Source: Gammaproteobacteria bacterium (lineage in GTDB: Bacteria > Pseudomonadota > Gammaproteobacteria > Pseudomonadales > IMCC2047). Taken from it: a stretch of 64,000 bases of DNA. This document shows, one piece after another, positions 1 to 64,000 of this stretch (its first letter is position 1; each line of letters opens with the position of its first letter). The notes below the pieces were generated by a model. It worked only from the letters and a program-made list of their open reading frames with translations, was not told the DNA's origin and did no database searches. The stretch is from positions 62,001 to 126,000 of the forward strand of contig JAJFKB010000011.1 of NCBI GenBank assembly GCA_021773395.1, given 5' to 3'. The translations under genes were made by a program, and so were the position numbers.

Positions 1-504
1 CTTTTAATCCTACTACCCGTTTTTTTGGTGAGCGCCTGCGGGTGGCATTTGCGCGGTGTGGAAGCATTGGATGAACAGTTAAAGACACTCTATATTGACG
101 TTCCAGGTGACCATGTGGAGTTGAGCCGCACATTGAAACGCTCATTCAAATCGATGGGTGTGCAGCTCACCGAAACCGCAAAGGAAGCACCGCTGACACT
201 GACAATCTCTCAGGTAAGCGACAAGCGACGCACCATCAGCACCAGTGGCAGAGGTAAAGCGGCAGAATATGAACTGACATCAATCATCGGTTATCGAATC
301 ACAAACAGTGAAGGACTGATTCTACAGGGTCCAGCCCAGGTCTCTGCGGAAAAAGTCTATCTGTTCGACCCGAACAATGTAGTGAGTGCCTACGAAGAGG
401 AACAAATCCTTCGACAGGAGATGCAACGCGACTTGATACAAAAAATCATTCGCCGCTACCAGGCTGTCAGACCCGGCGAAGCGGCAACGCAAGCGGATTC
501 TTAG
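1..504 (+). CDS. lptE: LPS-assembly lipoprotein LptE (5' partial)
   Basis: This is the outer-membrane lipoprotein that plugs the LptD barrel and helps place lipopolysaccharide in the outer leaflet. The reading frame is open to base 1, so the start codon lies before the window. The first visible residues are the hydrophobic end of a signal peptide, then a lipobox (LVSAC, Cys at codon 13), followed by the GWHLRG stretch typical of LptE just after the lipidated cysteine. The remainder is an LptE-like alpha/beta domain of about 155 residues, the normal family size. holA begins 23 bases downstream, and the lptE-holA pair is a standard gammaproteobacterial arrangement. The internal ATG/GTG near base 25 is not the true start. 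Confidence 0.93.
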   Translation, partial: LLILLPVFLVSACGWHLRGVEALDEQLKTLYIDVPGDHVELSRTLKRSFKSMGVQLTETAKEAPLTLTISQVSDKRRTISTSGRGKAAEYELTSIIGYRITNSEGLILQGPAQVSAEKVYLFDPNNVVSAYEEEQILRQEMQRDLIQKIIRRYQAVRPGEAATQADS

Positions 505-527
505 TTGTTTTTCGAGCACAGCCTCCG

Positions 528-1556
528 ATGAACCTGCGCTTTGAGCAACTGGAAACGCATCTAAGTGGGTCACTGAAACCCCTCTATCTGGTTTCAGGAG
601 ATGAACCTTTGCTCGTTCAGGAAACCTGCGATCTAATCAGGGAGGCTGCGCGTCAGTCTGGATTCTCAGAAAGGGAGACCCATCATGTCGACCCACATTA
701 CAACTGGGACGAGTTGTGGGCCGCCAGTAGCGCCATGTCGCTGTTTGCAGAAAAGAAAATTATTGAGCTCAGGCTGACCAGCGGTAAGCCTGGGGATCAG
801 GGTTCCAAAGCACTGCAAGCCTATTGTGAAAACCCGGCAGACAGTAACCTGCTGCTGGTTATCACTCCTAAACTGGATAAAAGCTCACAAAATAGTAAAT
901 GGTATAAAGCACTGGATGCGCTGGGTGCTCACGTTGCAGTCTGGCCCGTAGATCACCAGCAATTACCACAATGGATCGCAAGAAGAATGCGCAAGTGCGG
1001 GATTGAGGCTGAGCGCGACGCCATTAAACTACTCGCGGAACTGGTCGATGGCAATCTATTGGCCGCCGCACAGGAGATCGAAAAACTCAAACTCATCAGC
1101 GATCAGAAATCCATTGATAGCGAATGTGTACGGGCATCGGTCTGCGATAGCTCACGTTTTAATATTTTCAACCTTGTCGACACTGCATTAAAAGGCGATT
1201 TAACACATACACAGAAAACACTCAGTGGTCTGCGCGCCGAGGGTATTGAAGCGGCAACCATTATCTGGGCGCTGAGCCGGGAAATTCGACAATTGGCTTC
1301 GATGGCTCAACTGATCGAGAAAGGTCAGTCCGCACAGCAGGCGATGCGTCAATACCGAGTCTGGAGCAATCGCCAGCAAATCACCAGCAACGCTCTTGGC
1401 CGCCTGAATTTGGAAAAGCTGCAAGGCCTGATACAGGATCTTGTTCTTGCAGATCAGGTTATGAAAGGAATGCGTCCAGGCAATGTCTGGGAGCCGTTAG
1501 AGCAGTGCACTTTAACCCTGGCCGGCGCTAAGCTACCACTAATGTCAGTCGGTTAA
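528..1556 (+). CDS. holA: DNA polymerase III subunit delta
   Basis: HolA is the delta subunit of the clamp loader that opens the beta sliding clamp and loads it on DNA. The 342-residue length is normal for the family. The N-terminal part matches the delta AAA-like fold (LYLVSGDEPLLVQE near residues 19-32). The C-terminal collar region contains the conserved stretch around LSREIRQL and the MRPGNVWEPL tail. It sits 23 bases after lptE and is probably co-transcribed with it. The ATG at 528 is used; no strong Shine-Dalgarno sequence is visible, so translation may depend on coupling. Confidence 0.95.
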   Translation: MNLRFEQLETHLSGSLKPLYLVSGDEPLLVQETCDLIREAARQSGFSERETHHVDPHYNWDELWAASSAMSLFAEKKIIELRLTSGKPGDQGSKALQAYCENPADSNLLLVITPKLDKSSQNSKWYKALDALGAHVAVWPVDHQQLPQWIARRMRKCGIEAERDAIKLLAELVDGNLLAAAQEIEKLKLISDQKSIDSECVRASVCDSSRFNIFNLVDTALKGDLTHTQKTLSGLRAEGIEAATIIWALSREIRQLASMAQLIEKGQSAQQAMRQYRVWSNRQQITSNALGRLNLEKLQGLIQDLVLADQVMKGMRPGNVWEPLEQCTLTLAGAKLPLMSVG

Positions 1557-1693
1557 TGGCCTCCTTTTAGACTGGATTCTTTTCCCTAAGATAAGCGGAT
1601 CTCGCTGAATTCCTCCAATGACAGGCGTTTTCCTAAAGCAACGGTTCGTGTTATTTTAATCTGTATTAATTCAGTTCATTCGACAGAGTATCC

Positions 1694-2749
1694 ATGATTA
1701 AGGATAACGAAATCCCCGCCTTCCTGGCGCAGTTTTTTACGACAGCGCCCAAGGGCTCGTTTAGCCTGAAGCAAAGACACCTAGCCAAAAGCATCTCCCA
1801 GTTTGTGGAGTCAGACCTATTCGGTCTGTATCTGCTGGAAAAGGAGTCGTATCCATTAGCAACCCTGATTTCGCAACCAAAACAGGAAATGGTCAAAGAG
1901 TATGAATACTATCGAAACCAGGATCCGCTGTTTCAGTACCTGTTGCAACAGGGAGGTGCTGTCGAAGGGATCGAGTTGCTGGGTGAAGAACAATGGCTGC
2001 GTAATCCAATTGGACAAATGCTACAGCGATGGCAGATGCAATACACCATCCAAGGAGCGATCTCGATTCAAGGAAAAATTATCGGCACCCTTAATTTTGC
2101 GCGTGCCGCAGACGCAGGGCGCTTTCATGCGGTGGACACGCTGAAAGTGGCAGCACTCTGCCGAGAAGTATCCAGGCTTCTGGAAACTGGCAAATCACCT
2201 TCCCTAACCGATCATCCAGTGTATTGGACGGAGCACACCTTCGTGACATCTCCGACATTTGAAAGTACAGATGCAACTCTTGTCACTGATATCCATGGCA
2301 GAATCAATCAATCAAAAGATACAACTATTCAAAACGTAGGCGTCAGCCCGCAAGATCTGCAGGCCATCATCAGGGAAAACATTCTGTCGTTACAATCAGA
2401 CAGTCATCAGCTTATAGAACGAACAGTATTTACCGAAAGCAAAAAATGTCTGACGCTAGCTACCTTGCCGCTCCCGGGTGACCAGTCCAGCTTTATAACC
2501 ATTATTAAGACAAAACCAGCCGCACTGCTCAATGGTAAAATTCCATCACAATCATCAGGTGACACGAGTGAGTTAGGCGCTAGAACCCAACAGGCTCTAG
2601 ACCTATTGATCAGAGGCTACTCTAATAAGCTGATCGCCCGTGAAATGGGTGTCTCAGAAAACACCATCAAGGATCATATTCGAAGAATATTTCAACATTA
2701 TGGCGTATCCAATCGTACTGAACTTTCCTGGCGATTAGCCAAGTTTTAG
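1694..2749 (+). CDS. LuxR-type helix-turn-helix transcriptional regulator
   Basis: The last 65 residues or so form a clear LuxR/GerE DNA-binding domain (LIRGYSNKLIAREMGVSENT, then IKDHIRRIFQHYGVSNRTEL). The first 170 residues look like a GAF/autoinducer-type sensory fold, but I do not see a canonical acyl-homoserine-lactone pocket and no luxI gene is present, so the ligand is unknown. The stop codon overlaps the stop of the convergent gene on the minus strand (2746-3726). It stands at the edge of the catabolic cluster at 2746-9835 and may regulate it; that role is inferred from position only. Confidence 0.85.
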   Translation: MIKDNEIPAFLAQFFTTAPKGSFSLKQRHLAKSISQFVESDLFGLYLLEKESYPLATLISQPKQEMVKEYEYYRNQDPLFQYLLQQGGAVEGIELLGEEQWLRNPIGQMLQRWQMQYTIQGAISIQGKIIGTLNFARAADAGRFHAVDTLKVAALCREVSRLLETGKSPSLTDHPVYWTEHTFVTSPTFESTDATLVTDIHGRINQSKDTTIQNVGVSPQDLQAIIRENILSLQSDSHQLIERTVFTESKKCLTLATLPLPGDQSSFITIIKTKPAALLNGKIPSQSSGDTSELGARTQQALDLLIRGYSNKLIAREMGVSENTIKDHIRRIFQHYGVSNRTELSWRLAKF

Positions 2750-3726
2750 CTCTGCGGAAAAGAAAAATGTTCGTGAATCACCCGCCACCCATCATCAGTT
2801 AAAAACCAGATCAGGGTCTGGCGAGCCTCGCCCGGATTAATCTCCCCATCTGGCAGTAATGTTTCTATATGTAAAGTGGCATGGGACCAGGCCAGGCGCC
2901 CACGACGATGAGCTTCCAGGTCATCATTGACACTAATGGAAATGCGCTGGGCATTCGGCACGAGATGCTCCTTCACCCCCGCCTCAAACGCCTGCCAACC
3001 GCGATATACCGGCATAGGATGCCAGGGTGTATAGATGGTGAGACTGTGATTCTTCAAATAGAATTTTTCCAATCGCGCGGGCAAATCAACTAACGCACCA
3101 GCACCCCAGGCGGCCGCCATCTGTTTCGCCATTGCCAGAAAATCAAGGTGTGGTTCGATGCGCGGATCGTCAGGGCGCTTTCCCTGAAACACCGGCTGGT
3201 CAGCCGTCACTGGCGTCGAGAAGGTCTCATGTGCCAAGCGCCAGCGGTCTCCCTCCCATTCCCAAATAGAAGTGCCGCGGCAACGAGGTTTGGGTTGCTC
3301 ACCATTGGCCAATCGCAATGCCACCTCACAGTGCATCAGGTTCCATACCACATCCTTATATCGCCACCCTTTGAACTGATCGGTATCAATCACCGCAATA
3401 TCCGCTTGTTCTATGCCATGTGCCAGCCAGCTTTTAATTACATGCTGGTATTCATCCCAACCACGGAAGCCCTGCAAAGGTATAGAAGTATCCCAGAATA
3501 GAGCATCGGGGCGCTTGCTGTAGTCGACACCGGCCTCATCAAACACCTTATCATCTTTATGAAAAGACCAGGCCTTAAGATTGTTCTGCATCAATTCAAC
3601 AAAGGGCTGCAAATGCTTCCCCTTGAGCTCTTTCGGTTTCACTTGCGCGCTGACATTCGCAATCTGAAAAAACCACAGGCCCGCAATAACTAGACTCAAT
3701 AATCTCAGCATCGATGTTTTTTGCAT
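2746..3726 (-). CDS. Secreted protein with two NTF2-like (SnoaL-type) domains
   Basis: The protein starts with a signal peptide (hydrophobic stretch LLSLVIAGLWFFQIANVSA). Two tandem alpha+beta barrels of the NTF2/SnoaL type follow, roughly residues 40-165 and 185-326. Each contains the typical W-rich strand ending (WRLAHETFS and WRVIHEHFS). Such domains bind small hydrophobic ligands or act as isomerases or hydrolases; no specific activity can be assigned. The ATG at 3726 is preferred over 3741 because GGGAAG lies 8 bases before it. It diverges from the SDR gene at 3863 across a region holding a perfect 16-bp palindrome, so both may be controlled by one repressor. Confidence 0.75.
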   Translation of the reverse strand: MQKTSMLRLLSLVIAGLWFFQIANVSAQVKPKELKGKHLQPFVELMQNNLKAWSFHKDDKVFDEAGVDYSKRPDALFWDTSIPLQGFRGWDEYQHVIKSWLAHGIEQADIAVIDTDQFKGWRYKDVVWNLMHCEVALRLANGEQPKPRCRGTSIWEWEGDRWRLAHETFSTPVTADQPVFQGKRPDDPRIEPHLDFLAMAKQMAAAWGAGALVDLPARLEKFYLKNHSLTIYTPWHPMPVYRGWQAFEAGVKEHLVPNAQRISISVNDDLEAHRRGRLAWSHATLHIETLLPDGEINPGEARQTLIWFLTDDGWRVIHEHFSFPQS

Positions 3727-3790
3727 TTGGTGACTTCCCATTCCAAAGACTAATAAAGAGCATTATCAAACAGTCCTGCCGCTGTCTCAA

Positions 3791-3806
3791 CCACCCGATC
3801 GGGTGG
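3791..3806. promoter_or_regulatory. 16-bp perfect palindrome between divergent promoters
   Basis: CCACCCGATCGGGTGG is a perfect palindrome placed between the divergent NTF2-like gene (start 3726) and the SDR gene (start 3863). Its size and symmetry fit a TetR-family dimer operator. No TetR gene is in the window, so the cognate protein is unknown. Confidence 0.45.
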
Positions 3807-3862
3807 GTGCATTTTGCTCTCAATCGTCTTAAGTTAACACCCATCTAAATGGAGAAGCTATC

Positions 3863-4678
3863 ATGACACAACTCAAAGATAAAATAGTGCTTATCACCGG
3901 TGGCGCGATGGGTATTGGCGCCGCAACCGCAAAATTGTTGTCAGAGGCTGGCGCCACTGTCATTGTTACGGACATCAATGCCGAAGCGGGCCAACGCATT
4001 GCTGACGCCATTACAGACAACAATGCTACAGCTCAATTCAAACTGCTGGATACAACCTCGGAAGAGCAATGGAGCACATTGATTGATGAATGTATCAGCG
4101 AATATGGCGGACTCGATGTACTGATAAACAATGCTGGTATCTTCCGCGCGAAACCGATCGAGAGCACCAGCCTTGCCGACTGGCATCAGGTGATGGATAC
4201 CAACGTCGATAGCGTCTTCCTCGGTTTAAAGCATGGCGTTCGCGCTATTAAGCAGCGCGCTCAGGAAAACCAAGCTGGCTATGGTGGTTCCATTGTTAAC
4301 GTCGCTTCGATATCGGCGCAATCAGGAACACCCTGCGCACTGGCCTATACCGCAAGCAAAGCCGCCGTAACCCATATGACAAAATCTGCTGCGATGGAGT
4401 TCTGTGCCCTCGGATATAATATTCGCGTTAACGCTGTGCTGCCCGGCATGGTTCAAACACCAATGCTCGATACCCTGATCAAGGAGATGGCCAGACTCGG
4501 TGCCTTTGGCATCCAGGACCCTGAGCAACTGGAGCAAGTCGCCGCCTCTATGCACCCGATTGGCCGCTTTGCTGAGCCTCTGGAAATTGCCAGAGGGATA
4601 TTGTTTCTGGCGTCCGATGATTCCAGTTATATGACCGGTTCCGAGCTGATCATTGACGGGGGTTATATCGCACGGTAA
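3863..4678 (+). CDS. Short-chain dehydrogenase/reductase (SDR)
   Basis: A classical NAD(P)-dependent SDR of 271 residues. The nucleotide-binding motif TGGAMGIG is at residues 13-20, the NNAG motif near residue 90, catalytic Ser in VASIS, and the YTASKAA active site near residues 160-166. An Asp after the second strand (VTDIN) favours NAD over NADP. The substrate is unknown; such enzymes oxidise alcohols on steroids, sugars or small acids. GGAG lies 8 bases before the ATG. It is the first gene of a plus-strand group with the membrane protein at 4881 and the PLP enzyme at 5322. Confidence 0.9.
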   Translation: MTQLKDKIVLITGGAMGIGAATAKLLSEAGATVIVTDINAEAGQRIADAITDNNATAQFKLLDTTSEEQWSTLIDECISEYGGLDVLINNAGIFRAKPIESTSLADWHQVMDTNVDSVFLGLKHGVRAIKQRAQENQAGYGGSIVNVASISAQSGTPCALAYTASKAAVTHMTKSAAMEFCALGYNIRVNAVLPGMVQTPMLDTLIKEMARLGAFGIQDPEQLEQVAASMHPIGRFAEPLEIARGILFLASDDSSYMTGSELIIDGGYIAR

Positions 4679-4762
4679 GCCACGCCGTAGCTGACATTTA
4701 AAGTTCACTCATGCAATATTTTCTATCGCCTAACCCAATCAACACCACCTTCTGCATTTAAT

Positions 4763-4793
4763 GCGGGGTAAAAATCGACCAGTTTTACCCCGC
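4763..4793. terminator. 11-bp inverted repeat after the SDR gene
   Basis: GCGGGGTAAAA and TTTTACCCCGC are separated by 9 bases and would form a stable hairpin between the SDR gene and the next gene. There is no clear T-run on either strand, so it may be a terminator of unusual form, an mRNA-stabilising hairpin or a protein-binding site. Confidence 0.4.
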
Positions 4794-4880
4794 TCCACCC
4801 TTTATCCCGCTGGTTGCTTACGCAATAATAGCCCCACCATTTTGATGCAGTAACCCAATACTGAAAAAGGAGCGAAGAGA

Positions 4881-5261
4881 TTGAACTTCTACCTGTTTGC
4901 CGCCGCCTGCCTGATTCTAATTATCGGTCTTATCCATTCCATTCTAGGTGAAACCCTGATATTCAGCCGTATGCGCAATAACGGCTTTATCCCAACTACA
5001 GGTGATCCAGTACTAAAGGAAAGACATGTTAGAATTCTTTGGGCCAGCTGGCATTTGGTAACCCTTTTTGCCTGGGGGCTTACCTTTCTGGCATTCAAAC
5101 TTTCTATCACAACCAGCGATCAAAATTGGTTTCTTGATGTCGAACGAGTCATCCTATTCGCCATGCTGGTAGGTTCAGCGCTGGTGTTGATAGGAACCCG
5201 GGGCAGACACCCTGGTTGGCTGGGCATGCTGGTCATCGCCATCCTAATCGCACTTGCCTGA
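4881..5261 (+). CDS. Small integral membrane protein, function unknown
   Basis: A 126-residue protein with four predicted membrane segments: residues 3-22, a segment near 52-70, one near 87-105 and a final one at about 108-125. No signal peptide or recognised catalytic motif is seen. Translation appears to start at TTG 4881, preceded by AGGAGCG; no in-frame ATG gives an equally good product. It lies between the SDR and the PLP enzyme and probably belongs to the same transcription unit. I do not recognise a family with certainty. Confidence 0.7.
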   Translation: MNFYLFAAACLILIIGLIHSILGETLIFSRMRNNGFIPTTGDPVLKERHVRILWASWHLVTLFAWGLTFLAFKLSITTSDQNWFLDVERVILFAMLVGSALVLIGTRGRHPGWLGMLVIAILIALA

Positions 5262-5321
5262 TGCCATACCTTTCCATCGCAATCAACCGATAGTCATAAC
5301 ATCATAAGAAAGGAGATAAAA

Positions 5322-6287
5322 TTGCTGCCATCTCTGGAAGAGATTCAAGCTGCTGCTCAGATTGTTTATAAGGAAATGCCGCCAACACCCCAGTACCGAT
5401 GGCCACTACTCTGCCAGGAATTGGGTACAGAAGTCTGGGTTAAGCATGAAAACCATACGCCTGCAGGGGCATTTAAAATCCGTGGCGGACTGGTCTATTT
5501 TGACGCTTTGGTGAAATCCGGCAACCTTCCGGCAGGCGTTATAAGTGCCACACGCGGCAATCATGGCCAATCGATCGGTTTTGCTGCACAAAGATATGAT
5601 ATCCCCGCCACAATTGTTGTGCCTCATGGCAATAGTCTTGAAAAGAACGCAGCCATGCGTGCATTAGGTGTATCACTAGTCGAATATGGCGGAGACTTTC
5701 AGGAAGCCAGAGAACAGGCTCAGCGACTGGCTGAAGAGCAACCATTACTAATGATTCCTTCTTTTCACCCACAACTCATACAGGGTGTCGCCACCTACAG
5801 CCTTGAATTGTTTAACGCGGTGAAGGATCTCGATACTGTATATGTTCCAATAGGCCTGGGCTCAGGAATCTGCGGAATGATCGCAGTACGCAATGAGCTG
5901 GGGTTAAACACCAAAATCGTTGGCGTGGTATCCACGCACGCTACAGCTTATGCGGATTCATTTAAGAGCAAACGACTTGTTGAGTCACCGGTCACGACTC
6001 AAATAGCTGACGGCATGGCCTGTCGCACTCCCGAACCCAAAGCTTTGGATATTATATGGCAATACATGGATCATATTGTAGATGTAACCGACGAGGAAAT
6101 CGCAGAAGCGATGGGGCTGTTGTTTGAATGTACCCACAACACTAGCGAAGGTGCTGGGGCGGCAGCTTTTGCGGCGGCGCTTAAGGAGCGCGATCATTTG
6201 AGGGGACAAAAAATCGCTGTCGTTATGTCGGGAGGCAACATTGACCGCCAGGTATTTGCGAAAATCCTCCAGAAAAATTGCGGTTAA
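5322..6287 (+). CDS. PLP-dependent threonine dehydratase-like enzyme
   Basis: A fold-type II pyridoxal-phosphate enzyme of 321 residues. The PLP lysine lies in TPAGAFKIRGG (Lys near residue 48), the substrate loop is ATRGNHGQS (about 76-84), and the phosphate cup is the glycine-rich GLGSGICG near residue 178. Family members deaminate L-threonine, L-serine or 3-hydroxyaspartate. The length matches catabolic dehydratases without a regulatory ACT domain. The gene starts at TTG with AAAGGAGAT about 6 bases upstream. Its position beside a nitrilase-type amidase suggests a role in amino-acid or amide catabolism rather than isoleucine synthesis; this is inference. Confidence 0.88.
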   Translation: MLPSLEEIQAAAQIVYKEMPPTPQYRWPLLCQELGTEVWVKHENHTPAGAFKIRGGLVYFDALVKSGNLPAGVISATRGNHGQSIGFAAQRYDIPATIVVPHGNSLEKNAAMRALGVSLVEYGGDFQEAREQAQRLAEEQPLLMIPSFHPQLIQGVATYSLELFNAVKDLDTVYVPIGLGSGICGMIAVRNELGLNTKIVGVVSTHATAYADSFKSKRLVESPVTTQIADGMACRTPEPKALDIIWQYMDHIVDVTDEEIAEAMGLLFECTHNTSEGAGAAAFAAALKERDHLRGQKIAVVMSGGNIDRQVFAKILQKNCG

Positions 6288-6360
6288 ACTACATGACTAA
6301 GGGCTGAGGGCTAAAGGGCAATGGGCGAAGTACATGCGACTTCGCCCATCTTTTAGACCA

Positions 6361-7449
6361 CTAGTCCTCCAGCATATAGGTCGGTTTTTTCCATATCCCT
6401 CGTTCAAACATACGCTCGGTAGCTGCTCGAACAACCTCATCATTTTCCGCATGACGCAACGGCGGACACTCCAGACACCGGTTCTTCTCATACATAGGTT
6501 GATCGTAAATTATGCGATACTGTTCGGTGCGCAAATCTCGCAACCAGTTCCCCCAAAGCGAGCGAGCACGATACTGCCGCAGGGCTTCTATATCGATAAT
6601 CCCCCCAGCGTATGAGGCCGTACCCCCAGAGTGGTGTTTGGATATAACACGCCCCTGATAGTCTACAATCATCGATTCTCCGCCGGTGACATCAATGGGA
6701 TGCGGTGACTGAGGTGTCGTGTAATAACCGGCGGGGTTGGGCGCAACAACATACATGGTATTATCCAGCGCGCGCGCCCTGTTCTGCACATCCCATAGAC
6801 CATTGCCCACGTAGGGCTCCGGGTAGCTCGGGCGATACATGATCTCAGCGCCGTTCATGGCCAAACCACGTGCCGTTTCCGGATAACTTCCTTCCATACA
6901 GACAATAGTACCGATACGTCCTATTTCGGTATCAACGACCGGGAAAAAGGCATCCAGTCCATCGCCGTACAGTTCAATCCAGCGGTCCCAGACATCATGC
7001 GGCACAGTCGAATGCTCACGCGCAAACACCTGCATTTTATAATGCGTGTGAATCACTTCGCCCTCTGGGCTGATCACAAACGCACAATTAAAAAAACGCT
7101 CGGGAAACTCGGGATGTTTCGCCTTAGCCTGCGCTATGACATAGACGTCCAGCTGTTTTGCAAGCTGGCCTAGCGCATCGGTTTCAGTCCCAGGAATATC
7201 AATGGCGGTTCGATTCACATAATCTACATGATCCCAGTCAAATATTTCATCGGTAAAGCCCTGCAGCGCCCCCTCCGGCAAGGTGATCAAACGTACCGGC
7301 AAGTCAATGCTGGTTAGCCAGCAAGCGGCATGTGCCAACTCTGAAATATGATCAATGTTGATCTGGATATCTTCACGCTTTTGCGCACCGCGCATCATGG
7401 TTTGCAGCGCCAGCGCCATATACTGTTCGATGGGTTTTTGCTTTGACAT
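6361..7449 (-). CDS. Nitrilase-superfamily carbon-nitrogen hydrolase
   Basis: A 362-residue hydrolase of the nitrilase superfamily that breaks C-N bonds in amides or nitriles. The catalytic triad is visible: Glu in LPEGAL (near residue 59), Lys in THYKMQ (near 139) and Cys in VCMEGSYPE (near 188). The C-terminal extension with YRIIYDQPMYEKNRC is longer than in simple amidases and may help oligomer formation. It starts at ATG 7449 with GAGG 7 bases upstream. It converges with the PLP enzyme gene. An amidase is more likely than a true nitrilase, but the substrate is unknown. Confidence 0.88.
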   Translation of the reverse strand: MSKQKPIEQYMALALQTMMRGAQKREDIQINIDHISELAHAACWLTSIDLPVRLITLPEGALQGFTDEIFDWDHVDYVNRTAIDIPGTETDALGQLAKQLDVYVIAQAKAKHPEFPERFFNCAFVISPEGEVIHTHYKMQVFAREHSTVPHDVWDRWIELYGDGLDAFFPVVDTEIGRIGTIVCMEGSYPETARGLAMNGAEIMYRPSYPEPYVGNGLWDVQNRARALDNTMYVVAPNPAGYYTTPQSPHPIDVTGGESMIVDYQGRVISKHHSGGTASYAGGIIDIEALRQYRARSLWGNWLRDLRTEQYRIIYDQPMYEKNRCLECPPLRHAENDEVVRAATERMFERGIWKKPTYMLED

Positions 7450-7592
7450 TGGATTGCCTCAATAAATTGATCTGACTATCCAATTAAGCAATGAAACAAG
7501 GTGTCTAACAATGGAATTTAAGAAGCAAATAGGCTAAATCGGAAAATAACGATATCTTCGATGGCCCTCCCCGCTACTACAGGCTATAACGC

Positions 7593-9245
7593 TTAAGAGT
7601 TTAGATACTGCCTTATATATCGCGCCGTGCGTATTGCGAGCGCTTCAATCGTTAAGGACGGCGCTTCTCCGCCACCGCTGCTGGGAAATACACTGGAGTC
7701 GACGATAAACAGGTTTTTCCAGCGATGGCTTTGACAGTATGGGTTGACCACCGACTCTGCCGGATCATTTCCCATTCTTGCCGTACCAAACACATGGGTG
7801 GAATTAAAAAAATCGTAACTGCCATATTCCTCAAAGATCTCCGTCACACCGGTTGCATTTAAAACTTCACGGCACTTGTTTGCCATGAACTTCAGCCTGC
7901 TAATTTCACCCTCATTGAGGAAGCTGCTGATTTTTGCGATCGACCTGCCAAACCGATCTTTATTACTCTCATCCAAAGCGATAAAACTATTGGGGTTGGG
8001 TAATGATTCACCTATTGAGCCCACTGACAACACATGCCCAAAAGTCTCCCGCATCTTCTGTTTATGCGCCAAACCCCAGCCCGCAACTACACGCTTTGCA
8101 TAATTTACGGGACCAGCCAAATCGCTTTCTGATGTCCCTACGGCAAAACGACATCCTCCAATAGCGTTCGATATGGCATCTGGTGCATTATAGCTCCAGG
8201 AAATAATATCGGTGGGCAGACCTCTGTAACTACCAAGATTTTCCGGATGCAGACCAGCGCTGACCCATGACAGCGTTTCCATAAAATTTTGCCCGACCAA
8301 TCCCGACTCGTTAGCCAACCCTTGCTCACCATCACCCGTATCTGAGAGCAATAGCAGCCTTGGCGTCTCAATAGCACCACAGGCTACAATAACCACTTTC
8401 GCCTTGACTAAATGGGTTGCGCCAGTTTTATCAATATATTCGACCCCCTCTACTCGATCGTTATCGCCACTGATAATGCGAAGCACCGTTGAGTTACTTT
8501 GAATCTGACAATGGCCTGTCAGTCGGGCTTTATGGAGGAAAGTAACATCCACACTGCCCTTATCCTTGCGCGGACAGCCTCGACCACAGTTATTACAATA
8601 ATTACAACCGGGACGCCCCTCATACGGCGCTGAAAGTGTGGCCAATGAGTTGAAATCCCACTTAAGATCCGTATTGTGACTATGGGCTATGATTTTCTGG
8701 CTGGCATAACTTGCCGGGTGTGGTGGCAAAGGAAAGTCTGTAGAGCGCGGACGCTGACTGAATTTGTCTTCGCCACTGACCCCAACTACTCTCTCCGCCT
8801 TCGCATAATCATTTTCCAGATCTTCGTAGGACAGCGGCCAGTCTGCCGCCACACCATATTGACTGCGCATTTGAAAAGCTTTTGGGTGCAGCCGGTGGGC
8901 CTCACCGGTAAAATGCAGTGTGCTGCCACCCACACCCTGTACGTGATGATATTTGTAAGGTATTCGGGTATCCGAGCGATTAGTCAAACCACGAATATGG
9001 TTCCATGTACGTAACCGATCATACCGTTTCTCCAGGGGCTGCATCTCTCCAAAACTGTATTTAAGCGGATGCTCCTGCTTATCCGGAAATCTCTCTAGCT
9101 CCCAATCCGGTTGGTGAAGATGATAATCCTTATACGGATCATAGGCCGGCCCTGCTTCCAGTACCAATACGTTAATACCTTGCTGGCTCAGCGCCCAGGC
9201 GCTAGCCCCACCACCGGCGCCTGAACCAATAACAATAACGTCCAT
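7593..9245 (-). CDS. GMC-family FAD-dependent oxidoreductase (large subunit)
   Basis: A glucose-methanol-choline oxidoreductase of 550 residues that oxidises an alcohol or sugar using FAD. The dinucleotide motif VIGSGAGGGASAW is at residues 4-16, followed by the Glu of VLVLEAGP. The cysteine cluster CNYCNNCGRGCPR near residue 217 is typical of membrane-linked gluconate or sorbitol dehydrogenase large subunits. The C-terminal region holds the catalytic His in STHVFGTARMG and the FAD-proximal VDSSVFPSSGGGEAP. The ATG overlaps the stop of the upstream small-subunit gene (ATGA), indicating translational coupling. A cytochrome c subunit, common in three-part gluconate dehydrogenases, is missing nearby. 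Confidence 0.92.
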   Translation of the reverse strand: MDVIVIGSGAGGGASAWALSQQGINVLVLEAGPAYDPYKDYHLHQPDWELERFPDKQEHPLKYSFGEMQPLEKRYDRLRTWNHIRGLTNRSDTRIPYKYHHVQGVGGSTLHFTGEAHRLHPKAFQMRSQYGVAADWPLSYEDLENDYAKAERVVGVSGEDKFSQRPRSTDFPLPPHPASYASQKIIAHSHNTDLKWDFNSLATLSAPYEGRPGCNYCNNCGRGCPRKDKGSVDVTFLHKARLTGHCQIQSNSTVLRIISGDNDRVEGVEYIDKTGATHLVKAKVVIVACGAIETPRLLLLSDTGDGEQGLANESGLVGQNFMETLSWVSAGLHPENLGSYRGLPTDIISWSYNAPDAISNAIGGCRFAVGTSESDLAGPVNYAKRVVAGWGLAHKQKMRETFGHVLSVGSIGESLPNPNSFIALDESNKDRFGRSIAKISSFLNEGEISRLKFMANKCREVLNATGVTEIFEEYGSYDFFNSTHVFGTARMGNDPAESVVNPYCQSHRWKNLFIVDSSVFPSSGGGEAPSLTIEALAIRTARYIRQYLNS

Positions 9246-9835
9246 CAACTTTGGTCGCAGCTCTCAAGTGGTTGCTGATAGCCCGAAAAACCGACAGGCT
9301 GAGGCGGCCCCTGATAGCAAAGGCTTTGCCAGCTTTCGGGCGCCACATAATAGTAACTAAAGGTATCTTCTCGTAATCGATCGAATAGCAGGCGCTCCGA
9401 AGAATAGCGCTTCGCTTGCTCGCTGATAAGAATTATTTCGTGCACCTGATCTGCAGTTAATTGGTGAAAGGGGCACCCAAATTTATTCTGCGCTAATGGG
9501 TTAATACGCAATATACCCTGGCGAAGCGTCTGCCGGTAATCGGGATCATCCGAGGATTTAGCAATGATTCTCTGATCGACTCCAACTTTGAGTGCTCCCG
9601 GACTGTCATCATCTGGAGCCAACACATCGATGTATTGCTGCAAACACCTCAGTTCGGTCGCATCTAACGGATCATCATAACGCCATCGAGCACGTGAGCG
9701 GGCTATAAGAGTACTGAAATCCAGTCCTGCACGATAGGAGCGGTAGGAGCGAAAAAGCAGGATGCCAGAAAATAATAACGCGGTTAGATAGAGCAAAGAA
9801 CCAATAAAGCGACGCCTACTGAAAGTATTGGCCAT
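9245..9835 (-). CDS. Tat-exported gluconate 2-dehydrogenase subunit 3-like protein
   Basis: A 196-residue small subunit that normally escorts the GMC flavoprotein through the Tat pathway. The N-terminus carries a twin-arginine motif (SRRRFIGS, residues 6-13) and a hydrophobic h-region (LLYLTALLFSGILLF). The body contains the subunit 3 pattern around LDATELRCLQQYIDVLAPDD and the PDYRQTLRQGI segment. The stop codon overlaps the start of the GMC oxidoreductase gene. Together the two probably form a periplasmic dehydrogenase feeding electrons to the respiratory chain. Confidence 0.82.
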   Translation of the reverse strand: MANTFSRRRFIGSLLYLTALLFSGILLFRSYRSYRAGLDFSTLIARSRARWRYDDPLDATELRCLQQYIDVLAPDDDSPGALKVGVDQRIIAKSSDDPDYRQTLRQGILRINPLAQNKFGCPFHQLTADQVHEIILISEQAKRYSSERLLFDRLREDTFSYYYVAPESWQSLCYQGPPQPVGFSGYQQPLESCDQS

Positions 9836-9904
9836 CTGTTTAAATCACAACCGTTTTACAAACAATAATTTCGCTGATGTCGATAATGCTTATCTATCTG
9901 TTGC

Positions 9905-10081
9905 TTACTTTTTCTTTTTATAGACCAAGGCCGCAACAACCGGAACCAGCAACATCAGCCCCACGATCCCCCATGAATCCAGCGCAGGAGTGGCTACGGG
10001 GGGAGGCGACGCTCCACCTGCTAGTGCCACACCTGAACAAATACCTGCTAACACCAGTAAAACATAGATAATTTTTCTCAT
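9905..10081 (-). CDS. IPTL-CTERM-like microprotein, copy 1
   Basis: A 58-residue protein with three parts: a signal peptide (MRKIIYVLLVLAGICSGVALA), a short proline-rich linker (GGASPPPVAT), and a C-terminal tag PALDSWG followed by a hydrophobic segment and KKKK. The tag matches the P-T-L-x-x-W-G pattern of IPTL-CTERM sorting domains, whose proposed processing enzyme is exosortase XrtH. The ATG at 10081 has GGAGG 5 bases upstream; the longer open frame to 10171 has no such site. It is the last of three tandem copies. After two cleavages only about a dozen residues would remain. Confidence 0.75.
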   Translation of the reverse strand: MRKIIYVLLVLAGICSGVALAGGASPPPVATPALDSWGIVGLMLLVPVVAALVYKKKK

Positions 10082-10127
10082 CACATCCTCCAATATTTTA
10101 TTTAAAGACTTAACACTCTGGTAAAAA

Positions 10128-10307
10128 TTACTTTTTATTTTTGTACGCAAGAGCCGCAACCACTGGCACAAGTAAGGTCAACCCGTAAAGCCCCCATGAA
10201 TCCAGAGCAGGTGTAGCTACGGGGGGAGGTGATCCCAATCCAGCTGCTAGTGCCACACCCGAACTAATACCTGCTAACACCAGCAAAGGATAGATAAATT
10301 TTCTCAT
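10128..10307 (-). CDS. IPTL-CTERM-like microprotein, copy 2
   Basis: A 59-residue close paralogue of the neighbouring copies: signal peptide (MRKFIYPLLVLAGISSGVALA), linker AGLGSPPPVAT, then PALDSWG, a hydrophobic segment and a KNKK basic end. The ATG at 10307 is preceded by GGAAG. The leader region before copy 1 is also repeated almost exactly before copy 2, so the whole unit of about 226 bases (leader plus gene) was duplicated. No independent functional domain exists between the secretion signal and the sorting tag. Confidence 0.75.
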   Translation of the reverse strand: MRKFIYPLLVLAGISSGVALAAGLGSPPPVATPALDSWGLYGLTLLVPVVAALAYKNKK

Positions 10308-10353
10308 CACATCTTCCAATATTTTTCTTAAAAACTTAACACGCTCATAAAAA

Positions 10354-10530
10354 CTACTTTTTATTTTTGTAAGCAAGAGCCGCAACTACAGGCACAAGTA
10401 AGGTCAACCCCAAAAGCCCCCATGAATCCAGAGCAGGCGTGGCTACGGGGGGAGGTGATGCGTTTCCAGCAAAGACAAAACCTGCACTAAATCCTAACGT
10501 TACCAGTGTTAAAATAGTTAACTTTTTCAT
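10354..10530 (-). CDS. IPTL-CTERM-like microprotein, copy 3
   Basis: A 58-residue paralogue. The signal peptide differs from the other two copies (MKKLTILTLVTLGFSAGFVFA), whereas the linker ASPPPVAT and tail PALDSWG...AYKNKK are nearly identical. The ATG at 10530 has GGAGG 7 bases upstream. It is the promoter-proximal copy of the tandem array. The conserved tail beside a diverged leader suggests selection on the tag, or gene conversion limited to the 3' half. No exosortase gene is found in the window. Confidence 0.73.
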   Translation of the reverse strand: MKKLTILTLVTLGFSAGFVFAGNASPPPVATPALDSWGLLGLTLLVPVVAALAYKNKK

Positions 10531-10762
10531 TTTCTTCCTCCTTGTCGCCATTTGTTTTACAACGACTGTATATCTGTCATTGATATTTTTAGATTCAGGA
10601 ATTCACTTTTTTACGCCGATCAATCACTAATGTCAAGAACAGGTGAGCTGTCCTTAATTAGAGTGTTGGCGTACCATATACCATAGCCTCGGTTTAATTC
10701 GTTTTTGATCACCCTTAGCACTAAATACCGTATGGATAAGAAATACCTTAAGGGAATTTAAC

Positions 10763-12205
10763 TTGGTAGTCGCTTCCAATAATAAACACCCGATCAAACC
10801 CAGCGATGCCGTCGCCTGGGATTATTGTATCCGCCGGGTGTGGTTTGATAACCAGGAATTACGTGGCATTGATATTGAACCCAGCCCCTTTGATCAGTTA
10901 GTGATGAAGCGTGGGCTTTTACATGAACAAAAGGTTTTGGAGACGCTAGCAGAGCAACACGCAGTTACCATTGCAAAAGACCAGGAGGACACCCAACGTC
11001 TGATGGCATGTGGAACTGAGGTTATTTATCAGGCACAACTATACAATGAACAGCTTGGGCTGATTGGTTTCCCCGACTTTCTCATCCTTCATGAATCGGG
11101 AGAGTATAGGGCCGCCGACGCCAAGCTTGCTTTAAGCAGTACCAAAAAAGCAATTCAGATTCAGTTAGGCTGTTACCGCCGCTTACTGGCAAACAACCAA
11201 CCCGCCATTGTTTTTCTAGGCGATGGTCATCAAGAAGAGATCTCCGATGAAACCGACCCTTTAACCTCCCGTTTTATCCAGGAAATGAATGAATTACTAC
11301 ATCTGCCACTACCTCCCGAAGTAAGCTACAGCCATAGCCGCTGTAAGGCCTGCCCCTACTATTCACAATGTCGACCCAATTTTGAGAAAGAGGGTAATCT
11401 GTCCTTGGTCTACGGCATTGATGGCCGCTCCCTTCCAGGGCTGCATACTCAAGGGATCACTAATATTGATCAGTTGGCTGCAACGGACCCGAAAACGATT
11501 AAGGATGTACCTTATCTGAAAGGTGCCGATAAAAAAGCACGTGCGGTACTTCAAGCCAAAGCAAGAATCACCGGCGAGCGTTATCAGACTAAACCGCTAT
11601 CAATCGCCCCGGAAGAGTCTGAAACCTGGGTGCACTTCGATATTGAAGACAATCCTTTAACACCTGATGGCAACAAGCATGTATATCTGTGGGGGTTTTT
11701 GGTGCCAGAGTATGCATCAGCTAACTTTGAATACGTCTGGACAGATACCAGGGATCAGGACTTCGACGGCTGGCAACAATTCCTCTGTTTGGTGGAAAAT
11801 TACCGGTCAAAATATACAAATCTAAAGCTAATCCATTTCTCGCGCCATGAGCGAACTACAATTGCCCAGTATGCTGATCGCTATGAAATGCATCAACATG
11901 CGACGGTTCAATGGCTATTATCGGAAGATGGGCCGCTACTGGATTTACAAATTCCGGTTAAGGAGTGTTTGGTATTACCTCTGAATGGTTATGACCTGAA
12001 AAGCATCTGCAAGCACCCCAAGCTGGTTAACTTTCAATGGCAGGATGATGACTCTGGCTCACAATGGTCTGTCGTTCAGTTCAATGCCTTCCTTGAAACT
12101 AAAGACAGCGCCTCGAAGGCATCGCTAAAACAGGCAATTCTGGGATATAACCGTGATGATGTGATGGCAACCCGAAAACTGGAGGAGTGGCTGCGCAAGC
12201 TCTAA
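10763..12205 (+). CDS. TM0106-family RecB-like putative nuclease
   Basis: A 480-residue two-domain protein. The N-terminal part is a PD-(D/E)XK nuclease of the RecB/Cas4 type with the core Asp/Lys in AADAKLALSS (near residue 130) and a C-terminal cysteine cluster (CKACPYYSQC) likely to bind Fe-S. The C-terminal part (about 290-480) is an RNase H-like exonuclease domain with acidic motifs VHFDIED, LLDLQI and YNRDDVMAT. This architecture matches the TM0106 family; the biological role is not established. The start appears to be TTG at 10763. The gene stands alone, divergent from the microprotein array. Confidence 0.85.
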   Translation: MVVASNNKHPIKPSDAVAWDYCIRRVWFDNQELRGIDIEPSPFDQLVMKRGLLHEQKVLETLAEQHAVTIAKDQEDTQRLMACGTEVIYQAQLYNEQLGLIGFPDFLILHESGEYRAADAKLALSSTKKAIQIQLGCYRRLLANNQPAIVFLGDGHQEEISDETDPLTSRFIQEMNELLHLPLPPEVSYSHSRCKACPYYSQCRPNFEKEGNLSLVYGIDGRSLPGLHTQGITNIDQLAATDPKTIKDVPYLKGADKKARAVLQAKARITGERYQTKPLSIAPEESETWVHFDIEDNPLTPDGNKHVYLWGFLVPEYASANFEYVWTDTRDQDFDGWQQFLCLVENYRSKYTNLKLIHFSRHERTTIAQYADRYEMHQHATVQWLLSEDGPLLDLQIPVKECLVLPLNGYDLKSICKHPKLVNFQWQDDDSGSQWSVVQFNAFLETKDSASKASLKQAILGYNRDDVMATRKLEEWLRKL

Positions 12206-12316
12206 ACTGAAAATGCTACTTGTCAGTGTGGTAACCGAAAATCTTTGGCTAACCAGCAGAAATGATTTTAGTGACAGCAAGGGCAGATACGAAATGAAAG
12301 AAGTGCTAACCCTTGA

Positions 12317-12658
12317 CTACTTCACATGTACCACACCTGTCATTTTGGGGTGTGGCCCGCAGCGGTAGGGAAAAGTTCCCACCTCATTGAAAGTACGCTC
12401 GAAAACTTCATCCGGCCAAAAATACTCACCATCCTTTTCGCCCAGCTGCTCAAACCAGACACTGTGGTACTGGCGTTTTTCATTGTTAACCCAGCGAATT
12501 GTGTCGCCTTTATTGATGGTTATCTCCTGCGGGATATACTCCTTTTTTAAAATCTCCACTTCAACGGTAGCGGCACAGGCTACCCCGCTTGCAGAGACAA
12601 GCAGGGCGATCAAACCAATCTGACAAATTCTTAACTTTATAAGATCAAGATGTTTCAT
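12317..12658 (-). CDS. Periplasmic type 1 copper protein (cupredoxin)
   Basis: A 113-residue small blue-copper protein with a signal peptide (ending SGVACA, about residue 29). Type 1 copper ligands are visible: His65 in QYHSVWF and the C-terminal Cys100-x2-His103-x2-Met106 (CGPHPKM). It is likely an electron carrier in the periplasm. It follows the fusion cytochrome and nirS on the same strand 20 bases downstream, so it is a plausible electron donor for nitrite reductase, a role known for azurin/pseudoazurin in other denitrifiers. The ATG at 12658 is preferred, with GGTGAGG upstream. Confidence 0.85.
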   Translation of the reverse strand: MKHLDLIKLRICQIGLIALLVSASGVACAATVEVEILKKEYIPQEITINKGDTIRWVNNEKRQYHSVWFEQLGEKDGEYFWPDEVFERTFNEVGTFPYRCGPHPKMTGVVHVK

Positions 12659-12678
12659 CACCCTCACCCCACAAGCGA

Positions 12679-14364
12679 TTACTTCTGTACAGCGTTAATT
12701 TCAGCCTCATTGTTATCGAATCCCAGCTTATAACCCAAGGATACATGGTGGAATCGGGCGCTACTGTAATCATCATGTATCGCAAAACCAAAATTGTAAG
12801 TCTGATCCAATGCCAGCTCTATGTCATCTGCGCTACCTGACTTTAATGGCCGTGTGATCTCAACGACCCATTGGCCACCCTGCTTGCTGGCATTAAAATC
12901 GCTTGCAGACTGCTCATCCATTACCCTGTCGGCTAGAATCGCACCATCTTCCGTTTTCCCTTCACCCGCTTTGTAGCGAATAATGTCCATGTAGTGTCCG
13001 GCATCGTATTCGCTCTGTATTTCATCTTCGCCTTTACGTTTATCCCATCCACCAAGCGGTTTGTTATTCCGACCACGAAGTTCAATTTTAGTGCGACTTT
13101 CGGTTAGATATTTGGTCACATCCTGTCCCTCTGGAGCAAATGGCATACTGTTAAGATCCGCATGACAGGTTCCCCAGCAACCGGCGCGATCTGCATATTC
13201 AACTTCATCAGTAGCCAGCATTAACGCCAACTTCATGGAGTTGTCCGGATCCATTTTTCCACCTTCAACAAATGGCACAGGCGCGTGCTCAGTGTCTGCC
13301 CATTGGAACCGCAGATAGAGGTTGTCCGCATCATGCATCGCTTGAACGGATACGGGAATGCTGCCACGTTTGCCTGGTATCACTGTGGACTCCAGCTTCT
13401 CACCGGTCACAATTTTTTGTCCCATGTCTGCAGTTTCTTCATCATGGCAGTCAACGCAGCGGTCGCCTGTTTTAAATGCTCGCTTACCTCCATGCTTACT
13501 GCCCAGCACCCACTCCATGGAACCCTCGCCAGGATAAAAAACAACAATTTCACGCGCTGGCGCGGCGCTCCAGTTCGAGATGGAGCTGCCCGTTATCGCC
13601 GTCGCCAAGGTGGCTGTCTCGACATCCCCTTTGCCTGTCATGGTACTGGCCTCTGCGCCAGCTGTTACTTCATTGCCAGCTTGCTTTTTAGCTTCTTTTT
13701 CAGCTGCCTGCTTTTCAAGAAATTCAACCCACTGAGGCGGTAGCTCCATGGTTCGGCTAGGATCTGGTTTAGTCAATATATCAACTTCTTCGTCCGTTAA
13801 TTGTTCATGAACGGCTTTATGTGCGATCCCCTTATGACAGTCAATACAAGTATTGCCATCCCTCATTGCGTTCATATGCTGTTTTCTTGCACGGGGTTTT
13901 TGTGTTTCAGGTGTCATTGTCTTGAAATCATGACAGTTACGACACTCGCGGGAATTGCTGCCCTTCATGTCATGCCATACGTTTTTCGCCAGTTTCAGAC
14001 GCTTGTTATCGAATTTCTCAGGAGTATTAATACTTCCCAGCGCCTTATGTAACAGTTCGTTAGACGCTTTTATTTTACGCACAAATTTATGCACCCAGGG
14101 ATCGGGTACGTGGCAATCTGAACAGGTCGCCCTTACACCACTGCGGTTGGTGTAGTGAATGGTCTCTTTGTACTCCTGAAAAACATTTTCTTCCATCTCG
14201 TGACAGCTAATACAGAACCCTAGCGTATTAGTAGCTTCCATCGCGGTGTTAAAACCACCCCAGAAGATCACACCTGCGAGCATGAAGATCAAAGCTGTTC
14301 CAATTGAAGTTCCCAGTATCAACTTGTTGGACATCAGGCTCTTTAGTTTCTTTGCTGTTCCCAT
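12679..14364 (-). CDS. NapC/NirT-type tetraheme cytochrome fused to ethylbenzene-dehydrogenase-type heme domain
   Basis: A 561-residue membrane-anchored multiheme cytochrome. One transmembrane anchor (residues 15-37) is followed by a NapC/NirT domain with four CXXCH sites (51, 81, 141, 173). After an Ala/Lys/Glu-rich linker (210-265) comes a second domain resembling the heme-binding subunit of ethylbenzene/DMSO-reductase-type enzymes, with a fifth CXXCH at 303 and a CX3CH (CWGTCH) near 396. NirT-like proteins pass quinol electrons to periplasmic reductases, and it lies directly downstream of nirS, so it probably feeds NirS. NirT proteins usually stop near 200 residues, so the extension is notable. 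The ATG at 14364 follows GGGGAG. Confidence 0.85.
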   Translation of the reverse strand: MGTAKKLKSLMSNKLILGTSIGTALIFMLAGVIFWGGFNTAMEATNTLGFCISCHEMEENVFQEYKETIHYTNRSGVRATCSDCHVPDPWVHKFVRKIKASNELLHKALGSINTPEKFDNKRLKLAKNVWHDMKGSNSRECRNCHDFKTMTPETQKPRARKQHMNAMRDGNTCIDCHKGIAHKAVHEQLTDEEVDILTKPDPSRTMELPPQWVEFLEKQAAEKEAKKQAGNEVTAGAEASTMTGKGDVETATLATAITGSSISNWSAAPAREIVVFYPGEGSMEWVLGSKHGGKRAFKTGDRCVDCHDEETADMGQKIVTGEKLESTVIPGKRGSIPVSVQAMHDADNLYLRFQWADTEHAPVPFVEGGKMDPDNSMKLALMLATDEVEYADRAGCWGTCHADLNSMPFAPEGQDVTKYLTESRTKIELRGRNNKPLGGWDKRKGEDEIQSEYDAGHYMDIIRYKAGEGKTEDGAILADRVMDEQSASDFNASKQGGQWVVEITRPLKSGSADDIELALDQTYNFGFAIHDDYSSARFHHVSLGYKLGFDNNEAEINAVQK

Positions 14365-14467
14365 GGAGGGACTCCCCAAGATCGTAGAAAATATTTCTTT
14401 TCAAATTTGCGTTAAAGGTGGCGAGGTGAGTAAACCCACCTCGCCGTTGCAACATCCACCAAAAGGC

Positions 14468-16102
14468 TTAAGTCACGTGATTAACTCGGTTATGTACGTT
14501 GAACTTACCAGTTGGTGTTGTTAAGCCTTTGATACGCTTTTTCTCTTTCAGAGTTTTCGCATCATAGACAACAATTTCACCGGTTGGGTTGCTCGCATCT
14601 TTACGGTTCCATACGGACACCCAAACTTCAGTACCATCGTCATTGAATTCCATGTGCACAGCGGCTTTGCCTTCTTCTTCAGTCACTCGAATTGTTTTCA
14701 CAATTTCGCGAGTTTTCTTATCGAAGACCTGCACACTTTGCTGAATTTCAGGCTCAGGGTGTTTAGTCTGGTCAGCCCATACATATTTTGAAGTTGGGTG
14801 AGTACGGATAAATACGCCCGCACCATCAGTTTCAACTTCGTAGCAAAGCTTCCAGGCTTCTTTCTTGCGGTTGATTGGGTCATTACCCCAAACAGACACT
14901 AGGCCAACACCCAAGTGAGTAGTACCTGCAACTGGGCCACATTTAGGATCAATCCAGTTAGCACCAGGACCAGGGTGTGGTTTGGCGTCTGTATCAATCA
15001 TTGCTTCCAGCTTGCGAGTTTTAGTATCTACCACTACCATTTTATCGGAAGCGTTCGCCGCGATTTGGAAGTAACGACCAGTAGGGTCGAAAAAGCCATC
15101 GTGCAGGAACTTGGCTGAATTAATCTGCTCAATACGCAGGTTATCCAGGTCGGTGTAATCCACTTGCCACATTTGACCCAACTCTTTAACCGCTACCAGG
15201 AAAGTAGGCTCATTAGGCGTAGTGTAGATCGCCGCAACACGTGCTTCGTTAACATAGTTACCGTCAACATCGATACCACGGGTAGAGACCACTTTCAGTG
15301 GTTCCATTGATTCCGCATCCAGAATAACGAAATGCGGAGGCCAGTAACCGCCACCGATGACATATTTGCCATCACCGGATACCGCTACATCACGCGCGTC
15401 ATAAGCCATTTGTGCTTCAGCAACCAGCATGCTGCCTGGCTTTTGCCACAAATCGATCTTAGTCATTTTGCCGTCACGGCCTTGGGTATACCAGAAACGG
15501 CCATTAACGCCGTTTTGTGGTTTCTGCGTATTGTGGTGCTCAGTCGCCTTGATTACGTGTACCGCATAACCGGTATCGACATGATCAACAATTTCGTAGG
15601 TATCGCCATCGATAATGGCAACTTTACCTGCGTCACGTTCGATCACTACGAAAAAGTTCTCCCAGTTACGGCCATGTAATGGCTTCGTTGGGTAGTCTTT
15701 CGGCTCTATATATACCTTATGGCGCTCTTTCATCAATGCCAGCGACATCTCAGGTGGAATGGGCGGCTCTATCTGAATGTACTTAGCTAACAAATCGATT
15801 TCAGCTTTACTAAAGATGTCGTCGAAATTATTCATACCACCTTCCGTGCCAAGCTCAATAATGCGGCTCAGACGCTTGGTGCCTTTTTCCAACGTATCTT
15901 TCGGCAACAGGCTTTTACCCGTTGCTCCTTTACGCAGAACACCATGACAACCGGCACAACGCTGGAAGTACATAGACTTGGCTTTCTCAAACTCTTCAGG
16001 GGTCAGCGTGGGTGCCTGATTTGCAGCCGCCTGAGCAATACCCCCAATACCTAAACCCAACGCAAGCGCCAGGCCAGTTAAGGCTAACTTAGATCTTTTC
16101 AT
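14468..16102 (-). CDS. nirS: Cytochrome cd1 nitrite reductase
   Basis: NirS reduces nitrite to nitric oxide in the periplasm, the defining step of denitrification. The 544-residue protein has a signal peptide (cleavage after AQA, about 26), an N-terminal cytochrome c domain with CAGCH at 49-53, and an eight-bladed propeller for heme d1 with the expected family stretches (GRNWENFFVVIERD, AVHVIKATEHHNTQ and HDGFFDPTGRYF). The ATG at 16102 is chosen because GGAG lies 9 bases upstream and a signal peptide begins there. Heme d1 synthesis genes are not in the window. A perfect FNR/DNR box lies 176 bases upstream, indicating induction by low oxygen and/or nitric oxide. Confidence 0.96.
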   Translation of the reverse strand: MKRSKLALTGLALALGLGIGGIAQAAANQAPTLTPEEFEKAKSMYFQRCAGCHGVLRKGATGKSLLPKDTLEKGTKRLSRIIELGTEGGMNNFDDIFSKAEIDLLAKYIQIEPPIPPEMSLALMKERHKVYIEPKDYPTKPLHGRNWENFFVVIERDAGKVAIIDGDTYEIVDHVDTGYAVHVIKATEHHNTQKPQNGVNGRFWYTQGRDGKMTKIDLWQKPGSMLVAEAQMAYDARDVAVSGDGKYVIGGGYWPPHFVILDAESMEPLKVVSTRGIDVDGNYVNEARVAAIYTTPNEPTFLVAVKELGQMWQVDYTDLDNLRIEQINSAKFLHDGFFDPTGRYFQIAANASDKMVVVDTKTRKLEAMIDTDAKPHPGPGANWIDPKCGPVAGTTHLGVGLVSVWGNDPINRKKEAWKLCYEVETDGAGVFIRTHPTSKYVWADQTKHPEPEIQQSVQVFDKKTREIVKTIRVTEEEGKAAVHMEFNDDGTEVWVSVWNRKDASNPTGEIVVYDAKTLKEKKRIKGLTTPTGKFNVHNRVNHVT

Positions 16103-16277
16103 TTGTATTGATCTCCTTTGGTTAGACAGATTCAGGCTTCTCTTCTCGTCGTTGTAAAATCTCACTCCACCTGCGTTACAAGCCGGATTGAGAAGCCCGG
16201 TGTTTCTTAATTACCCTTGGATTCGTTGTGGCCGCGAATAACTAGCTCCAAATATAGTGAGTCGGGAGCCAACCGAA

Positions 16278-16291
16278 TTGATCGAGATCAA
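16278..16291. promoter_or_regulatory. FNR/DNR-type operator upstream of nirS
   Basis: TTGATCGAGATCAA is a perfect match to TTGAT-N4-ATCAA, the site bound by FNR/Anr and by the NO-responsive Dnr/Nnr regulators. It lies 176 bases before the nirS start codon, leaving a long 5' untranslated leader. No crp/fnr-type regulator is encoded in the window. Confidence 0.8.
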
Positions 16292-16556
16292 TGTTTTTCT
16301 GTGTTCAATTTGGCCTTTCCACCAGAAAATACCACCTACGAGGTACAACAAAAGAAGTTTTGTTTGTTAATTATCAATCACTTAAAAAAAACAAGAGAAA
16401 TAAGACGTTGCTATTGTTAAACCCAGGTATTTAGAGGTACCACCCTGATCAACCTTGCCAACAAAGTAGATTTGAACCCTCAAACACAGAGGTAAGACAA
16501 AGCTGGATTTACGAAAAACATACCCTCTCGAACGCGCCCCTATCAATTTTAGAAAC
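16292..16556. other. Intergenic stretch with no recognised gene
   Basis: Between the FNR box and the terminator of the TonB receptor gene I see only short open frames without ribosome sites or family resemblance. It is A/T-rich and holds no repeat that I can support. Confidence 0.5.
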
Positions 16557-16592
16557 AAAAAAAGGCCGACGCGAATAGCGCCGGCCTTTCCG
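16557..16592 (-). terminator. Rho-independent terminator of the TonB receptor gene
   Basis: Read on the minus strand, AAGGCCGGCG, a short loop and CGTCGGCCTT form a strong stem followed by a T-run. It lies about 50 bases after the stop of the TonB-dependent receptor gene and separates that unit from nirS regulation. Confidence 0.85.
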
Positions 16593-16641
16593 AAATGTAA
16601 CCAGCCCAACTACTACTGAACTGGTTAAGCTCTAACTGCTA

Positions 16642-19176
16642 TTAGAAGCTATAACGCATATTGACACCATAATAGCGGGGAGCCTGCCAGGATTCCTCAT
16701 TACAACCACATAATGTAGCGAGACCATAACCCATTTGACCTGCTCTCTCGTCAGTGACGTTACGCACCTCAAGAGCTAATTTCAGGTTGTCTTCAGGGCT
16801 ACTCCAACCTAGACGCAGGTTTGTTAGCACATAGCTATCAAACTTATCCGCATCAAAGTTACGCAGGTTGTAGTAAAACTCGTCAGAGTAATTGGAATCG
16901 ATCTGTGCGGACATCATCGAATCACCAACTGCCCACTCGTAACGCACCAAAGCCGTAAACTGAAATTCCGGCGCGTAAGTTGGATCAACATCACTCGCGG
17001 CAAACTCTGATAATCCGTTTAAAGGGACATCTTCAACTGTCGCATCAACCCAGGCGGCGCTGAGTAAAACATCCAGACCTTCAATAGGATTAGTGATCAA
17101 CTCAAGTTCAAGACCAGTAGTATGAGCATCCCTGTTAATGACGACTCCACCGACACCCGCAAACAAAAAGGCCTGGTAATCGGAGTAGTCGTAATAGTAG
17201 ATACTACCATTCAAGCGAGTCTTACCATCTTGAAAGCTTGTTTTAAAACCGGCTTCATAGGAAAGCAAGACTTCTTCGTCATAAGGAAGCGCTGCGTCAC
17301 CACCTGCCAGGAAGTAACTACCTAACAGAGGTGCATTGTAACTGCCCGCTTTAACACCTCTATTGATACCTGCGTAGATCAACATATCCTCTGTCGGCTT
17401 CCAATCAATCTGGATTTTACCCGCCCAAAGGCTTTTGGAGTCGCTGTCCGTGAAGGTAAAGGGTCCGACATACCAGCCAGCGACTGAGCCTGGTGCGCTA
17501 GGATCTACAATATTAACTTTATCGATGGCGTAGGAGGGTAAAACTCCGATATCAACCTGAACGTCTTTTTCCTCTTCCATCAACCGCAAACCAAAAGTGA
17601 ACATCAACGTATCCGATATATCGTACTCATACTGACCAAATATACTGTAGGAATCCGTCTGCAGGTCACCTTTAACTCCAATATCGATGGGAAGAAAAAC
17701 ACCTGGGCCTGCAGGAAATGCAGAAATACTGTTATTGTGCGCCTTAAGACCGTTATCCGGCTGATTGTCGATATTCAGGTAGAAAAGACCAGCAACCCAA
17801 CGACTGTTATCGGTCGAACCACTCAAGCGAAATTCCTGCGTAAAGCTGGTCGCGTCCACCGAGGCATAGTTAGCTAACTGGTTGGCCGGCCCCGAATCAA
17901 CGTCGATAAAAAGCAGTTTTTCATAGTCTTTGTAATCGGTAACCGAAGTAAAGGTCATGCCGTTATCCAGCTCATAATCGATATCCAGGTGCAAGCCCCA
18001 GGTATCGGTTGAGTTAGAGTCCTTAAAGGCAAAATCGCTGGACGTGGTAAAGTCATCGCCATCAGGATCCACGTAACCAAAAAAGTCGCCACCCGGAGTT
18101 AACCTGCCACCACCGGGGCCACCAAATACGGCATCCATAAACGCTTGGTCTGCCAATGGGCCGCCAGGAGGCACACTAAAGTCCGCACCCTGAAACGGAT
18201 CGGCAATAGAGCCAGTATAACCGGGAGGAACAATCGCCCAGTCGGTTGATCCCGCCGGTGTATCAATCACATTGATCACTTCCGGATTACCTGATGGGTT
18301 AACACCAACTACCGCAGTCGTAGGCTTGTTCTGGTATGGGCCGGTGTTCATTTCTGAAGTGGCATAGTTACCGGAAAATGTTATTTCAGCGCGATCATTC
18401 GGCTGAAACGCGAGCGTTAAACGAACAGCCTGGGTGTCATCGTCACCCATATCGGCACCTGCTGCGGCATCCGGCGCTGGATTGAACAGCTGATCCGGGA
18501 AATCATTTTGCAGGTACGGATCCTGATCACTGTGCTTGACCGCGAGACGCGCAGCAAAAGTGTCGGTGATCGGGCCACCGATTGCCGCTTCCACGGTGAA
18601 CAGATTCGCGTCATTGGGCACGTCAAACTCACCATAACTGATGTCCACATAGCCTTCAAACTGATCATAGTTCGGCTTATTGGAAACGAAATGAATCAAG
18701 CCGCCCGTTGCATTACGTCCAAACAGTGTTCCCTGTGGACCTTTTAGAATTTCAACACGTTCGATATCAAACAGGGCAAAGGTCTGCGCCTGAGCAATGG
18801 CCATATACCCTTCATCCAGATAGACAGCGTTCGGCGACTCTACAATATCGTTAAAATCGTTCTGCGTAACACCACGAATGGTAAACTGGGTGTTTTGCCC
18901 GGCAATCGCACCGCCGGTGTGTACACCTGGCGTCAGGCCAGAAACATCAAAACTGCGGGTAATACCCAATTCCTTCATCTGTGTACCGGTAAAAGCTGTT
19001 ACAGCAATACCGACATCTTGCAGGTTTTGCTCACGTTTTTGCGCCGTGACCACAATCTCTTCCAGCACTGCGGCGCTTACTGAACCTGCCAAAAGGGTTG
19101 TCAAACCCAAAGCTACAACCAACGGTTTTGGTGAAAACACACCTACGCCTTGATTTTTATTACTTAACTCTTTCAT
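16642..19176 (-). CDS. TonB-dependent outer-membrane receptor
   Basis: An 844-residue outer-membrane transporter driven by TonB-ExbBD. After a signal peptide (ending VSAAV), the TonB box is visible as EEIVVTAQKREQ, followed by a plug domain (VGIAVTAFTG, IRGVTQNDFND and VEILKGPQGTLFGRNATGG) and a long 22-strand-type barrel ending in the terminal aromatic signature (YYGVNMRYSF). The ligand is not evident; the sequence resembles the broad group of receptors in marine bacteria for polycyclic, terpenoid or sugar substrates rather than classical siderophore receptors. The ATG at 19176 has GGAGGGAG upstream. The two MBL-fold hydrolases immediately upstream may act on the imported compound. Confidence 0.93.
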   Translation of the reverse strand: MKELSNKNQGVGVFSPKPLVVALGLTTLLAGSVSAAVLEEIVVTAQKREQNLQDVGIAVTAFTGTQMKELGITRSFDVSGLTPGVHTGGAIAGQNTQFTIRGVTQNDFNDIVESPNAVYLDEGYMAIAQAQTFALFDIERVEILKGPQGTLFGRNATGGLIHFVSNKPNYDQFEGYVDISYGEFDVPNDANLFTVEAAIGGPITDTFAARLAVKHSDQDPYLQNDFPDQLFNPAPDAAAGADMGDDDTQAVRLTLAFQPNDRAEITFSGNYATSEMNTGPYQNKPTTAVVGVNPSGNPEVINVIDTPAGSTDWAIVPPGYTGSIADPFQGADFSVPPGGPLADQAFMDAVFGGPGGGRLTPGGDFFGYVDPDGDDFTTSSDFAFKDSNSTDTWGLHLDIDYELDNGMTFTSVTDYKDYEKLLFIDVDSGPANQLANYASVDATSFTQEFRLSGSTDNSRWVAGLFYLNIDNQPDNGLKAHNNSISAFPAGPGVFLPIDIGVKGDLQTDSYSIFGQYEYDISDTLMFTFGLRLMEEEKDVQVDIGVLPSYAIDKVNIVDPSAPGSVAGWYVGPFTFTDSDSKSLWAGKIQIDWKPTEDMLIYAGINRGVKAGSYNAPLLGSYFLAGGDAALPYDEEVLLSYEAGFKTSFQDGKTRLNGSIYYYDYSDYQAFLFAGVGGVVINRDAHTTGLELELITNPIEGLDVLLSAAWVDATVEDVPLNGLSEFAASDVDPTYAPEFQFTALVRYEWAVGDSMMSAQIDSNYSDEFYYNLRNFDADKFDSYVLTNLRLGWSSPEDNLKLALEVRNVTDERAGQMGYGLATLCGCNEESWQAPRYYGVNMRYSF

Positions 19177-19308
19177 GCTGCTCCCTCCTGAGAAACTGCA
19201 ATCGAACAAATAAAAATTAATTTAAACATAAAATTTATAGCAACACCATTTTTATGTTGCCATTTACAACTACTCCTCCAAAGCTCCCGCCACTCGGCCG
19301 ATTTGACC

Positions 19309-20223
19309 TTAAAGCGACACTTCATCGGCAAGCAACACGCCAGGATTTGGCGTATCTTCAAGCCCATAACCACCCATCAGGTAGTGGTGGACTATACGCA
19401 GGGCAATCATACCAATATGGTCTTCAAAGCCCTCCATATCTCCAAACTGTTCGCGCAACTTCTCGCCAACATAACCCGCCATAGGCTCAATCGCCCAGAT
19501 CGGGACAAATTCCTGAAAAGCATTCTGGCATTCCACCTGAACAGCCTCTATAAAATCACAACCTCTTATGAATGCCGCCCTGTCACTCACCTCATATCTT
19601 CCCGGCACAAACATATGCCATTCAAGCTCCAGAAAGCCACGCATAAATTTAACAAAGTTGGCAATATGATAATCCGGCAAAAAACCATATTTGGCATTAT
19701 CTAAAATCGTATCCGAAGAAAACAGCAGTTTTTCCTCTGCGAAATAAGCACTGAGATTGCCGGAGCCGTGGGTCGGGCCAGGATTCAACAGCACCAACTC
19801 AATGCCATCAATGCTGATTTTATTTTCCTGTCCAGTTACTACGCGATTCGGCGCTAGCTGACCTTCAGCCCCTCGCACTTTTACCACCTTGGCACAAATT
19901 TTATCGGCAATAATTTCAGCTTCCGGTGCAAGATCAGCGGCAAAGCCCGTATGATCCAGATGATCGTGGCTATAGACAACTGTGCCAATTGTCTTGCCAG
20001 GAACAGAATTTTCAATCGCCCGCTTATAGGCTCTGGCCTTACCCGGAGTTCCAAATGTGTCAAAAGCAATAACGCTATTATCAGCCTCGACAAATATCGT
20101 TCTACATTGACCATCGGTCACTGTCCACAAGCGATCCGATAACTGTTTGGCTTGCATCTCTGGCTCAGCTGCCAAGTAAGTTTGGGCAGCTTCGAGGGTA
20201 AACATTCCACGATTTTCACTCAT
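19309..20223 (-). CDS. MBL-fold metallo-hydrolase A
   Basis: A 304-residue metallo-beta-lactamase-fold hydrolase with the metal motif SHDHLDHTG near residues 85-93. Further ligands follow in GPTHGSGNLS (His near 153) and the LFSSDT strand (Asp near 171). The protein has no signal peptide, so it is probably cytoplasmic. Its closest relative in the window is the adjacent gene at 20241, sharing order of motifs and the ending LMGGYGLEDTPNPG versus LSGGWGIEGNMKPD. The pair lies upstream of the TonB receptor gene on the same strand. The substrate is unknown. Confidence 0.85.
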   Translation of the reverse strand: MSENRGMFTLEAAQTYLAAEPEMQAKQLSDRLWTVTDGQCRTIFVEADNSVIAFDTFGTPGKARAYKRAIENSVPGKTIGTVVYSHDHLDHTGFAADLAPEAEIIADKICAKVVKVRGAEGQLAPNRVVTGQENKISIDGIELVLLNPGPTHGSGNLSAYFAEEKLLFSSDTILDNAKYGFLPDYHIANFVKFMRGFLELEWHMFVPGRYEVSDRAAFIRGCDFIEAVQVECQNAFQEFVPIWAIEPMAGYVGEKLREQFGDMEGFEDHIGMIALRIVHHYLMGGYGLEDTPNPGVLLADEVSL

Positions 20224-20240
20224 CTTCTTAGTCCAACCGC

Positions 20241-21182
20241 CTATAAAGGAGCTGTTGCAAGTAATGGTGCAGTATCAGGCTTCATATTGCCCTCAATACC
20301 CCACCCACCGCTCAGGTATTGCTGCATATAACGCGATAAATTCATTGCTGCATATTCGTAATAGCGAAATTGACTCTGATAAAGAGGCCCTAGTTTTTCG
20401 TCGGTATAGCTGTTGAGGCCCTTCCAGTCATGCGGGTCAACGCCATCAATGATCGCCTGCTGACCAAACTCAAACAGATGCTCCCAGAAATCCAGAATCT
20501 CAATAAACTGCTGACGATTAATTACCCAGAAATGACCCGGCACGAAAATATCCCAGTCTAGACTGAGGAAGCGTTTCATCACCGGTATGTAATGGGTCAA
20601 ATGCCAGTCCATTAGGTAGGTGTAACCAACGCCGGGCGCTACGGTATCGACCATAAACAGGACTTTGCTTTGCGGAAAATAAGCCGCTATATTTCCGTCA
20701 CCGTGGGTAGGTCCGGGATAAATTAGCTCAAAATAGCAATCATCAATCAGATAAGATTTGCGCTCCCCTTCCCAAACTTCATTGGCGGGCAGTTGTCCGT
20801 CTGATTGACGAGCGACTATCACTTGGTTGGCATAACTGTGCGCAATAATATCAGCCGTTGGCGCCAAATCCGCAGCGTAACCACAATGATCGAGATGCTC
20901 GTGGGAATATACGATGGAATGAATCGGTTTTTTAGGGAATACGCGCCCTATGGCCGCGCCATAAGCTCTCGCAGTACCCGGTGTGGTCAGCGTATCAAAA
21001 GCAATAGTTCCCTTTTTCCCTTCCAGGAAAATCGTTCGATAAATACCTTCACTCGCAGTCCAGATATTATCTCTAACCGGCTGATAGGTAATGTCTCGCC
21101 ATGCACCCTGAACCGTGAGATTACCAATGGTAAAAATCCCACAGTGTTCACAGGGCTTATCATTTTCTTCTTTTTGAGACAT
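20241..21182 (-). CDS. MBL-fold metallo-hydrolase B
   Basis: A 313-residue paralogue of the downstream MBL-fold gene, 17 bases away. The metal motif SHEHLDHCG lies near residues 106-114, with GPTHGDGNIAAYF and LFMVDT as later ligand strands. The N-terminus contains a CEHCG pair not found in the paralogue. GGAGAG lies 9 bases before the ATG. The two proteins could form a heterodimer or handle related substrates; this is inferred from adjacency and similarity. Confidence 0.85.
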   Translation of the reverse strand: MSQKEENDKPCEHCGIFTIGNLTVQGAWRDITYQPVRDNIWTASEGIYRTIFLEGKKGTIAFDTLTTPGTARAYGAAIGRVFPKKPIHSIVYSHEHLDHCGYAADLAPTADIIAHSYANQVIVARQSDGQLPANEVWEGERKSYLIDDCYFELIYPGPTHGDGNIAAYFPQSKVLFMVDTVAPGVGYTYLMDWHLTHYIPVMKRFLSLDWDIFVPGHFWVINRQQFIEILDFWEHLFEFGQQAIIDGVDPHDWKGLNSYTDEKLGPLYQSQFRYYEYAAMNLSRYMQQYLSGGWGIEGNMKPDTAPLLATAPL

Positions 21183-21507
21183 TAAACTGGCTCTCCAAGC
21201 TAGGTGGTGTGCCGCGGTTCAGTACACAAATGTGCCACCTTAATGTTTTCGTTATTTGGCGCGTCCGGTTGATTTAATTGGTCTATTATTCTCGAATCAC
21301 CACCAATCAAATCTCCCAATTATATTAGAACTTTACGAACAACCCGTCTTGCATATGCGCGCTCTTTTTTTTGTCTCAAAGGGAAGTTCCCGGCTAATTA
21401 CCAGCAAGGAAAAGCTGTTTCCAGGTAATGCTTATTTTTTGAACCGACAAACCCTAGGGGCGGCGCAAAAGAGGCCGGCCCCCGTAAAACTTATATGTGG
21501 GAGGAAA
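21183..21507. other. Intergenic region, no gene recognised
   Basis: This 325-base stretch separates the MBL hydrolase pair from cysE. It contains only short frames and an imperfect GC-rich hairpin near 21457-21484 (GGGGCGGC against GGCCGGCCCC) that could terminate cysE transcription but lacks a T-run. Confidence 0.4.
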
Positions 21508-22305
21508 TTACTGTTCAACACCAACCTTGGGTGCATCTTTATCTGGCTCCACTGCATCCTGCTCATCCAGCAGTTCTTCACACTTAAGCTCAGGAAGCTC
21601 CTTATCGCAGTAGTCACTTCCCATCTGCTTGAGTGCTGAGCACATCCCTTCTATCTTGCTATCCACAGCATGCATGTGGTCTAGAATCGCAAATATCGAT
21701 TTAGTCACCGGATCCGGCATATCCCGTGTGACGCCATAGGCATCAAAACCGATTTTATCAGCCATCGCTTGTCTTCTGGCTGCATCCTCATCCCCCTTGG
21801 CAATTATACGGCCGGGTATACCTACCGCCGTCGCTCCGGCTGGCACATCTCTAGTCACTACTGCGTTGGAGCCAATACGCGCACCCTCACCGATAGTAAT
21901 CGGACCTAACACCTTGGCCCCAGCTCCCACTACCACCCCTGCTTCCAGGGTTGGGTGCCGTTTGCCCTTATCCCAACTGGTCCCGCCCAAGGTTACCCCG
22001 TGATATAGCGTCACATCATCGGCAACCTCAGCGGTTTCACCAATTACAACACCCATCCCATGATCGATAAAAAAACGACGTCCAATCTTTGCTCCTGGAT
22101 GTATTTCAATACCCGTCATCCAGCGGCTAAAGCTTGAAATGGTACGCGCCAACCATTTCCAACCTTTACTCCATAGCCAATAGCTAAGGCGGTGAAGCAT
22201 CAGCGCATGGACACCGGGGTAATTTGTCAACACCTCAAAAGAAGTTCTCGCCGCAGGATCACGGTCGAATACGCAATTGATATCTTCTTTAATCCTTTCA
22301 AACAT
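21508..22305 (-). CDS. cysE: Serine O-acetyltransferase
   Basis: CysE acetylates L-serine with acetyl-CoA, the first step of cysteine synthesis. The 265-residue protein has an N-terminal helical part (residues 1-65) and a left-handed beta-helix of hexapeptide repeats ([51 protein letters not shown]). The catalytic His/Asp are in [13 protein letters not shown] and [11 protein letters not shown]. It resembles the shorter EpsC/SRPG-type SAT, with an acidic C-terminal extension rich in Glu, Asp and Lys. trmJ lies on the same strand about 800 bases upstream, reflecting the common trmJ-cysE neighbourhood. Confidence 0.93.
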
Positions 22306-22447
22306 AAACTTTCATTCACTTCCGTTAAAGTAATTATCCAACCTGTCGACCTAGATCAATAAATCAGCATTAAAAATGGATATAGTAACACCCTTACGAG
22401 TACCTTGATCGCAGTACTTTTACGCAGCCGCTTTAGGTTGATGAATA

Positions 22448-22693
22448 TTAATCACCACCAGACATCGGCAAACTCCGATCAATGGGACAGATTACGTCCA
22501 GGAACACCAGCGTACTGCCTGATTTTGCTATCCGTAGTTTGCTATCCGTAGAGAGTTGTCTGGTTTTCGAAACAGGTTCCATTTTATTGCTAATTCCAAT
22601 AGCTGTATAGCCGTATATGGAAAGGGACCTGACAATACAATTAGTAACCAATAATACAATAAAAATTTTTATTAGCTTTTTCAAAATAATCAA
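22448..22693 (-). CDS. Possible small protein, doubtful
   Basis: An 81-codon frame with a hydrophobic start (KKLIKIFIVLLVTNCIV) that could be a signal anchor, but no family resemblance. The intergenic DNA is A/T-rich and contains a short direct repeat (TTTGCTATCCGTAG twice near 22525-22550) inside the frame. It may be spurious; it is listed because the region otherwise holds no gene. Confidence 0.2.
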   Translation of the reverse strand: MIILKKLIKIFIVLLVTNCIVRSLSIYGYTAIGISNKMEPVSKTRQLSTDSKLRIAKSGSTLVFLDVICPIDRSLPMSGGD

Positions 22694-22811
22694 TTATAAC
22701 TAAATTAAGCATATTGATAAAAATATACAAAAAACAATAGGGCTTACAGGAGTTTCCCTTCGCTAAACAACGTGGAAATCAGATCGTTTTTTGACTTGTT
22801 AGGGGATTACG

Positions 22812-23030
22812 TTGAAAAAGCAATATCGAACCGGCGAGATGGAACATTATCCTTTTCGAAGCGAAAGGTTTTATCACTCCAATAATGCATGGTATTTTCT
22901 GATCAGAGGAGGCGCCACAAAGGGCCCTTTCCAGCATCGTTCAGAGGCTGAACAGGCATTGCATAATTACATAACGACACAGCAACGTCTAAATCAGGTT
23001 TTTCATCAGGCAAAAGAATGCTTGCAGTAA
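22812..23030 (+). CDS. Small conserved protein, DUF6316-like
   Basis: A 72-residue soluble basic protein. The central pattern RFYHSNNAWYFLIRGGATKGPF, split by turns, followed by a helix (SEAEQALHNYI), resembles small DUF6316-type proteins found in marine gammaproteobacteria; the assignment is from memory of the pattern. Its start is TTG at 22812 with AGGGGA upstream. No functional data can be given. It is transcribed opposite to its neighbours. Confidence 0.6.
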   Translation: MKKQYRTGEMEHYPFRSERFYHSNNAWYFLIRGGATKGPFQHRSEAEQALHNYITTQQRLNQVFHQAKECLQ

Positions 23031-23107
23031 ACGGAACAACTTAAGTAGTGATCGTCTGCAGCTGTAATGAACAGAAGTAGCTCAGTCAACCTGACCCTTA
23101 CTAACTA

Positions 23108-23851
23108 TCACTTATCACTTTGCACCAGCTTTTGCGTAGCCGTCAAAATACCTCGTAACAGATTTATTTCCACCTGATCAGGTCGGCTGCGCAAATATAG
23201 ACGTTTTAGCCGGGTCATCAACTGCCGCGGGTTCTTTGGGTTGATCACTTTCAGCTCTACCAGCGTTTCCTCCAGGTGCTTAAAGAAACGTTGAATTTCT
23301 TCATTAGTAGCTGCCTCAACATCCCATTCAGTACCCCAATCCCAGGCATTATTTAGCTGGGATTTCGCCAATGCAGCCACCCGAAGTTCATAGCATACCA
23401 CCTGCACCGCAGCGCCCAGGTTGAGCGAGCTGTATTCAGCATTAGTAGGGATTTGCAAATGGAATTGACACTGCTGTAATTCCTGGTTTGTCAGACCACG
23501 ATCTTCTCTTCCAAATAGAATCGCAATTTTATGCTCGTCGGGTTCAGCCGCAATCGTCTCGGCCGCCTGACGCACATCCATGACAGGCCATGGAATACTG
23601 CGGTCTCGGGCACTGGTACCAACAACCAGGTGACAACCTTGAGTGGCCACTTCCAGAGAATCGCAAACAATTGCATTTTCGAGCAGGTCCAGTGCTGATG
23701 CCGCGCGCCAAACGGCCTTATCATCTGGATACTGTTTTGGCGCGACCAGATAAAGCTGACTTAAACCCATATTTTTCATAGCACGCGCCGCCGCACCGAT
23801 ATTACCAGGGTGCGAAGTGTGGATAAGAACTATACGGACTTTATTCAGCAT
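23108..23851 (-). CDS. trmJ: tRNA (cytidine/uridine-32-2'-O)-methyltransferase TrmJ
   Basis: A SPOUT-class methyltransferase that modifies the 2'-hydroxyl of position 32 in several tRNAs using S-adenosylmethionine. The N-terminus (VRIVLIHTSHPGNIGAAARA) and the knot motifs LFGREDRGLTN and PTNAEYSSLNLGAAVQVV are diagnostic. The C-terminal helical extension (FFKHLEETLVEL...) is normal. The ATG at 23851 is preferred because the family begins with this segment; the frame remains open to 23902. It lies downstream of secF on the same strand. Confidence 0.93.
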   Translation of the reverse strand: MLNKVRIVLIHTSHPGNIGAAARAMKNMGLSQLYLVAPKQYPDDKAVWRAASALDLLENAIVCDSLEVATQGCHLVVGTSARDRSIPWPVMDVRQAAETIAAEPDEHKIAILFGREDRGLTNQELQQCQFHLQIPTNAEYSSLNLGAAVQVVCYELRVAALAKSQLNNAWDWGTEWDVEAATNEEIQRFFKHLEETLVELKVINPKNPRQLMTRLKRLYLRSRPDQVEINLLRGILTATQKLVQSDK

Positions 23852-23912
23852 AAAAAATGAGAACTCTTCTGGATCAGGCAAACCCTGACCCATTGAATTC
23901 AATTAAGGCGCG

Positions 23913-24836
23913 CTATGGCATACCATCCTGCTCTACCCCCTCTTTGACTGGCAACATCAAATCCTCTTTGCTGATTCCCAGTGCCAGCAATACGTTGGCA
24001 GCCACATAAATCGATGAATAAGTACCAACAAGCACTCCAATGGTCAGAGCAATTGAAAAACCGTGGATTAACTCACCACCAAAAACAAACAGTGCCAACA
24101 ACACCATGATGGTCGTTAACGAGGTTACCAGAGTACGGGAAAGCGTTTGATTCAATGATGTATTAATAATATCCAGTGCAGATCCCTTGCGTATCTTTCG
24201 AAAATTTTCTCGAATGCGGTCGGCAACCACGATGGTATCATTCAGCGAATAACCGATAACCGCCAGCAAGGCTGCCAGCACGGTCAGATCGAAATTCCAC
24301 TTAAACCAGGAAAAAATACCCAGCACAATCAGTACATCATGAGCCAGCGCAACCACCGCGCCTAGAGAAAACTTCAGCTGAAAACGGAACGTCACATAAA
24401 GCATAACTACAGCGAGCGCAAACAGCATCCCCAAGCCACCCTGCTCGCGCAGCTCTTCACCAACCTGCGAGCCCACGAATTCAGAGCGCCTGAGTTCTAC
24501 ATCAAACTTTCCCTGTTCGCTGAGAACTGCGATAACCTCTTCGCCCACTTCAGGACTAAATCCCTGAGGCAATCGAACCAAAACTTCAGTGTCCGCGCCA
24601 AAATGCTGAACCGTAGGACTTAAATAACCTGCCTCTTCAAGCTGATTTCGGATAGTAGCGACATTGGCTGACTCTTTATAGCTCACTTCTACGAGCGTGC
24701 CACCGGTAAAATCCAGCCCAAATGACAGCTTATTAATAACCAGCGAGGCAATGGAAGCTACAACTAACAGGATGGAAATGACAGCAGCAATTTTTCGCTT
24801 GCCCATGAAATCCCAGTTTAATTCTTTAGCTGACAC
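23913..24836 (-). CDS. secF: Protein translocase subunit SecF
   Basis: SecF works with SecD to draw proteins across the inner membrane after SecA/SecYEG translocation, powered by the ion gradient. The 307-residue sequence has six membrane segments, with the first followed by the SecF motif FGLDFTGGTLVEVSY (about 34-48) and the conserved VIGYSLNDTIVVADRIREN in TM4-TM5. The start is GTG at 24836, after AGGGG. It follows secD by 9 bases. Confidence 0.97.
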   Translation of the reverse strand: MSAKELNWDFMGKRKIAAVISILLVVASIASLVINKLSFGLDFTGGTLVEVSYKESANVATIRNQLEEAGYLSPTVQHFGADTEVLVRLPQGFSPEVGEEVIAVLSEQGKFDVELRRSEFVGSQVGEELREQGGLGMLFALAVVMLYVTFRFQLKFSLGAVVALAHDVLIVLGIFSWFKWNFDLTVLAALLAVIGYSLNDTIVVADRIRENFRKIRKGSALDIINTSLNQTLSRTLVTSLTTIMVLLALFVFGGELIHGFSIALTIGVLVGTYSSIYVAANVLLALGISKEDLMLPVKEGVEQDGMP

Positions 24837-24845
24837 AGTAAGCCC

Positions 24846-26702
24846 CTATATCCAAAGTTTCTTAATATTGCGCCGGCCATAGGTCAAATTGACCATCGCA
24901 CGCGTAACCACAATTGCCGTAAACATCGAGGTAAGTATGCCAATAGACAGTGTTACGGCAAAACCTTTTACCGGCCCGGTGCCCACAGCGAACAGGATCA
25001 ATGCTACCAACAAAGTTGTTATATTGGCGTCGAAAATAGTTTCAAACGCCCGCTCATATCCCGCGTGTATAGCCGACTGCGGCGGCAAACCATTTTTCAG
25101 CTCTTCCCGTATACGCGCAAATATCAGCACATTTGCATCCACCGCCATACCGATCGTTAATACAATACCGGCAATACCCGGCAAGGTGAGCGTCGCAGAC
25201 AGAATGGACATGACTGCCACCAACATCACCATATTAAATGCCAATGCTATATTTGCGTAAAGACCGAAAACCCGGTAGTACAGGAGCATAAACAACACAA
25301 CCAAACCCAAGCCAATTTGTACTGACTTGACACCCAGGTCGATATTTTCCTGCCCCAGACTCGGACCAACCGTGCGCTCTTCTACAAAATAGATTGGCGC
25401 AGCAAGGGAACCTGCTCTGAGCAACAGAGCCAGCTCTGATGATTCCTGAGGATTATCCAGGCCAGTAATACGAAAGCGGTTACCCAGTGCGGTTTGAATA
25501 GTCGCGAGGCTGATAATACTCTTCTCGACGATCTTTTCGCTCTCTTGAAGCATTTCGCCATCGACTTCCTTAAAACTACTGCGGGTCTTGTGCTCAATAA
25601 AGAGCACCGCCATGCGACGCTTCACCGCATTTCGAGTGACCCGGTTCATTAATTTCCCACCCTTGGCATCAAGGGTAATATTTACTTCAGGCTGACCATT
25701 TTCGTCAAAACCTGCTGCGGCATTAGCAACACTACTGCCGGTAATAATGATATTTTTTTCAACGCTAGCCGAAGAAGGTACCGTATTTTTGTTTCTAAAA
25801 ACATACTCTTCAGTACGACTCGATAACTCATCCGATTTTGCTTCCAGGCGAAACTCCAGGTTCGCCGTAGCACCGATAATTCGTTTCGCCAGCGCTGTGT
25901 CCTGAATGCCGGGCAATTCAACCACAATGCGGTTTCGCCCCTGTCTTTGTACCAGTGGTTCGGCAACTCCCAACTCATTCACACGGTTACGCAGTGTGGT
26001 CAGGTTTTGCTTAATTGCGTAATCTTCAATTTCTCTTAACTTGGACTCGAGCAGCGCCAAACTTAAAAAATATCCGCCCTCCTCATCCTTATCCGAAAGT
26101 TGAAATTCTTTATAGTTTTCACGTAATGCTGCTTGCGCTTTTCCCCGCAGTTCTTCCTCTGCGAATTTGATGACGATGTTTCCGGAGCTCACTTCTACGA
26201 ATCGGTACTTTAATCGCTCTTCACGCAATAGGTTGCGTATTTCACTGACATATACTTCCAGACGCTGCTCGACGGCTTTGGCCATATCCACTTCCATCAG
26301 AAAGTGCACACCACCGCGCAAATCCAATCCCAGCTTCATTGGCGAAGCGCCAAATTTCAACAACCATTCCGGGGTGGTTGGGGCCAGGTTTAATGCCACC
26401 AGATAATCATCACCCAAGGCTTGTTTTGCCAAAGCCTTGGCATGCAACTGAGTCTCCCCATCAGCAAAACGAATCAATATATTTTTCTGCGTCAAGTCAG
26501 CGCTTTTATAAGCAATACCTGCCCCATCCAAAGCACTCTCTACTCGCTTTAATACAGCCTGATCCGTTACCGTCGCACTACTGGCACCAGAAATTTGCAA
26601 TGCCGGATCATCCGGGTAAATGTTAGGGGTGGCATAAATGATACCCATGGCCAGCACGACCAGTACCATCAAATATTTCCACATGGGATATCTATTGAGC
26701 AT
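24846..26702 (-). CDS. secD: Protein translocase subunit SecD
   Basis: SecD is the larger partner of SecF. The 618-residue protein has an N-terminal membrane segment, the motif MKLGLDLRGGVHFLMEVD (near 117-134), a large periplasmic P1 domain, and five C-terminal membrane segments with IVLTIGMAVDANVLIFARIREE (about 516-537). Length and order are typical of proteobacterial SecD. It is third in the tgt-yajC-secD-secF operon. Confidence 0.97.
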   Translation of the reverse strand: MLNRYPMWKYLMVLVVLAMGIIYATPNIYPDDPALQISGASSATVTDQAVLKRVESALDGAGIAYKSADLTQKNILIRFADGETQLHAKALAKQALGDDYLVALNLAPTTPEWLLKFGASPMKLGLDLRGGVHFLMEVDMAKAVEQRLEVYVSEIRNLLREERLKYRFVEVSSGNIVIKFAEEELRGKAQAALRENYKEFQLSDKDEEGGYFLSLALLESKLREIEDYAIKQNLTTLRNRVNELGVAEPLVQRQGRNRIVVELPGIQDTALAKRIIGATANLEFRLEAKSDELSSRTEEYVFRNKNTVPSSASVEKNIIITGSSVANAAAGFDENGQPEVNITLDAKGGKLMNRVTRNAVKRRMAVLFIEHKTRSSFKEVDGEMLQESEKIVEKSIISLATIQTALGNRFRITGLDNPQESSELALLLRAGSLAAPIYFVEERTVGPSLGQENIDLGVKSVQIGLGLVVLFMLLYYRVFGLYANIALAFNMVMLVAVMSILSATLTLPGIAGIVLTIGMAVDANVLIFARIREELKNGLPPQSAIHAGYERAFETIFDANITTLLVALILFAVGTGPVKGFAVTLSIGILTSMFTAIVVTRAMVNLTYGRRNIKKLWI

Positions 26703-26757
26703 TCAATTACCTTATTTTATTTTCTGCTGACGATTTTCTGTCAGGGCATCAGCATTG

Positions 26758-27087
26758 TTAAACCGCCTTGAGCGTCCCTTTCGGTAGCACGCTGGCAATA
26801 GCTGCTTTTTGCACCTTCACCTCTACGCCATCTGCAATCTCTAGAATGACAAAATTCTCAGTTACTTTAGTGACTTTGCCAGCGATCCCTCCACTATTGA
26901 TCACCTCATCGCCTTTGGCCAATTCAGCCAGTAAATTTTTGTGCTCTTTAGCTCGCTTGCTCTGCGGACGCCAAATCATAAAATAGAAAATCAGACCGAA
27001 TATAGCCAACATGAAAATCGGCTCAAAGCCGCTACCTTGCGCGGGCGCAGCGTCAGCCGCCAATGCTTGCGGAATAAAAAAGCTCAT
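26758..27087 (-). CDS. yajC: Preprotein translocase accessory subunit YajC
   Basis: A 109-residue single-pass inner-membrane protein that binds SecDF. It has an N-terminal hydrophobic segment (FEPIFMLAIFGLIFYFMIWRPQ, residues 22-43) with the family signature IWRPQSKR and a following cytoplasmic SH3-like part containing GDEVINSGGIAGKV. GGGGAG lies just before the ATG. It sits between tgt and secD. Confidence 0.96.
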   Translation of the reverse strand: MSFFIPQALAADAAPAQGSGFEPIFMLAIFGLIFYFMIWRPQSKRAKEHKNLLAELAKGDEVINSGGIAGKVTKVTENFVILEIADGVEVKVQKAAIASVLPKGTLKAV

Positions 27088-27109
27088 TCTGTATCTCCCC
27101 TTTATTAAC

Positions 27110-28249
<1,140 letters not shown>

Positions 28250-28253
28250 CTAA

Positions 28254-29303
28254 TTAGCGAGTATTGGCAATAGAGCGGGATATAAACATGGCATCACCAT
28301 AACTAAAAAATCGATACCGGTTTTCTATCGCCTGCTGATACGCAGCCATGATTATATCCCTGTTGGCAAAGGCAGATACCAGCATTAACAGAGTCGATTG
28401 CGGCAAATGAAAGTTGGTTATCATTGCATCAACAACACGAAACCGGTACCCCGGGTATATAAAAATATCACTGTCCCCATTAAACGGAGCCAGCTTATGT
28501 CCAGTTTTTTCCGCCTGCAAAGCGGCTGATTCAAGACTGCGCACACTGGTCGTACCTACCGCTATAACCCTGCCGCCTCTTTTTTTTGCAGCCTCCACCT
28601 GTTTGCAAACTTCCCGGCTAACCTCAATTTGCTCCTTGTGCATCCGGTGGTCTTCGATATTTGCAACCCGCACAGGCTGAAAAGTACCTGCACCTACATG
28701 CAATGTCACCGTTGTTGTGGCAACTCCCAACTGCTCAATTTCATGCAACAGCGCCCGATCAAAATGTAATCCTGCCGTTGGTGCAGCAACCGCCCCGAGG
28801 GTTTTCGCATACACAGTCTGATATCGCTCTCGATCAATGGACTCATCATCCCTATCAATATAAGGTGGCAATGGCATATGCCCGTGTGATTCCAGCAGGT
28901 CAATCAATTTGCTGCTCGAACGGATAAGATAGAATTCATCATCCCGGCCGATCACCTCCAGCCAGTCATCCACCCCCACCTTTACTTTACCGCCCACTCG
29001 AAGTGCTTTGCTGGCTCTTATTTGAGTCACTGCCTCACAATCGCTCGACAACCGTTCAATCAGCAGCTCTACCTTTCCGCCAGTCTCCTTCTGACCATAA
29101 AGGCGTGCGGGAAGCACCTTGGTATCGTTAAAGACCAGCAAATCTTCGGGAGTCAAAAACTGCGAAAGTTCGGAGAATATGCGGTGCGTCATCTGTCCGG
29201 TATCCGCGTCCAGACATAGCAGCCTGCTTGCGCTGCGTTCCGTCTTTGGATATCGCGCAATCAGATCGTTAGGAAGGTGGTAATCAAAATCGCTAAGCTG
29301 CAT
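28254..29303 (-). CDS. queA: S-adenosylmethionine:tRNA ribosyltransferase-isomerase
   Basis: QueA transfers the ribosyl part of S-adenosylmethionine to preQ1-tRNA, forming epoxyqueuosine. The 349-residue sequence begins with the family signature LSDFDYHLPNDLIARYP and includes GAVAAPTAGLHFD, LHVGAGTFQPVR and TNFHLPQSTLLMLVSAF. It is the first gene of the queA-tgt-yajC-secD-secF operon. Confidence 0.97.
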   Translation of the reverse strand: MQLSDFDYHLPNDLIARYPKTERSASRLLCLDADTGQMTHRIFSELSQFLTPEDLLVFNDTKVLPARLYGQKETGGKVELLIERLSSDCEAVTQIRASKALRVGGKVKVGVDDWLEVIGRDDEFYLIRSSSKLIDLLESHGHMPLPPYIDRDDESIDRERYQTVYAKTLGAVAAPTAGLHFDRALLHEIEQLGVATTTVTLHVGAGTFQPVRVANIEDHRMHKEQIEVSREVCKQVEAAKKRGGRVIAVGTTSVRSLESAALQAEKTGHKLAPFNGDSDIFIYPGYRFRVVDAMITNFHLPQSTLLMLVSAFANRDIIMAAYQQAIENRYRFFSYGDAMFISRSIANTR

Positions 29304-29483
29304 AGAGGTCCCGTTTTTATGGGCGCTAAGGGTAGCTAAAATTGCAAGGTGTGAACAGCTTAAATATTACTGTAGAGACACGAAATCGTATTCCCTGGCT
29401 GTTTTCACAGAAAAAGCGGGGCGACACATCCTTCAAAAATCTTACGTTTATCAAAAACCAGGGGGTTAGTCAGGGGACCCCTA

Positions 29484-29523
29484 ATAAAAAATGGGCTGAA
29501 GGCGTAACTCGCCTCCAGCCCAT
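29484..29523 (-). terminator. Rho-independent terminator after the phasin gene
   Basis: On the minus strand a 14-base arm ATGGGCTGGAGGCG pairs with CGCCTTCAGCCCAT across a 5-base loop and is followed by a run of T. It ends the phasin transcript about 30 bases after its stop and insulates queA from it. Confidence 0.9.
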
Positions 29524-29555
29524 TACTACATTTTTCGCAAATTTAGCAGCTTATA

Positions 29556-30134
29556 TTAAGCAGCTTTCTTTGCAGGTTGAGCTTTTTTAGGAGCAGGCTT
29601 AACCTGTACCATCGCTTCTTTAACCAGTTCCAGATTCTTTTCTACCATGTCCGCAACCAATCCTGTTTTGCTCCAGAAGTTTTCAGTAACTACTTCCTGC
29701 TGAGCTTCAAGATAAGCTTTCTGCGCTTCAACAATCGCGGCCGGATCTTTAATAGCTGAAAGCGTATCGGCCTGCTTTAAAGCACCCTCAACAGTTTCGC
29801 GAAGCTGTACAGTCTGCAGAATCGCCGCATCACTCAAAGTATTAACATTCGCTGCTACCAGATTTGCAGCCAGCTTGGCATTTTTTTGAATCAGTTGCTG
29901 ATCTACCAAAGACTCGGCATAAGCCTTAACCGCTTCAGGATCGAATAACTTGCTCATGTTTTGCTGGGCTTCTTCCAGGTTATAGAAATTTTTCATGCTG
30001 TCCTGAATCGCTTCAACGTCATAGAATTTTTTCATGTTGTCCTGAATAGCATTAAAATCGTAAGCACTACCAAAGTTAGCTTGCATGGCTTCCAGGTCAA
30101 ACAGGTTTTTAAAGCTGTCTTGAAAATTAATCAT
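29556..30134 (-). CDS. Phasin-like polyhydroxyalkanoate granule protein
   Basis: A 192-residue soluble amphipathic protein of the phasin type, expected to coat polyhydroxyalkanoate granules. The N-terminal 75 residues contain four or five degenerate 13-residue repeats of the form (L/F)(F/Y)D-EA-Q-NM--F. The middle (90-165) is the helical phasin region (NLVAANVNTLSDAAI, FWSKTGLVADMVEKN). The end is a Lys/Pro/Ala tail (KPAPKKAQPAKKAA) like that of PhaF-type phasins. GGAG precedes the ATG. Its link to PHA is supported by the phaR gene 265 bases upstream. It has its own terminator. Confidence 0.8.
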   Translation of the reverse strand: MINFQDSFKNLFDLEAMQANFGSAYDFNAIQDNMKKFYDVEAIQDSMKNFYNLEEAQQNMSKLFDPEAVKAYAESLVDQQLIQKNAKLAANLVAANVNTLSDAAILQTVQLRETVEGALKQADTLSAIKDPAAIVEAQKAYLEAQQEVVTENFWSKTGLVADMVEKNLELVKEAMVQVKPAPKKAQPAKKAA

Positions 30135-30171
30135 CTTTTTGATCTCCGTATAATCTACTATTTACATTTAC

Positions 30172-30185
30172 GCACAATTTTGTGC
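30172..30185. promoter_or_regulatory. Candidate PhaR operator before the phasin gene
   Basis: GCACAA-TT-TTGTGC is a perfect inverted repeat 38 bases before the phasin start, followed by a further TGCA-type element (ATTGCA). PhaR proteins bind TGC-rich dyads and repress phasin genes until granules form. Confidence 0.4.
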
Positions 30186-30399
30186 ATTGCAAAATATCTT
30201 GTCAGCAACTATATACGTGACTTACAGGGCTGTCAACAATTATTTTATGCGGCGCACAATAAGTAAAATTAACGTGGGAAATGGCCGTATAGGGCGGGAA
30301 CACCCTCACATCTCAGCTAAGCGACTTTTATAAAGATCAGTCGCTTGTTAACCGAAATTAATTTGAAAGAATCTCTACTTGAAGGAATTTCTACTTAAC

Positions 30400-30843
30400 C
30401 TACGAATCTGAATCTTTATCTTTTGCTGTACCGGTAAAGGCATTAATAAAATTCATATTCTGCTCTGACATCTTTTTGAGTATGTTTATTGGACTCGCAT
30501 CAATCAGCTGCTTCATGTGCCGCTGCAGGCCGTCCTGCTGATCCAGGAAAGCAGCCAGACTCTGCTCAAGGTATTGACTTAGTAAGCCCTGCATACCGCT
30601 CCCATAGAAGCGAATTAATTGCTGCAGTAATTTATTGGTTAAAAGCGTCTCCTTCCCACTGTCCTCCATTTCACTAATGATCTGCAACAGCACTGCGCTG
30701 GTTAAATCTTTTCCTGTTTTAGAGTCTTCTACGGCAAATTCTTCATGCCTGAGCACCAACTGCTTTACATCTTCAAGCGTTACAAAATGACTATCGGTCG
30801 TATCATAAAGTCGGCGGTTGGGATATTTTTTTAGTATACGCAA
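30400..30843 (-). CDS. phaR: Polyhydroxyalkanoate synthesis repressor PhaR
   Basis: A 147-residue DNA-binding protein that senses PHA granules and represses phasin and PHA genes. The N-terminal PHB_acc domain is clear (KKYPNRRLYDTTDSHFVTLEDVKQL, split here at residues 5-29), followed by the second conserved segment (LLQIISEMED). The start is TTG at 30843 with GGAG 8 bases before it. A TGCTGCA dyad sits upstream at 30930-30938. It is shorter than many PhaR proteins but both family domains are present. Confidence 0.9.
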   Translation of the reverse strand: MRILKKYPNRRLYDTTDSHFVTLEDVKQLVLRHEEFAVEDSKTGKDLTSAVLLQIISEMEDSGKETLLTNKLLQQLIRFYGSGMQGLLSQYLEQSLAAFLDQQDGLQRHMKQLIDASPINILKKMSEQNMNFINAFTGTAKDKDSDS

Positions 30844-30929
30844 GACCCGGTCTCCTGAACCATTATTGGGACAACTACAGCAGGCTTAGAATCGCACCCT
30901 CACACCCATTATAACGAATAGCCTATTTA

Positions 30930-30938
30930 ATGCTGCAT
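30930..30938. promoter_or_regulatory. TGC-rich dyad upstream of phaR
   Basis: ATGC-T-GCAT, within TTAATGCTGCATAA, lies 87 bases before the phaR start and resembles the TGCTGCA sites reported for PhaR autoregulation. Confidence 0.3.
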
Positions 30939-31114
30939 AATTTTTTGCGTTGCGATATACCTGCTCCCCGTTCTGGGTGCAGCTTAATACAACAGTCCGC
31001 CAAGATCGCAATTATCAAACCAATTTAATTGACCTTGAAATGCGATTAGTTATAATGGGCAGCCTTCGAAAGGACGGGCTGTTAATTGTTAGGCGGCATC
31101 CCGGATCAACACAG

Positions 31115-31201
31115 GCCAGAGTGGTGAAATTGGTAGACACACGGGATTCAAAATCCCGCGCCCTTAAAAGCGTGCCGGTTCGAGTCCGGCCTCTGGTACC
31201 A
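31115..31201 (+). tRNA. tRNA-Leu (anticodon CAA)
   Basis: An 87-base class II tRNA. The acceptor arm GCCAGAG pairs with CTCTGGT (one G-T pair). The anticodon stem CGGGA/TCCCG encloses the loop TTCAAAA, giving anticodon CAA. A long variable arm follows (CGCCCTTAAAAGCG), then the T-arm GCCGG-TTCGAGT-CCGGC, discriminator A and an encoded CCA. Partial copies of its 3' half occur at 34262 and 58116, so the gene seems to have served as an integration site. Confidence 0.97.
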
Positions 31202-31675
31202 TCTTACGCAAAAAAGTAGAAACAACAGGTTATAAAGCCATAGGCAATAATAATTGCGCCTGGGGCACCAGCCGGAGTAATTTAAATTTCTACCGCATAA
31301 ACTCATGCTATCCAGATCACCTCGCCAGCCCATAATTGCGCCAGAAAAGACTATTTAGACGCGAGTATCTCTCCATACCTCCAAAGTAGCATCTTCTTGC
31401 CTGAAGCTATTAATTTGACCTATTAGGGTGAACCTGGATATTGGGTATTGTCCAACTAATATCGATTGGCTTGAAAGACAAACAAAAATGGACAACGCAG
31501 AAACAAGACTTTCGTGCGACACTTGAGCGAATCCTCCTGCCATTCGCAAGATCATGATCGCGTTATCACAAGCCTAAAGGCTCGGTTACTGATTAAGGAA
31601 TAATACTCGCTCGGTACGTATCGCTCGATTAAGACGCGCAGACAATATAGAGCACCTTGCTATCAGATTTGAATC
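31202..31675. other. Non-coding stretch between tRNA-Leu and the sulfatase gene
   Basis: About 470 bases with no gene that I can support. The short frames present lack ribosome sites and family resemblance. The position directly 3' to a tRNA used as an integration site fits decayed mobile DNA. Confidence 0.5.
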
Positions 31676-33496
31676 TCACCGAAAGTAATAATTTAAGTCA
31701 TCGAGATATTGGCTGATCATTAAAGTATCATCAGGCATGACTCCTTTGACAAAAGGCTGATCGTCTCTAGATGTGGCACGATTGCCATCTACAAGAGCGC
31801 CCGAAGACATGATGCGCTTGGTGCCTTTTGATACTAACGCGCTGCCATGCCAATCGCTGACGACGGCAAAGTCACGCTGGTAATCCTGATCCAACAAGTT
31901 TTGTCCAAACCCCACATCTATACGGTCGCTGTTTATACCTAGAACGGAAGCCACTGTGGCCGGAATATCTAAGTGACTGGTAATCTTGCTGATTTCACGA
32001 GCCCGCGCATCTGGTATGTGAAGAATCAAAGGCACGCGAATTTGTTCTTCACTGAAGGTCGAGTTATGTCCCCAGCGGCCTTTTTCCATGAATTCTTCCC
32101 CATGGTCGCCGGTGATAACTACGATTGTTTCTTCAAGTTTTCCTGATGATTCCAAGTAGTCGAGAATGCGTGCGATTTGGCTATCTAAATGATGGGTCGC
32201 ATTTATATATCGGCTTTTTATAGGTTTAATACTCTTCTCGATATTTGTAGCCAAATAATCAAAATCTTCCATGTAATCGGGTTCGATTACAGATTCATCA
32301 GGAAAGTAGTAGTTGGCATGAGAGGATTCAAAAAACATAAAAGCAAATTGTGGAGTATTTGCCGAATCTAAAAACTCAATTAAATCACTGACATTTTTTT
32401 GGTCACGTTCCCACCCAAACCCTTGAGTATATGATTGCAGCTGATGGTCATCAAATTCCCTAAATATAGTTTTACCAAATTCTGGGTAGGTGAACGTAGC
32501 ACTAGTAAAGGCTTTCATTGCGTAATTATTCGATTTGATGGCTTTTAATAGGGATGGGGCTGTTCTGCTATCCAAGATGTCGAACCAGTAATTCCCGTAA
32601 AGTCCGTAAAACTGGGTAAACATCCCCATTCGCGTGCCATTGCCACCGCTGTAGTGAGATAGAAAACGGATATTGTTTTTGCTAAAATCATAACTGCCAG
32701 GCATAACACGGGCGTTAAGCATATCTGCGCGCAGAGACTCTGCAACCAGCCAGACGATATTATACTTATTTTTAATCGCCGGTTGCTCAGAGGTTATCTG
32801 GGAATATTTGAACTTGTCGGATGTGTGACCAGGAAGCTTTTGCGAACCATCTTCACGCGCATCAATACCCATTTTGTTATAGAGCGATTTTGCTGTGACT
32901 GGCACATACCAAGCAATATTTTTGGATGCTTGCAAAATGGGTATATTGCCCGTGTGCTCGGAAAGGCTAAATAGCAATGCTTGAGCAATGAAAATAGCGA
33001 ATATGGTTAACGTCTTATAATTAAACTTAGCGAAGAAGAAATAGATTTTTTCAAAAGGAATATAGCAAATACTAATCGCATAAGTGGCTATAAAGATAAT
33101 GCAGCCCAATGAGAGAGTGATAAAAAATGAGCTATTTAGCCCAAGAGCGCCAATACCGCCGGGAGTTGACAATATGTTTAGTACAAAACCGTTAATGTAA
33201 AAGCCATAAATCGAATAAAGCTTATAGTTCGCATATAAAAGCCCCATAGAAGTAAGCACAAGACTATGGACTATTAGTCGTTGCCAGGAGGGTATTAAAC
33301 CGTTTCGGTTGCATCTTGCAATAAGTAAGGCGGCTGCACCGACAGGAAGACAAAACAAGAACGTCTGGGAAATGGCGGCTAAATTGACAAAAACAAGGGA
33401 TGATAGTTCGAGTTGATGCGAGAGCCCTTGATATAGCAGAGTGGATATTGTAACTAAACATAACAAACTTAAGGGGCGTAAAAAAATATTTAGCAT
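31676..33496 (-). CDS. Membrane sulfatase-family phosphotransferase (YejM/LTA-synthase-like)
   Basis: A 606-residue inner-membrane enzyme of the alkaline-phosphatase superfamily. Five hydrophobic segments (residues 5-200) precede a periplasmic sulfatase domain (about 245-560). Metal-site residues are visible: Glu in WLVAESLRAD, the likely nucleophile Thr in GGNGTRMGMFTQFYG, and Asp-His in VVITGDHGEEFMEKGRWGHNS. The N-terminal segment around YKLYSIYGFYINGFVLN resembles YejM/PbgA. A Thr instead of Cys/Ser nucleophile points to a phospholipid head-group transferase rather than a true sulfatase. It diverges from dgkA, which would recycle the diacylglycerol such a transferase releases. A/T-rich codons suggest foreign origin. 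Confidence 0.82.
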   Translation of the reverse strand: MLNIFLRPLSLLCLVTISTLLYQGLSHQLELSSLVFVNLAAISQTFLFCLPVGAAALLIARCNRNGLIPSWQRLIVHSLVLTSMGLLYANYKLYSIYGFYINGFVLNILSTPGGIGALGLNSSFFITLSLGCIIFIATYAISICYIPFEKIYFFFAKFNYKTLTIFAIFIAQALLFSLSEHTGNIPILQASKNIAWYVPVTAKSLYNKMGIDAREDGSQKLPGHTSDKFKYSQITSEQPAIKNKYNIVWLVAESLRADMLNARVMPGSYDFSKNNIRFLSHYSGGNGTRMGMFTQFYGLYGNYWFDILDSRTAPSLLKAIKSNNYAMKAFTSATFTYPEFGKTIFREFDDHQLQSYTQGFGWERDQKNVSDLIEFLDSANTPQFAFMFFESSHANYYFPDESVIEPDYMEDFDYLATNIEKSIKPIKSRYINATHHLDSQIARILDYLESSGKLEETIVVITGDHGEEFMEKGRWGHNSTFSEEQIRVPLILHIPDARAREISKITSHLDIPATVASVLGINSDRIDVGFGQNLLDQDYQRDFAVVSDWHGSALVSKGTKRIMSSGALVDGNRATSRDDQPFVKGVMPDDTLMISQYLDDLNYYFR

Positions 33497-33539
33497 AAGG
33501 GGCTGTTCCTCCAGTTTCGACTCATGCTAACAGTGCTAG

Positions 33540-33555
33540 CTTAAGGTAGCCTGAA
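33540..33555 (+). promoter_or_regulatory. PmrA/QseB-like box between sulfatase and dgkA genes
   Basis: CTTAA-GGTAGC-CTGAA matches YTTAA-N6-YTTAA with one mismatch and lies 44 bases upstream of the sulfatase start, on the opposite strand to that gene. It resembles the boxes at 49328 and 57927. Confidence 0.3.
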
Positions 33556-33786
33556 GAGTGCATTTTAACTAAGCAGCGTAACGGCCTATTGAGGAGCCAA
33601 TAAAAGGCAGCAAAAAATCTAAAGATACGCCATAAGCTGGCGACCAGCGTGCATCAGTTTAAGTGCTAATCAACACTAGATGATACGCTTCGCTACCAGC
33701 TGGTTCGGAAAGAACAATATCTTATTTGAGTTAAATGGGTACCATCTGTCAGTGTCGTAAAATGTAGGACTCTTGGATAACTAAAA

Positions 33787-34185
33787 ATGGCTAACACTAA
33801 TAAAATGGCTCGCAAAACTTCCGCATCATCCTTCAAGAAGGCCAAAGGTGTAAGGAGATTAATGTTAGCGGCCGTATATTCCATGAGAGGATTTATAGCA
33901 GCATGGCGGCATGAAGAAGCGATTCGACAGGAATTGCTTTGCTCGATATTGTTGGTTTTTCTAGCAGTCTATCTCGGTAACAATAATATTGAATATATTC
34001 TAATGATTGGTAGCGTGCTGCTTGTGGTATTGGTTGAGCTATTGAATTCTGCCATTGAGGCCGTCGTGGATCGTGTTGGTCTTGAGCACAATGAACTCAG
34101 TGGAAGAGCTAAGGATATGGGTTCAGCTGCTGTATTTATTGCACTAGCGCTTGTAGTTTTGACATGGGGGTTAATTCTCTTGTGA
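33787..34185 (+). CDS. dgkA: Diacylglycerol kinase DgkA
   Basis: A 132-residue inner-membrane kinase that phosphorylates diacylglycerol to phosphatidic acid. Three membrane segments are seen (about 48-64, 65-85 and 110-130), with conserved EEAIRQE near the first and the signature VELLNSAIEAVVDRVG (residues 85-100). The N-terminal 20 residues are a basic Ser/Thr-rich extension not usual in the family. It is divergent from the sulfatase-family transferase gene, a functional pairing seen with eptA-dgkA in other bacteria. Confidence 0.93.
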   Translation: MANTNKMARKTSASSFKKAKGVRRLMLAAVYSMRGFIAAWRHEEAIRQELLCSILLVFLAVYLGNNNIEYILMIGSVLLVVLVELLNSAIEAVVDRVGLEHNELSGRAKDMGSAAVFIALALVVLTWGLILL

Positions 34186-34261
34186 TCAACCCATTTATTA
34201 TCAAATTCCCGGTGACACGACTGTTCCGCTTGATTTCACAAGGCTTATGTAGGAATTTCAA

Positions 34262-34286
34262 GGCTCGAGTCCGGCTTTTGGTGCCA
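34262..34286 (+). repeat. Degenerate copy of tRNA-Leu 3' end (candidate attachment site)
   Basis: These 25 bases match the last 25 bases of tRNA-Leu (31177-31201) at 21 positions, in the same orientation, and end in the tRNA CCA. The repeat lies just before the truncated merP frame. It is the kind of direct repeat left when an element integrates at a tRNA 3' end. Confidence 0.65.
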
Positions 34287-34330
34287 GCACATGGGCAGAG
34301 CCCAAGATTGTAATTCTAGATTTACCGACA

Positions 34331-34528
34331 ATGAATTGCGCTATGTGCCCCTTTACCATCAGGAACGCATTGAATAATGTAGAAGGTGTAACCCGTGCGG
34401 ATGTAAGCTACGAAGACAAGCAAGCCGTTGTTGGTTTTGATGATGAGCAGACAAACCCTGATGCCTTAATCAACGCCACAACAAAGGCCGGTTATCCGTC
34501 CACTGTTAAGCAGGCTAGAGAACCATGA
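34331..34528 (+). pseudogene. merP-like heavy-metal-binding protein, 5' truncated
   Basis: Encodes an HMA domain with the metal motif MNCAMCPFTIRNAL and a MerP-like ending (AGYPSTVKQ). Normal MerP has a signal peptide and a first beta-strand before this motif. Here the upstream in-frame codons read KIVILDLPT directly before the ATG, clearly the remains of that strand, but the frame then runs into the tRNA-Leu 3' copy and a stop at 34250 without a start codon or signal peptide. It is therefore 5' truncated; a short cytoplasmic form starting at 34331 is possible but lacks a ribosome site. The stop overlaps the next gene (ATGA). Confidence 0.7.
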
Positions 34529-34743
34529 TCAAAGAAATTCAGCTGAACTCAGAAATCACCTGTCCAAACTGTAATCATAAACAACTGGAAACCATGCCCA
34601 CCGATGCCTGCCAGTGGTTTTACGAATGTCCAGCATGTAAATCGGTGTTAAAACCCAAGTCAGTTGACTGCTGTGTCTATTGTTCCTACGGCACTGTGCC
34701 CTGTCCACCTGTTCAGCAAGAATCAAACTGCTGTTCAAAATAA
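34525..34743 (+). CDS. GDCCVxC-domain protein
   Basis: A 72-residue cysteine-rich protein: CPNC near residues 13-16, CPAC near 35-38, and VDCCVYCSYGTVPCPP in place of the usual GDCCVxC. It ends in CCSK. Members occur beside mercury transport genes and are thought to bind or transfer metal. Its ATG overlaps the stop of the truncated merP gene, so the pair is a remnant of a mer-type operon. No merA, merT or merR gene is present here. Confidence 0.85.
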   Translation: MIKEIQLNSEITCPNCNHKQLETMPTDACQWFYECPACKSVLKPKSVDCCVYCSYGTVPCPPVQQESNCCSK

Positions 34744-34754
34744 CCCATTAACAT

Positions 34755-34985
34755 CTAAGCGAGCAACTTTGTAATTTCGTCTACACTGGCCACTTTCCCC
34801 TCAATCACAATTTCGTCATCAATAGCAAGCGCCGGTGTTCGCATGATACCCGCATCGATAATAATGTTTGTATCAGTAATTTTTTCTACCTCATAGTCGA
34901 GGCCCAATGCTTTGGCTGCCACTTCAGTATTAGCCGCCAACTGTTGGCATTTACTGCAACCACTTCCATAAATTATAAACTTCAT
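34755..34985 (-). CDS. Small thioredoxin-fold protein (TM0996/MTH895 type)
   Basis: A 76-residue glutaredoxin-like protein with the redox pair CSKC (GSGCSKCQQLAANTEVAA, residues 6-23) and a cis-Pro motif (RTPALAIDDEIVIEGKV). These mini-thioredoxins are commonly encoded beside membrane permeases of the next family and arsenic genes. The ATG at 34985 is chosen over 35003 because AAAGGGTG precedes it and the family begins MKF/MKI. It lies 25 bases after the permease gene. Confidence 0.88.
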   Translation of the reverse strand: MKFIIYGSGCSKCQQLAANTEVAAKALGLDYEVEKITDTNIIIDAGIMRTPALAIDDEIVIEGKVASVDEITKLLA

Positions 34986-35010
34986 AACACACCCTTTTTT
35001 CATTAGAGAT

Positions 35011-36327
35011 TTAATAAAAACTGCCGTAGATAAAACCAGTTACCGTAGCCATAACAACAACAAGTGCGCAGTAAACCAGTGTTTTTTGGGTTCCAATAAT
35101 TGTGCGGATTACCAGCATATTGGGTAACGACAAGGCGGGGCCTGCCAATAATAACGCCAACGCCGGGCCTTTCCCCATCCCCGCTCCAATCAGTCCCTGC
35201 ACAATAGGTACTTCTGTCAGTGTAGAGAAATACATAAAAGCACCTAATACTGAAGCCAGCAATGTGGACCGCAGTGAGTTGCCGCCCACTGCTATATTGA
35301 CCCATTCATCGGGAATCAGCCCATGGTAGCCAGGACGCCCTAATAACAAGCCTGCGATAAAAACTCCCGCCAACAGTAGCGGCATAATTTGCTTGGTAAA
35401 ATCCCAGGTTTGCGCGACCCACTCCTGATCATCTGTATTTAATGTTGCTAATAACATAATGCCCAGCACGCCAATGGCGAATGGTAATTGGGGAGCCCCA
35501 GGTACCAATAAAGCAGAAAATCCCACAACGGCAGCTAACATAAGCACATGAACTGCCGACCATTGCCAGCGGAGCACTAGTAACACGCCAAGAGCTATCG
35601 CTAATAGTGACGTAATCTGCCACTTCCACTGATATATCGCCATCCACGCGGAGCTGTCAGCAGCCGCCCAGTTGGCAAATACCAAAATACCAATCATCAA
35701 ACTAAAAAAGGTTACCGTAATACTGAGCGGCTTCTCTTGTTCGCCCGCCGAAAACCCACGGTCGGATCCTGAAGCACGCCCAGCTTCTTCTTTTCGGTAG
35801 ATCACATGCATGATGGCACCAATTACCAGAGCAAACAAAATCGCGCCGACGGCGCGGGCAAAACCCAGCTCTGCACCCAGTACTTTGGCCGTCACGACCA
35901 CGGCCATGATATTAATAGCCGGGCCCGAATAAAGAAAAGCAATCGCGGCACCCAAGCCAGCACCACGTTTATATATGCCACCAAAGAGCGGCAGTACCGT
36001 ACAAGAACAAACGGCCAGTAAAGCACCCGACACTGACGCCACACTCAAAGCGATGGGTTTGGATGCCTTAGGCCCAAGAAAACGCATCACTGAACCCTGG
36101 GTGATATAAACAGCCATTGCACCCGCAATAGCAAAAGCAGGTAACAAACATAAAATAACGTGTTCTCTGGCATACCAGTTAGTCAGCCGAATACTTTCCA
36201 GCCATGCATTACTGAATCGTTCGGAGTCGACGGGTAGAAAATAAATAACCAGAAAACCGACTAATAGAAAAAGCAATAAATGTCCCTGCCGAGGGTTTTC
36301 TTTGTAGAGTGCTAATAATTTTGTCAT
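35011..36327 (-). CDS. Permease of the DUF318/ArsP-like family
   Basis: A 438-residue inner-membrane protein with about ten hydrophobic segments in two halves. The first half has CSCTVLPLFGGIYKRGAGLGAA and LYSGPAINIMA, and the second repeats the pattern (STLTEVPIVQGLIGAGMG, LLAGPALSLPNML). The Cys pair in CSCT is likely important for metal or metalloid handling. Relatives are proposed exporters of organoarsenicals or divalent metals. Start ATG 36327 follows GAGGAG. It forms an operon with the mini-thioredoxin gene and probably with the CDF transporter gene 30 bases upstream. Confidence 0.85.
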   Translation of the reverse strand: MTKLLALYKENPRQGHLLLFLLVGFLVIYFLPVDSERFSNAWLESIRLTNWYAREHVILCLLPAFAIAGAMAVYITQGSVMRFLGPKASKPIALSVASVSGALLAVCSCTVLPLFGGIYKRGAGLGAAIAFLYSGPAINIMAVVVTAKVLGAELGFARAVGAILFALVIGAIMHVIYRKEEAGRASGSDRGFSAGEQEKPLSITVTFFSLMIGILVFANWAAADSSAWMAIYQWKWQITSLLAIALGVLLVLRWQWSAVHVLMLAAVVGFSALLVPGAPQLPFAIGVLGIMLLATLNTDDQEWVAQTWDFTKQIMPLLLAGVFIAGLLLGRPGYHGLIPDEWVNIAVGGNSLRSTLLASVLGAFMYFSTLTEVPIVQGLIGAGMGKGPALALLLAGPALSLPNMLVIRTIIGTQKTLVYCALVVVMATVTGFIYGSFY

Positions 36328-36357
36328 CAAAAACTCCTCGTAGCTAAAATGGGTGTT

Positions 36358-37254
36358 TTACAGATTTGATGTAATGTCAGGAAAATCATCGCGGCAATCT
36401 TCGCCCGCAAGTTCAAGTTCTATCGTGGTATGAGCAAGCGAGTACTCTTCCAACACTAAAGCCACTGACTGCTTGAGTTTAACCTGCTCAGCAATAGTCA
36501 CCCCATCAGCCACAACCAGATGAGCCGTTAGCACATGATGTTCGCCATCAAGTGACCATAAATGCAAATGATGAATACTGCTCACACCTGGCAATAGGCA
36601 TAGTCGCTGACGAACTATTTTTAACAGTGTTTCATCCGGTGTTCCCTGCAAAAATAAGCTCACGGACTCCTTTAGGTTTTTCACCACATTAAACGAAACA
36701 AACAGCGTGAAAAAAATAGATAACAATGGGTCTAAAATAGGCCAATCGACAAACATTAAAACAACCGCAACCAACAAAATCGCAACCCAGCCTAAAACAT
36801 CTTCCAGCAAATGCCAGTTAAGTACTTTTTCATTTAGTGTTTTTCCGCCACTAAGCTTAAAAGCAGCAAAACCATTCACGGCTATTCCCAACACCGCAAG
36901 CCCAAGCATCCCTTCAACCACTGGCATTTGTGGATTATTCAGCCGCGATATCGCTTCAACAAGTATCCATATCGAGCCAACAATAAGAATGAAACCATTG
37001 AGTAATGCACCAAGCATTGAAAATCGACGATAGCCATAGGTAAAAATGCCTGTCTCTGGTTTATCGCTAATCCTTCCGAGTATCCAGGCCATTCCGATTG
37101 AAAGACTATCACCCAAATCATGAATAGCATCAGCCATAATCGCGGTACTGTTGGTTAACCAGCCGCCCAAAAACTCAATAAGTGTAAAGCTAACATTTAA
37201 TCCAAAAGCCCAACCGATCCGTTGCTGACTGCTTGCATGATTGTGGTGACTCAT
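36358..37254 (-). CDS. Cation diffusion facilitator metal exporter
   Basis: A 298-residue CDF family antiporter (CzcD/ZitB type) that exports Zn, Co, Cd or similar ions in exchange for protons. Six membrane segments are followed by a cytoplasmic ferredoxin-like domain. Metal-site residues are visible in TM2 (AIMADAIHDLGDS) and TM5 (the expected HxxxD is LLEDVLGW with His at NWHLLEDV). The C-terminal domain contains SSIHHLHLWSLDGEHHVLTAHLVV. It is the first gene of the minus-strand unit ending at 34755. Confidence 0.92.
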   Translation of the reverse strand: MSHHNHASSQQRIGWAFGLNVSFTLIEFLGGWLTNSTAIMADAIHDLGDSLSIGMAWILGRISDKPETGIFTYGYRRFSMLGALLNGFILIVGSIWILVEAISRLNNPQMPVVEGMLGLAVLGIAVNGFAAFKLSGGKTLNEKVLNWHLLEDVLGWVAILLVAVVLMFVDWPILDPLLSIFFTLFVSFNVVKNLKESVSLFLQGTPDETLLKIVRQRLCLLPGVSSIHHLHLWSLDGEHHVLTAHLVVADGVTIAEQVKLKQSVALVLEEYSLAHTTIELELAGEDCRDDFPDITSNL

Positions 37255-37565
37255 AAATTGGGTCTCTTAAGATTACCATTCTCCACTACCAGTAATTGAC
37301 ACGCGGGTAGAGGCCGCCACAGCTCCTCGTTCAGTGGCACACTGGCAAATAAAAACAACTGTTGGGTTCATAAGACACATCCACACCGGAACACCTTAAC
37401 GACCCTCTGTCACAGCAACATTGACGATTAAGAAAATACATACCAGGGAGCTCTATACGACCACTTTTCTGCTTACGCTTATTCGTAAAGGCAAAAGCTA
37501 AAGACTAACCCACGAATTGCTGTAACAAATTGACTCATATCAAACAGCGACCAATTATATACGTT
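37255..37565. other. Intergenic region between CDF and ars genes
   Basis: No complete gene is seen. Near 37482-37524 there is a short coding-like remnant (RKGKS, stop, RLTHELL) that matches, with synonymous changes, the end of a small frame after the ACR3 gene (39967-40074). Confidence 0.4.
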
Positions 37566-37599
37566 TTTTCATATATATAAATATTGATATATATGAAAA
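37566..37599. promoter_or_regulatory. ArsR-type operator: 13-bp perfect inverted repeat
   Basis: TTTTCATATATAT and ATATATATGAAAA flank an 8-base spacer, about 50 bases before the degenerate arsC start and in front of the whole ars operon. Long AT-rich dyads of this kind are bound by ArsR/SmtB dimers, and an arsR gene follows at 38065. Confidence 0.7.
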
Positions 37600-37647
37600 C
37601 CTACATATAATGCTAACCAACCAGCATCTATACGAGTCGGTTTAGTC

Positions 37648-38065
37648 ATGAAACGACATATTCTTTTTCTTTGTACCGGCGATCCAGCCCGCTCTCAGGT
37701 GGCCGAAGCCTTGCTGTGCCACTAGGCTGATTGTCATTTTGATGTATTCAGTGTCGGGATAATCCCTGAAGGGTAGATGCAAGAGCGATAGCAGCTCTGG
37801 AACAATTTGATATTGACATAAAAAATTACGCTCCAAACCGGCATCCGAATTTGTCGGAGACAAATTTGGTTTTATTATCACACTTTGCAACAAAGCCAAG
37901 CAAGAATGCAAAAACTTTCCCAATACTGCAGAAACTATTGGCTGGGATTTTTCCGACCCCATAACATGCAGTGGATTGAAGCATTTTGATACAACCCTTA
38001 AAGAGTTCAAAGAACCTATTAAAATGTTCGTTCTAGCTCAAACCAATAAAGGTACTACAGAGTAA
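37648..38065 (+). pseudogene. Broken arsenate reductase (LMW-phosphatase type)
   Basis: Begins [23 protein letters not shown], a standard start with a CX5RS active-site loop, then meets an in-frame TAG at codon 26 and a second stop soon after. Coding resemblance continues in shifted frames: a middle part (AIAALEQFDIDIKNY) and a final part with FIITLCNKAKQECKNFP, then TIGWDFSDP and FKEPIKMFVLAQTN. These correspond to the VxTLCDxA and WxFxDP motifs of ArsC. At least one frameshift plus two stops make it non-functional. Its final TAA overlaps the arsR ATG. An intact arsC follows at 38458. Confidence 0.88.
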
Positions 38066-38409
38066 TGAGTCCCCTTCAGTTTTATAAATGTTTAGCCGAT
38101 GATACTCGTTTGCGCTGTATATTGTTAATTGAACATGAACAAGAACTGTGTGTTTGCGAACTAACTGAAGCTCTGCAAGAGGTTCAACCCAAGGTTTCTC
38201 GCCACCTGGCTCAACTGAGGAAATGCAACCTTTTGATAGACCGCCGACAAAGTCAGTGGGTGTTCTATCGTATCAATCCTGCATTACCCGACTGGGCAAG
38301 GAACGTGCTAGCAGAAACACTTGCGGCCAATTCAGTTTTCTTGAAAAAAAACCTAAAGCAACTTAATCATATGGGTGACAGACCTGAAAGAATAAAGGCT
38401 TGTTGTTAA
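38065..38409 (+). CDS. arsR: ArsR-family metalloid-responsive repressor
   Basis: A 114-residue winged-helix repressor. The As(III)-binding site is ELCVCELTEALQEVQPKVSR, with the Cys-x-Cys in the recognition region typical of ArsR, followed by the wing (LLIDRRQSQWVFYRINP). The C-terminus carries another CC pair. It is expected to bind the dyad at 37566-37599 and release it when arsenite binds. It lies between the broken arsC and the intact arsC, in one operon. Confidence 0.93.
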   Translation: MSPLQFYKCLADDTRLRCILLIEHEQELCVCELTEALQEVQPKVSRHLAQLRKCNLLIDRRQSQWVFYRINPALPDWARNVLAETLAANSVFLKKNLKQLNHMGDRPERIKACC

Positions 38410-38457
38410 TGATTTTTCTTCTTTGCAAACGGTTGCATGAACAACGCCGGAGACAGC

Positions 38458-38934
38458 ATGATTAAAATTCTATTTTTATGTACACACAATGCCTGTCGCA
38501 GCATTCTTGCCGAAGCCATCGCTCAAAAGCTAGGCAATAACCGCTGGCAAGTAGCCAGTGCTGGCAGTCACCCGGCAGGCAACGTGCATCCGCTAACATT
38601 AAAATACTTATGTGAGGCAGGTTATGACTCCGATTCGCTGTATAGCAAAAGCCAGGATGAGTTAAGTCATTTTCAGCCAGACATCGTTATCACCGTTTGT
38701 GATCAGGCTGCTGGAGATATCTGTCCTGTCTGGCTTGGGAGTGCCGTTAAAGCCCACTGGGGTTTAACAGATCCTTCTCGACAACAAGATGATGACGACA
38801 CAATTCAAACAGCATTTCATTCAACTATGAACCTGTTAGAAAAAAGGTTAGAAAAACTGCTTCAAAACCCAATTGAAACAATGAAAAAAACTGAACTGGA
38901 AACCTTACTCAACTCACTTGCGGAACAGGACTAA
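38458..38934 (+). CDS. arsC: Arsenate reductase ArsC, LMW-PTP type
   Basis: A 158-residue enzyme reducing arsenate to arsenite. The phosphatase loop CTHNACRS (residues 9-16) and the later redox Cys in [15 protein letters not shown] are present, with the WGLTDPS motif. A 30-residue C-terminal helical extension ([20 protein letters not shown]) is common in this subgroup. ATG 38458 is preferred because GGAG precedes it by 6 bases. The stop overlaps the ACR3 start (TAATG). Confidence 0.93.
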
Positions 38935-39962
38935 TGGGTATTTTCGAACGTTATCTTTCACTATGGGTTGCGCTGTGCATTGCCACTGGCGTAACACTGG
39001 GCACCTGGTTGCCCGAACTTTTTGCACTGGTGGCATCGTTAGAAGTAGCCCACGTCAACCTTGTGATCGCTGTTTTTATCTGGGTAATGATCTACCCCAT
39101 GATGGTACAGATTGATTTTTCAGCCATCAAAGATGTAGGCAAAAAACCCAAAGGATTGATGCTTACACTGGTGATCAACTGGCTCATCAAGCCTTTCACG
39201 ATGGCGGGTTTGGGCTGGCTATTCTTCAAACTACTGTTTGCTGACTGGGTTGACCCGCAATCTGCCAATGAATATATCGCCGGTATGATTTTGCTCGGTG
39301 TCGCGCCCTGTACTGCCATGGTTTTTGTCTGGAGCCAGCTGACCAAAGGTGACCCTAACTACACGTTGGTTCAGGTTTCCATCAACGATATCATTATGGT
39401 GTTTGCCTTCGCACCTATCACGGCATTCTTGCTGGGCGTCAGTGATATTGAAGTGCCCTGGGAAACGCTTCTGCTCTCAGTGGTGCTTTATGTGGTATTA
39501 CCGCTTTTAGCCGGTGTGTTTACCCGCCGCCAGTTAGAATCGAATGGCGGTGGACAGCGCTTGCAGAACTTCTTGCACCACATAAAACCCTGGTCAGTAG
39601 TGGGGTTACTCTCTACGGTGGTATTGCTGTTTGGATTTCAAGCCGAAGTGATTATTGAACAACCACAAACCATTGGTTTGATCGCCGTTCCACTAATACT
39701 CCAAACCTACGGCATCTTTGCGATCGCCTATCTCGCCGCCTACAAGTTAAAACTCAGCTACAGCATTGCTGCACCAGCTTGCCTGATTGGCACGTCCAAC
39801 TTTTTTGAATTGGCTGTCGCTGTTGCCATTTCATTATTTGGCCTGCATTCCGGTGCGGCACTGGCTACTGTGGTCGGCGTTCTAGTTGAGGTACCAGTGA
39901 TGCTCTCTCTTGTTTATTTAGCAAACCGGACACAACATCTATTTGATCAGCAAGATAGGTAA
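38934..39962 (+). CDS. Arsenite efflux transporter ACR3
   Basis: A 342-residue inner-membrane carrier that exports arsenite, the product of ArsC. Ten hydrophobic segments are seen. The conserved Cys and surrounding residues are [13 protein letters not shown] (near 122-134), and the [19 protein letters not shown] motif is in the later half. It starts at ATG overlapping the arsC stop and is the last large gene of the ars operon. Confidence 0.94.
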
Positions 39963-39966
39963 CGCG

Positions 39967-40074
39967 ATGACAATTAGCTTAGGTAGCAAGGCTGTGGCGA
40001 TCAAAGTAGCAAAAAAGCGCAACCCCATTAAGCTTACCCATGAACTACTGTATTTTCACCCTTTTTGGCTGTAG
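39967..40074 (+). CDS. 35-residue small ORF after ACR3
   Basis: A frame starting four bases after the ACR3 stop encodes a basic peptide ending KLTHELLYFHPFWL. The motif LTHELL also occurs in a decayed frame near 37505-37524, where all codon differences are synonymous (CTA/CTT, CAC/CAT, TTG/CTA), which suggests past selection as protein. The role is unknown and the ribosome site is weak. Confidence 0.35.
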   Translation: MTISLGSKAVAIKVAKKRNPIKLTHELLYFHPFWL

Positions 40075-40155
40075 AACAATCTATAACTTGGCTACCGGCT
40101 CCGTTTCAAATGCAGGTATACTTATATGAGCCTCTTTTCAATTTAGCTTTGCACG

Positions 40156-43100
40156 CTAATCCAGTGATCTTCGTCGCCATATAAAATAAACCGCCGGCAC
40201 CACAAGTAAGGTTAGAAGAACGGCACTGACCATCCCCCCAACCATCGGCGCTGCGATACGGCTCATCACTTCCGAGCCGGTACCTGTGCCGTAGAGGATG
40301 GGGAGCAAACCGGCAATAATTGCCGCCGCTGTCATCATCACTGGCCGCACCCGCATACCCGCGCCATGAAGCACCGCTTCAGATAATTTAGCGATCGTCG
40401 GCGATGCTCCCTGCGCACTACAATCATCCAGCATTTGGCGATAAGCCTGATTCAGGTAGACCAGCATGATCACGCCAATTTCTGCGGCCACCCCCGCGAG
40501 AGCAATAAACCCTACACTCACTGCCACTGAAAAGTTATACCCCTCCAAATACATCAACCAGATACTGCCCACCATAGCTAATGGCAAAGTACCCATAATG
40601 ATGGCGACCTCGACCAGGTTGCCGAAATTCATAAACAGCAGCACAATAATGATGGCCAAAGTGAGTGGCACCACGTAGGTGAGTTTTGCTTTCGCGCGCT
40701 GCATATATTCATACTGGCCTGACCAACTGATAGAATAGCCTGCCGGTAAATCGAGCTGATCCGTCACTACTTTTTGTGCCGCTTCCACATAGCTGCCAAC
40801 ATCCACACCTTCGATATCGATATAGGCCCAACCATTGAGCCGGGCGTTCTCGCTTTTTATTGCCGGGGGGCCATCCTCGATAAAGATGTGCGCCACATCC
40901 GCCAGGGAAATACGATGTCCGTTGGGTGTCACAATGGGAAGCAGGGATAATTGCTCCGGCGAATTACGGTAATCCTGCGGATAGCGTATATTGACCGGGT
41001 AGCGTTCCAGCCCCTCAACCGTCTGTGCCACATTCATACCACCGATTGCTGTCGCAACCACCTGCTGTACATCGTCAATATTCAGCCCGTAACGCGCCGC
41101 TTTTTCTCTTTGTATATCCACTTTGATATAGCGACCGCCAGCAACACGTTCTGCATACACAGAAGCAGTCCCGGGGACATCTTTAAGGATTTTTTCCAGT
41201 TGCTGTCCGATCTCTTGTATCTTACCGAGTTGAGGCCCAGCAACCTTGATACCAACAGGCGTTTTAATCCCTGTGGCTAACATGTCGATACGCGTCTTGA
41301 TTGGCATGACCCAGGCATTGGTAACACCGGGTAGTTTCACCAGGCTATCCAGCTCTTTAATGAGTCCTTCGGGCGTCAAACCTTCCCGCCACTGATCTCT
41401 GGGTTTGAGTTGAATAAAGGTTTCAATCATGGTGAGTGGTGCTGGGTCAGTCGCCGTTTCCGCCCGGCCAACCTTGCCAAAGACCGTTTTCACTTCAGGC
41501 ACTGTGTAGATCAGCTTGTCCATCTGCTGTAGCAACTGCCTGGCTTTGCCGATCGATATTCCAGGATAGGTCGTTGGCATGTACATCAGATCACCCTCAT
41601 CCAGCGGAGGAATGAATTCGCTGCCAATTTTATCCAGCGGCCATAACCCAACCGCAAGCACAATTAACGCCCCCAGCAAGGTTATTTTCGGGAATTTCAA
41701 AACCGTTTTTAGCACCGGTAAATAGGCGGCAGTTAACAGTCGGTTGATGGGGTTTTTATGCTCTGCTAAGACTTTTCCGCGAATAAAATATCCCATGAGT
41801 ACCGGCACCAGGGTGATCGCCAAAGCCGCGGACGCTGCCATCGCGTAGGTCTTGGTGAACGCGAGTGGCGAGAACATCCGCCCTTCCTGTGCTTCGAGTG
41901 TAAATACGGGAATAAAACTGACGGTAATAATTAACAAGCTGAAAAATAACGCTGGCCCCACTTCGCTGGCGGATTCAGCAACGATTTGCCAACGGTTTTC
42001 CTTTGTGAGGGGCGTGCGCTCCATATGCTTATGCATATTTTCAATCATTACGATTGCACCATCAATCATGGCTCCAATGGCAATGGCAATACCACCAAGG
42101 GACATAATATTCGCGTTCAGGCCTTGCGCATGCATGATGATAAAGGCAGTCAGAATTCCAACCGGCAAGCTAATAATCGCCACCAGTGATGAACGAACAT
42201 GGAATAAAAACACCATACATACCAAAGCAACCACGCCAAACTCTTCTAACAGCTTAAAGGCCAGATTGTTCACCGCTCGCTCAATTAACGCGCTGCGATC
42301 ATAAACGGTCACTATTTCCACGCCGTCAGGCAATCCCTGTTTTAATTGCTCCAGTTTGGCTTTTACACCATCGATGGTTTTTTGTGCATTTTCACCAAAA
42401 CGCATGACGACGATACCGCCAACAGTTTCCCCTTCGCCGTTGAGCTCAGCTACTCCTCTACGCATTTGCGGGCCGAGGTCAATTTCTGCAACATCCTTTA
42501 GTAACAATGGCGTACCGTTCTGGTTAACACCCAGCGGGATATTCCCTATATCCTGAATACTTTGCAGGTAGCCCGTAGCACGCAACATGTATTCGGCTTC
42601 AGCCATCTCTACCACTGAGGCGCCAATCTCCTGGTTACCTCGTTTGATAGCCGTCTGGATATGAGCAAGCGGTATGCCGAAAGCCCTTAACTTATCGGGA
42701 TCCACCTTCACCTGATACTGTTTGACCATGCCACCCAACGCCGTAACCTCAGAGACTCCCGGTACGGTTTGCAGTTCATACTTCAAAAACCAGTCCTGAA
42801 GGCCACGCAGCTGACCAATATCATGCTGTCCGGTTTTATCGATCAACGCGTACAAATACACCCAGCCCACTCCTGTGGCATCCGGCCCCAACTGCGGTTT
42901 GGCATATTGAGGAAGCGTTGGCGCTACCTGGCTTAGATATTCAAGCACCCGGGAACGCGCCCAATACATATCGGTTTTTTCATCAAAAATCACGTAGACA
43001 TAGGAATCACCAAAAAAGGAGTAGCCACGAACCGTCACTGCTCCTGGCACTGACAGCATAGCGGTTGTCAACGGGTAGGTAACCTGATCCTCCACTACCT

Positions 43101-43275
43101 GAGGTGCTTGTCCCGGATAGGTGGTTTTAATAATGACCTGCACATCAGATAGGTCAGGTATTGCATCCACCGGTGTATTTTTAAGAGAAAACAGCCCAAT
43201 GCCAACAACTATGAAGGTGGCCAGCAATACGAAAAAGCGATTACCAACCGACCAACGAATAATAGATTCAATCAT
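40156..43275 (-). CDS. cusA: Heavy-metal RND efflux pump, CusA type
   Basis: A 1039-residue inner-membrane pump moving monovalent copper or silver out through the CusCBA tunnel. Twelve membrane segments and two large periplasmic loops are in the usual order. The proton-relay acidic residue is in AIGAMIDGAIVMIENMHKH, and the family sequence GSEFIPPLDEGDLMYMPTTYPG is present. The absence of a divalent-type DFGxxxD signature and the partnership with a CusF-like domain support Cu/Ag rather than Co/Zn/Cd specificity. It is last in a cusC-cusB-cusA operon, starting 11 bases after cusB. Confidence 0.94.
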   Translation of the reverse strand: MIESIIRWSVGNRFFVLLATFIVVGIGLFSLKNTPVDAIPDLSDVQVIIKTTYPGQAPQVVEDQVTYPLTTAMLSVPGAVTVRGYSFFGDSYVYVIFDEKTDMYWARSRVLEYLSQVAPTLPQYAKPQLGPDATGVGWVYLYALIDKTGQHDIGQLRGLQDWFLKYELQTVPGVSEVTALGGMVKQYQVKVDPDKLRAFGIPLAHIQTAIKRGNQEIGASVVEMAEAEYMLRATGYLQSIQDIGNIPLGVNQNGTPLLLKDVAEIDLGPQMRRGVAELNGEGETVGGIVVMRFGENAQKTIDGVKAKLEQLKQGLPDGVEIVTVYDRSALIERAVNNLAFKLLEEFGVVALVCMVFLFHVRSSLVAIISLPVGILTAFIIMHAQGLNANIMSLGGIAIAIGAMIDGAIVMIENMHKHMERTPLTKENRWQIVAESASEVGPALFFSLLIITVSFIPVFTLEAQEGRMFSPLAFTKTYAMAASAALAITLVPVLMGYFIRGKVLAEHKNPINRLLTAAYLPVLKTVLKFPKITLLGALIVLAVGLWPLDKIGSEFIPPLDEGDLMYMPTTYPGISIGKARQLLQQMDKLIYTVPEVKTVFGKVGRAETATDPAPLTMIETFIQLKPRDQWREGLTPEGLIKELDSLVKLPGVTNAWVMPIKTRIDMLATGIKTPVGIKVAGPQLGKIQEIGQQLEKILKDVPGTASVYAERVAGGRYIKVDIQREKAARYGLNIDDVQQVVATAIGGMNVAQTVEGLERYPVNIRYPQDYRNSPEQLSLLPIVTPNGHRISLADVAHIFIEDGPPAIKSENARLNGWAYIDIEGVDVGSYVEAAQKVVTDQLDLPAGYSISWSGQYEYMQRAKAKLTYVVPLTLAIIIVLLFMNFGNLVEVAIIMGTLPLAMVGSIWLMYLEGYNFSVAVSVGFIALAGVAAEIGVIMLVYLNQAYRQMLDDCSAQGASPTIAKLSEAVLHGAGMRVRPVMMTAAAIIAGLLPILYGTGTGSEVMSRIAAPMVGGMVSAVLLTLLVVPAVYFIWRRRSLD

Positions 43276-43286
43276 TTTATTCCCTT

Positions 43287-44855
43287 CTATTCGTTAGGCT
43301 GGGTATGATCCATATTTTCATGGTCCATACTCTGCATTTGGTTGTGATCCATCCCATCTTTGCTCATATTCCCCATACTCTGTTCTGGGACTTTACTATC
43401 CGGTATATCCACATTAGAGATCTGGTACTGATCATCTCCATTTTTTGTCACTTCAATATGCAGCCTCAACCCTTTTTCAAGATTTGAAAAATCAACCGCT
43501 TCAGCGACGGTAAAATCCATTGTCATTTCAGGCCAGTCCCACTCACTTATCGCCTTATGGGTTATGTTAACCATCCGGTGACCTGCCATCAGGCTGTTGA
43601 TAGTTGCCTCAACCCAAACGCTTGATGCCATAGCCTCATCGCCATTATCGTGATTCATCCGTTTAAAATCAGAGGTTTTGCTCGATTCAGAATCAATTAG
43701 GAACTGCGCCGAACTTACGATTCGATCACCTTCCTTTAAACCAGCCAATATTTCAGCTGATGACACGCCAAATCGACCGACCTTAACGTTTATCGACTTA
43801 AAACGGCCATTACCAAGCGCCAGCACCACTCGATTGACACCCCCGGTGCGAATGACCGCCTCTCTAGGCACCAGCAACACTTCATCTGAATTTTTGGTAT
43901 GAATGACAACCTGCGCAAACATATTGGGTTTTAACACCTGGTTTTCATTATCAAAACGTAATCTGACTTTCACCGTTCGCGTTTTAATATCCAGCGTGGG
44001 ATAGATATAGTCGACTTTCCCAAGCCATTCCGTTCCAGGCAAATAGTCGAGCGACATGGTGACAGCCAAGCCCACCATAACTTCGGATGCTTGACGCTCG
44101 AACACTTCAGCTTCTACCCAAACCTGGTCAAGCGTACCTATCGACATGAGCGTGGTACCGGGTTTGACATAGAATCCCTCTCGGATATTCAGGTTGTCCA
44201 CCACGCCACCTTGCGGTGAAAAAAATGTAACAGTTTGTTTCACTTTTTTAGTTTTTCTTAACTTGTTAATCGTCTCTTGGGGCAGCTGTAGAGCACTTAG
44301 CCGGTCTTCGGCCGCTTTTATTAAGCGTTGGTGTTTTCGATCAAGTGCCAGCACCAGTTCTTCCTGTGCATTCACTAACTCAGGGGAATATATTTCATAA
44401 AGGGGCTGTCCTTGCTTAACCGGGTCTCCTGCTGCTGTCACATACAGTTTTTCAATCCACCCCTCCACTCTTGGGTGGATATGAATCAACTGATCCTCAT
44501 CGTATGCTACGTATCCGACAGTCTTTATTGCTGAATGGAGCACATTACGCTCGGCTACGACGGTGCGCACGCCCAAATTATTCACCACTTCCGGAGAAAT
44601 TGTAATGGTTCCTGGCCCAGCATCTACGCCTGAGCCTTGTTCCTCATAAACGGGAATCATCTCCATACCCATTGGAGATTTTCCGGGCTTGTCACGCTTA
44701 TAATTCGGATCCATCGGCGCCACCCAATAGAGCGGCGTTTTTTGTTTTGAATCAGCACCTGTTTTATCTACTGAGCCACTCCCGCCAATCCAATGACCGA
44801 TACCGCCCGCCACCACTATCAATACTATTGCGGTAAAAAGGTTAGATTTATTCAT
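43287..44855 (-). CDS. cusB: RND periplasmic adaptor CusB with C-terminal CusF-like domain
   Basis: A 522-residue membrane-fusion protein. The N-terminus has a membrane anchor and the metal-site segment YWVAPMDPNYKRDKPGKSPMGMEM typical of CusB (about 45-68; Met residues bind Cu/Ag). The barrel, lipoyl and hairpin parts follow. After about residue 405 there is a fused CusF-like copper chaperone domain with the W-x-M-x-M site (EWDWPEMTMDF), then a tail rich in Met, His and Asp (MDHNQMQSMDHENMDH). CusF is usually a separate protein. ATG 44855 follows GGAG by 9 bases. Confidence 0.93.
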   Translation of the reverse strand: MNKSNLFTAIVLIVVAGGIGHWIGGSGSVDKTGADSKQKTPLYWVAPMDPNYKRDKPGKSPMGMEMIPVYEEQGSGVDAGPGTITISPEVVNNLGVRTVVAERNVLHSAIKTVGYVAYDEDQLIHIHPRVEGWIEKLYVTAAGDPVKQGQPLYEIYSPELVNAQEELVLALDRKHQRLIKAAEDRLSALQLPQETINKLRKTKKVKQTVTFFSPQGGVVDNLNIREGFYVKPGTTLMSIGTLDQVWVEAEVFERQASEVMVGLAVTMSLDYLPGTEWLGKVDYIYPTLDIKTRTVKVRLRFDNENQVLKPNMFAQVVIHTKNSDEVLLVPREAVIRTGGVNRVVLALGNGRFKSINVKVGRFGVSSAEILAGLKEGDRIVSSAQFLIDSESSKTSDFKRMNHDNGDEAMASSVWVEATINSLMAGHRMVNITHKAISEWDWPEMTMDFTVAEAVDFSNLEKGLRLHIEVTKNGDDQYQISNVDIPDSKVPEQSMGNMSKDGMDHNQMQSMDHENMDHTQPNE

Positions 44856-44889
44856 AGTGGACATCTCCTAATCACACTCAGTAATTGTT

Positions 44890-46326
44890 TCATCTGTTTT
44901 TCCTTTCCCGTGCGGCGGCACTCATATTCAACATCATCTCAACACCGTTATGTTCGTTGACAAAAAGATAGTTCAATCCAGTGATTACCTTTTGCCGGTC
45001 TACCTCAATGCTCAGCGCTTCAATCTCGGTATTTAAGACGGCAATGCGCGCTCTGACCGCTTCAGCAAAGTCACCATCATCATTGGTATAAGCGGTCAGA
45101 GAGGCCTCGGCCTGCATATAGATCAGGGGCAACAATTCGGATCGATAGAGCCGTTGTCGGTCATTGAGTCGCATAAGTTGCGCTTTCGCCGCATCAAACG
45201 AAGAGATCATCTTTCTGAGCAATAACCATTTCTCCGTTTTAATAGCCTCGGCCTGCGATACCGCTGCGCGCAACTGTTTGTCTTGCCGGTTGGCGGTAAA
45301 AATAGGTGCGTCAAACGTAACCCCAAATGAAAAGAGATCCGCACGGTCTCTTCCCAGCAGGTCATCATCACGATATCCATAACTCGCATTAACTCCCCAC
45401 TCAGGTTTGTATTTTTGTTTCACCAGATCTACCCCGATACCGGCTGCTTGAATTCTTTGATCCAACGCCTTTACCGCTGGATGCGCGGACAGCTCGTTCG
45501 CCAATTTTTCTTGATTGACGTTAATCGATGGTTGGTAAAAATTGGAATTAAACAAGCTAATGTCTGGCAAAGTTCCGGCCAGCTGTAGCCCTGAACCCTG
45601 AGCCCACTTTTCAGTAGAAACCTCATTCAAATACTGCCCGGTAAAATAATTGCTTAACCACTCTGAAAGCCGTTCCTGAAACATCTCCTGTCGCTGCCGC
45701 AACACCGTCAATCGGTCTTCCAGTTGTGTAAGTTCCAGGTCAGCACGCACAATATCCTGTTGGCGCGTCCTTCCAATGGCCGACGAATAGCTGGCTTGAG
45801 CGACATCTGCCAACTGCTCAAACAAGGCACGGTCTTTCTCGATTAGCGCGATACTTTCCTGCGCTTTATAAGCATCCAGCCATAGTTGACTAACCGTCAT
45901 AACCACCTTGGCTTCCCGGTTCTGGCGCTGGTAAGGGTATTGATCCCCAATTACTTCAAGTTGTTTTCTTTTAATTGCCCGACTATCACCTCGCGGGAAC
46001 ATTTGGGAAATGCCTATTTTTGCCTGGGTCATGCCTTCCTGCTGGAAATCAAATGTGTCAGTCGGAAGGTTGGCCAGCCCCAATGAAACTTTTGGATCAG
46101 GCAACTCACCGGCAGAGACACTCAATGCTTCGATGGCATCCTGAGAATGTCTGTTTCCTACTAACCAGGGATCAATCGCTAACGCCATCTTTACAGCGGA
46201 TTCAAGGCTCACCCCTTTGCTGCTTTCCTCAGCTAAATCACCAGAAAACACTGTCGTTGAAGCAATACTGAATAAGAGTACTAACAGCCTATTCAAAGTT
46301 GACACCCGCTTATCTATTCGAATCAT
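44890..46326 (-). CDS. cusC: TolC-family outer-membrane channel, CusC type
   Basis: A 478-residue outer-membrane efflux protein with a signal peptide (hydrophobic part LLVLLFSIASTTVFSG). It has the two long helical repeats of the TolC family (DPKVSLGLANLPTDTF and PEWGVNASYGYRDDD mark the beta regions). With CusA and CusB it completes a tripartite Cu/Ag exporter. Its ATG overlaps the stop of a small upstream frame (46323-46487). Confidence 0.9.
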   Translation of the reverse strand: MIRIDKRVSTLNRLLVLLFSIASTTVFSGDLAEESSKGVSLESAVKMALAIDPWLVGNRHSQDAIEALSVSAGELPDPKVSLGLANLPTDTFDFQQEGMTQAKIGISQMFPRGDSRAIKRKQLEVIGDQYPYQRQNREAKVVMTVSQLWLDAYKAQESIALIEKDRALFEQLADVAQASYSSAIGRTRQQDIVRADLELTQLEDRLTVLRQRQEMFQERLSEWLSNYFTGQYLNEVSTEKWAQGSGLQLAGTLPDISLFNSNFYQPSINVNQEKLANELSAHPAVKALDQRIQAAGIGVDLVKQKYKPEWGVNASYGYRDDDLLGRDRADLFSFGVTFDAPIFTANRQDKQLRAAVSQAEAIKTEKWLLLRKMISSFDAAKAQLMRLNDRQRLYRSELLPLIYMQAEASLTAYTNDDGDFAEAVRARIAVLNTEIEALSIEVDRQKVITGLNYLFVNEHNGVEMMLNMSAAARERKNR

Positions 46327-46487
46327 ACGAACGCTCTTGGAGACACTGTCTCTCGTCTGGAAGCAAGCACGTTAAATGAGAGTACTAAACGAGATTTGTT
46401 AGATTGAGATTGCCTCGTGCTAACTGCGGCAATACCACCCCTTTCTACACTGGGCTTTTCTAACACCCGTTTAATAAAAATTTCCAT
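46323..46487 (-). CDS. 54-residue small ORF coupled to cusC
   Basis: Begins MEIFIKRVLEKPSVERGG and ends with a TGA that overlaps the cusC ATG (ATGA). AGGGAAAG precedes the start by a few bases. No domain is recognised; the peptide is basic and Ser/Arg-rich. It may serve as a leader that couples translation to cusC. Confidence 0.4.
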   Translation of the reverse strand: MEIFIKRVLEKPSVERGGIAAVSTRQSQSNKSRLVLSFNVLASRRETVSPRAFV

Positions 46488-46618
46488 CAACTTTCCCTTT
46501 TTTATTAGAATTCTTCATTGGCTATTCCAGAATAATAAAGTTTTATATCTCTAAAATTTCCTAACTAAACCAATAATTTAGGTTTGCTTAATATGTCGGG
46601 GCATCTGCCCCCCATTAA

Positions 46619-47044
46619 TCAGTGGTTTGGTTTTGGCCGCTTGGCCAGCTTGTCTTTACGGAAACTCAGCTGTAATTCAGCTTGAGTAGCGATCGATTCC
46701 GGTAAAGTAAAAATAAATTCTGAAGGGCGGTTATATCGGCGATTCACGATTCGTGGCCAGTAAAATTCTGAATCTTCAAAAATCACATGAGCACTTTGAT
46801 CAGACACCCTCAAGTCAAAATGTCCCATTGGTACCGGGTTATTTTGACGTCGCCTGACCTCGGCACTTAATCGATATTCGCCATCAGCTGAATGACGTAA
46901 TTGAACTTGACCTAAGCCAACGCCTCGTAAGCTATCACGATCAATTTTGATAGTTGCATCCAACGGATGATTGGCATAGGTGACGTTAGAAAAGCCGCTA
47001 ATGGAAAGCGCGATAAAACCAATTTTTATATAGGAAGTATTCAT
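46619..47044 (-). CDS. Secreted protein of unknown function in the cus region
   Basis: A 141-residue protein with a signal peptide (IGFIALSISGFSNVTYA, cleavage near 24) and a beta-rich mature part (VGLGQVQLRHSADGEYRLSAEV, FYWPRIVNRRYNRPSEFIF, split by turns), ending in a basic tail KRPKPNH. GAGG precedes the ATG. It lies between the Cys-rich secreted protein and cusC on the same strand and is probably part of the copper/silver operon. No family was recognised. Confidence 0.7.
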   Translation of the reverse strand: MNTSYIKIGFIALSISGFSNVTYANHPLDATIKIDRDSLRGVGLGQVQLRHSADGEYRLSAEVRRRQNNPVPMGHFDLRVSDQSAHVIFEDSEFYWPRIVNRRYNRPSEFIFTLPESIATQAELQLSFRKDKLAKRPKPNH

Positions 47045-47124
47045 CTCTTAATCCTCAAATACAGGTATAAACACCTGCTGGTTACAGCAGATTTAGTATT
47101 TTTCGGGCGCAATTGCCCTATGAA

Positions 47125-47553
47125 TTAAGAAATAATGGGGGGGCGGAACAGTGAGCTGGAAAGTACCTGAGGTACTACAAATGAATAATTATCTTCGGGA
47201 TTCATGGAGGAGGTATGGTGGCTTTGATCCGAACCACCGCTTAACATTGACTGGCAACCACTGATACAGCATTGGCAACTTACATCGCAACAACTTCCGT
47301 CTATATCAGATTTTAATTCGGACTTTTGAATCGTGTCACTGTGGCTATGTGTGTTTGTAAATTTGGTTATTTCGGGGGTGGTACCGGAAATGCCCTCAGG
47401 CATATTATTCTCGTGACAGGGAACATCGGTTTGCATCGCGAGTTTACTTTCATTCTGATGAGGAAGCGCCTCCACAACGGGAACAGCGGCGGCCCCTGCC
47501 TGCTGGCAGAACAACCAAAAAACCATCATTATCGCTGTGTTTTTAAAATTCAC
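47125..47553 (-). CDS. Secreted Cys/His-rich protein of the cus operon
   Basis: A 142-residue protein with a signal peptide (IMMVFWLFCQQAGAAA) and a mature part rich in His, Ser and Cys. The cluster CCDVSCQCCISGCQSM (near 88-103) has seven Cys in 16 residues, a probable site for Cu(I)/Ag(I). The C-terminus is hydrophobic. The start is GTG 47553. It is the first gene of the proposed cus unit; a TATAAT box lies on this strand at 47649-47654. I do not recognise a named family; a metal-sensing or scavenging function is inference. Confidence 0.65.
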   Translation of the reverse strand: MNFKNTAIMMVFWLFCQQAGAAAVPVVEALPHQNESKLAMQTDVPCHENNMPEGISGTTPEITKFTNTHSHSDTIQKSELKSDIDGSCCDVSCQCCISGCQSMLSGGSDQSHHTSSMNPEDNYSFVVPQVLSSSLFRPPIIS

Positions 47554-47648
47554 TGAAGTGACGCCTACCTACCACCTTCAAAAGTAACATCGCATAGCTT
47601 CGATCCACCGCTCTGCACAAAGTTCAATAGCGCTAACTACACCAGACT

Positions 47649-47654
47649 ATTATA
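47649..47654 (-). promoter_or_regulatory. Possible -10 box for the cus unit
   Basis: TATAAT occurs on the minus strand about 95 bases before the GTG at 47553. The -35 region is poor, so an activator of the CueR or CusR type could be needed. No such regulator is adjacent. Confidence 0.3.
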
Positions 47655-47788
47655 GCTCGGTATGATTTTTTTGTACTCTTTAATATTGATCTGTATATCG
47701 TTCAGCCAACACACTAGAAATCACAATAGTTCTTTCTATATCTAGCAAGTAAAAAATCCATTAAAAACCTACTCACGCAACCCCCAAG

Positions 47789-48727
47789 CTAATGCCCTCT
47801 TTTCAAGGAGTAGTTTAGTATCACTTTGGCTACCTCTGCAGCCTTGTAGCGGTTATGCATATTGCAGCCATCACAAAGCGCGGGAATGGACTCCATACGT
47901 TCCCTGCGGCTCAGCACCTCCTCTATCGAGATCGTGTCGACATTACCTATACTATGCTGGTGGGACACATCATTATAACAATACAAATAATTGCCGTTTG
48001 AGGCGATAAAAAGATCCACATTCCGTGGAATACATTTAAACCTGTTCTTCAGGTACTGATAAGCAACATCCTTAATTGTCGGTACAAAATCCAGCTCTTG
48101 TGAATGCAACTTGTTTGTTTTAATAATGGCTCTCAATCTTTCCGTAGCAATTGCATGCTCTTTCATATTACCGCCCCGGTTATAGAGTGTAGGGGACATG
48201 CTGAGGCCTTCGATTCCATTATGTCTGAACCAGGCTATTGTCTCTTCCAGAGTATTAATACATTCCGGCATAGGTGTTAAGCTAATGACTAGCCGGGTTT
48301 TTTTGAACAGTTTCTGGGCGCTAAGGATATTCCTTTTAACCTGATCGTAATCCAAATTGACATGAACACCCCGATAAACATCCGGGTCGATGCTGGAGAA
48401 GGAGACAACCAAAGTTCCTATTGCTCCGTCCAGATGTCTGATTTTCTCCTCATCCAGAAGTTGCCCGTTGCTTACCATGTCAAAGTGAACCGGGTGCGCC
48501 TTGACCTGATCCACAAATTTCATAAATGATGGATGGGTTGTGGGTTCGCCGTAACCGGCAATTACCACCCTGAATATATTTGCATCCCTCAAGCGATTCA
48601 GAACCCTGTCAAAAGTTCCTGGCTTCATTAACATCGGATTTTGAATTTCACTTTGCGGACACATAACACAACGCGCGTTGCATTTACTGGTCCACTCCAT
48701 GTTGACGGCGATTTTATACGATTTCAT
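47789..48727 (-). CDS. Radical SAM protein with SPASM-like C-terminal cysteines
   Basis: A radical S-adenosylmethionine enzyme of about 312 residues. The 4Fe-4S motif is CNARCVMCP (near residues 16-24) followed by the GEPTTHP segment. C-terminal cysteines (CIPR, YCYND, ALCDGCNMH) resemble a SPASM/twitch auxiliary cluster as in enzymes that modify peptides or sugars. Translation probably starts at ATG 48727, 17 bases after the stop of the PPOX gene; ATG 48766 would overlap it. No precursor peptide is evident next to it. It is the last gene of its unit. Confidence 0.85.
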   Translation of the reverse strand: MKSYKIAVNMEWTSKCNARCVMCPQSEIQNPMLMKPGTFDRVLNRLRDANIFRVVIAGYGEPTTHPSFMKFVDQVKAHPVHFDMVSNGQLLDEEKIRHLDGAIGTLVVSFSSIDPDVYRGVHVNLDYDQVKRNILSAQKLFKKTRLVISLTPMPECINTLEETIAWFRHNGIEGLSMSPTLYNRGGNMKEHAIATERLRAIIKTNKLHSQELDFVPTIKDVAYQYLKNRFKCIPRNVDLFIASNGNYLYCYNDVSHQHSIGNVDTISIEEVLSRRERMESIPALCDGCNMHNRYKAAEVAKVILNYSLKRGH

Positions 48728-48743
48728 GCCTGGTTTCTTAGTA

Positions 48744-49283
48744 TTACTTAATCGGGATTTCTGCATTGGGGGAGAGCGCTCCAACCGGTTCCAGACGAGG
48801 TATGTGCTGGGCACAATTGGGCACCACCTGCTCAACATCAACGAGAACTACTCGGTTTGCCTCGGGAAAAAGAGCCATCAACTCACCCTCACCCTGCTCA
48901 TGAATCGTCGCTTTACCATTAACTCGCAGGCGCGCTCCGTCACTGAAATCAATAAACAGACATCCGACATTGGGGTTTACCAATATATTGCCGAGACTCA
49001 TAAAGGCGCCATTCCCACTGAAGTCCGGAAAAGCTAAGCGAGTCTTGTTCAATACTTTTATTAATCCCGCTCCCCCACCCTTAAAAGAGCAGTCGCAGCG
49101 ACCCTGTTTATCACTGGTCGCCAGAAAGAAAAAGGGGGCCGTTTCCAGCCGCTGGTGGAACTCTCTGGGTATGTGGTTCCATAGGAGTTGCTCCTTACGG
49201 ACTTCATCCCACAATGAGCTGGTTTTCCAACGTTGTTGCGCCTGTAGTTCGCCTGCATGGAAAGGTGTGTGCGCCATATTCAT
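48744..49283 (-). CDS. Pyridoxamine-5'-phosphate-oxidase-fold (PPOX) flavoprotein
   Basis: A 179-residue split-barrel protein likely to bind FMN or F420. Conserved parts are the strand APFFFLATSDKQGRCDCSFKGG (broken here by a turn), LAFPDFSGNGAFMSLGNILVNP and FSDGARLRVNGKATI, which match the COG3576-type flavin-binding family. The substrate is unknown. It is the first gene of a two-gene unit with the radical SAM gene. A perfect YTTAA-N6-YTTAA box lies 44 bases upstream. Confidence 0.85.
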   Translation of the reverse strand: MNMAHTPFHAGELQAQQRWKTSSLWDEVRKEQLLWNHIPREFHQRLETAPFFFLATSDKQGRCDCSFKGGGAGLIKVLNKTRLAFPDFSGNGAFMSLGNILVNPNVGCLFIDFSDGARLRVNGKATIHEQGEGELMALFPEANRVVLVDVEQVVPNCAQHIPRLEPVGALSPNAEIPIK

Positions 49284-49327
49284 CTCATTATTGATCTAGG
49301 GAACCTCTGCAGTTTATAAAGACTTTA

Positions 49328-49343
49328 TTAAGGAAACCTTAAA
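49328..49343 (-). promoter_or_regulatory. QseB/PmrA-like box before the PPOX-radical SAM unit
   Basis: On the minus strand the sequence TTTAA-GGTTTC-CTTAA fits YTTAA-N6-YTTAA perfectly, 44 bases before the PPOX start. Direct repeats with 11-base spacing are the target of PmrA and QseB response regulators. A QseB-type regulator is encoded at 52658-53320, and a sister box precedes the other unit at 57927. Confidence 0.6.
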
Positions 49344-49466
49344 ACACACTGATTAAAGACGGCAAAACGGGGGGGACAAAATAGATATAACCCAACTCTT
49401 TACCTAATAAACCAACTCTGCACAGAATTGATCTATTGACTCTTTACACCCAACCTTTCAGACATT

Positions 49467-50186
49467 TTATTGAAATTCATATTCCAGGTTGAACTTCCAG
49501 TTAATATCAGCGGTATCACTATCTGTCCCCAGAATAGCGCCAAATTCCCAATTTAATTTTTTGCCTCTACCAATCCGCCATAGGCCGCTTACCACAGGCC
49601 CTATGCCCTGAGTATCCTGCGCTTGATAAATTTCTATTCCGGGTTCCAGGCGCTCGTTAAATCGATAGCGGAGCTGTCCTGCAAATGCCGTTTCCCACTC
49701 GTTGTCAATATCCTTGCCCCACTCATAGATAATGGAAATATTCCCAGTTGCTATCCAATTTGGCCATTCGCGTAGCGCAATTAGTGTCGTACTCGCTTCC
49801 CAGATGTTCTTATTTTTTTCCTTTTCCAGCTCAAACAAAAGCCCCCAGTCATTATCATATTCACCCTGCTCTGTGAGTTGCCATTTAAGTTCAGCCTCAT
49901 AGGACTCGATTTTGAAATTGCGGCTTGGCTGATCAACACCCGTCAAATAAACCTCAGCGAAAAAACGATCCGATAACGCTTGTCCATACCCTACTTTATG
50001 CCGGTTTTTTCCGTCCGACGCCTTGCGAGAATCCTGCTCATACAACACCCGATATTCCAGTTCCTTTTCGAGCAACTGCACGTAAGGGTGATAAACCTTA
50101 TCAATCGTTGAGCCGTCGGCGTAAACCTGAAAGCCAACAGACAGTAAAACCAAAACAAATAAAACACCTACCAGTTTCTTATACAT
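49467..50186 (-). CDS. Outer-membrane beta-barrel-like protein
   Basis: A 239-residue protein with a signal peptide (KKLVGVLFVLVLLSVGFQVYA) and a mature part of alternating amphipathic strands with aromatic ends (YEAELKWQLTEQGEYDND, WGLLFELEKE, NISIIYEWGKD, AGQLRYRFNE), ending in FNLEYEFQ, where the final aromatic followed by Gln departs from a strict barrel signal. It overlaps the FTR1 stop by 8 bases. It may be an outer-membrane channel or surface component working with the FTR1 permease and cupredoxin. No named family is recognised. Confidence 0.7.
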   Translation of the reverse strand: MYKKLVGVLFVLVLLSVGFQVYADGSTIDKVYHPYVQLLEKELEYRVLYEQDSRKASDGKNRHKVGYGQALSDRFFAEVYLTGVDQPSRNFKIESYEAELKWQLTEQGEYDNDWGLLFELEKEKNKNIWEASTTLIALREWPNWIATGNISIIYEWGKDIDNEWETAFAGQLRYRFNERLEPGIEIYQAQDTQGIGPVVSGLWRIGRGKKLNWEFGAILGTDSDTADINWKFNLEYEFQ

Positions 50187-50982
50187 CTGAAGCTCTCTTT
50201 GAAATGAAACTATGCCTTTTACAGTATTGTGAGAATAAAGCGGCCACCATAATGACTCCAGCTATAGAGAAGCTGTAAGCCCACACCTCCACTAGTGAAG
50301 GTGTGGCCTCATAACCAAATATGGCATAGATCACCTGGCCAACCACCGACGATTCCGGTATCAGCCAGTTGCTGTCCCATAGTGGTTCACCAGCCGAAAT
50401 CCAGTCTACCTGTATCAGCAATTGGGTTGCTTGCACCATCATGCCCGCAGCCACCAAAGTCAGCACCAACCCATGCAGCAGTTTCGCTTGCGATTGCTCT
50501 CTGACGACCAATGTATAATACACAATAGCACCGACACTCAAGCCAACGGCCAGCCCGATAAATCCACTCGTCAAGGCTCCGACTAGCACTTCCTCCTTTT
50601 GTAAAAAACCGGTGTAAAAAACATACAACTCACCGCCCTCTCTAATAAGAGCAATAAAGACAATGGCCGACAAGAGAAGGCGCATCATACCTTTCGATAT
50701 AGACCTGCTTTGCCATTGTAGTGGGATTAGAATACATATCAGTACATACACCAGGAGCTGCATGCCGGCGTTAACCACTTCCTGCCCTGCATAATCAAAC
50801 CACTCAGAAATAGCACCCAGTCTGGTCCCATAAATAACGGCTCCTGCAAAACCGGCCAATAGTGCTATTGGAGTCCAGCTAAATTTGATGCTTTGGCTGA
50901 GACTCACAGACAAAAGGACCGCAATCAGAATACTGGCTTCCAGCGTTTCCCTAAGGACGATAACAATAATATCGAGCAACAT
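50179..50982 (-). CDS. FTR1-family iron permease
   Basis: A 267-residue inner-membrane protein of the FTR1/EfeU family, which moves Fe3+ after periplasmic oxidation. Seven membrane segments are predicted. The two REXXE iron motifs are seen: RETLE at 11-15 and REGGE near 113-117. It follows a cupredoxin gene by 7 bases, similar to the EfeU-EfeO partnership, but no EfeB peroxidase or M75 peptidase domain is present. It belongs to the long unit beginning at 57875. Confidence 0.93.
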   Translation of the reverse strand: MLLDIIVIVLRETLEASILIAVLLSVSLSQSIKFSWTPIALLAGFAGAVIYGTRLGAISEWFDYAGQEVVNAGMQLLVYVLICILIPLQWQSRSISKGMMRLLLSAIVFIALIREGGELYVFYTGFLQKEEVLVGALTSGFIGLAVGLSVGAIVYYTLVVREQSQAKLLHGLVLTLVAAGMMVQATQLLIQVDWISAGEPLWDSNWLIPESSVVGQVIYAIFGYEATPSLVEVWAYSFSIAGVIMVAALFSQYCKRHSFISKRASDV

Positions 50983-50989
50983 AGCGCAC

Positions 50990-51334
50990 CTACTTTGCGA
51001 TTATTTTTCCTTGGGCCGTAGCCATATTGAACTCTCCAAAGAATGGGTACTCCCCGGCTTTCAGGGGGCCGATAAATATGACCGTTTTTTTACCACCCAG
51101 AATGACTTTTTCACGATTCAATTCATAGCTCTCAAACTCTTCCGGAGTTGTATCTTCGTTGGTAATCAAGAGTTTAATCTTCTGTCCCGCAGGGATCACA
51201 AGCTCAGATGGATAAAACAGATGATCTCGAATAATCAGTTCAAAAATTGGTTTGTCCGCGACCACCGACTGCGCCGCCAGCAATAAGCCAACCCCTAGGC
51301 AGACCTTTGATAAGTAGCTATTACAGCGCATCAT
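50990..51334 (-). CDS. Periplasmic cupredoxin-fold protein (EfeO-cupredoxin type)
   Basis: A protein of about 114 residues with a signal peptide (VCLGVGLLLAAQSVVA) and a single cupredoxin domain (FELIIRDHLFYPSELVIPAG, EEFESYELNRE, GEYPFFGEFNMATAQG). It lacks the Cys of type 1 copper sites, so it likely binds Cu or Fe through His, Glu and Met as in EfeO/P19-linked cupredoxins. It is adjacent to the FTR1 permease gene. The start is at one of two consecutive ATG codons (51334 or 51331), overlapping the end of the sensor kinase gene. Confidence 0.85.
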   Translation of the reverse strand: MMRCNSYLSKVCLGVGLLLAAQSVVADKPIFELIIRDHLFYPSELVIPAGQKIKLLITNEDTTPEEFESYELNREKVILGGKKTVIFIGPLKAGEYPFFGEFNMATAQGKIIAK

Positions 51335-52655
51335 CACCCAATGCACCGCTTATTGAAGGGAAGGAAACTTCCACGGCTAATCCACCCAGCTCAGAGGAAC
51401 TTGACAGCCTTATCTGGCCTTCATGTATTCGTACAATATCGGAAACAATGGATAAACCCAGCCCGCTGCCGATCACTTTCGAATTACTTCGGTCACCCCC
51501 AACCCGGTAAAACCGCTCGAATACCCTTGAATACTCTTCTTCAGGTATCCCGGGACCAGAATCTTCAACCAACAAGCCAACTCTCCCTTCTGTGCTACTG
51601 ACCGTTACACGTATAGCGCCATGATCCGGGGTATATTTCGACGCATTATCCAGTAGATTACGTAGTAAAATCGCCATTGAAGAGAATCTGCCCCGCATCC
51701 TGGCTTCTCCTCCCACAAGTTCGACATTCTGCTGCTTAATGGCCAGCTCTGCGTATATATCTGCAATAATCTCCTGGGCTACACCGTGCAACTCACAGAT
51801 TACCAATTCACTGCTATCGGCTTCCAGTGATACTCTATTCAATGAAAGCAGCTGCTCGATACAGTGTTCCATTCGATCGGCCGTTCGCTTCAGCGCCAGA
51901 CAGGTTTCGTTGTCTTTCTGGTTTTTTGAAAGGTTGTGCAGGTTGACCTTTAACGCCGCCAGAGGCGTTCTCAATTCATGGGCCGCATCGGCTGAAAATC
52001 GCCGTTCTCTCTCAAATGCATCTGACAAACGATTAAACAGCCCATTGAGAGAGCTAATGATCGGCAGTAATTCGCTGGCGTATCGGTCACTTTTCAGCGG
52101 TGAAAAATCATTAACGCCTCTGGAGGACAATTTATTTGCCAGCTGCTTCATTGGCTTGGTTCCAATATTGACAACGATCCACACCAATATACCAATAATT
52201 GGCAATATCCAGATAATAGGTAGAATTGCCCGTATCAACACCTCTTCGGTCAGCGACGAATAGGCCCTGTGTTTTGCCGCAACCACAATAGTTAACTCGG
52301 CATCCTCTTTACCTAGCCCGTAAAGCAACCACTGATGGCCGCCATAACTCTTTAAATGAAAACCCTCTTCCAGGTCGATGAACAATACCTCTGGTAAATT
52401 GTTTGACTTGGCCAGCAATCTGTTATTCTGCCAAACCTGAAAGTGCGTATCCTCGCTGAAAACAGATTTCGGAATGGCAGACTGGTGAACGAACAAAGCA
52501 TTCAGTGTATTCGCTTTATCCATAAGTTGTTGCTCTTCAATCTGATCAACCGCGTTCAAACTATCACGGTATCCCTGTAAAGCGGCAATGAAGTTGCTCA
52601 AGCAAATAACAGACAGTATTACGATAACCAGGAACGTTCTTATAGATTTCATCAT
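51321..52655 (-). CDS. Sensor histidine kinase (QseC/PmrB-like)
   Basis: A 444-residue membrane sensor kinase. Two membrane segments (about 7-27 and 142-165) flank a periplasmic sensor region of about 115 residues. A HAMP-like stretch is followed by the H-box FSADAAHELRTPLAALK (His near 226) and ATPase motifs (LLRNLLDNASKYTP, VEDSGPGIPEE, GSGLGLSIV). The sequence resembles the QseC/PmrB group. The signal is unknown; iron or another metal would fit the FTR1-cupredoxin context. It starts 2 bases after the response regulator stop. Confidence 0.92.
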   Translation of the reverse strand: MMKSIRTFLVIVILSVICLSNFIAALQGYRDSLNAVDQIEEQQLMDKANTLNALFVHQSAIPKSVFSEDTHFQVWQNNRLLAKSNNLPEVLFIDLEEGFHLKSYGGHQWLLYGLGKEDAELTIVVAAKHRAYSSLTEEVLIRAILPIIWILPIIGILVWIVVNIGTKPMKQLANKLSSRGVNDFSPLKSDRYASELLPIISSLNGLFNRLSDAFERERRFSADAAHELRTPLAALKVNLHNLSKNQKDNETCLALKRTADRMEHCIEQLLSLNRVSLEADSSELVICELHGVAQEIIADIYAELAIKQQNVELVGGEARMRGRFSSMAILLRNLLDNASKYTPDHGAIRVTVSSTEGRVGLLVEDSGPGIPEEEYSRVFERFYRVGGDRSNSKVIGSGLGLSIVSDIVRIHEGQIRLSSSSELGGLAVEVSFPSISGALGDDAL

Positions 52656-52657
52656 TA

Positions 52658-53320
52658 TCAGCCAGACTGCCTGATGGTATACCCAATACCTCTGATTGTC
52701 TGGATGAAATCCTGCGGTAATTTTTTTCTAAGATTACTGATATGAACTTCTATTGCATTACTGCCAATCGTCTCACCCCACTCATAGAGACTATTCTCCA
52801 GCATTGATTTGGTTTTCACCCGACCGGCTTCTTCCATAAGAATTTTTAGGGTCATATACTCCTTTTTAGGCAAACGGACCTCATCTCCATTCACTAACAA
52901 AGTATGGGCGGCGGTATCGAGAATGACATCACCAATGGTCACCTGACTTGTGATTGCGGTACTTAATCGTCTCGCCATTACTCGCAACCTCGCCAGCAGT
53001 TCCTCCATTTCGAAGGGCTTGGCCAGGTAATCATCGGCACCATTATCCAGAGCATTGACCTTATCATCCAAAGCACTTCTGGCCGTCAATATTAGAATGG
53101 GTATATTGGGTTTTGCCTTTCGTACAGACTTAAGAACCTCGAGCCCATCGATATCCGGCAAACCCAAATCCAACACAACCATATCCGGATGAAATTGATC
53201 CACCTGCTTTAAGGCATCAGCGCCATGGGCAACGTGTGATATGACAAGACCCTCTGATCGCAGCGCAACCACCAGCCCTTCAGCTAAATCTCGATCATCT
53301 TCAACAAGTAGTACTTTCAA
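52658..53320 (-). CDS. OmpR-family response regulator (QseB/PmrA-like)
   Basis: A 220-residue response regulator with a receiver domain (acidic pair EDD at 7-9, phosphorylation Asp51 in VVLDLGLPD, Thr in LILTARS, Lys in LAKPFEMEE) and a winged-helix DNA-binding domain (about 125-220; NAIEVHISNLRKKL recognition helix). It starts at TTG 53320 after GGAGGGG. Boxes matching the QseB/PmrA consensus lie before the first gene of its own unit and before the PPOX gene. Confidence 0.94.
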   Translation of the reverse strand: MKVLLVEDDRDLAEGLVVALRSEGLVISHVAHGADALKQVDQFHPDMVVLDLGLPDIDGLEVLKSVRKAKPNIPILILTARSALDDKVNALDNGADDYLAKPFEMEELLARLRVMARRLSTAITSQVTIGDVILDTAAHTLLVNGDEVRLPKKEYMTLKILMEEAGRVKTKSMLENSLYEWGETIGSNAIEVHISNLRKKLPQDFIQTIRGIGYTIRQSG

Positions 53321-53342
53321 TAAGCAGCCCCTCCCTCATTCC

Positions 53343-53984
53343 TCAGAGGTGTTTTTCAATATCCTGTAGCGCTTGCCGGATCTCCTTTCTTCGTCCATCG
53401 TCCGCCAGTGCTCGCCCGACACGTGCTGGTGCCAGCAGTGCCTTTTCCATATAATTTTTGGCCTCAGCGTAACGATTCTCATTTTTTAGAAAGTCACCGT
53501 AAAAATAGTTCGGGTCTATCCCATCAGGATTAATCGTCAACGCCTTCATCAATAATTTTTCTGCTTTCTCATCATCTCCAAAACCTATCGGCCAGCCCGG
53601 AACATTAAAGTATAACGTACCAAGACTGGTATAAGCTGAGCCTTGTAACGCATCAGCATCCAGCTCTAACGCTTTTTCCAGATCCAGCTTTGCCGCTTTG
53701 GCATATTTCAAGGCGCCGAGGCCACCTTTAACCCCGGCATAAGTTGATTTTATAATTCCGCGCCATATATGCAACTCTGCTGATGGCGGGTGCTCCGACA
53801 TCAATTTATCTGCCTGTTCAATTAAATCGGTAAAAGCCTCTTTCTGCACCTCACCAGTCAACTGGTAGTTATCAATTGCCCACTGCTTTTGTAGGTATTG
53901 AACTGACTCCTGGATTGTTTCTGCAGTGCTTACCGAAGAAAGAAATATTAACGCAATTCCTAACAAGATTTTAGTCAACTTCAT
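53343..53984 (-). CDS. Periplasmic TPR-repeat protein
   Basis: A 213-residue exported protein with a signal peptide (ILLGIALIFLSSVSTAE) and three or four tetratricopeptide-like helix pairs (PPSAELHIWRGIIKSTYAG, DADALQGSAYTSLGTLYFN, NPDGIDPNYFYGDFLKNE). TPR domains bind other proteins. It lies between the SDR and the response regulator genes in the same unit; a partner is not obvious. Confidence 0.8.
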   Translation of the reverse strand: MKLTKILLGIALIFLSSVSTAETIQESVQYLQKQWAIDNYQLTGEVQKEAFTDLIEQADKLMSEHPPSAELHIWRGIIKSTYAGVKGGLGALKYAKAAKLDLEKALELDADALQGSAYTSLGTLYFNVPGWPIGFGDDEKAEKLLMKALTINPDGIDPNYFYGDFLKNENRYAEAKNYMEKALLAPARVGRALADDGRRKEIRQALQDIEKHL

Positions 53985-54001
53985 TACCTGTTCCTCCTGT
54001 T

Positions 54002-54814
54002 TTAAACATCTACCGGCTTAGTTTGATTCATCCCACAATAACGCCTGATCGTAGGCAGCTGTCTTAACAGGGCTTTATCTACTACTGCCGGAAGCAGACT
54101 ATTCAGCCTCACAAAGAACGACTCCGGCCAACCCAGGTAGCGATTCACGGATTTCCCCGATTCCAATGCGCTAACAAGTTGCTCAGCCACACTCCGCGGC
54201 TTATCGATTGCATTACCTAGCTCCCTGTTCATTTGGTTCACAGCGTCTGTATTCAACGCTGTATCGGTAGCCCTCGGTGCCAGGTAAACAACAGACACAG
54301 CTGTATCACTGAGTTCTCTACGTAACGATTCGGTAAACCCTCTCAGACCGAACTTGGTTGCACAATAAACACTCGACCCCGCATAGCCAATACTGCCTAG
54401 AATTGAGCCCACATTAACGATGACAGCTTTGGGCTTACACTCCAATATCGGCAACAGTGCTTTACAGACTCTGACGGGCGCCGCTAAGTTAGTAGCAATC
54501 AAAGTTGAAATATCTTCCTCTTCTGTACCTTGCAACGTCGCCAACTTATTTATTCCCAAACAGTTAACCAGACCATTAACCCCAAGCTTTTCAGCAGCGT
54601 CTCTAAGGGTCTCGATTCCCTTCTGTGTGTTGAGGTCAGCAACAATTTTTACGTGATTCTCACCATTGAGCGAATTTAGCAGATGATCGAGTTTTACTTC
54701 ATTTCTGCCGGTTAAAAGCAAATCACATCCCTGTTGATCCAATGCTTCAGCAATGGCACTGCCAATACCACCGGTAGCCCCCGTTATTACAATTTTTTTA
54801 AAATGTGTATTCAT
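54002..54814 (-). CDS. Short-chain dehydrogenase of the HDO cluster
   Basis: A 270-residue SDR with the motif TGATGGIG near residues 11-18, NCLG in place of NNAG, and the YCATKFG active-site lysine region. The C-terminal part has hydrophobic segments (SFFVRLNSLLPAVVDKALL) as in SDRs acting on lipid substrates. ATG 54814 follows AAGAGG; the frame is open further upstream to 54991, but that extension has no support. It lies 166 bases after the diiron protein gene. Confidence 0.85.
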   Translation of the reverse strand: MNTHFKKIVITGATGGIGSAIAEALDQQGCDLLLTGRNEVKLDHLLNSLNGENHVKIVADLNTQKGIETLRDAAEKLGVNGLVNCLGINKLATLQGTEEEDISTLIATNLAAPVRVCKALLPILECKPKAVIVNVGSILGSIGYAGSSVYCATKFGLRGFTESLRRELSDTAVSVVYLAPRATDTALNTDAVNQMNRELGNAIDKPRSVAEQLVSALESGKSVNRYLGWPESFFVRLNSLLPAVVDKALLRQLPTIRRYCGMNQTKPVDV

Positions 54815-54980
54815 CGACATCCTCTTTTGGCCCCTGTGATGCGACCGCAATAAATTCGACTGATGCATAATATAGTCTGAATTCAGATCAATCAGCTTTA
54901 GAGTACCCGTTTTAAATCGCCCTATAGAGCTGTCATGACAGTCATTGCATTTATCTTTGCAAATCCAGTATCCCCGGCGC

Positions 54981-55652
54981 TCATGCGGCAATAGTCGCTG
55001 CCTGGCTTGGCGATAACTCTCTGAAAATATTTCCGTAGAGATAATAGAAGGCTTTCGCTGAATGTATAATTTGATCCTGCTCTTCTACAGCTTCAATTTT
55101 ATTCATTAAACCCTCGTAAAATTTGATATGATCCTGATCCAACTCTCCATGTGAGCGCAGGTAACTGAAGGCCTTGGCAGGTAATCCCAACTCTTTCTGT
55201 ATTTTATTCGCAGCTATATCAGCAATTTTGATACTGGTTCCCTCCAAAACATTTACCATGCCAAAAAAACCCAGCGGATTGATACGATTTACGGTGTCAT
55301 AGGCATATGAAACCATTAATTCGGTCGACAAATTTGGTTTGCTATTCCTTGCTTTTTCTTTATCAAAGCCACAAACCTCAATATCATTGAGTATCCACTC
55401 CTGATGACCGAGCTCCTCTTCAATGTATTCTGCCACTGCCTCTCTCAGCCACTCCTTGCTTTCTGGCAATCTGGCTCCTGTTGCCATCAACAGCGGTGTC
55501 GTATGCTTAACGTGATGGTAGGCCTGGTTCAGAAATGCCACATAGTCATTTAACGAGATTTTACCTGCCAAACAGGCAGTAATAATCGGCGCAGACATTA
55601 GATAGTTACGATCTACTTCAACCTCGTGTTGTAATCTTTCATAAAAAGTCAT
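54981..55652 (-). CDS. TenA/heme-oxygenase-like diiron (HDO) protein
   Basis: A 223-residue all-helical protein of the iron-containing redox enzyme group related to TenA. Likely diiron ligands: Glu80 and His83 (EEELGHQEW), Glu137 (LEGTS), and His168, Asp172 and His175 (HGELDQDH). Known HDO enzymes cut or oxidise fatty or amino acids (UndA, BesC, SznF, CADD). It lies between an AMP-forming ligase and an SDR, which would fit a biosynthetic pathway for an acid-derived metabolite. The exact reaction is unknown. Confidence 0.82.
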   Translation of the reverse strand: MTFYERLQHEVEVDRNYLMSAPIITACLAGKISLNDYVAFLNQAYHHVKHTTPLLMATGARLPESKEWLREAVAEYIEEELGHQEWILNDIEVCGFDKEKARNSKPNLSTELMVSYAYDTVNRINPLGFFGMVNVLEGTSIKIADIAANKIQKELGLPAKAFSYLRSHGELDQDHIKFYEGLMNKIEAVEEQDQIIHSAKAFYYLYGNIFRELSPSQAATIAA

Positions 55653-55665
55653 AAGTACCCCATTA

Positions 55666-57165
55666 TTAACCTGTACGAACAGAAAGGTCTTTATTCAGGT
55701 ATAGCTGATTAATACGATCTGAAAATGCGCGCTTTATTTTCTCTCGCTGTATACGTCCATTACCCGTTATAAAAGGCGTTAGCTCAGGCGGTTCAGCACG
55801 CAGATAATCGCCAATTTGCGCGTAGTCAGGCAGGTTCTGGTTGCAAACACCCACCCAGTCAGCAATATCACCATCGCTCACCGACGAGGGTGCAAAAATC
55901 AGTGCAATGAGATAGGGCTGCTCATCACCAAACACCACACAGTGACTAAGTATCGGCAAAGACATTAATACTGACTCCACCCATTCTGGACTTATATTCC
56001 TTCCGAAGCTGGATATCAGGATATTTTTACATCGGCCATCAATTCCTAGAAAACCATCCTTGAAATGCCCTATATCTCCTGTGTGTATTTTTCCAGGATA
56101 CCAACTCGCGGTATCACCCAAATAGCCCAAATGCACAGCACCGGACACCACAACTTCGGTATTTTCAATATAAACCTGGCAGTGGGGCAATAACCGCCCT
56201 ACCGAGTCAATATGATCTTTTGATGGGGTATTTAAAGCTACCACGGATCCACATTCGGATAAGCCGTAGCCCTGATAGACCGGCAACCCCAAAATTCTGG
56301 CATTATGGATAAGTTGTGGCGACACTTTCCCGCCGCCGACTGCGATAAACTTTAAGGTCGCAGGCCGCTGCCAGCCGTTCATGCAAGCCTGCACGAGCAA
56401 AATCAATAACTGGGGAACTAATATCATTGTCATCGGCTGCGTATCGGTAATGCAATCCAACAGCTTTTTTGCATCCAGCCTGGAGCTGCCCAGCATCCCT
56501 CGATCCCTCTCAGAGGGAATAACCACCTCTCCTCCGCTAAGCAAAGGTGTATAAACCCCGGCAATATTTTCAAGCAAGGTACTTAGCGGCAGCAGGCAAA
56601 GATGCCTGGGGTATTTAATATCAATAGCATCCGCCAACGATTGTGCAACCTGCCACTGATGAGCGAAGCTCAAACAGACACCTTTGGGGTTTCCGGTTGA
56701 GCCCGATGTGAAGGTGATTTTCTGCGTACCCTCTGGAAATTTTTGAGGATAACGTTCGGTGAGTTTCCAAGCGTAGATCAAAAATGTCTGACCAGTGTCG
56801 TGATATTCCATCTTTTCAAGTGGCATGCTGAGTCTATCAGGGAGGGACAGATGGTCACTCAACAAAGTATCCACTCCAGCGGTGGTCACGCATTGTTGTA
56901 CTTGGTCTGTCGAAAAGAATGCCGGCAAAGGTATAAAAACCAACCCCAGCTCCTGGCAGGCCAGGTCGATCAGTACCCACTCGATACTATTGTCCGCTTG
57001 CAGCGCAACTACTTTTGCACCGCTGGCCTGAAACCATTTAACACGCGCTTGAACCTCAATGATCAATAATGCGTAGGTCAAATGCTGGTTCCCGGAGACC
57101 AAAGCTACAGAATCTTCCGGTAACAGGCTGGCAACAAATTTGAGCCGTTTTAATATACCCGACAT
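55666..57165 (-). CDS. AMP-forming acyl/aryl ligase
   Basis: A 499-residue ANL-superfamily adenylating enzyme. Core motifs are visible: ITFTSGSTGNPKGVCLSF (about 149-166), YQGYGLSECGSV (near 292), TGDIGHFKDGFLGIDGRCKN (near 367-386) and the C-terminal catalytic lysine region GNGRIQREK. It activates a carboxylic acid as acyl-AMP, possibly for transfer to CoA or an amine. Its ATG overlaps the stop of the thermostable-hemolysin-family gene (TAATG), so the two proteins are probably made together. Confidence 0.9.
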   Translation of the reverse strand: MSGILKRLKFVASLLPEDSVALVSGNQHLTYALLIIEVQARVKWFQASGAKVVALQADNSIEWVLIDLACQELGLVFIPLPAFFSTDQVQQCVTTAGVDTLLSDHLSLPDRLSMPLEKMEYHDTGQTFLIYAWKLTERYPQKFPEGTQKITFTSGSTGNPKGVCLSFAHQWQVAQSLADAIDIKYPRHLCLLPLSTLLENIAGVYTPLLSGGEVVIPSERDRGMLGSSRLDAKKLLDCITDTQPMTMILVPQLLILLVQACMNGWQRPATLKFIAVGGGKVSPQLIHNARILGLPVYQGYGLSECGSVVALNTPSKDHIDSVGRLLPHCQVYIENTEVVVSGAVHLGYLGDTASWYPGKIHTGDIGHFKDGFLGIDGRCKNILISSFGRNISPEWVESVLMSLPILSHCVVFGDEQPYLIALIFAPSSVSDGDIADWVGVCNQNLPDYAQIGDYLRAEPPELTPFITGNGRIQREKIKRAFSDRINQLYLNKDLSVRTG

Positions 57166-57875
57166 TAATCGACCTTCGCCAGACGACGGTAATCGCGCAA
57201 AGCGCTGGCAATATCCGTTATATTGTTTAGCTGCTGATTCGCAATATTGCTTAAACGACTATTGCCTGCAATGATCTCTGAGGCGGTTTTCAGACTACCA
57301 ACCATTACCCGGGGATTATTCTCGTAGTAGCTACCCCACAATAATTGATCACCTTTCAGCCGATCAGGGTCTGCACTAACCAAATAGTGCGGTTCAAATC
57401 CCAAATACTTCATGAGTCGTTCTACTTGCTCAGTTACGGTAAAGACCATCCATTCATAATCCGCTTCTGCTAACGACATGGCCATCAGCACCATTGCAAG
57501 GGGGCCGTACCCCTTTCTCGTAATCGCCAGATTGCCAATTTCCATCAGCGCGCTACGGTCAACCGGCTGCTTTGAAATGGATGCCACTTGCTGCTCGATG
57601 GGACCGTCCAGATACTGTTCCAGAAACATTGGCCGATACCGCCCTGGTCTTAACCCAAATACGCCCACAAGCTCGCTTCCATCATGAATACCGACCAGAA
57701 TGGGCAGGTACTCATTTACATGGGCATTGTGAACTTGCAAGTATTTCCTTGAGACATAGCGTTCTAATTCCTGCCGTCCAGAGCATCCTTCCACATAAAG
57801 GCTTATGCCTGCATTTGATACATAACCATCTCGCATATTGCAGTTATGACTATTAATAACACCTGGCTGAGACAT
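57165..57875 (-). CDS. Thermostable hemolysin (delta-VPH) family protein
   Basis: A 236-residue protein of the T_hemolysin family, which shows GNAT-acyltransferase-like features: a beta-strand with VGIHDGSELVGVFGLRPG, the segment ALMEIGNLAITRKGYGPLA and FTVTEQVERLMKYLGFEPH. No signal peptide is seen. The haemolysin name comes from Vibrio; a fold related to autoinducer/N-acyl-amino-acid synthases makes an acyltransferase role plausible. It is the first gene of the cluster, with a regulator-type box 51 bases upstream. Confidence 0.8.
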   Translation of the reverse strand: MSQPGVINSHNCNMRDGYVSNAGISLYVEGCSGRQELERYVSRKYLQVHNAHVNEYLPILVGIHDGSELVGVFGLRPGRYRPMFLEQYLDGPIEQQVASISKQPVDRSALMEIGNLAITRKGYGPLAMVLMAMSLAEADYEWMVFTVTEQVERLMKYLGFEPHYLVSADPDRLKGDQLLWGSYYENNPRVMVGSLKTASEIIAGNSRLSNIANQQLNNITDIASALRDYRRLAKVD

Positions 57876-57926
57876 ACCGTGGCCTCCAATAATTTTTCTC
57901 TTGGCGTTAACAATAGGATCTTCACC

Positions 57927-57942
57927 TTAAGACAACCTTAGG
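57927..57942 (-). promoter_or_regulatory. QseB/PmrA-like box before the HDO cluster
   Basis: On the minus strand CCTAA-GGTTGT-CTTAA matches YTTAA-N6-YTTAA with one mismatch, 51 bases before the first gene of the cluster. It shares 12 of 16 bases with the box at 49328. It is likely bound by the response regulator encoded within the cluster. Confidence 0.55.
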
Positions 57943-58115
57943 TGGGCAATTTATTTTAGGAGGAGAAGCAAAGTTGGGGTCTCTGCTTTTTTCTTAATAT
58001 AGGGCTTACTTTTCTGGGGACTTCGAATTCGAATTCTTTCACATGGACAGAACGTACCCTATGTATATGACTGACTGGGCCTGACTAGCACCGAGTAACT
58101 ATGGGAATTGATACA

Positions 58116-58149
58116 CCCTTAAAAACGTGCTGGTTCGAGTCTGGCCTCT
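58116..58149 (+). repeat. Second relic of tRNA-Leu 3' half
   Basis: These 34 bases match 31161-31194 of the tRNA-Leu gene at 31 positions (variable arm and T-arm), in the same orientation. Just upstream (58089-58115) weaker similarity to the tRNA acceptor and D-arm can be seen, with the anticodon arm missing. It marks the far edge of the accessory region. Confidence 0.7.
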
Positions 58150-58174
58150 ACCTTCCTTTGCCATTATCCGCAGT

Positions 58175-58210
58175 AGTTACAAGAGTTACAAGCTCTACAA
58201 GAGCTACAAA
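58175..58210. repeat. Four 9-bp tandem repeats
   Basis: AGTTACAAG, AGTTACAAG, CTCTACAAG and AGCTACAAA follow each other between the tRNA relic and the end of the EAL gene. No coding or regulatory role is evident. Confidence 0.6.
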
Positions 58211-58219
58211 CTCCTACTC

Positions 58220-61165
58220 TCAGGTCAGATTATAGAGCCGTTCAAATTCACCAACAGGAACCGGGCGACTGATCAGAAATCCCTGCATTTGATCGCAAGC
58301 ACAGCGCCGCACATAATCTGACTGAATCTGCGTTTCAACTCCTTCAGCCAATACCGTTATATTGAGACTATGCGCCATCTCTGTTATCGCTCTTGCAATG
58401 ATGGCATCTTCCGGTTTAGTAACAATATCTTTTATAAAGCTTCGATCTATCTTCAGCTTATCGAAGGGGAAACGGCGCAAATAGGAAAGACTTGAATAAC
58501 CTGTGCCAAAATCGTCCAGAGCTAACCGAACACCAATATCCTTGATTGATTTGAGCACTTCAAACATCTTTTCAGGTTGCCCCATCACCACGCTTTCTGT
58601 GATTTCAATTTCCAGACTTGATGGGGAACAGTTACTTTCCTGCACAATTTTTGAAAGATGCGCGACAAAATCGTGGTCTTCGAGCTGGCAGACAGAAACA
58701 TTAACGGCAATACTCAGTTTATCAAACCCCGCAGCACTCCAGCCTGCAAGTGTCATACAGGCCTGCTCGAGAATCCATCTTCCAAGCGGTCTAATAAACC
58801 CCGTGTGCTCTGCTACAAAAATAAAATCCATCGGCGGAACCAAGCCAAGTTTTGGATGATTCCATCTAATCAGCGCCTCCGCTCCCTCCAACTCACCACT
58901 ACTCATATTGATCTGTGGCTGAAAGTAGAGTTCAAATTGCTGCTCCTCAAGTCCCTTTCGCAGATCATTCTCCATTTGCAGCTGCTGACTCAGCTGCCGG
59001 TTCATCTCATCGGTAAACAGATGGAACTGCACATCAGAACTGGTCTTGGCCTGATACATGGCGGTGTCTGCCTTTCTCAATAGGGTTTCAACTTCCTGCC
59101 CATCTTCAGGCCAAACGCTACCACCGACACTCACGGTAATATGCAATTCATGCTGATCAACAATAAAAGGCTGCTCAAATATTGCCAGCAATCGTCTAAC
59201 CATTTCAGACAACAGCTCAATGGACTCAACATTATCAACCAGCAATACAAACTTATCACCGCCGTAACGGGCAAGTGTATCGCAACTCCTTGCAAATTCG
59301 CTCAAGCGTCGGGCAACCGCAATCAATAATCGATCCCCCACCTGAAATCCCAGACTTTCATTAACCAGCTTGAAACGATCCAAACCCAGCACCAGCAATG
59401 CTACTTTGCCTCCTGTTTGTGCATGCACAACACCCTGCTCGAAATGATCAGCCAATAGCGCTTTACTGGGTAGTTCGGTCAGCTCATCATGGTAAGTTAG
59501 AAAATTAAGTCGATCCGCCATCACTTTCTGTTCGGTGATTTCATGATGGATATTGATCACGTGAGTCACATTACCCTGTCGATCTCTGACCGGCGACATT
59601 GAGCACATATCCCAGTAAAGCTCACCGTTCTTTCGTTTTCTCTGTAACTCGCCCTGCCAAACTCGACCCTGCCTCATTCTTTGCCAAAGTTCATCATATC
59701 TTGCACTTGGTATATCTAATGGCCGAGTGATGCTCACATGACTACCCACAACTTCATCGGCGGAATACCCTGACACCTGATAGAATCGTGGATTGGCATA
59801 CTCTATAATGCCATTGATGTCGGATATAACCAATGCACTGAAGCTCTGCTCAATCGCCGTCATCAGTTTTCGTAATTCCTGCTCAGCCTTTTGCCTTAAT
59901 TCCCGGTCGACCAGCAAATAGGAGCGCATCACTTCAAAGGCACTGGCAACCTCCCCCAATTCATCCTGAGCGCTGACCTGAAGAGTTTGGGAAAAATCTC
60001 CCTGCCCGATCACAGTTGCAGAACGCTGTAAACGCTTAAGCGGATTTAGAATACGGTAATAGGTCACCAATAACGCGGCGATAAACACCACCATAACCAG
60101 AACCACTATAGCCATTCCGGCAAACAGCTGACTGCGGTTACGGGATTTAATAAGCATCACATCCTCGTCTATATGCCTGTCCACAGCAGCGGCTAACTGT
60201 AATATCGACTCTACACCCTGTGTTGCACGATCAAACCAGTCCGTCGCATCAACAGGGTATGCACCTTCTTTACGACTACTCTCCAATACCTTCAAGCGAA
60301 GCATCTGGTACTGCCCTTTATAATAGGTACGCAAGGCTTGCCGCGCCTCATTAATGGCTGGGGTTTTTGGAAAGTACTCCAATATATTGTTGATCTCCTT
60401 CATGATTTCTCGTTGAGCATACTTTAATTCATCCAGCTTCCGAAATTCTGCGACGCTCAGCGGCCGTTGCATCGCAATAACTGCACTCAGCAACGCCCGT
60501 TCACCTCCAAGGCTCTCACTAAACAGGAAAAAAAGCTGTTTAACATAAGAACCGTAGCGCGTGGCGTGCTCTGATTCCTCTCTTGGTGCCCTGATTATAC
60601 GGTTGATGTCAGCAACTTCTTCAATGCACTTCGTGAGTTCATCAATCCACTGCAGATAATCAATCCCGCCATTCTGCTCGAGGAGATTTTGATCCACCTG
60701 CAAACGCAGCGCCTGAATAGCACCGTTGACCTTATTGTTGAGTTTTTCTTTAATCAACGACGAAAATAGGTCTGGTGTTCTCTCCAGCTCCAAACGCAGC
60801 TGCTCCAGATTTGTATCGGTATTTTTTCTAACAGTCTGCAAGCGCTGCTGCGCAGCGGCGTGAAAATATTGCGGGTTTGATAAAAAAGTGGCCGTCAGCC
60901 CGCGCTCTACCCCTAACTGCGCAGTGAGGGACAAAGCGCTTTGTCCAATCGCGTTGGCATCCACCAGTCGACTTACGCTTTCATTCCATCTAAAGACTTG
61001 AACAACATTCCAGCCTACAGCACAGATTGCGATGGACGCCAGTACAAAAAACATGAGCAGCAACAGCTGTCTAATTCGCAACGCTCTGAACAGCTTAAGG
61101 AAAACGCCGAGTGTTTCTGAGGCAGCGATAACTTGATCTTTATTGTTCAACAGGAGAACCCTCAA
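58220..61165 (-). CDS. NIT-HAMP-PAS-GGDEF-EAL cyclic-di-GMP signalling protein
   Basis: A 981-residue membrane protein. Order: membrane segment (about 33-55); periplasmic NIT-like nitrate/nitrite-sensing region (LGVERGLTATFLS near 90, extending to about 345); second membrane segment (about 352-372); HAMP; PAS (about 440-555, DINGIIEYANPRFYQVSGYS); GGDEF domain with altered motif GGDKF; EAL domain (EALIRWNHP, DDFGTGYSSLSYL, ITESVVMG). The GGDKF suggests an inactive cyclase, so it is probably a c-di-GMP phosphodiesterase. A nitrate-sensing input fits the nirS region in the same window. The start is TTG 61165. Confidence 0.9.
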   Translation of the reverse strand: MRVLLLNNKDQVIAASETLGVFLKLFRALRIRQLLLLMFFVLASIAICAVGWNVVQVFRWNESVSRLVDANAIGQSALSLTAQLGVERGLTATFLSNPQYFHAAAQQRLQTVRKNTDTNLEQLRLELERTPDLFSSLIKEKLNNKVNGAIQALRLQVDQNLLEQNGGIDYLQWIDELTKCIEEVADINRIIRAPREESEHATRYGSYVKQLFFLFSESLGGERALLSAVIAMQRPLSVAEFRKLDELKYAQREIMKEINNILEYFPKTPAINEARQALRTYYKGQYQMLRLKVLESSRKEGAYPVDATDWFDRATQGVESILQLAAAVDRHIDEDVMLIKSRNRSQLFAGMAIVVLVMVVFIAALLVTYYRILNPLKRLQRSATVIGQGDFSQTLQVSAQDELGEVASAFEVMRSYLLVDRELRQKAEQELRKLMTAIEQSFSALVISDINGIIEYANPRFYQVSGYSADEVVGSHVSITRPLDIPSARYDELWQRMRQGRVWQGELQRKRKNGELYWDMCSMSPVRDRQGNVTHVINIHHEITEQKVMADRLNFLTYHDELTELPSKALLADHFEQGVVHAQTGGKVALLVLGLDRFKLVNESLGFQVGDRLLIAVARRLSEFARSCDTLARYGGDKFVLLVDNVESIELLSEMVRRLLAIFEQPFIVDQHELHITVSVGGSVWPEDGQEVETLLRKADTAMYQAKTSSDVQFHLFTDEMNRQLSQQLQMENDLRKGLEEQQFELYFQPQINMSSGELEGAEALIRWNHPKLGLVPPMDFIFVAEHTGFIRPLGRWILEQACMTLAGWSAAGFDKLSIAVNVSVCQLEDHDFVAHLSKIVQESNCSPSSLEIEITESVVMGQPEKMFEVLKSIKDIGVRLALDDFGTGYSSLSYLRRFPFDKLKIDRSFIKDIVTKPEDAIIARAITEMAHSLNITVLAEGVETQIQSDYVRRCACDQMQGFLISRPVPVGEFERLYNLT

Positions 61166-61405
61166 GCATCTATTACATCCAACCCGGATTATGGCAAACC
61201 GATCTGTCGGTATTCACAATTTTAGGGTGTTCATTCACAAATAAACATACATACAGCCAGCCACTAAATACCACCTGTGTGTTGGCCATAATCTAGCCCA
61301 TGGCACACCCAAGCACGCTCTATGTCAAGAACCTGAATTATTTTTCATGTTTATTAGAAGAAGACTTTTACCACAGCATTATCTTTCCGTCAAACACTTG
61401 TTTTA

Positions 61406-61849
61406 TCAGGCGGAACTAAGAACATCTGCTAACTTTTTTGAAGCCTGAATTTCGCCAAGTGTCTGATCACTGGAATGGCGCCGGTCCACCCGAGCCGCAT
61501 TCCCAGGGCTTTCTGTCTGCTGGTCAGTTAATGTCGACACCGGAATATAGCGCTCTTCGTATAGAGCGTTCATTAGATTAAAAGTCGCCCCACTTCCTGA
61601 CTGCAGGGCTGCAGCCAGCAAACCATTTAGTCGAGGAGCAACCTGCTGATCGAGCTGGACGACACTTTCACGAATCTGAAAGTTAGTTTCATCCCACTCT
61701 ACCTTGCGCCCTATCTGCGCCTCGCTGGCGAGGCTAAGCATGAGCGCGAATTGCGCGCCATTCGCCGAGCTAACCGCTTGATTGATTGGCCCCGCAAGAT
61801 TGTTAGAAAGCGCATCGGTTGTTTCAATGTGCAAGAAATAGATCCTCAA
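61406..61849 (-). CDS. Hypothetical soluble protein
   Basis: A 147-residue protein without a signal peptide or recognised domain. It has Ala/Leu/Gln-rich helical parts (SANGAQFALMLSLASEAQIG, LNGLLAAALQSGSGATFNL) and a polar C-terminus. The start is TTG at 61849 after AGGA. It is not evidently linked to neighbours; codon use looks like that of a real gene. Confidence 0.6.
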   Translation of the reverse strand: MRIYFLHIETTDALSNNLAGPINQAVSSANGAQFALMLSLASEAQIGRKVEWDETNFQIRESVVQLDQQVAPRLNGLLAAALQSGSGATFNLMNALYEERYIPVSTLTDQQTESPGNAARVDRRHSSDQTLGEIQASKKLADVLSSA

Positions 61850-61973
61850 TAGCTATCCTTTGTACTTTTTTATATCGGCCTACAGATCGAAGGCTTTAAT
61901 AACACCAGTGGTCATGCCAAACAGGCAAGCCAGCTCCATTTAAAAAAGCAATTGTAAAAAGATGGTCTATACT

Positions 61974-62160
61974 TACAGAGATCTTTGCATAATGTAGCGA
62001 GCGACGGCAATACAAGGCAAAATTCGGCGAAAAAGCGCATGGATGCAGGAGTTAGAGCGACGCAGGAAGCCAAAGCCGAGTTTATACTTATAAATGAGCA
62101 TTTTGAGCCGGGTTTTAACACAGTATTGCCTAGCGTAGTAGTTATGCAAAGGACTCTTAC
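61974..62160. mobile_element. 181-bp MITE with 3-bp target duplication
   Basis: The element spans 61977-62157. Its ends, AGAGATCTTTGCATAA and (read inward from the right) AGAGTCCTTTGCATAA, match at 14 of 16 positions, with further matching (GCAATAC) inside. It is flanked by TAC on both sides (61974-61976 and 62158-62160). The ends resemble those of IS5-group insertion sequences. It carries no transposase; the open frame inside is part of the repeat. Confidence 0.75.
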
Positions 62161-62207
62161 AGCTAGCAGGAAACTGAATTACCCAGGGTTTTCAATAGAT
62201 ACAAACG

Positions 62208-62597
62208 ATGCAAGCACTTACTAAAAGAGCACCCTTAGTACGCTGTTCGGAACAACGTAAATACCGATGCTTTAATCTCGATGGAATGCATATTCGCGTC
62301 AAACATAAAGGAATGCTGCGCGAATTTGTAAAAGGTGTGGCCGTTGAATGGCTAAACTTCAATCGTTGCGGCCTGTCATTTATGAGTAACAGGCACTTTG
62401 AGATTCACGAGCGAATTGTTATTGATATAACAACATCCAACTGCGCAGTAAGGCAGCTGGTGGCAATCATCCACAATGCGCGCAAGCAGGCGGGCATATT
62501 CCGATATGGCGCACAGTTTTATTTTGGCGCAAACAGCCACATGCAAACCAGAGAAATAATCGAAGCACTCCAGACTATTGAGCAATCACTAGCGTAG
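62208..62597 (+). CDS. PilZ-like c-di-GMP effector
   Basis: A 129-residue protein with a PilZ-like plan: a basic N-terminal stretch with Arg residues (RCSEQRKYRCF, residues 12-22), strands GVAVEWLNFNRCGLSFMS, the loop before VIDITT, and RYGAQFYFG near the end. The canonical RXXXR and D/NXSXXG motifs are degenerate (NFNRCG), so binding of c-di-GMP is uncertain. It stands next to c-di-GMP enzymes on both sides. Confidence 0.6.
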   Translation: MQALTKRAPLVRCSEQRKYRCFNLDGMHIRVKHKGMLREFVKGVAVEWLNFNRCGLSFMSNRHFEIHERIVIDITTSNCAVRQLVAIIHNARKQAGIFRYGAQFYFGANSHMQTREIIEALQTIEQSLA

Positions 62598-62698
62598 GTA
62601 GCGTCAGCACTAAACCAGTCTGTAATTTCAAAAAACTTACCTCAAAGCAACTGCTCTTTGCTAGAATGGCCGCAGATTAACTACAGCGGTATTCCAAT

Positions 62699-63133
62699 TT
62701 GCCATCTTCTCAAAATTTTAATAATGCTGGCCTGCTAAGAAGGCTGTTTGCAATATTTTATGACTCACTTCTCATAACAGCACTCTGGATGATGGTAGGC
62801 GGACTAATGGTTTTTGCGAACGGCAACGAGGCCATCAAACTGCCTATTTTGCCCGTTCTACTCCCTCTGGTAATATTTGTTTTTTATATCAAGTTTTGGC
62901 GCTCGAGCGGGCAGACGCTGGGCATGCAGACTTGGCGTATTAAAATTGTTAATCATGAAGGCGGGGCAATTAGTGTAAAACAGGGCCTGATCCGCTTCGT
63001 GGCCGCCGCGCTTTCGTGGCTTTGTTTGGGGTTTGGCTATTGGTGGATGTTGTGGGACAGTGAAAAATTAACCTGGCACGACCGCCTCTCAAAAAGCAGG
63101 ATAATTATTTTATCAAAAGAAAACGCCGACTAA
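62699..63133 (+). CDS. RDD-family membrane protein
   Basis: A 144-residue inner-membrane protein with three hydrophobic segments (about 20-40, 50-65 and 98-120). RDD features are present: an Arg at the first helix (LLRRLFAIFYDSLL, Asp near 20) and SGQTLGMQTWRIKIVNHEG before the last helix. RDD proteins may act in ion transport; the role is unknown. The start is taken as TTG 62699; the ribosome site is weak. Confidence 0.8.
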   Translation: MPSSQNFNNAGLLRRLFAIFYDSLLITALWMMVGGLMVFANGNEAIKLPILPVLLPLVIFVFYIKFWRSSGQTLGMQTWRIKIVNHEGGAISVKQGLIRFVAAALSWLCLGFGYWWMLWDSEKLTWHDRLSKSRIIILSKENAD

Positions 63134-63148
63134 TGTTGTCCCTGCCGT

Positions 63149-64000
63149 TTAGGCCGGCTCAGGCGAGCTTGCCTCCGCCGATTGCACCTGATTACGCCCG
63201 TTTCCCTTGGCTCTATAAAGTGCTTTGTCTACCCGCTGGATTAAACTCTCCTTTGTTTCTCCAGGTCTGAGTTGGGCTACGCCAATTGAAGCGGATATTC
63301 CATCGATAATCCTATCCTGCTGCTTTATCTTTACCTTAGTCACCTTTTCTCTAATCGACTCAGCCAGATTAAGTGCTTGCTCAATAGTTCCTTTTGACAG
63401 CACTGCCGCGAACTCTTCTCCCCCATATCTGGCAACCTGAATATGATCCGCACCAAACGTCTGCAGCAATTTACCCAAGGCTGCCAGAATTCTGTCTCCT
63501 GTGAGATGACCATAGGTATCATTACATTTTTTAAAGAAATCCAAATCAATCAACAATAGAAACGGCCTGGCACCAGGCATAGCCATTGCACCTTCCAGCG
63601 CTCTATCAAAGGAGCGACGATTTCCGATTTTGGTAAGGCTGTCCACAAAAGCATTTTGCTCACTATCCTTTAACTGCCTTTTTAGTGACTCAATTTCCTC
63701 ATTCGCAGACCTTAATTCCTGATAAAACGCCTGATTCAGATCATCGGCAACTTCTGTTTCCCGCAACAATCCCTTTAAAGTTTCCTCAAGCTTTGCGGGA
63801 TCGGACTCATTCTGCATTTTCTGCATTCCCTGCTGCAGCGCCTGTCCATAGTCCTTTGCTCCTTCAGCGGTACGCAGTGCACTGCTCGACAGACCGTTTA
63901 GCAAAGAAACGACGGCCGCTTGAGCATCTTTATTGTCAGAGATGAATGGCTTCACAAAATAGTCGAAAAAAAGCTCTTCACTTTTCTCGGGAAAATAACT
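63149..64000 (-). CDS. Diguanylate cyclase (partial at window end)
   Basis: A GGDEF protein making cyclic-di-GMP. The reading frame is open past base 64000, so the real start is outside the window. At least 100 residues of helical or coiled-coil sequence (NQAFYQELRSANEEIESLKR) precede a complete GGDEF domain (DSLTKIGNRRSFD, FDFFKKCND-type loop, active RYGGEEF). It appears catalytically competent. No inhibitory site (RXXD) is seen directly before GGEEF. Confidence 0.9.
   Translation of the reverse strand, partial: SYFPEKSEELFFDYFVKPFISDNKDAQAAVVSLLNGLSSSALRTAEGAKDYGQALQQGMQKMQNESDPAKLEETLKGLLRETEVADDLNQAFYQELRSANEEIESLKRQLKDSEQNAFVDSLTKIGNRRSFDRALEGAMAMPGARPFLLLIDLDFFKKCNDTYGHLTGDRILAALGKLLQTFGADHIQVARYGGEEFAAVLSKGTIEQALNLAESIREKVTKVKIKQQDRIIDGISASIGVAQLRPGETKESLIQRVDKALYRAKGNGRNQVQSAEASSPEPA

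Follow-up and report, generated by a model that had tools for sequence, protein, structure and literature searches.

The 12-gene locus described here is best read, with a probability that we put at roughly 0.55, as an operon that makes an oxidised acyl-amide in a few steps and is controlled by an embedded two-component system of the PmrA/QseB type; the product would probably be an N-acyl amino acid or an aminolipid of amphiphilic character. The operon is widely conserved, frequently comes with a sensor of its own and a module for metal handling, and is apparently undescribed as a pathway, since no such description was found in the open-access literature searched, from which subscription papers are largely missing.

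The locus lies within a window of 64,000 nucleotides (the whole stretch of DNA that was analysed) and runs on the minus strand from 57875 down to 47789. All genes named in an earlier, sequence-only reading are present, and they number 12 rather than the 11 first counted (ten from TH to the barrel, plus the PPOX and radical SAM genes). The features are as follows:

57926..57942, minus strand: PmrA-type box CCTAAG-GTTGT-CTTAAG, 51-67 bp upstream of TH, one mismatch to YTTAAK-N5-YTTAAK
57165..57875, minus strand: TH, T_hemolysin (PF12261), predicted LuxI/FeeM-like N-acyltransferase
55666..57165, minus strand: LIG, AMP-forming acid ligase (Pfam AMP-binding, 1.6e-46)
54981..55652, minus strand: HDO, haem-oxygenase-like diiron oxidase (Pfam Haem_oxygenas_2, 1.6e-33)
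54002..54820, minus strand: SDR oxidoreductase (NCBIfam PRK09072, 326 bits, above the cut-off of 238)
53343..53984, minus strand: TPR protein (Pfam TPR_8, 3.5e-9), N-terminus signal-peptide-like by eye
52658..53320, minus strand: RR, PmrA/QseB-like response regulator (best NCBIfam model PmrA)
51321..52655, minus strand: HK, QseC/PmrB-like sensor kinase (scored by NCBIfam QseC and PmrB)
50990..51346, minus strand: CUP, Cys-less EfeO-type cupredoxin (Pfam Cupredoxin_1, 1.3e-30)
50179..50982, minus strand: FTR, FTR1/EfeU-like permease (Pfam FTR1, 8.9e-12)
49467..50186, minus strand: BAR, predicted outer-membrane barrel of 12 strands, no Pfam family
49327..49343, minus strand: second PmrA-type box TTTAAG-GTTTC-CTTAAT, 44-60 bp upstream of PPOX, no mismatches
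48744..49283, minus strand: PPOX-type flavoprotein, accessory (Pfam PNPOx_N, 1e-10)
47789..48727, minus strand: radical SAM/SPASM protein, accessory (Pfam Radical_SAM, 2.9e-17; SPASM, 1.5e-4)

The overlaps reported earlier hold as well: the TAATG between TH and the ligase gene is exact, kinase and cupredoxin genes share 26 bases, and FTR1 and barrel genes share 8. Two intergenic gaps are large, namely HDO-SDR (160 bp, with the SDR start taken at 54820) and barrel-PPOX (183 bp), so a single transcript for all genes remains putative. Promoter-like matches across the region number 16, no more than the mean of 19.3 in shuffled sequence.

Conserved linkage of these genes elsewhere was checked by tblastn (threshold 1e-5) in 94 TH neighbourhoods within the same order and was found far beyond chance. 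The ligase lies near TH in 93 of the 94, followed by SDR (87), HDO (84), RR (74), HK (71) and TPR (65), although some of the RR, HK and SDR hits may be unrelated paralogues. In 18 of these loci all ten genes stand in order on a single strand, and the core without the metal module is common: cupredoxin and FTR1 genes occur in only 33 loci each and the barrel gene in 31, which led us to reject the idea that these three are essential to the pathway. PPOX is near TH in 2 of the order loci. Across 153 loci, PPOX (4) and radical SAM (5, within 7 kb) are rare neighbours, the latter sitting once between LIG and HDO; their inclusion in the cluster is supported, both as accessory genes. The PPOX protein matches TIGR04025 at 3.7e-26, under its cut-off. 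Clustering of ORFs in the order loci gave seven unlabelled clusters present in at least four genera, of which four are minus-strand ORFs overlying operon genes and three occur in four genera each at scattered distances. No TH match was found in the phages searched by tblastn, and none to the Citrobacter core in the E. coli genomes searched by megablast. TonB receptors lie near two of six plasmid copies inspected.

The suggestion that these genes form a small-molecule pathway is supported by the combination of ligase, acyltransferase of predicted LuxI/FeeM fold, iron oxygenase and SDR. In the HDO alignment H83, H168, H175, E79/E80, E137 and D172 are invariant in 18 of 18 sequences, which by alignment would supply three His and three carboxylate ligands; structure relatives include 3dde (E 2.8e-23) and CADD 1rcw (E 6e-5). 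In some genomes the diiron HDO is replaced, in the same operon slot, by a TauD-type dioxygenase, whose Fe/2OG residues H76, E78, H259 and R271 are invariant in the eight sequences aligned. Over the 153 loci the slot holds HDO in 138, TauD in 9, both in none and neither in 6, three of the last being cut by contig ends; parsimony places three HDO/TauD changes on a FastTree tree with poorly supported nodes. Exceptions should be noted: L273 keeps the other genes with no oxygenase detected, SDR was not detected in the TauD loci L120, L129 and L131, and LIG is absent from L285 and L292, where TH is present.

LIG and HDO form a single reading frame in 17 of 100 loci examined. The position of the A10 Lys motif, which we take to mark the catalytic lysine of the ligase, is occupied by Arg in 140 of 173 sequences, and the ligase chemistry may therefore be unusual. 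According to the accessible text of PMC12208996, a V. cholerae mutant in vca1110 (DthC, the ligase) was altered in its use of fed C13:0 acid, and acs1 and prpE mutants showed the same behaviour. The TPR protein matches the BstC structure 7t1s (E 1.2e-10, ranked under three synthetic TPR proteins) and is a possible BstC-like periplasmic lipid carrier.

The sensor-regulator pair noticed inside the cluster is confirmed, though neither protein reaches equivalog level. The best model for RR is PmrA (216.8 bits against a cut-off of 330), and HK scores 213 bits with QseC (cut-off 475) and 202.5 bits with PmrB (cut-off 314). In an alignment of 18 HK sequences, no conserved columns in the sensor domain correspond to ExxE, presumably the iron motif of PmrB-type sensors. 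The PmrA box, which we take to be CTTAAG-N5-CTTAAG, was searched as YTTAAK-N5-YTTAAK with mismatches counted, and such a candidate site precedes the operon, as in promoters of the PmrAB regulon; here the predicted target is the regulator's own operon. With a spacer of 5, the box stands before TH in 103 of 152 loci, against 9-27 for other spacers, 9 for the reversed pattern and 4-7% of shuffled upstream regions, and it is scarce at positions inside the operon (1/148, 6/138, 6/140 and 1/84). Perfect boxes (with palindromic sites counted on both strands) number 108 per 61.2 kb before TH, whereas the rest of the loci has 22 per 2.56 Mb. The box also tends to go with the regulator gene, being present in 91 of 109 loci with RR anywhere in the locus and 12 of 43 without; in a phylum-wide set of hand-picked loci it occurs in only 5 of 19. 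The window alone shows no excess (11 matches against a shuffled mean of 6.8, with 10 of 100 shuffles reaching 11) and its own genome is uninformative (17 perfect boxes, with the reversed pattern at 14), so it is the relatives that make the case for the box. The box at 57926..57942, a placement that recurs in relatives, is where the operon's own regulator is predicted to act; we infer its binding there, as well as the sign of regulation and the signal. Further box-headed neighbours of the loci include ArnT-like and ApbE sets.

It had been allowed that the modules might have separate, unrelated promoters. Where they lie apart this holds by half: each has an upstream region of its own, but a box of one type precedes both RR and TH in 11 of the 12 split loci that could be tested. 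That each module is box-headed, that other sets such as the ArnT-like and ApbE genes are too, and that the core so often lacks the metal module would all fit two unrelated modules that adjoin only as shared targets of one PmrA-like regulator, the metal module having no biochemical role in the pathway. We regard this as a real possibility, somewhat short of an even chance; against it, HDO and TauD both require iron, so iron supply could matter, and the ten-gene order is complete on one strand in those 18 order loci. Nor does it conflict with the acyl-amide reading of the core.

Within the metal module, CUP matches 8vuk (E 1.1e-21), with H42, E69, E70 and E105 invariant in an alignment of 19 sequences. 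FTR passes the Pfam FTR1 cut-off (45.3 bits against 25.3), falls below the EfeU equivalog cut-off (67.2 bits against 255) and carries two REXXE-type motifs; by simple pattern, 32 of 90 relatives have both strictly, 32 have neither and 26 are in between. The barrel gave nothing above noise in a PDB sequence search (best E 0.72). TH occurs in 94 of 294 genomes overall and in 39 of the 45 that carry the barrel (Fisher p 1.3e-16, related genomes not being independent). A product that binds iron or another metal, taken up through the barrel, cupredoxin and FTR1, would account for this recurrent linkage, the EfeO-type cupredoxin and the TonB receptors near two of the plasmid copies, but such a metallophore pathway is unlikely given how few order loci carry the cupredoxin and FTR1 genes, the module's presence without the core in a genome lacking TH (G010, L255), the FTR1 relatives missing both motifs, and the lack of obvious chelating-group chemistry. 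The metal response and the iron-related product proposed in the earlier reading stay putative.

The fold predicted for TH speaks in favour of an acyl product. TH passes the PF12261 gathering cut-off (171.3 bits against 27), and an AlphaFold2 model from a 60-sequence alignment has a pLDDT of 91.6. Searched with Foldseek, this model has FeeM and AHL synthases in all of its first 17 rows; VIA-align is led by the AHL synthases BjaI (16.0), TofI (15.2), LasI and RpaI (14.9 each), with FeeM (13.8), MesI (13.3) and the GNAT SbzI (13.0) tied and other non-AHL GNATs at 12.5 or less. The modelled fold is like that of both the LuxI AHL synthases and the FeeM N-acyl amino acid synthases. By sequence TH differs from both, as none of 60 members matches the LuxI (PF00765) or FeeM (PF21926) models with an E of 1 or less; set against one LuxI, the TH profile reached E 6e-4, though at a probability of just 28% along 53 columns, and a PDB sequence search gave nothing above noise (best E 0.78). 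The entries for BjaI, RpaI and MesI bear titles that call them CoA-dependent, in agreement with the ligase gene adjoining TH, and RpaI presumably has an acyl-CoA ligase partner, as TH has LIG. TH is thus predicted to be an N-acyltransferase of LuxI/FeeM fold outside the LuxI family by sequence, and the gene that has long borne the label "heat-stable hemolysin" looks rather like one for an enzyme coupling acid to amine. The fold alone does not give donor or acceptor.

A bolder proposal, which we consider improbable, is an acyl signalling circuit of a third type in Gram-negative bacteria, in which the oxidised acyl-amide made through TH is sensed by the co-encoded HK and RR autoinduces the synthase operon via the box; if true, synthase and receptor would lie within one self-amplifying operon. 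Haemolysis work, as cited in the available parts of PMC4046660 and PMC12208996, regards TH as the haemolysin, and a true pore-forming protein that its neighbours help to make, modify or export would suit the Pfam family name and the haemolysis of V. cholerae delta-VPH cited in the former, but it is very unlikely in view of the high-confidence modelled GNAT fold with acyl synthases nearest, the lack of a signal peptide (none by eye in TH, none reported for a relative in the part of PMC4046660 available) and labelled recurrent neighbours that are biosynthetic, regulatory or metal genes.

In the preferred pathway to an oxidised acyl-amide, for which we infer the substrates, the step order and the product class, LIG would activate a carboxylic acid and TH would hand the acyl group on to an amine. 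HDO (or the TauD-type dioxygenase in other genomes) would perform an oxidation that needs iron and oxygen, SDR would add a redox step, and the exported TPR protein may carry or present the product in the envelope. The embedded two-component system would control the operon via the box in front of TH and co-control envelope modules, namely cupredoxin-FTR1-barrel and PPOX-radical SAM here and an ArnT-like glycosyltransferase set elsewhere. The old haemolysis reports might then reflect a heat-stable amphiphile and not a protein toxin. N-acyl dehydrotyrosine (of the thalassotalic acid type) was rejected as a proven product, since the published N-acyl tyrosine clusters, in the accessible portion of PMC12479983, carry other enzymes (ThiF and nitroreductase partners).

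Several described systems resemble parts of the operon. In the dth (delta-TH) region of V. cholerae, T_hemolysin adjoins an AMP-forming ligase (VCA1110, DthC) as here (PMC12208996), and V. parahaemolyticus VP1729-VP1731 has an iron-containing redox enzyme, like HDO, at VP1731 (PMC10469919); the portions of these papers available describe a haemolysin region or predicted interactions, without pathway, fold, regulator box or metal module. Serratia sp. ATCC 39006 or1352-or1355 joins TauD, ligase, TH and a transporter in a putative operon, as in L129 and L131, but these four genes include neither HDO nor a two-component system, and they are strongly up in an rsmA mutant (PMC4046660, in excerpt). 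The HDO enzymes UndA, CADD and SznF share ligand set and fold family with the operon's HDO (review PMC13108848, likewise in excerpt), which differs in being swapped for a TauD-type dioxygenase in some genomes.

If this reading is true, a family that bears a haemolysin name and counts among the virulence genes of genome papers (some of which mean other haemolysins) would be the acyl-transfer enzyme of a common environmental pathway, and T_hemolysin virulence annotations would need re-reading. HDO and an Fe/2OG dioxygenase in one slot would offer a natural test of the reaction of an HDO of unassigned function, and the conserved box would link the pathway to a PmrA-like envelope response whose inducer is directly testable.

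The cluster runs from 57875 to 47789 on the minus strand of the window, and family searches of all twelve genes returned the families that the sequence-only reading had claimed for them. In order, they are:

TH, minus strand, T_hemolysin protein
LIG, minus strand, AMP-forming ligase
HDO, minus strand, haem-oxygenase-like diiron protein
SDR, minus strand, SDR protein
TPR, minus strand, TPR protein
RR, minus strand, response regulator
HK, minus strand, sensor kinase
CUP, minus strand, cupredoxin
FTR, minus strand, FTR1-like permease
BAR, minus strand, protein without a Pfam family
PPOX, minus strand, PPOX-type flavoprotein
Radical SAM, minus strand, radical SAM/SPASM protein

Intergenic spacing is tight except for 160 bp ahead of SDR and 183 bp ahead of PPOX. 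Here, we will distinguish the core (TH to TPR), the regulator-kinase pair RR and HK (TCS), and the metal module (CUP-FTR-BAR). A large NIT-HAMP-PAS-GGDEF-EAL protein (58220-61165, same strand) adjoins the cluster upstream; directly downstream (43287-46326) come genes for an outer membrane efflux protein and for a membrane-fusion protein of Cus type that carries CusF and heavy-metal-binding domains.

T_hemolysin is present in 94/294 order genomes, 38/369 of the class draw and 78/398 of the phylum draw. We fetched 94 of 97 order matches (the three left out being the window's own match, a fragment and a match that fell below cut-off), 37 of 38 class matches with 3 from the phylum search, and 19 phylum-search matches picked by hand, a total of 153 loci. 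By tblastn, the 94 order loci contain LIG (93), SDR (87), HDO (84), RR (74), HK (71), TPR (65), CUP (33), FTR (33) and BAR (31). The proposed linkage does extend outside the window, since LIG accompanies almost every order TH and the exact order TH-LIG-HDO-SDR-TPR-RR-HK-CUP-FTR-BAR recurs 18 times in the order set, 5 times in the class set and once in the phylum set, and near-identical orders appear in additional loci. A named-genome scan, biased towards close relatives because it took the best 80 of 582 HDO relatives, overlaps the other sets and includes loci that end at contig ends; it gave TH 75, LIG 79, HDO 79, SDR 78, TPR 71, RR 63, HK 62, CUP 56, BAR 56 and FTR 55, in Shewanella, Marinomonas, Rheinheimera, Alteromonas, Pseudoalteromonas, Methylophaga, Microbulbifer and others. 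HDO relatives also occur in 29 plasmid records, and all six plasmids inspected carry the core (Vibrio, Citrobacter, Alteromonas, Pseudoalteromonas, Variovorax and Novosphingobium).

The five-gene core is also found by itself in some loci. In thirteen loci from within the phylum but outside the class (L236-L248), TH, LIG and HDO occur together in 13/13, with SDR in 11/13 and TPR in 12/13. One family of another class, f78, has T_hemolysin in many of its genomes among the matches listed; its five fetched loci (L236-L240) hold the five-gene core, and the TCS and metal module were not found nearby. The metal module and its TCS lie ahead of the core in L074, L254 and Alteromonas, and also occur in a genome without TH (G010, L255). 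BAR is present in 45/294 order genomes, 39 of which have TH (Fisher p 1.3e-16). PPOX and radical SAM, which the sequence-only reading had counted in the cluster, are rare but linked to the TH operon: near TH, radical SAM is found in 5/153 loci and PPOX in 4/153, and the pair in 0/80 named loci (best 80 of 582 HDO relatives) and 0/6 plasmid loci. Their position varies (divergent ahead of TH, behind HK, or between LIG and HDO), and a close radical SAM (>=52% identity) occurs in 3/116 order genomes, the window's own and two others, in both of which it lies <=7 kb from TH.

By its predicted fold, TH is an acyl synthase. The model, from 60 sequences (pLDDT 91.6, pTM 0.86), ranks FeeM and AHL synthases at the top in Foldseek (E 1e-5), and its VIA-align scores (BjaI 16.0, TofI 15.2, LasI 14.9, RpaI 14.9, FeeM 13.8, MesI 13.3, SbzI 13.0, EsaI 12.7, other GNATs <=12.5) put the AHL synthases BjaI to RpaI clearly ahead of ordinary GNATs, and FeeM slightly ahead. 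Sequence models assign TH to neither the LuxI nor the FeeM family; it should therefore be labelled LuxI/FeeM-like, not a member.

LIG, adjoining TH, could provide acyl-CoA or acyl-AMP. LIG and HDO share a single reading frame in 17/100 loci examined, an arrangement that favours consecutive or channelled use. The A10 position, normally Lys, is Arg in 140/173 and Lys in 30/173. For the substrate, PMC12208996 describes a V. cholerae vca1110 ligase mutant that, fed C13:0, made C15:0 but no C17:0, an outcome common to acs1 and prpE mutants; this weakly suggests a long-chain acid.

HDO resembles 3dde and CADD, and the three His and the carboxylates required for a 3H/3C set are kept in 18/18 sequences. 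Where HDO is absent, its slot is filled by a TauD/TfdA protein bearing the residues of the Fe/2OG motif. Among 153 loci, 138 have HDO, 9 TauD, none both and 6 neither: L112, L130 and L260 stop at contig ends, L273 has the remaining operon with no oxygenase detected, and L285 and L292 have TH without LIG. TauD sits between LIG and SDR in 5/9 loci and L290 is rearranged; L120, L129 and L131, in which SDR was not detected, form a second type, of which L129 and L131 are like Serratia or1352-or1355 (PMC4046660). The TauD-LIG-TH-MFS cluster of L129 (2017-8300) is flanked by genes for a regulator of LuxR type and a synthase of LuxI type. Parsimony on a FastTree of TH gives 3 HDO/TauD changes, a number made uncertain by weak support.

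The metal module plausibly serves metal transport. CUP is closest to EfeO-type cupredoxin, and BAR is a predicted 12-strand outer-membrane barrel whose nearest matches are FapF and a COG4313 channel. The window's FTR carries both REXXE-type motifs; by pattern, 32/90 relatives have neither.

RR is nearest to the PmrA and QseB models, below both cut-offs. A predicted PmrA-type box (consensus YTTAAK-N5-YTTAAK, <=1 mismatch) precedes TH in 103/152 loci; control spacers of 2-4 and 6-8 gave 9-27 loci each, the reversed pattern 9, and operon-internal regions 1/148, 6/138, 6/140 and 1/84. Perfect boxes number 108 per 61.2 kb upstream of TH versus 22 per 2.56 Mb elsewhere (153 loci; palindromic sites scored twice in both). 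In a wider set, overlapping the others, the box occurs in 94/99 loci with TCS and metal module, 43/57 with TCS only and 34/71 without, versus 4-7% of resampled sequences. It is found in 91/109 loci with an RR gene anywhere versus 12/43 without, where p 1.3e-10 is only a guide because related genomes are not independent, and in only 5/19 of the hand-picked phylum loci. Neither the window nor its genome as a whole is enriched in box matches.

Among 14 split loci examined, 11 have a box ahead of both RR and TH; L286 and L294 end ahead of RR, and L142 has one ahead of TH and none directly ahead of RR, its other box heading a redoxin-DUF3570-ApbE set adjoining the metal module (12228-15173). In L034 and L193 a GT2-VTT-ArnT-like set between metal module and TH (L193 4363-7640) is preceded by a third box; L207, L286 and L294 have equal-sized ORFs at this position. 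The window has a second, perfect box ahead of PPOX; in L097 and L109 one lies between the divergent TH and PPOX. Elsewhere in the window's own genome (L296, G000:C13:44500-45900), a palindromic box stands ~210 bp ahead of a gene that by eye looks like a ferredoxin/FAD oxidoreductase. By eye, CTTGTA is repeated three times in tandem at 9-bp spacing ~300 bp upstream of TH (58178-58201, minus strand), possibly a site of another OmpR-type regulator.

The evidence on the operon fits a pathway making an oxidised acyl-amide under PmrA-like control, and old haemolysis reports may reflect such an amphiphile.
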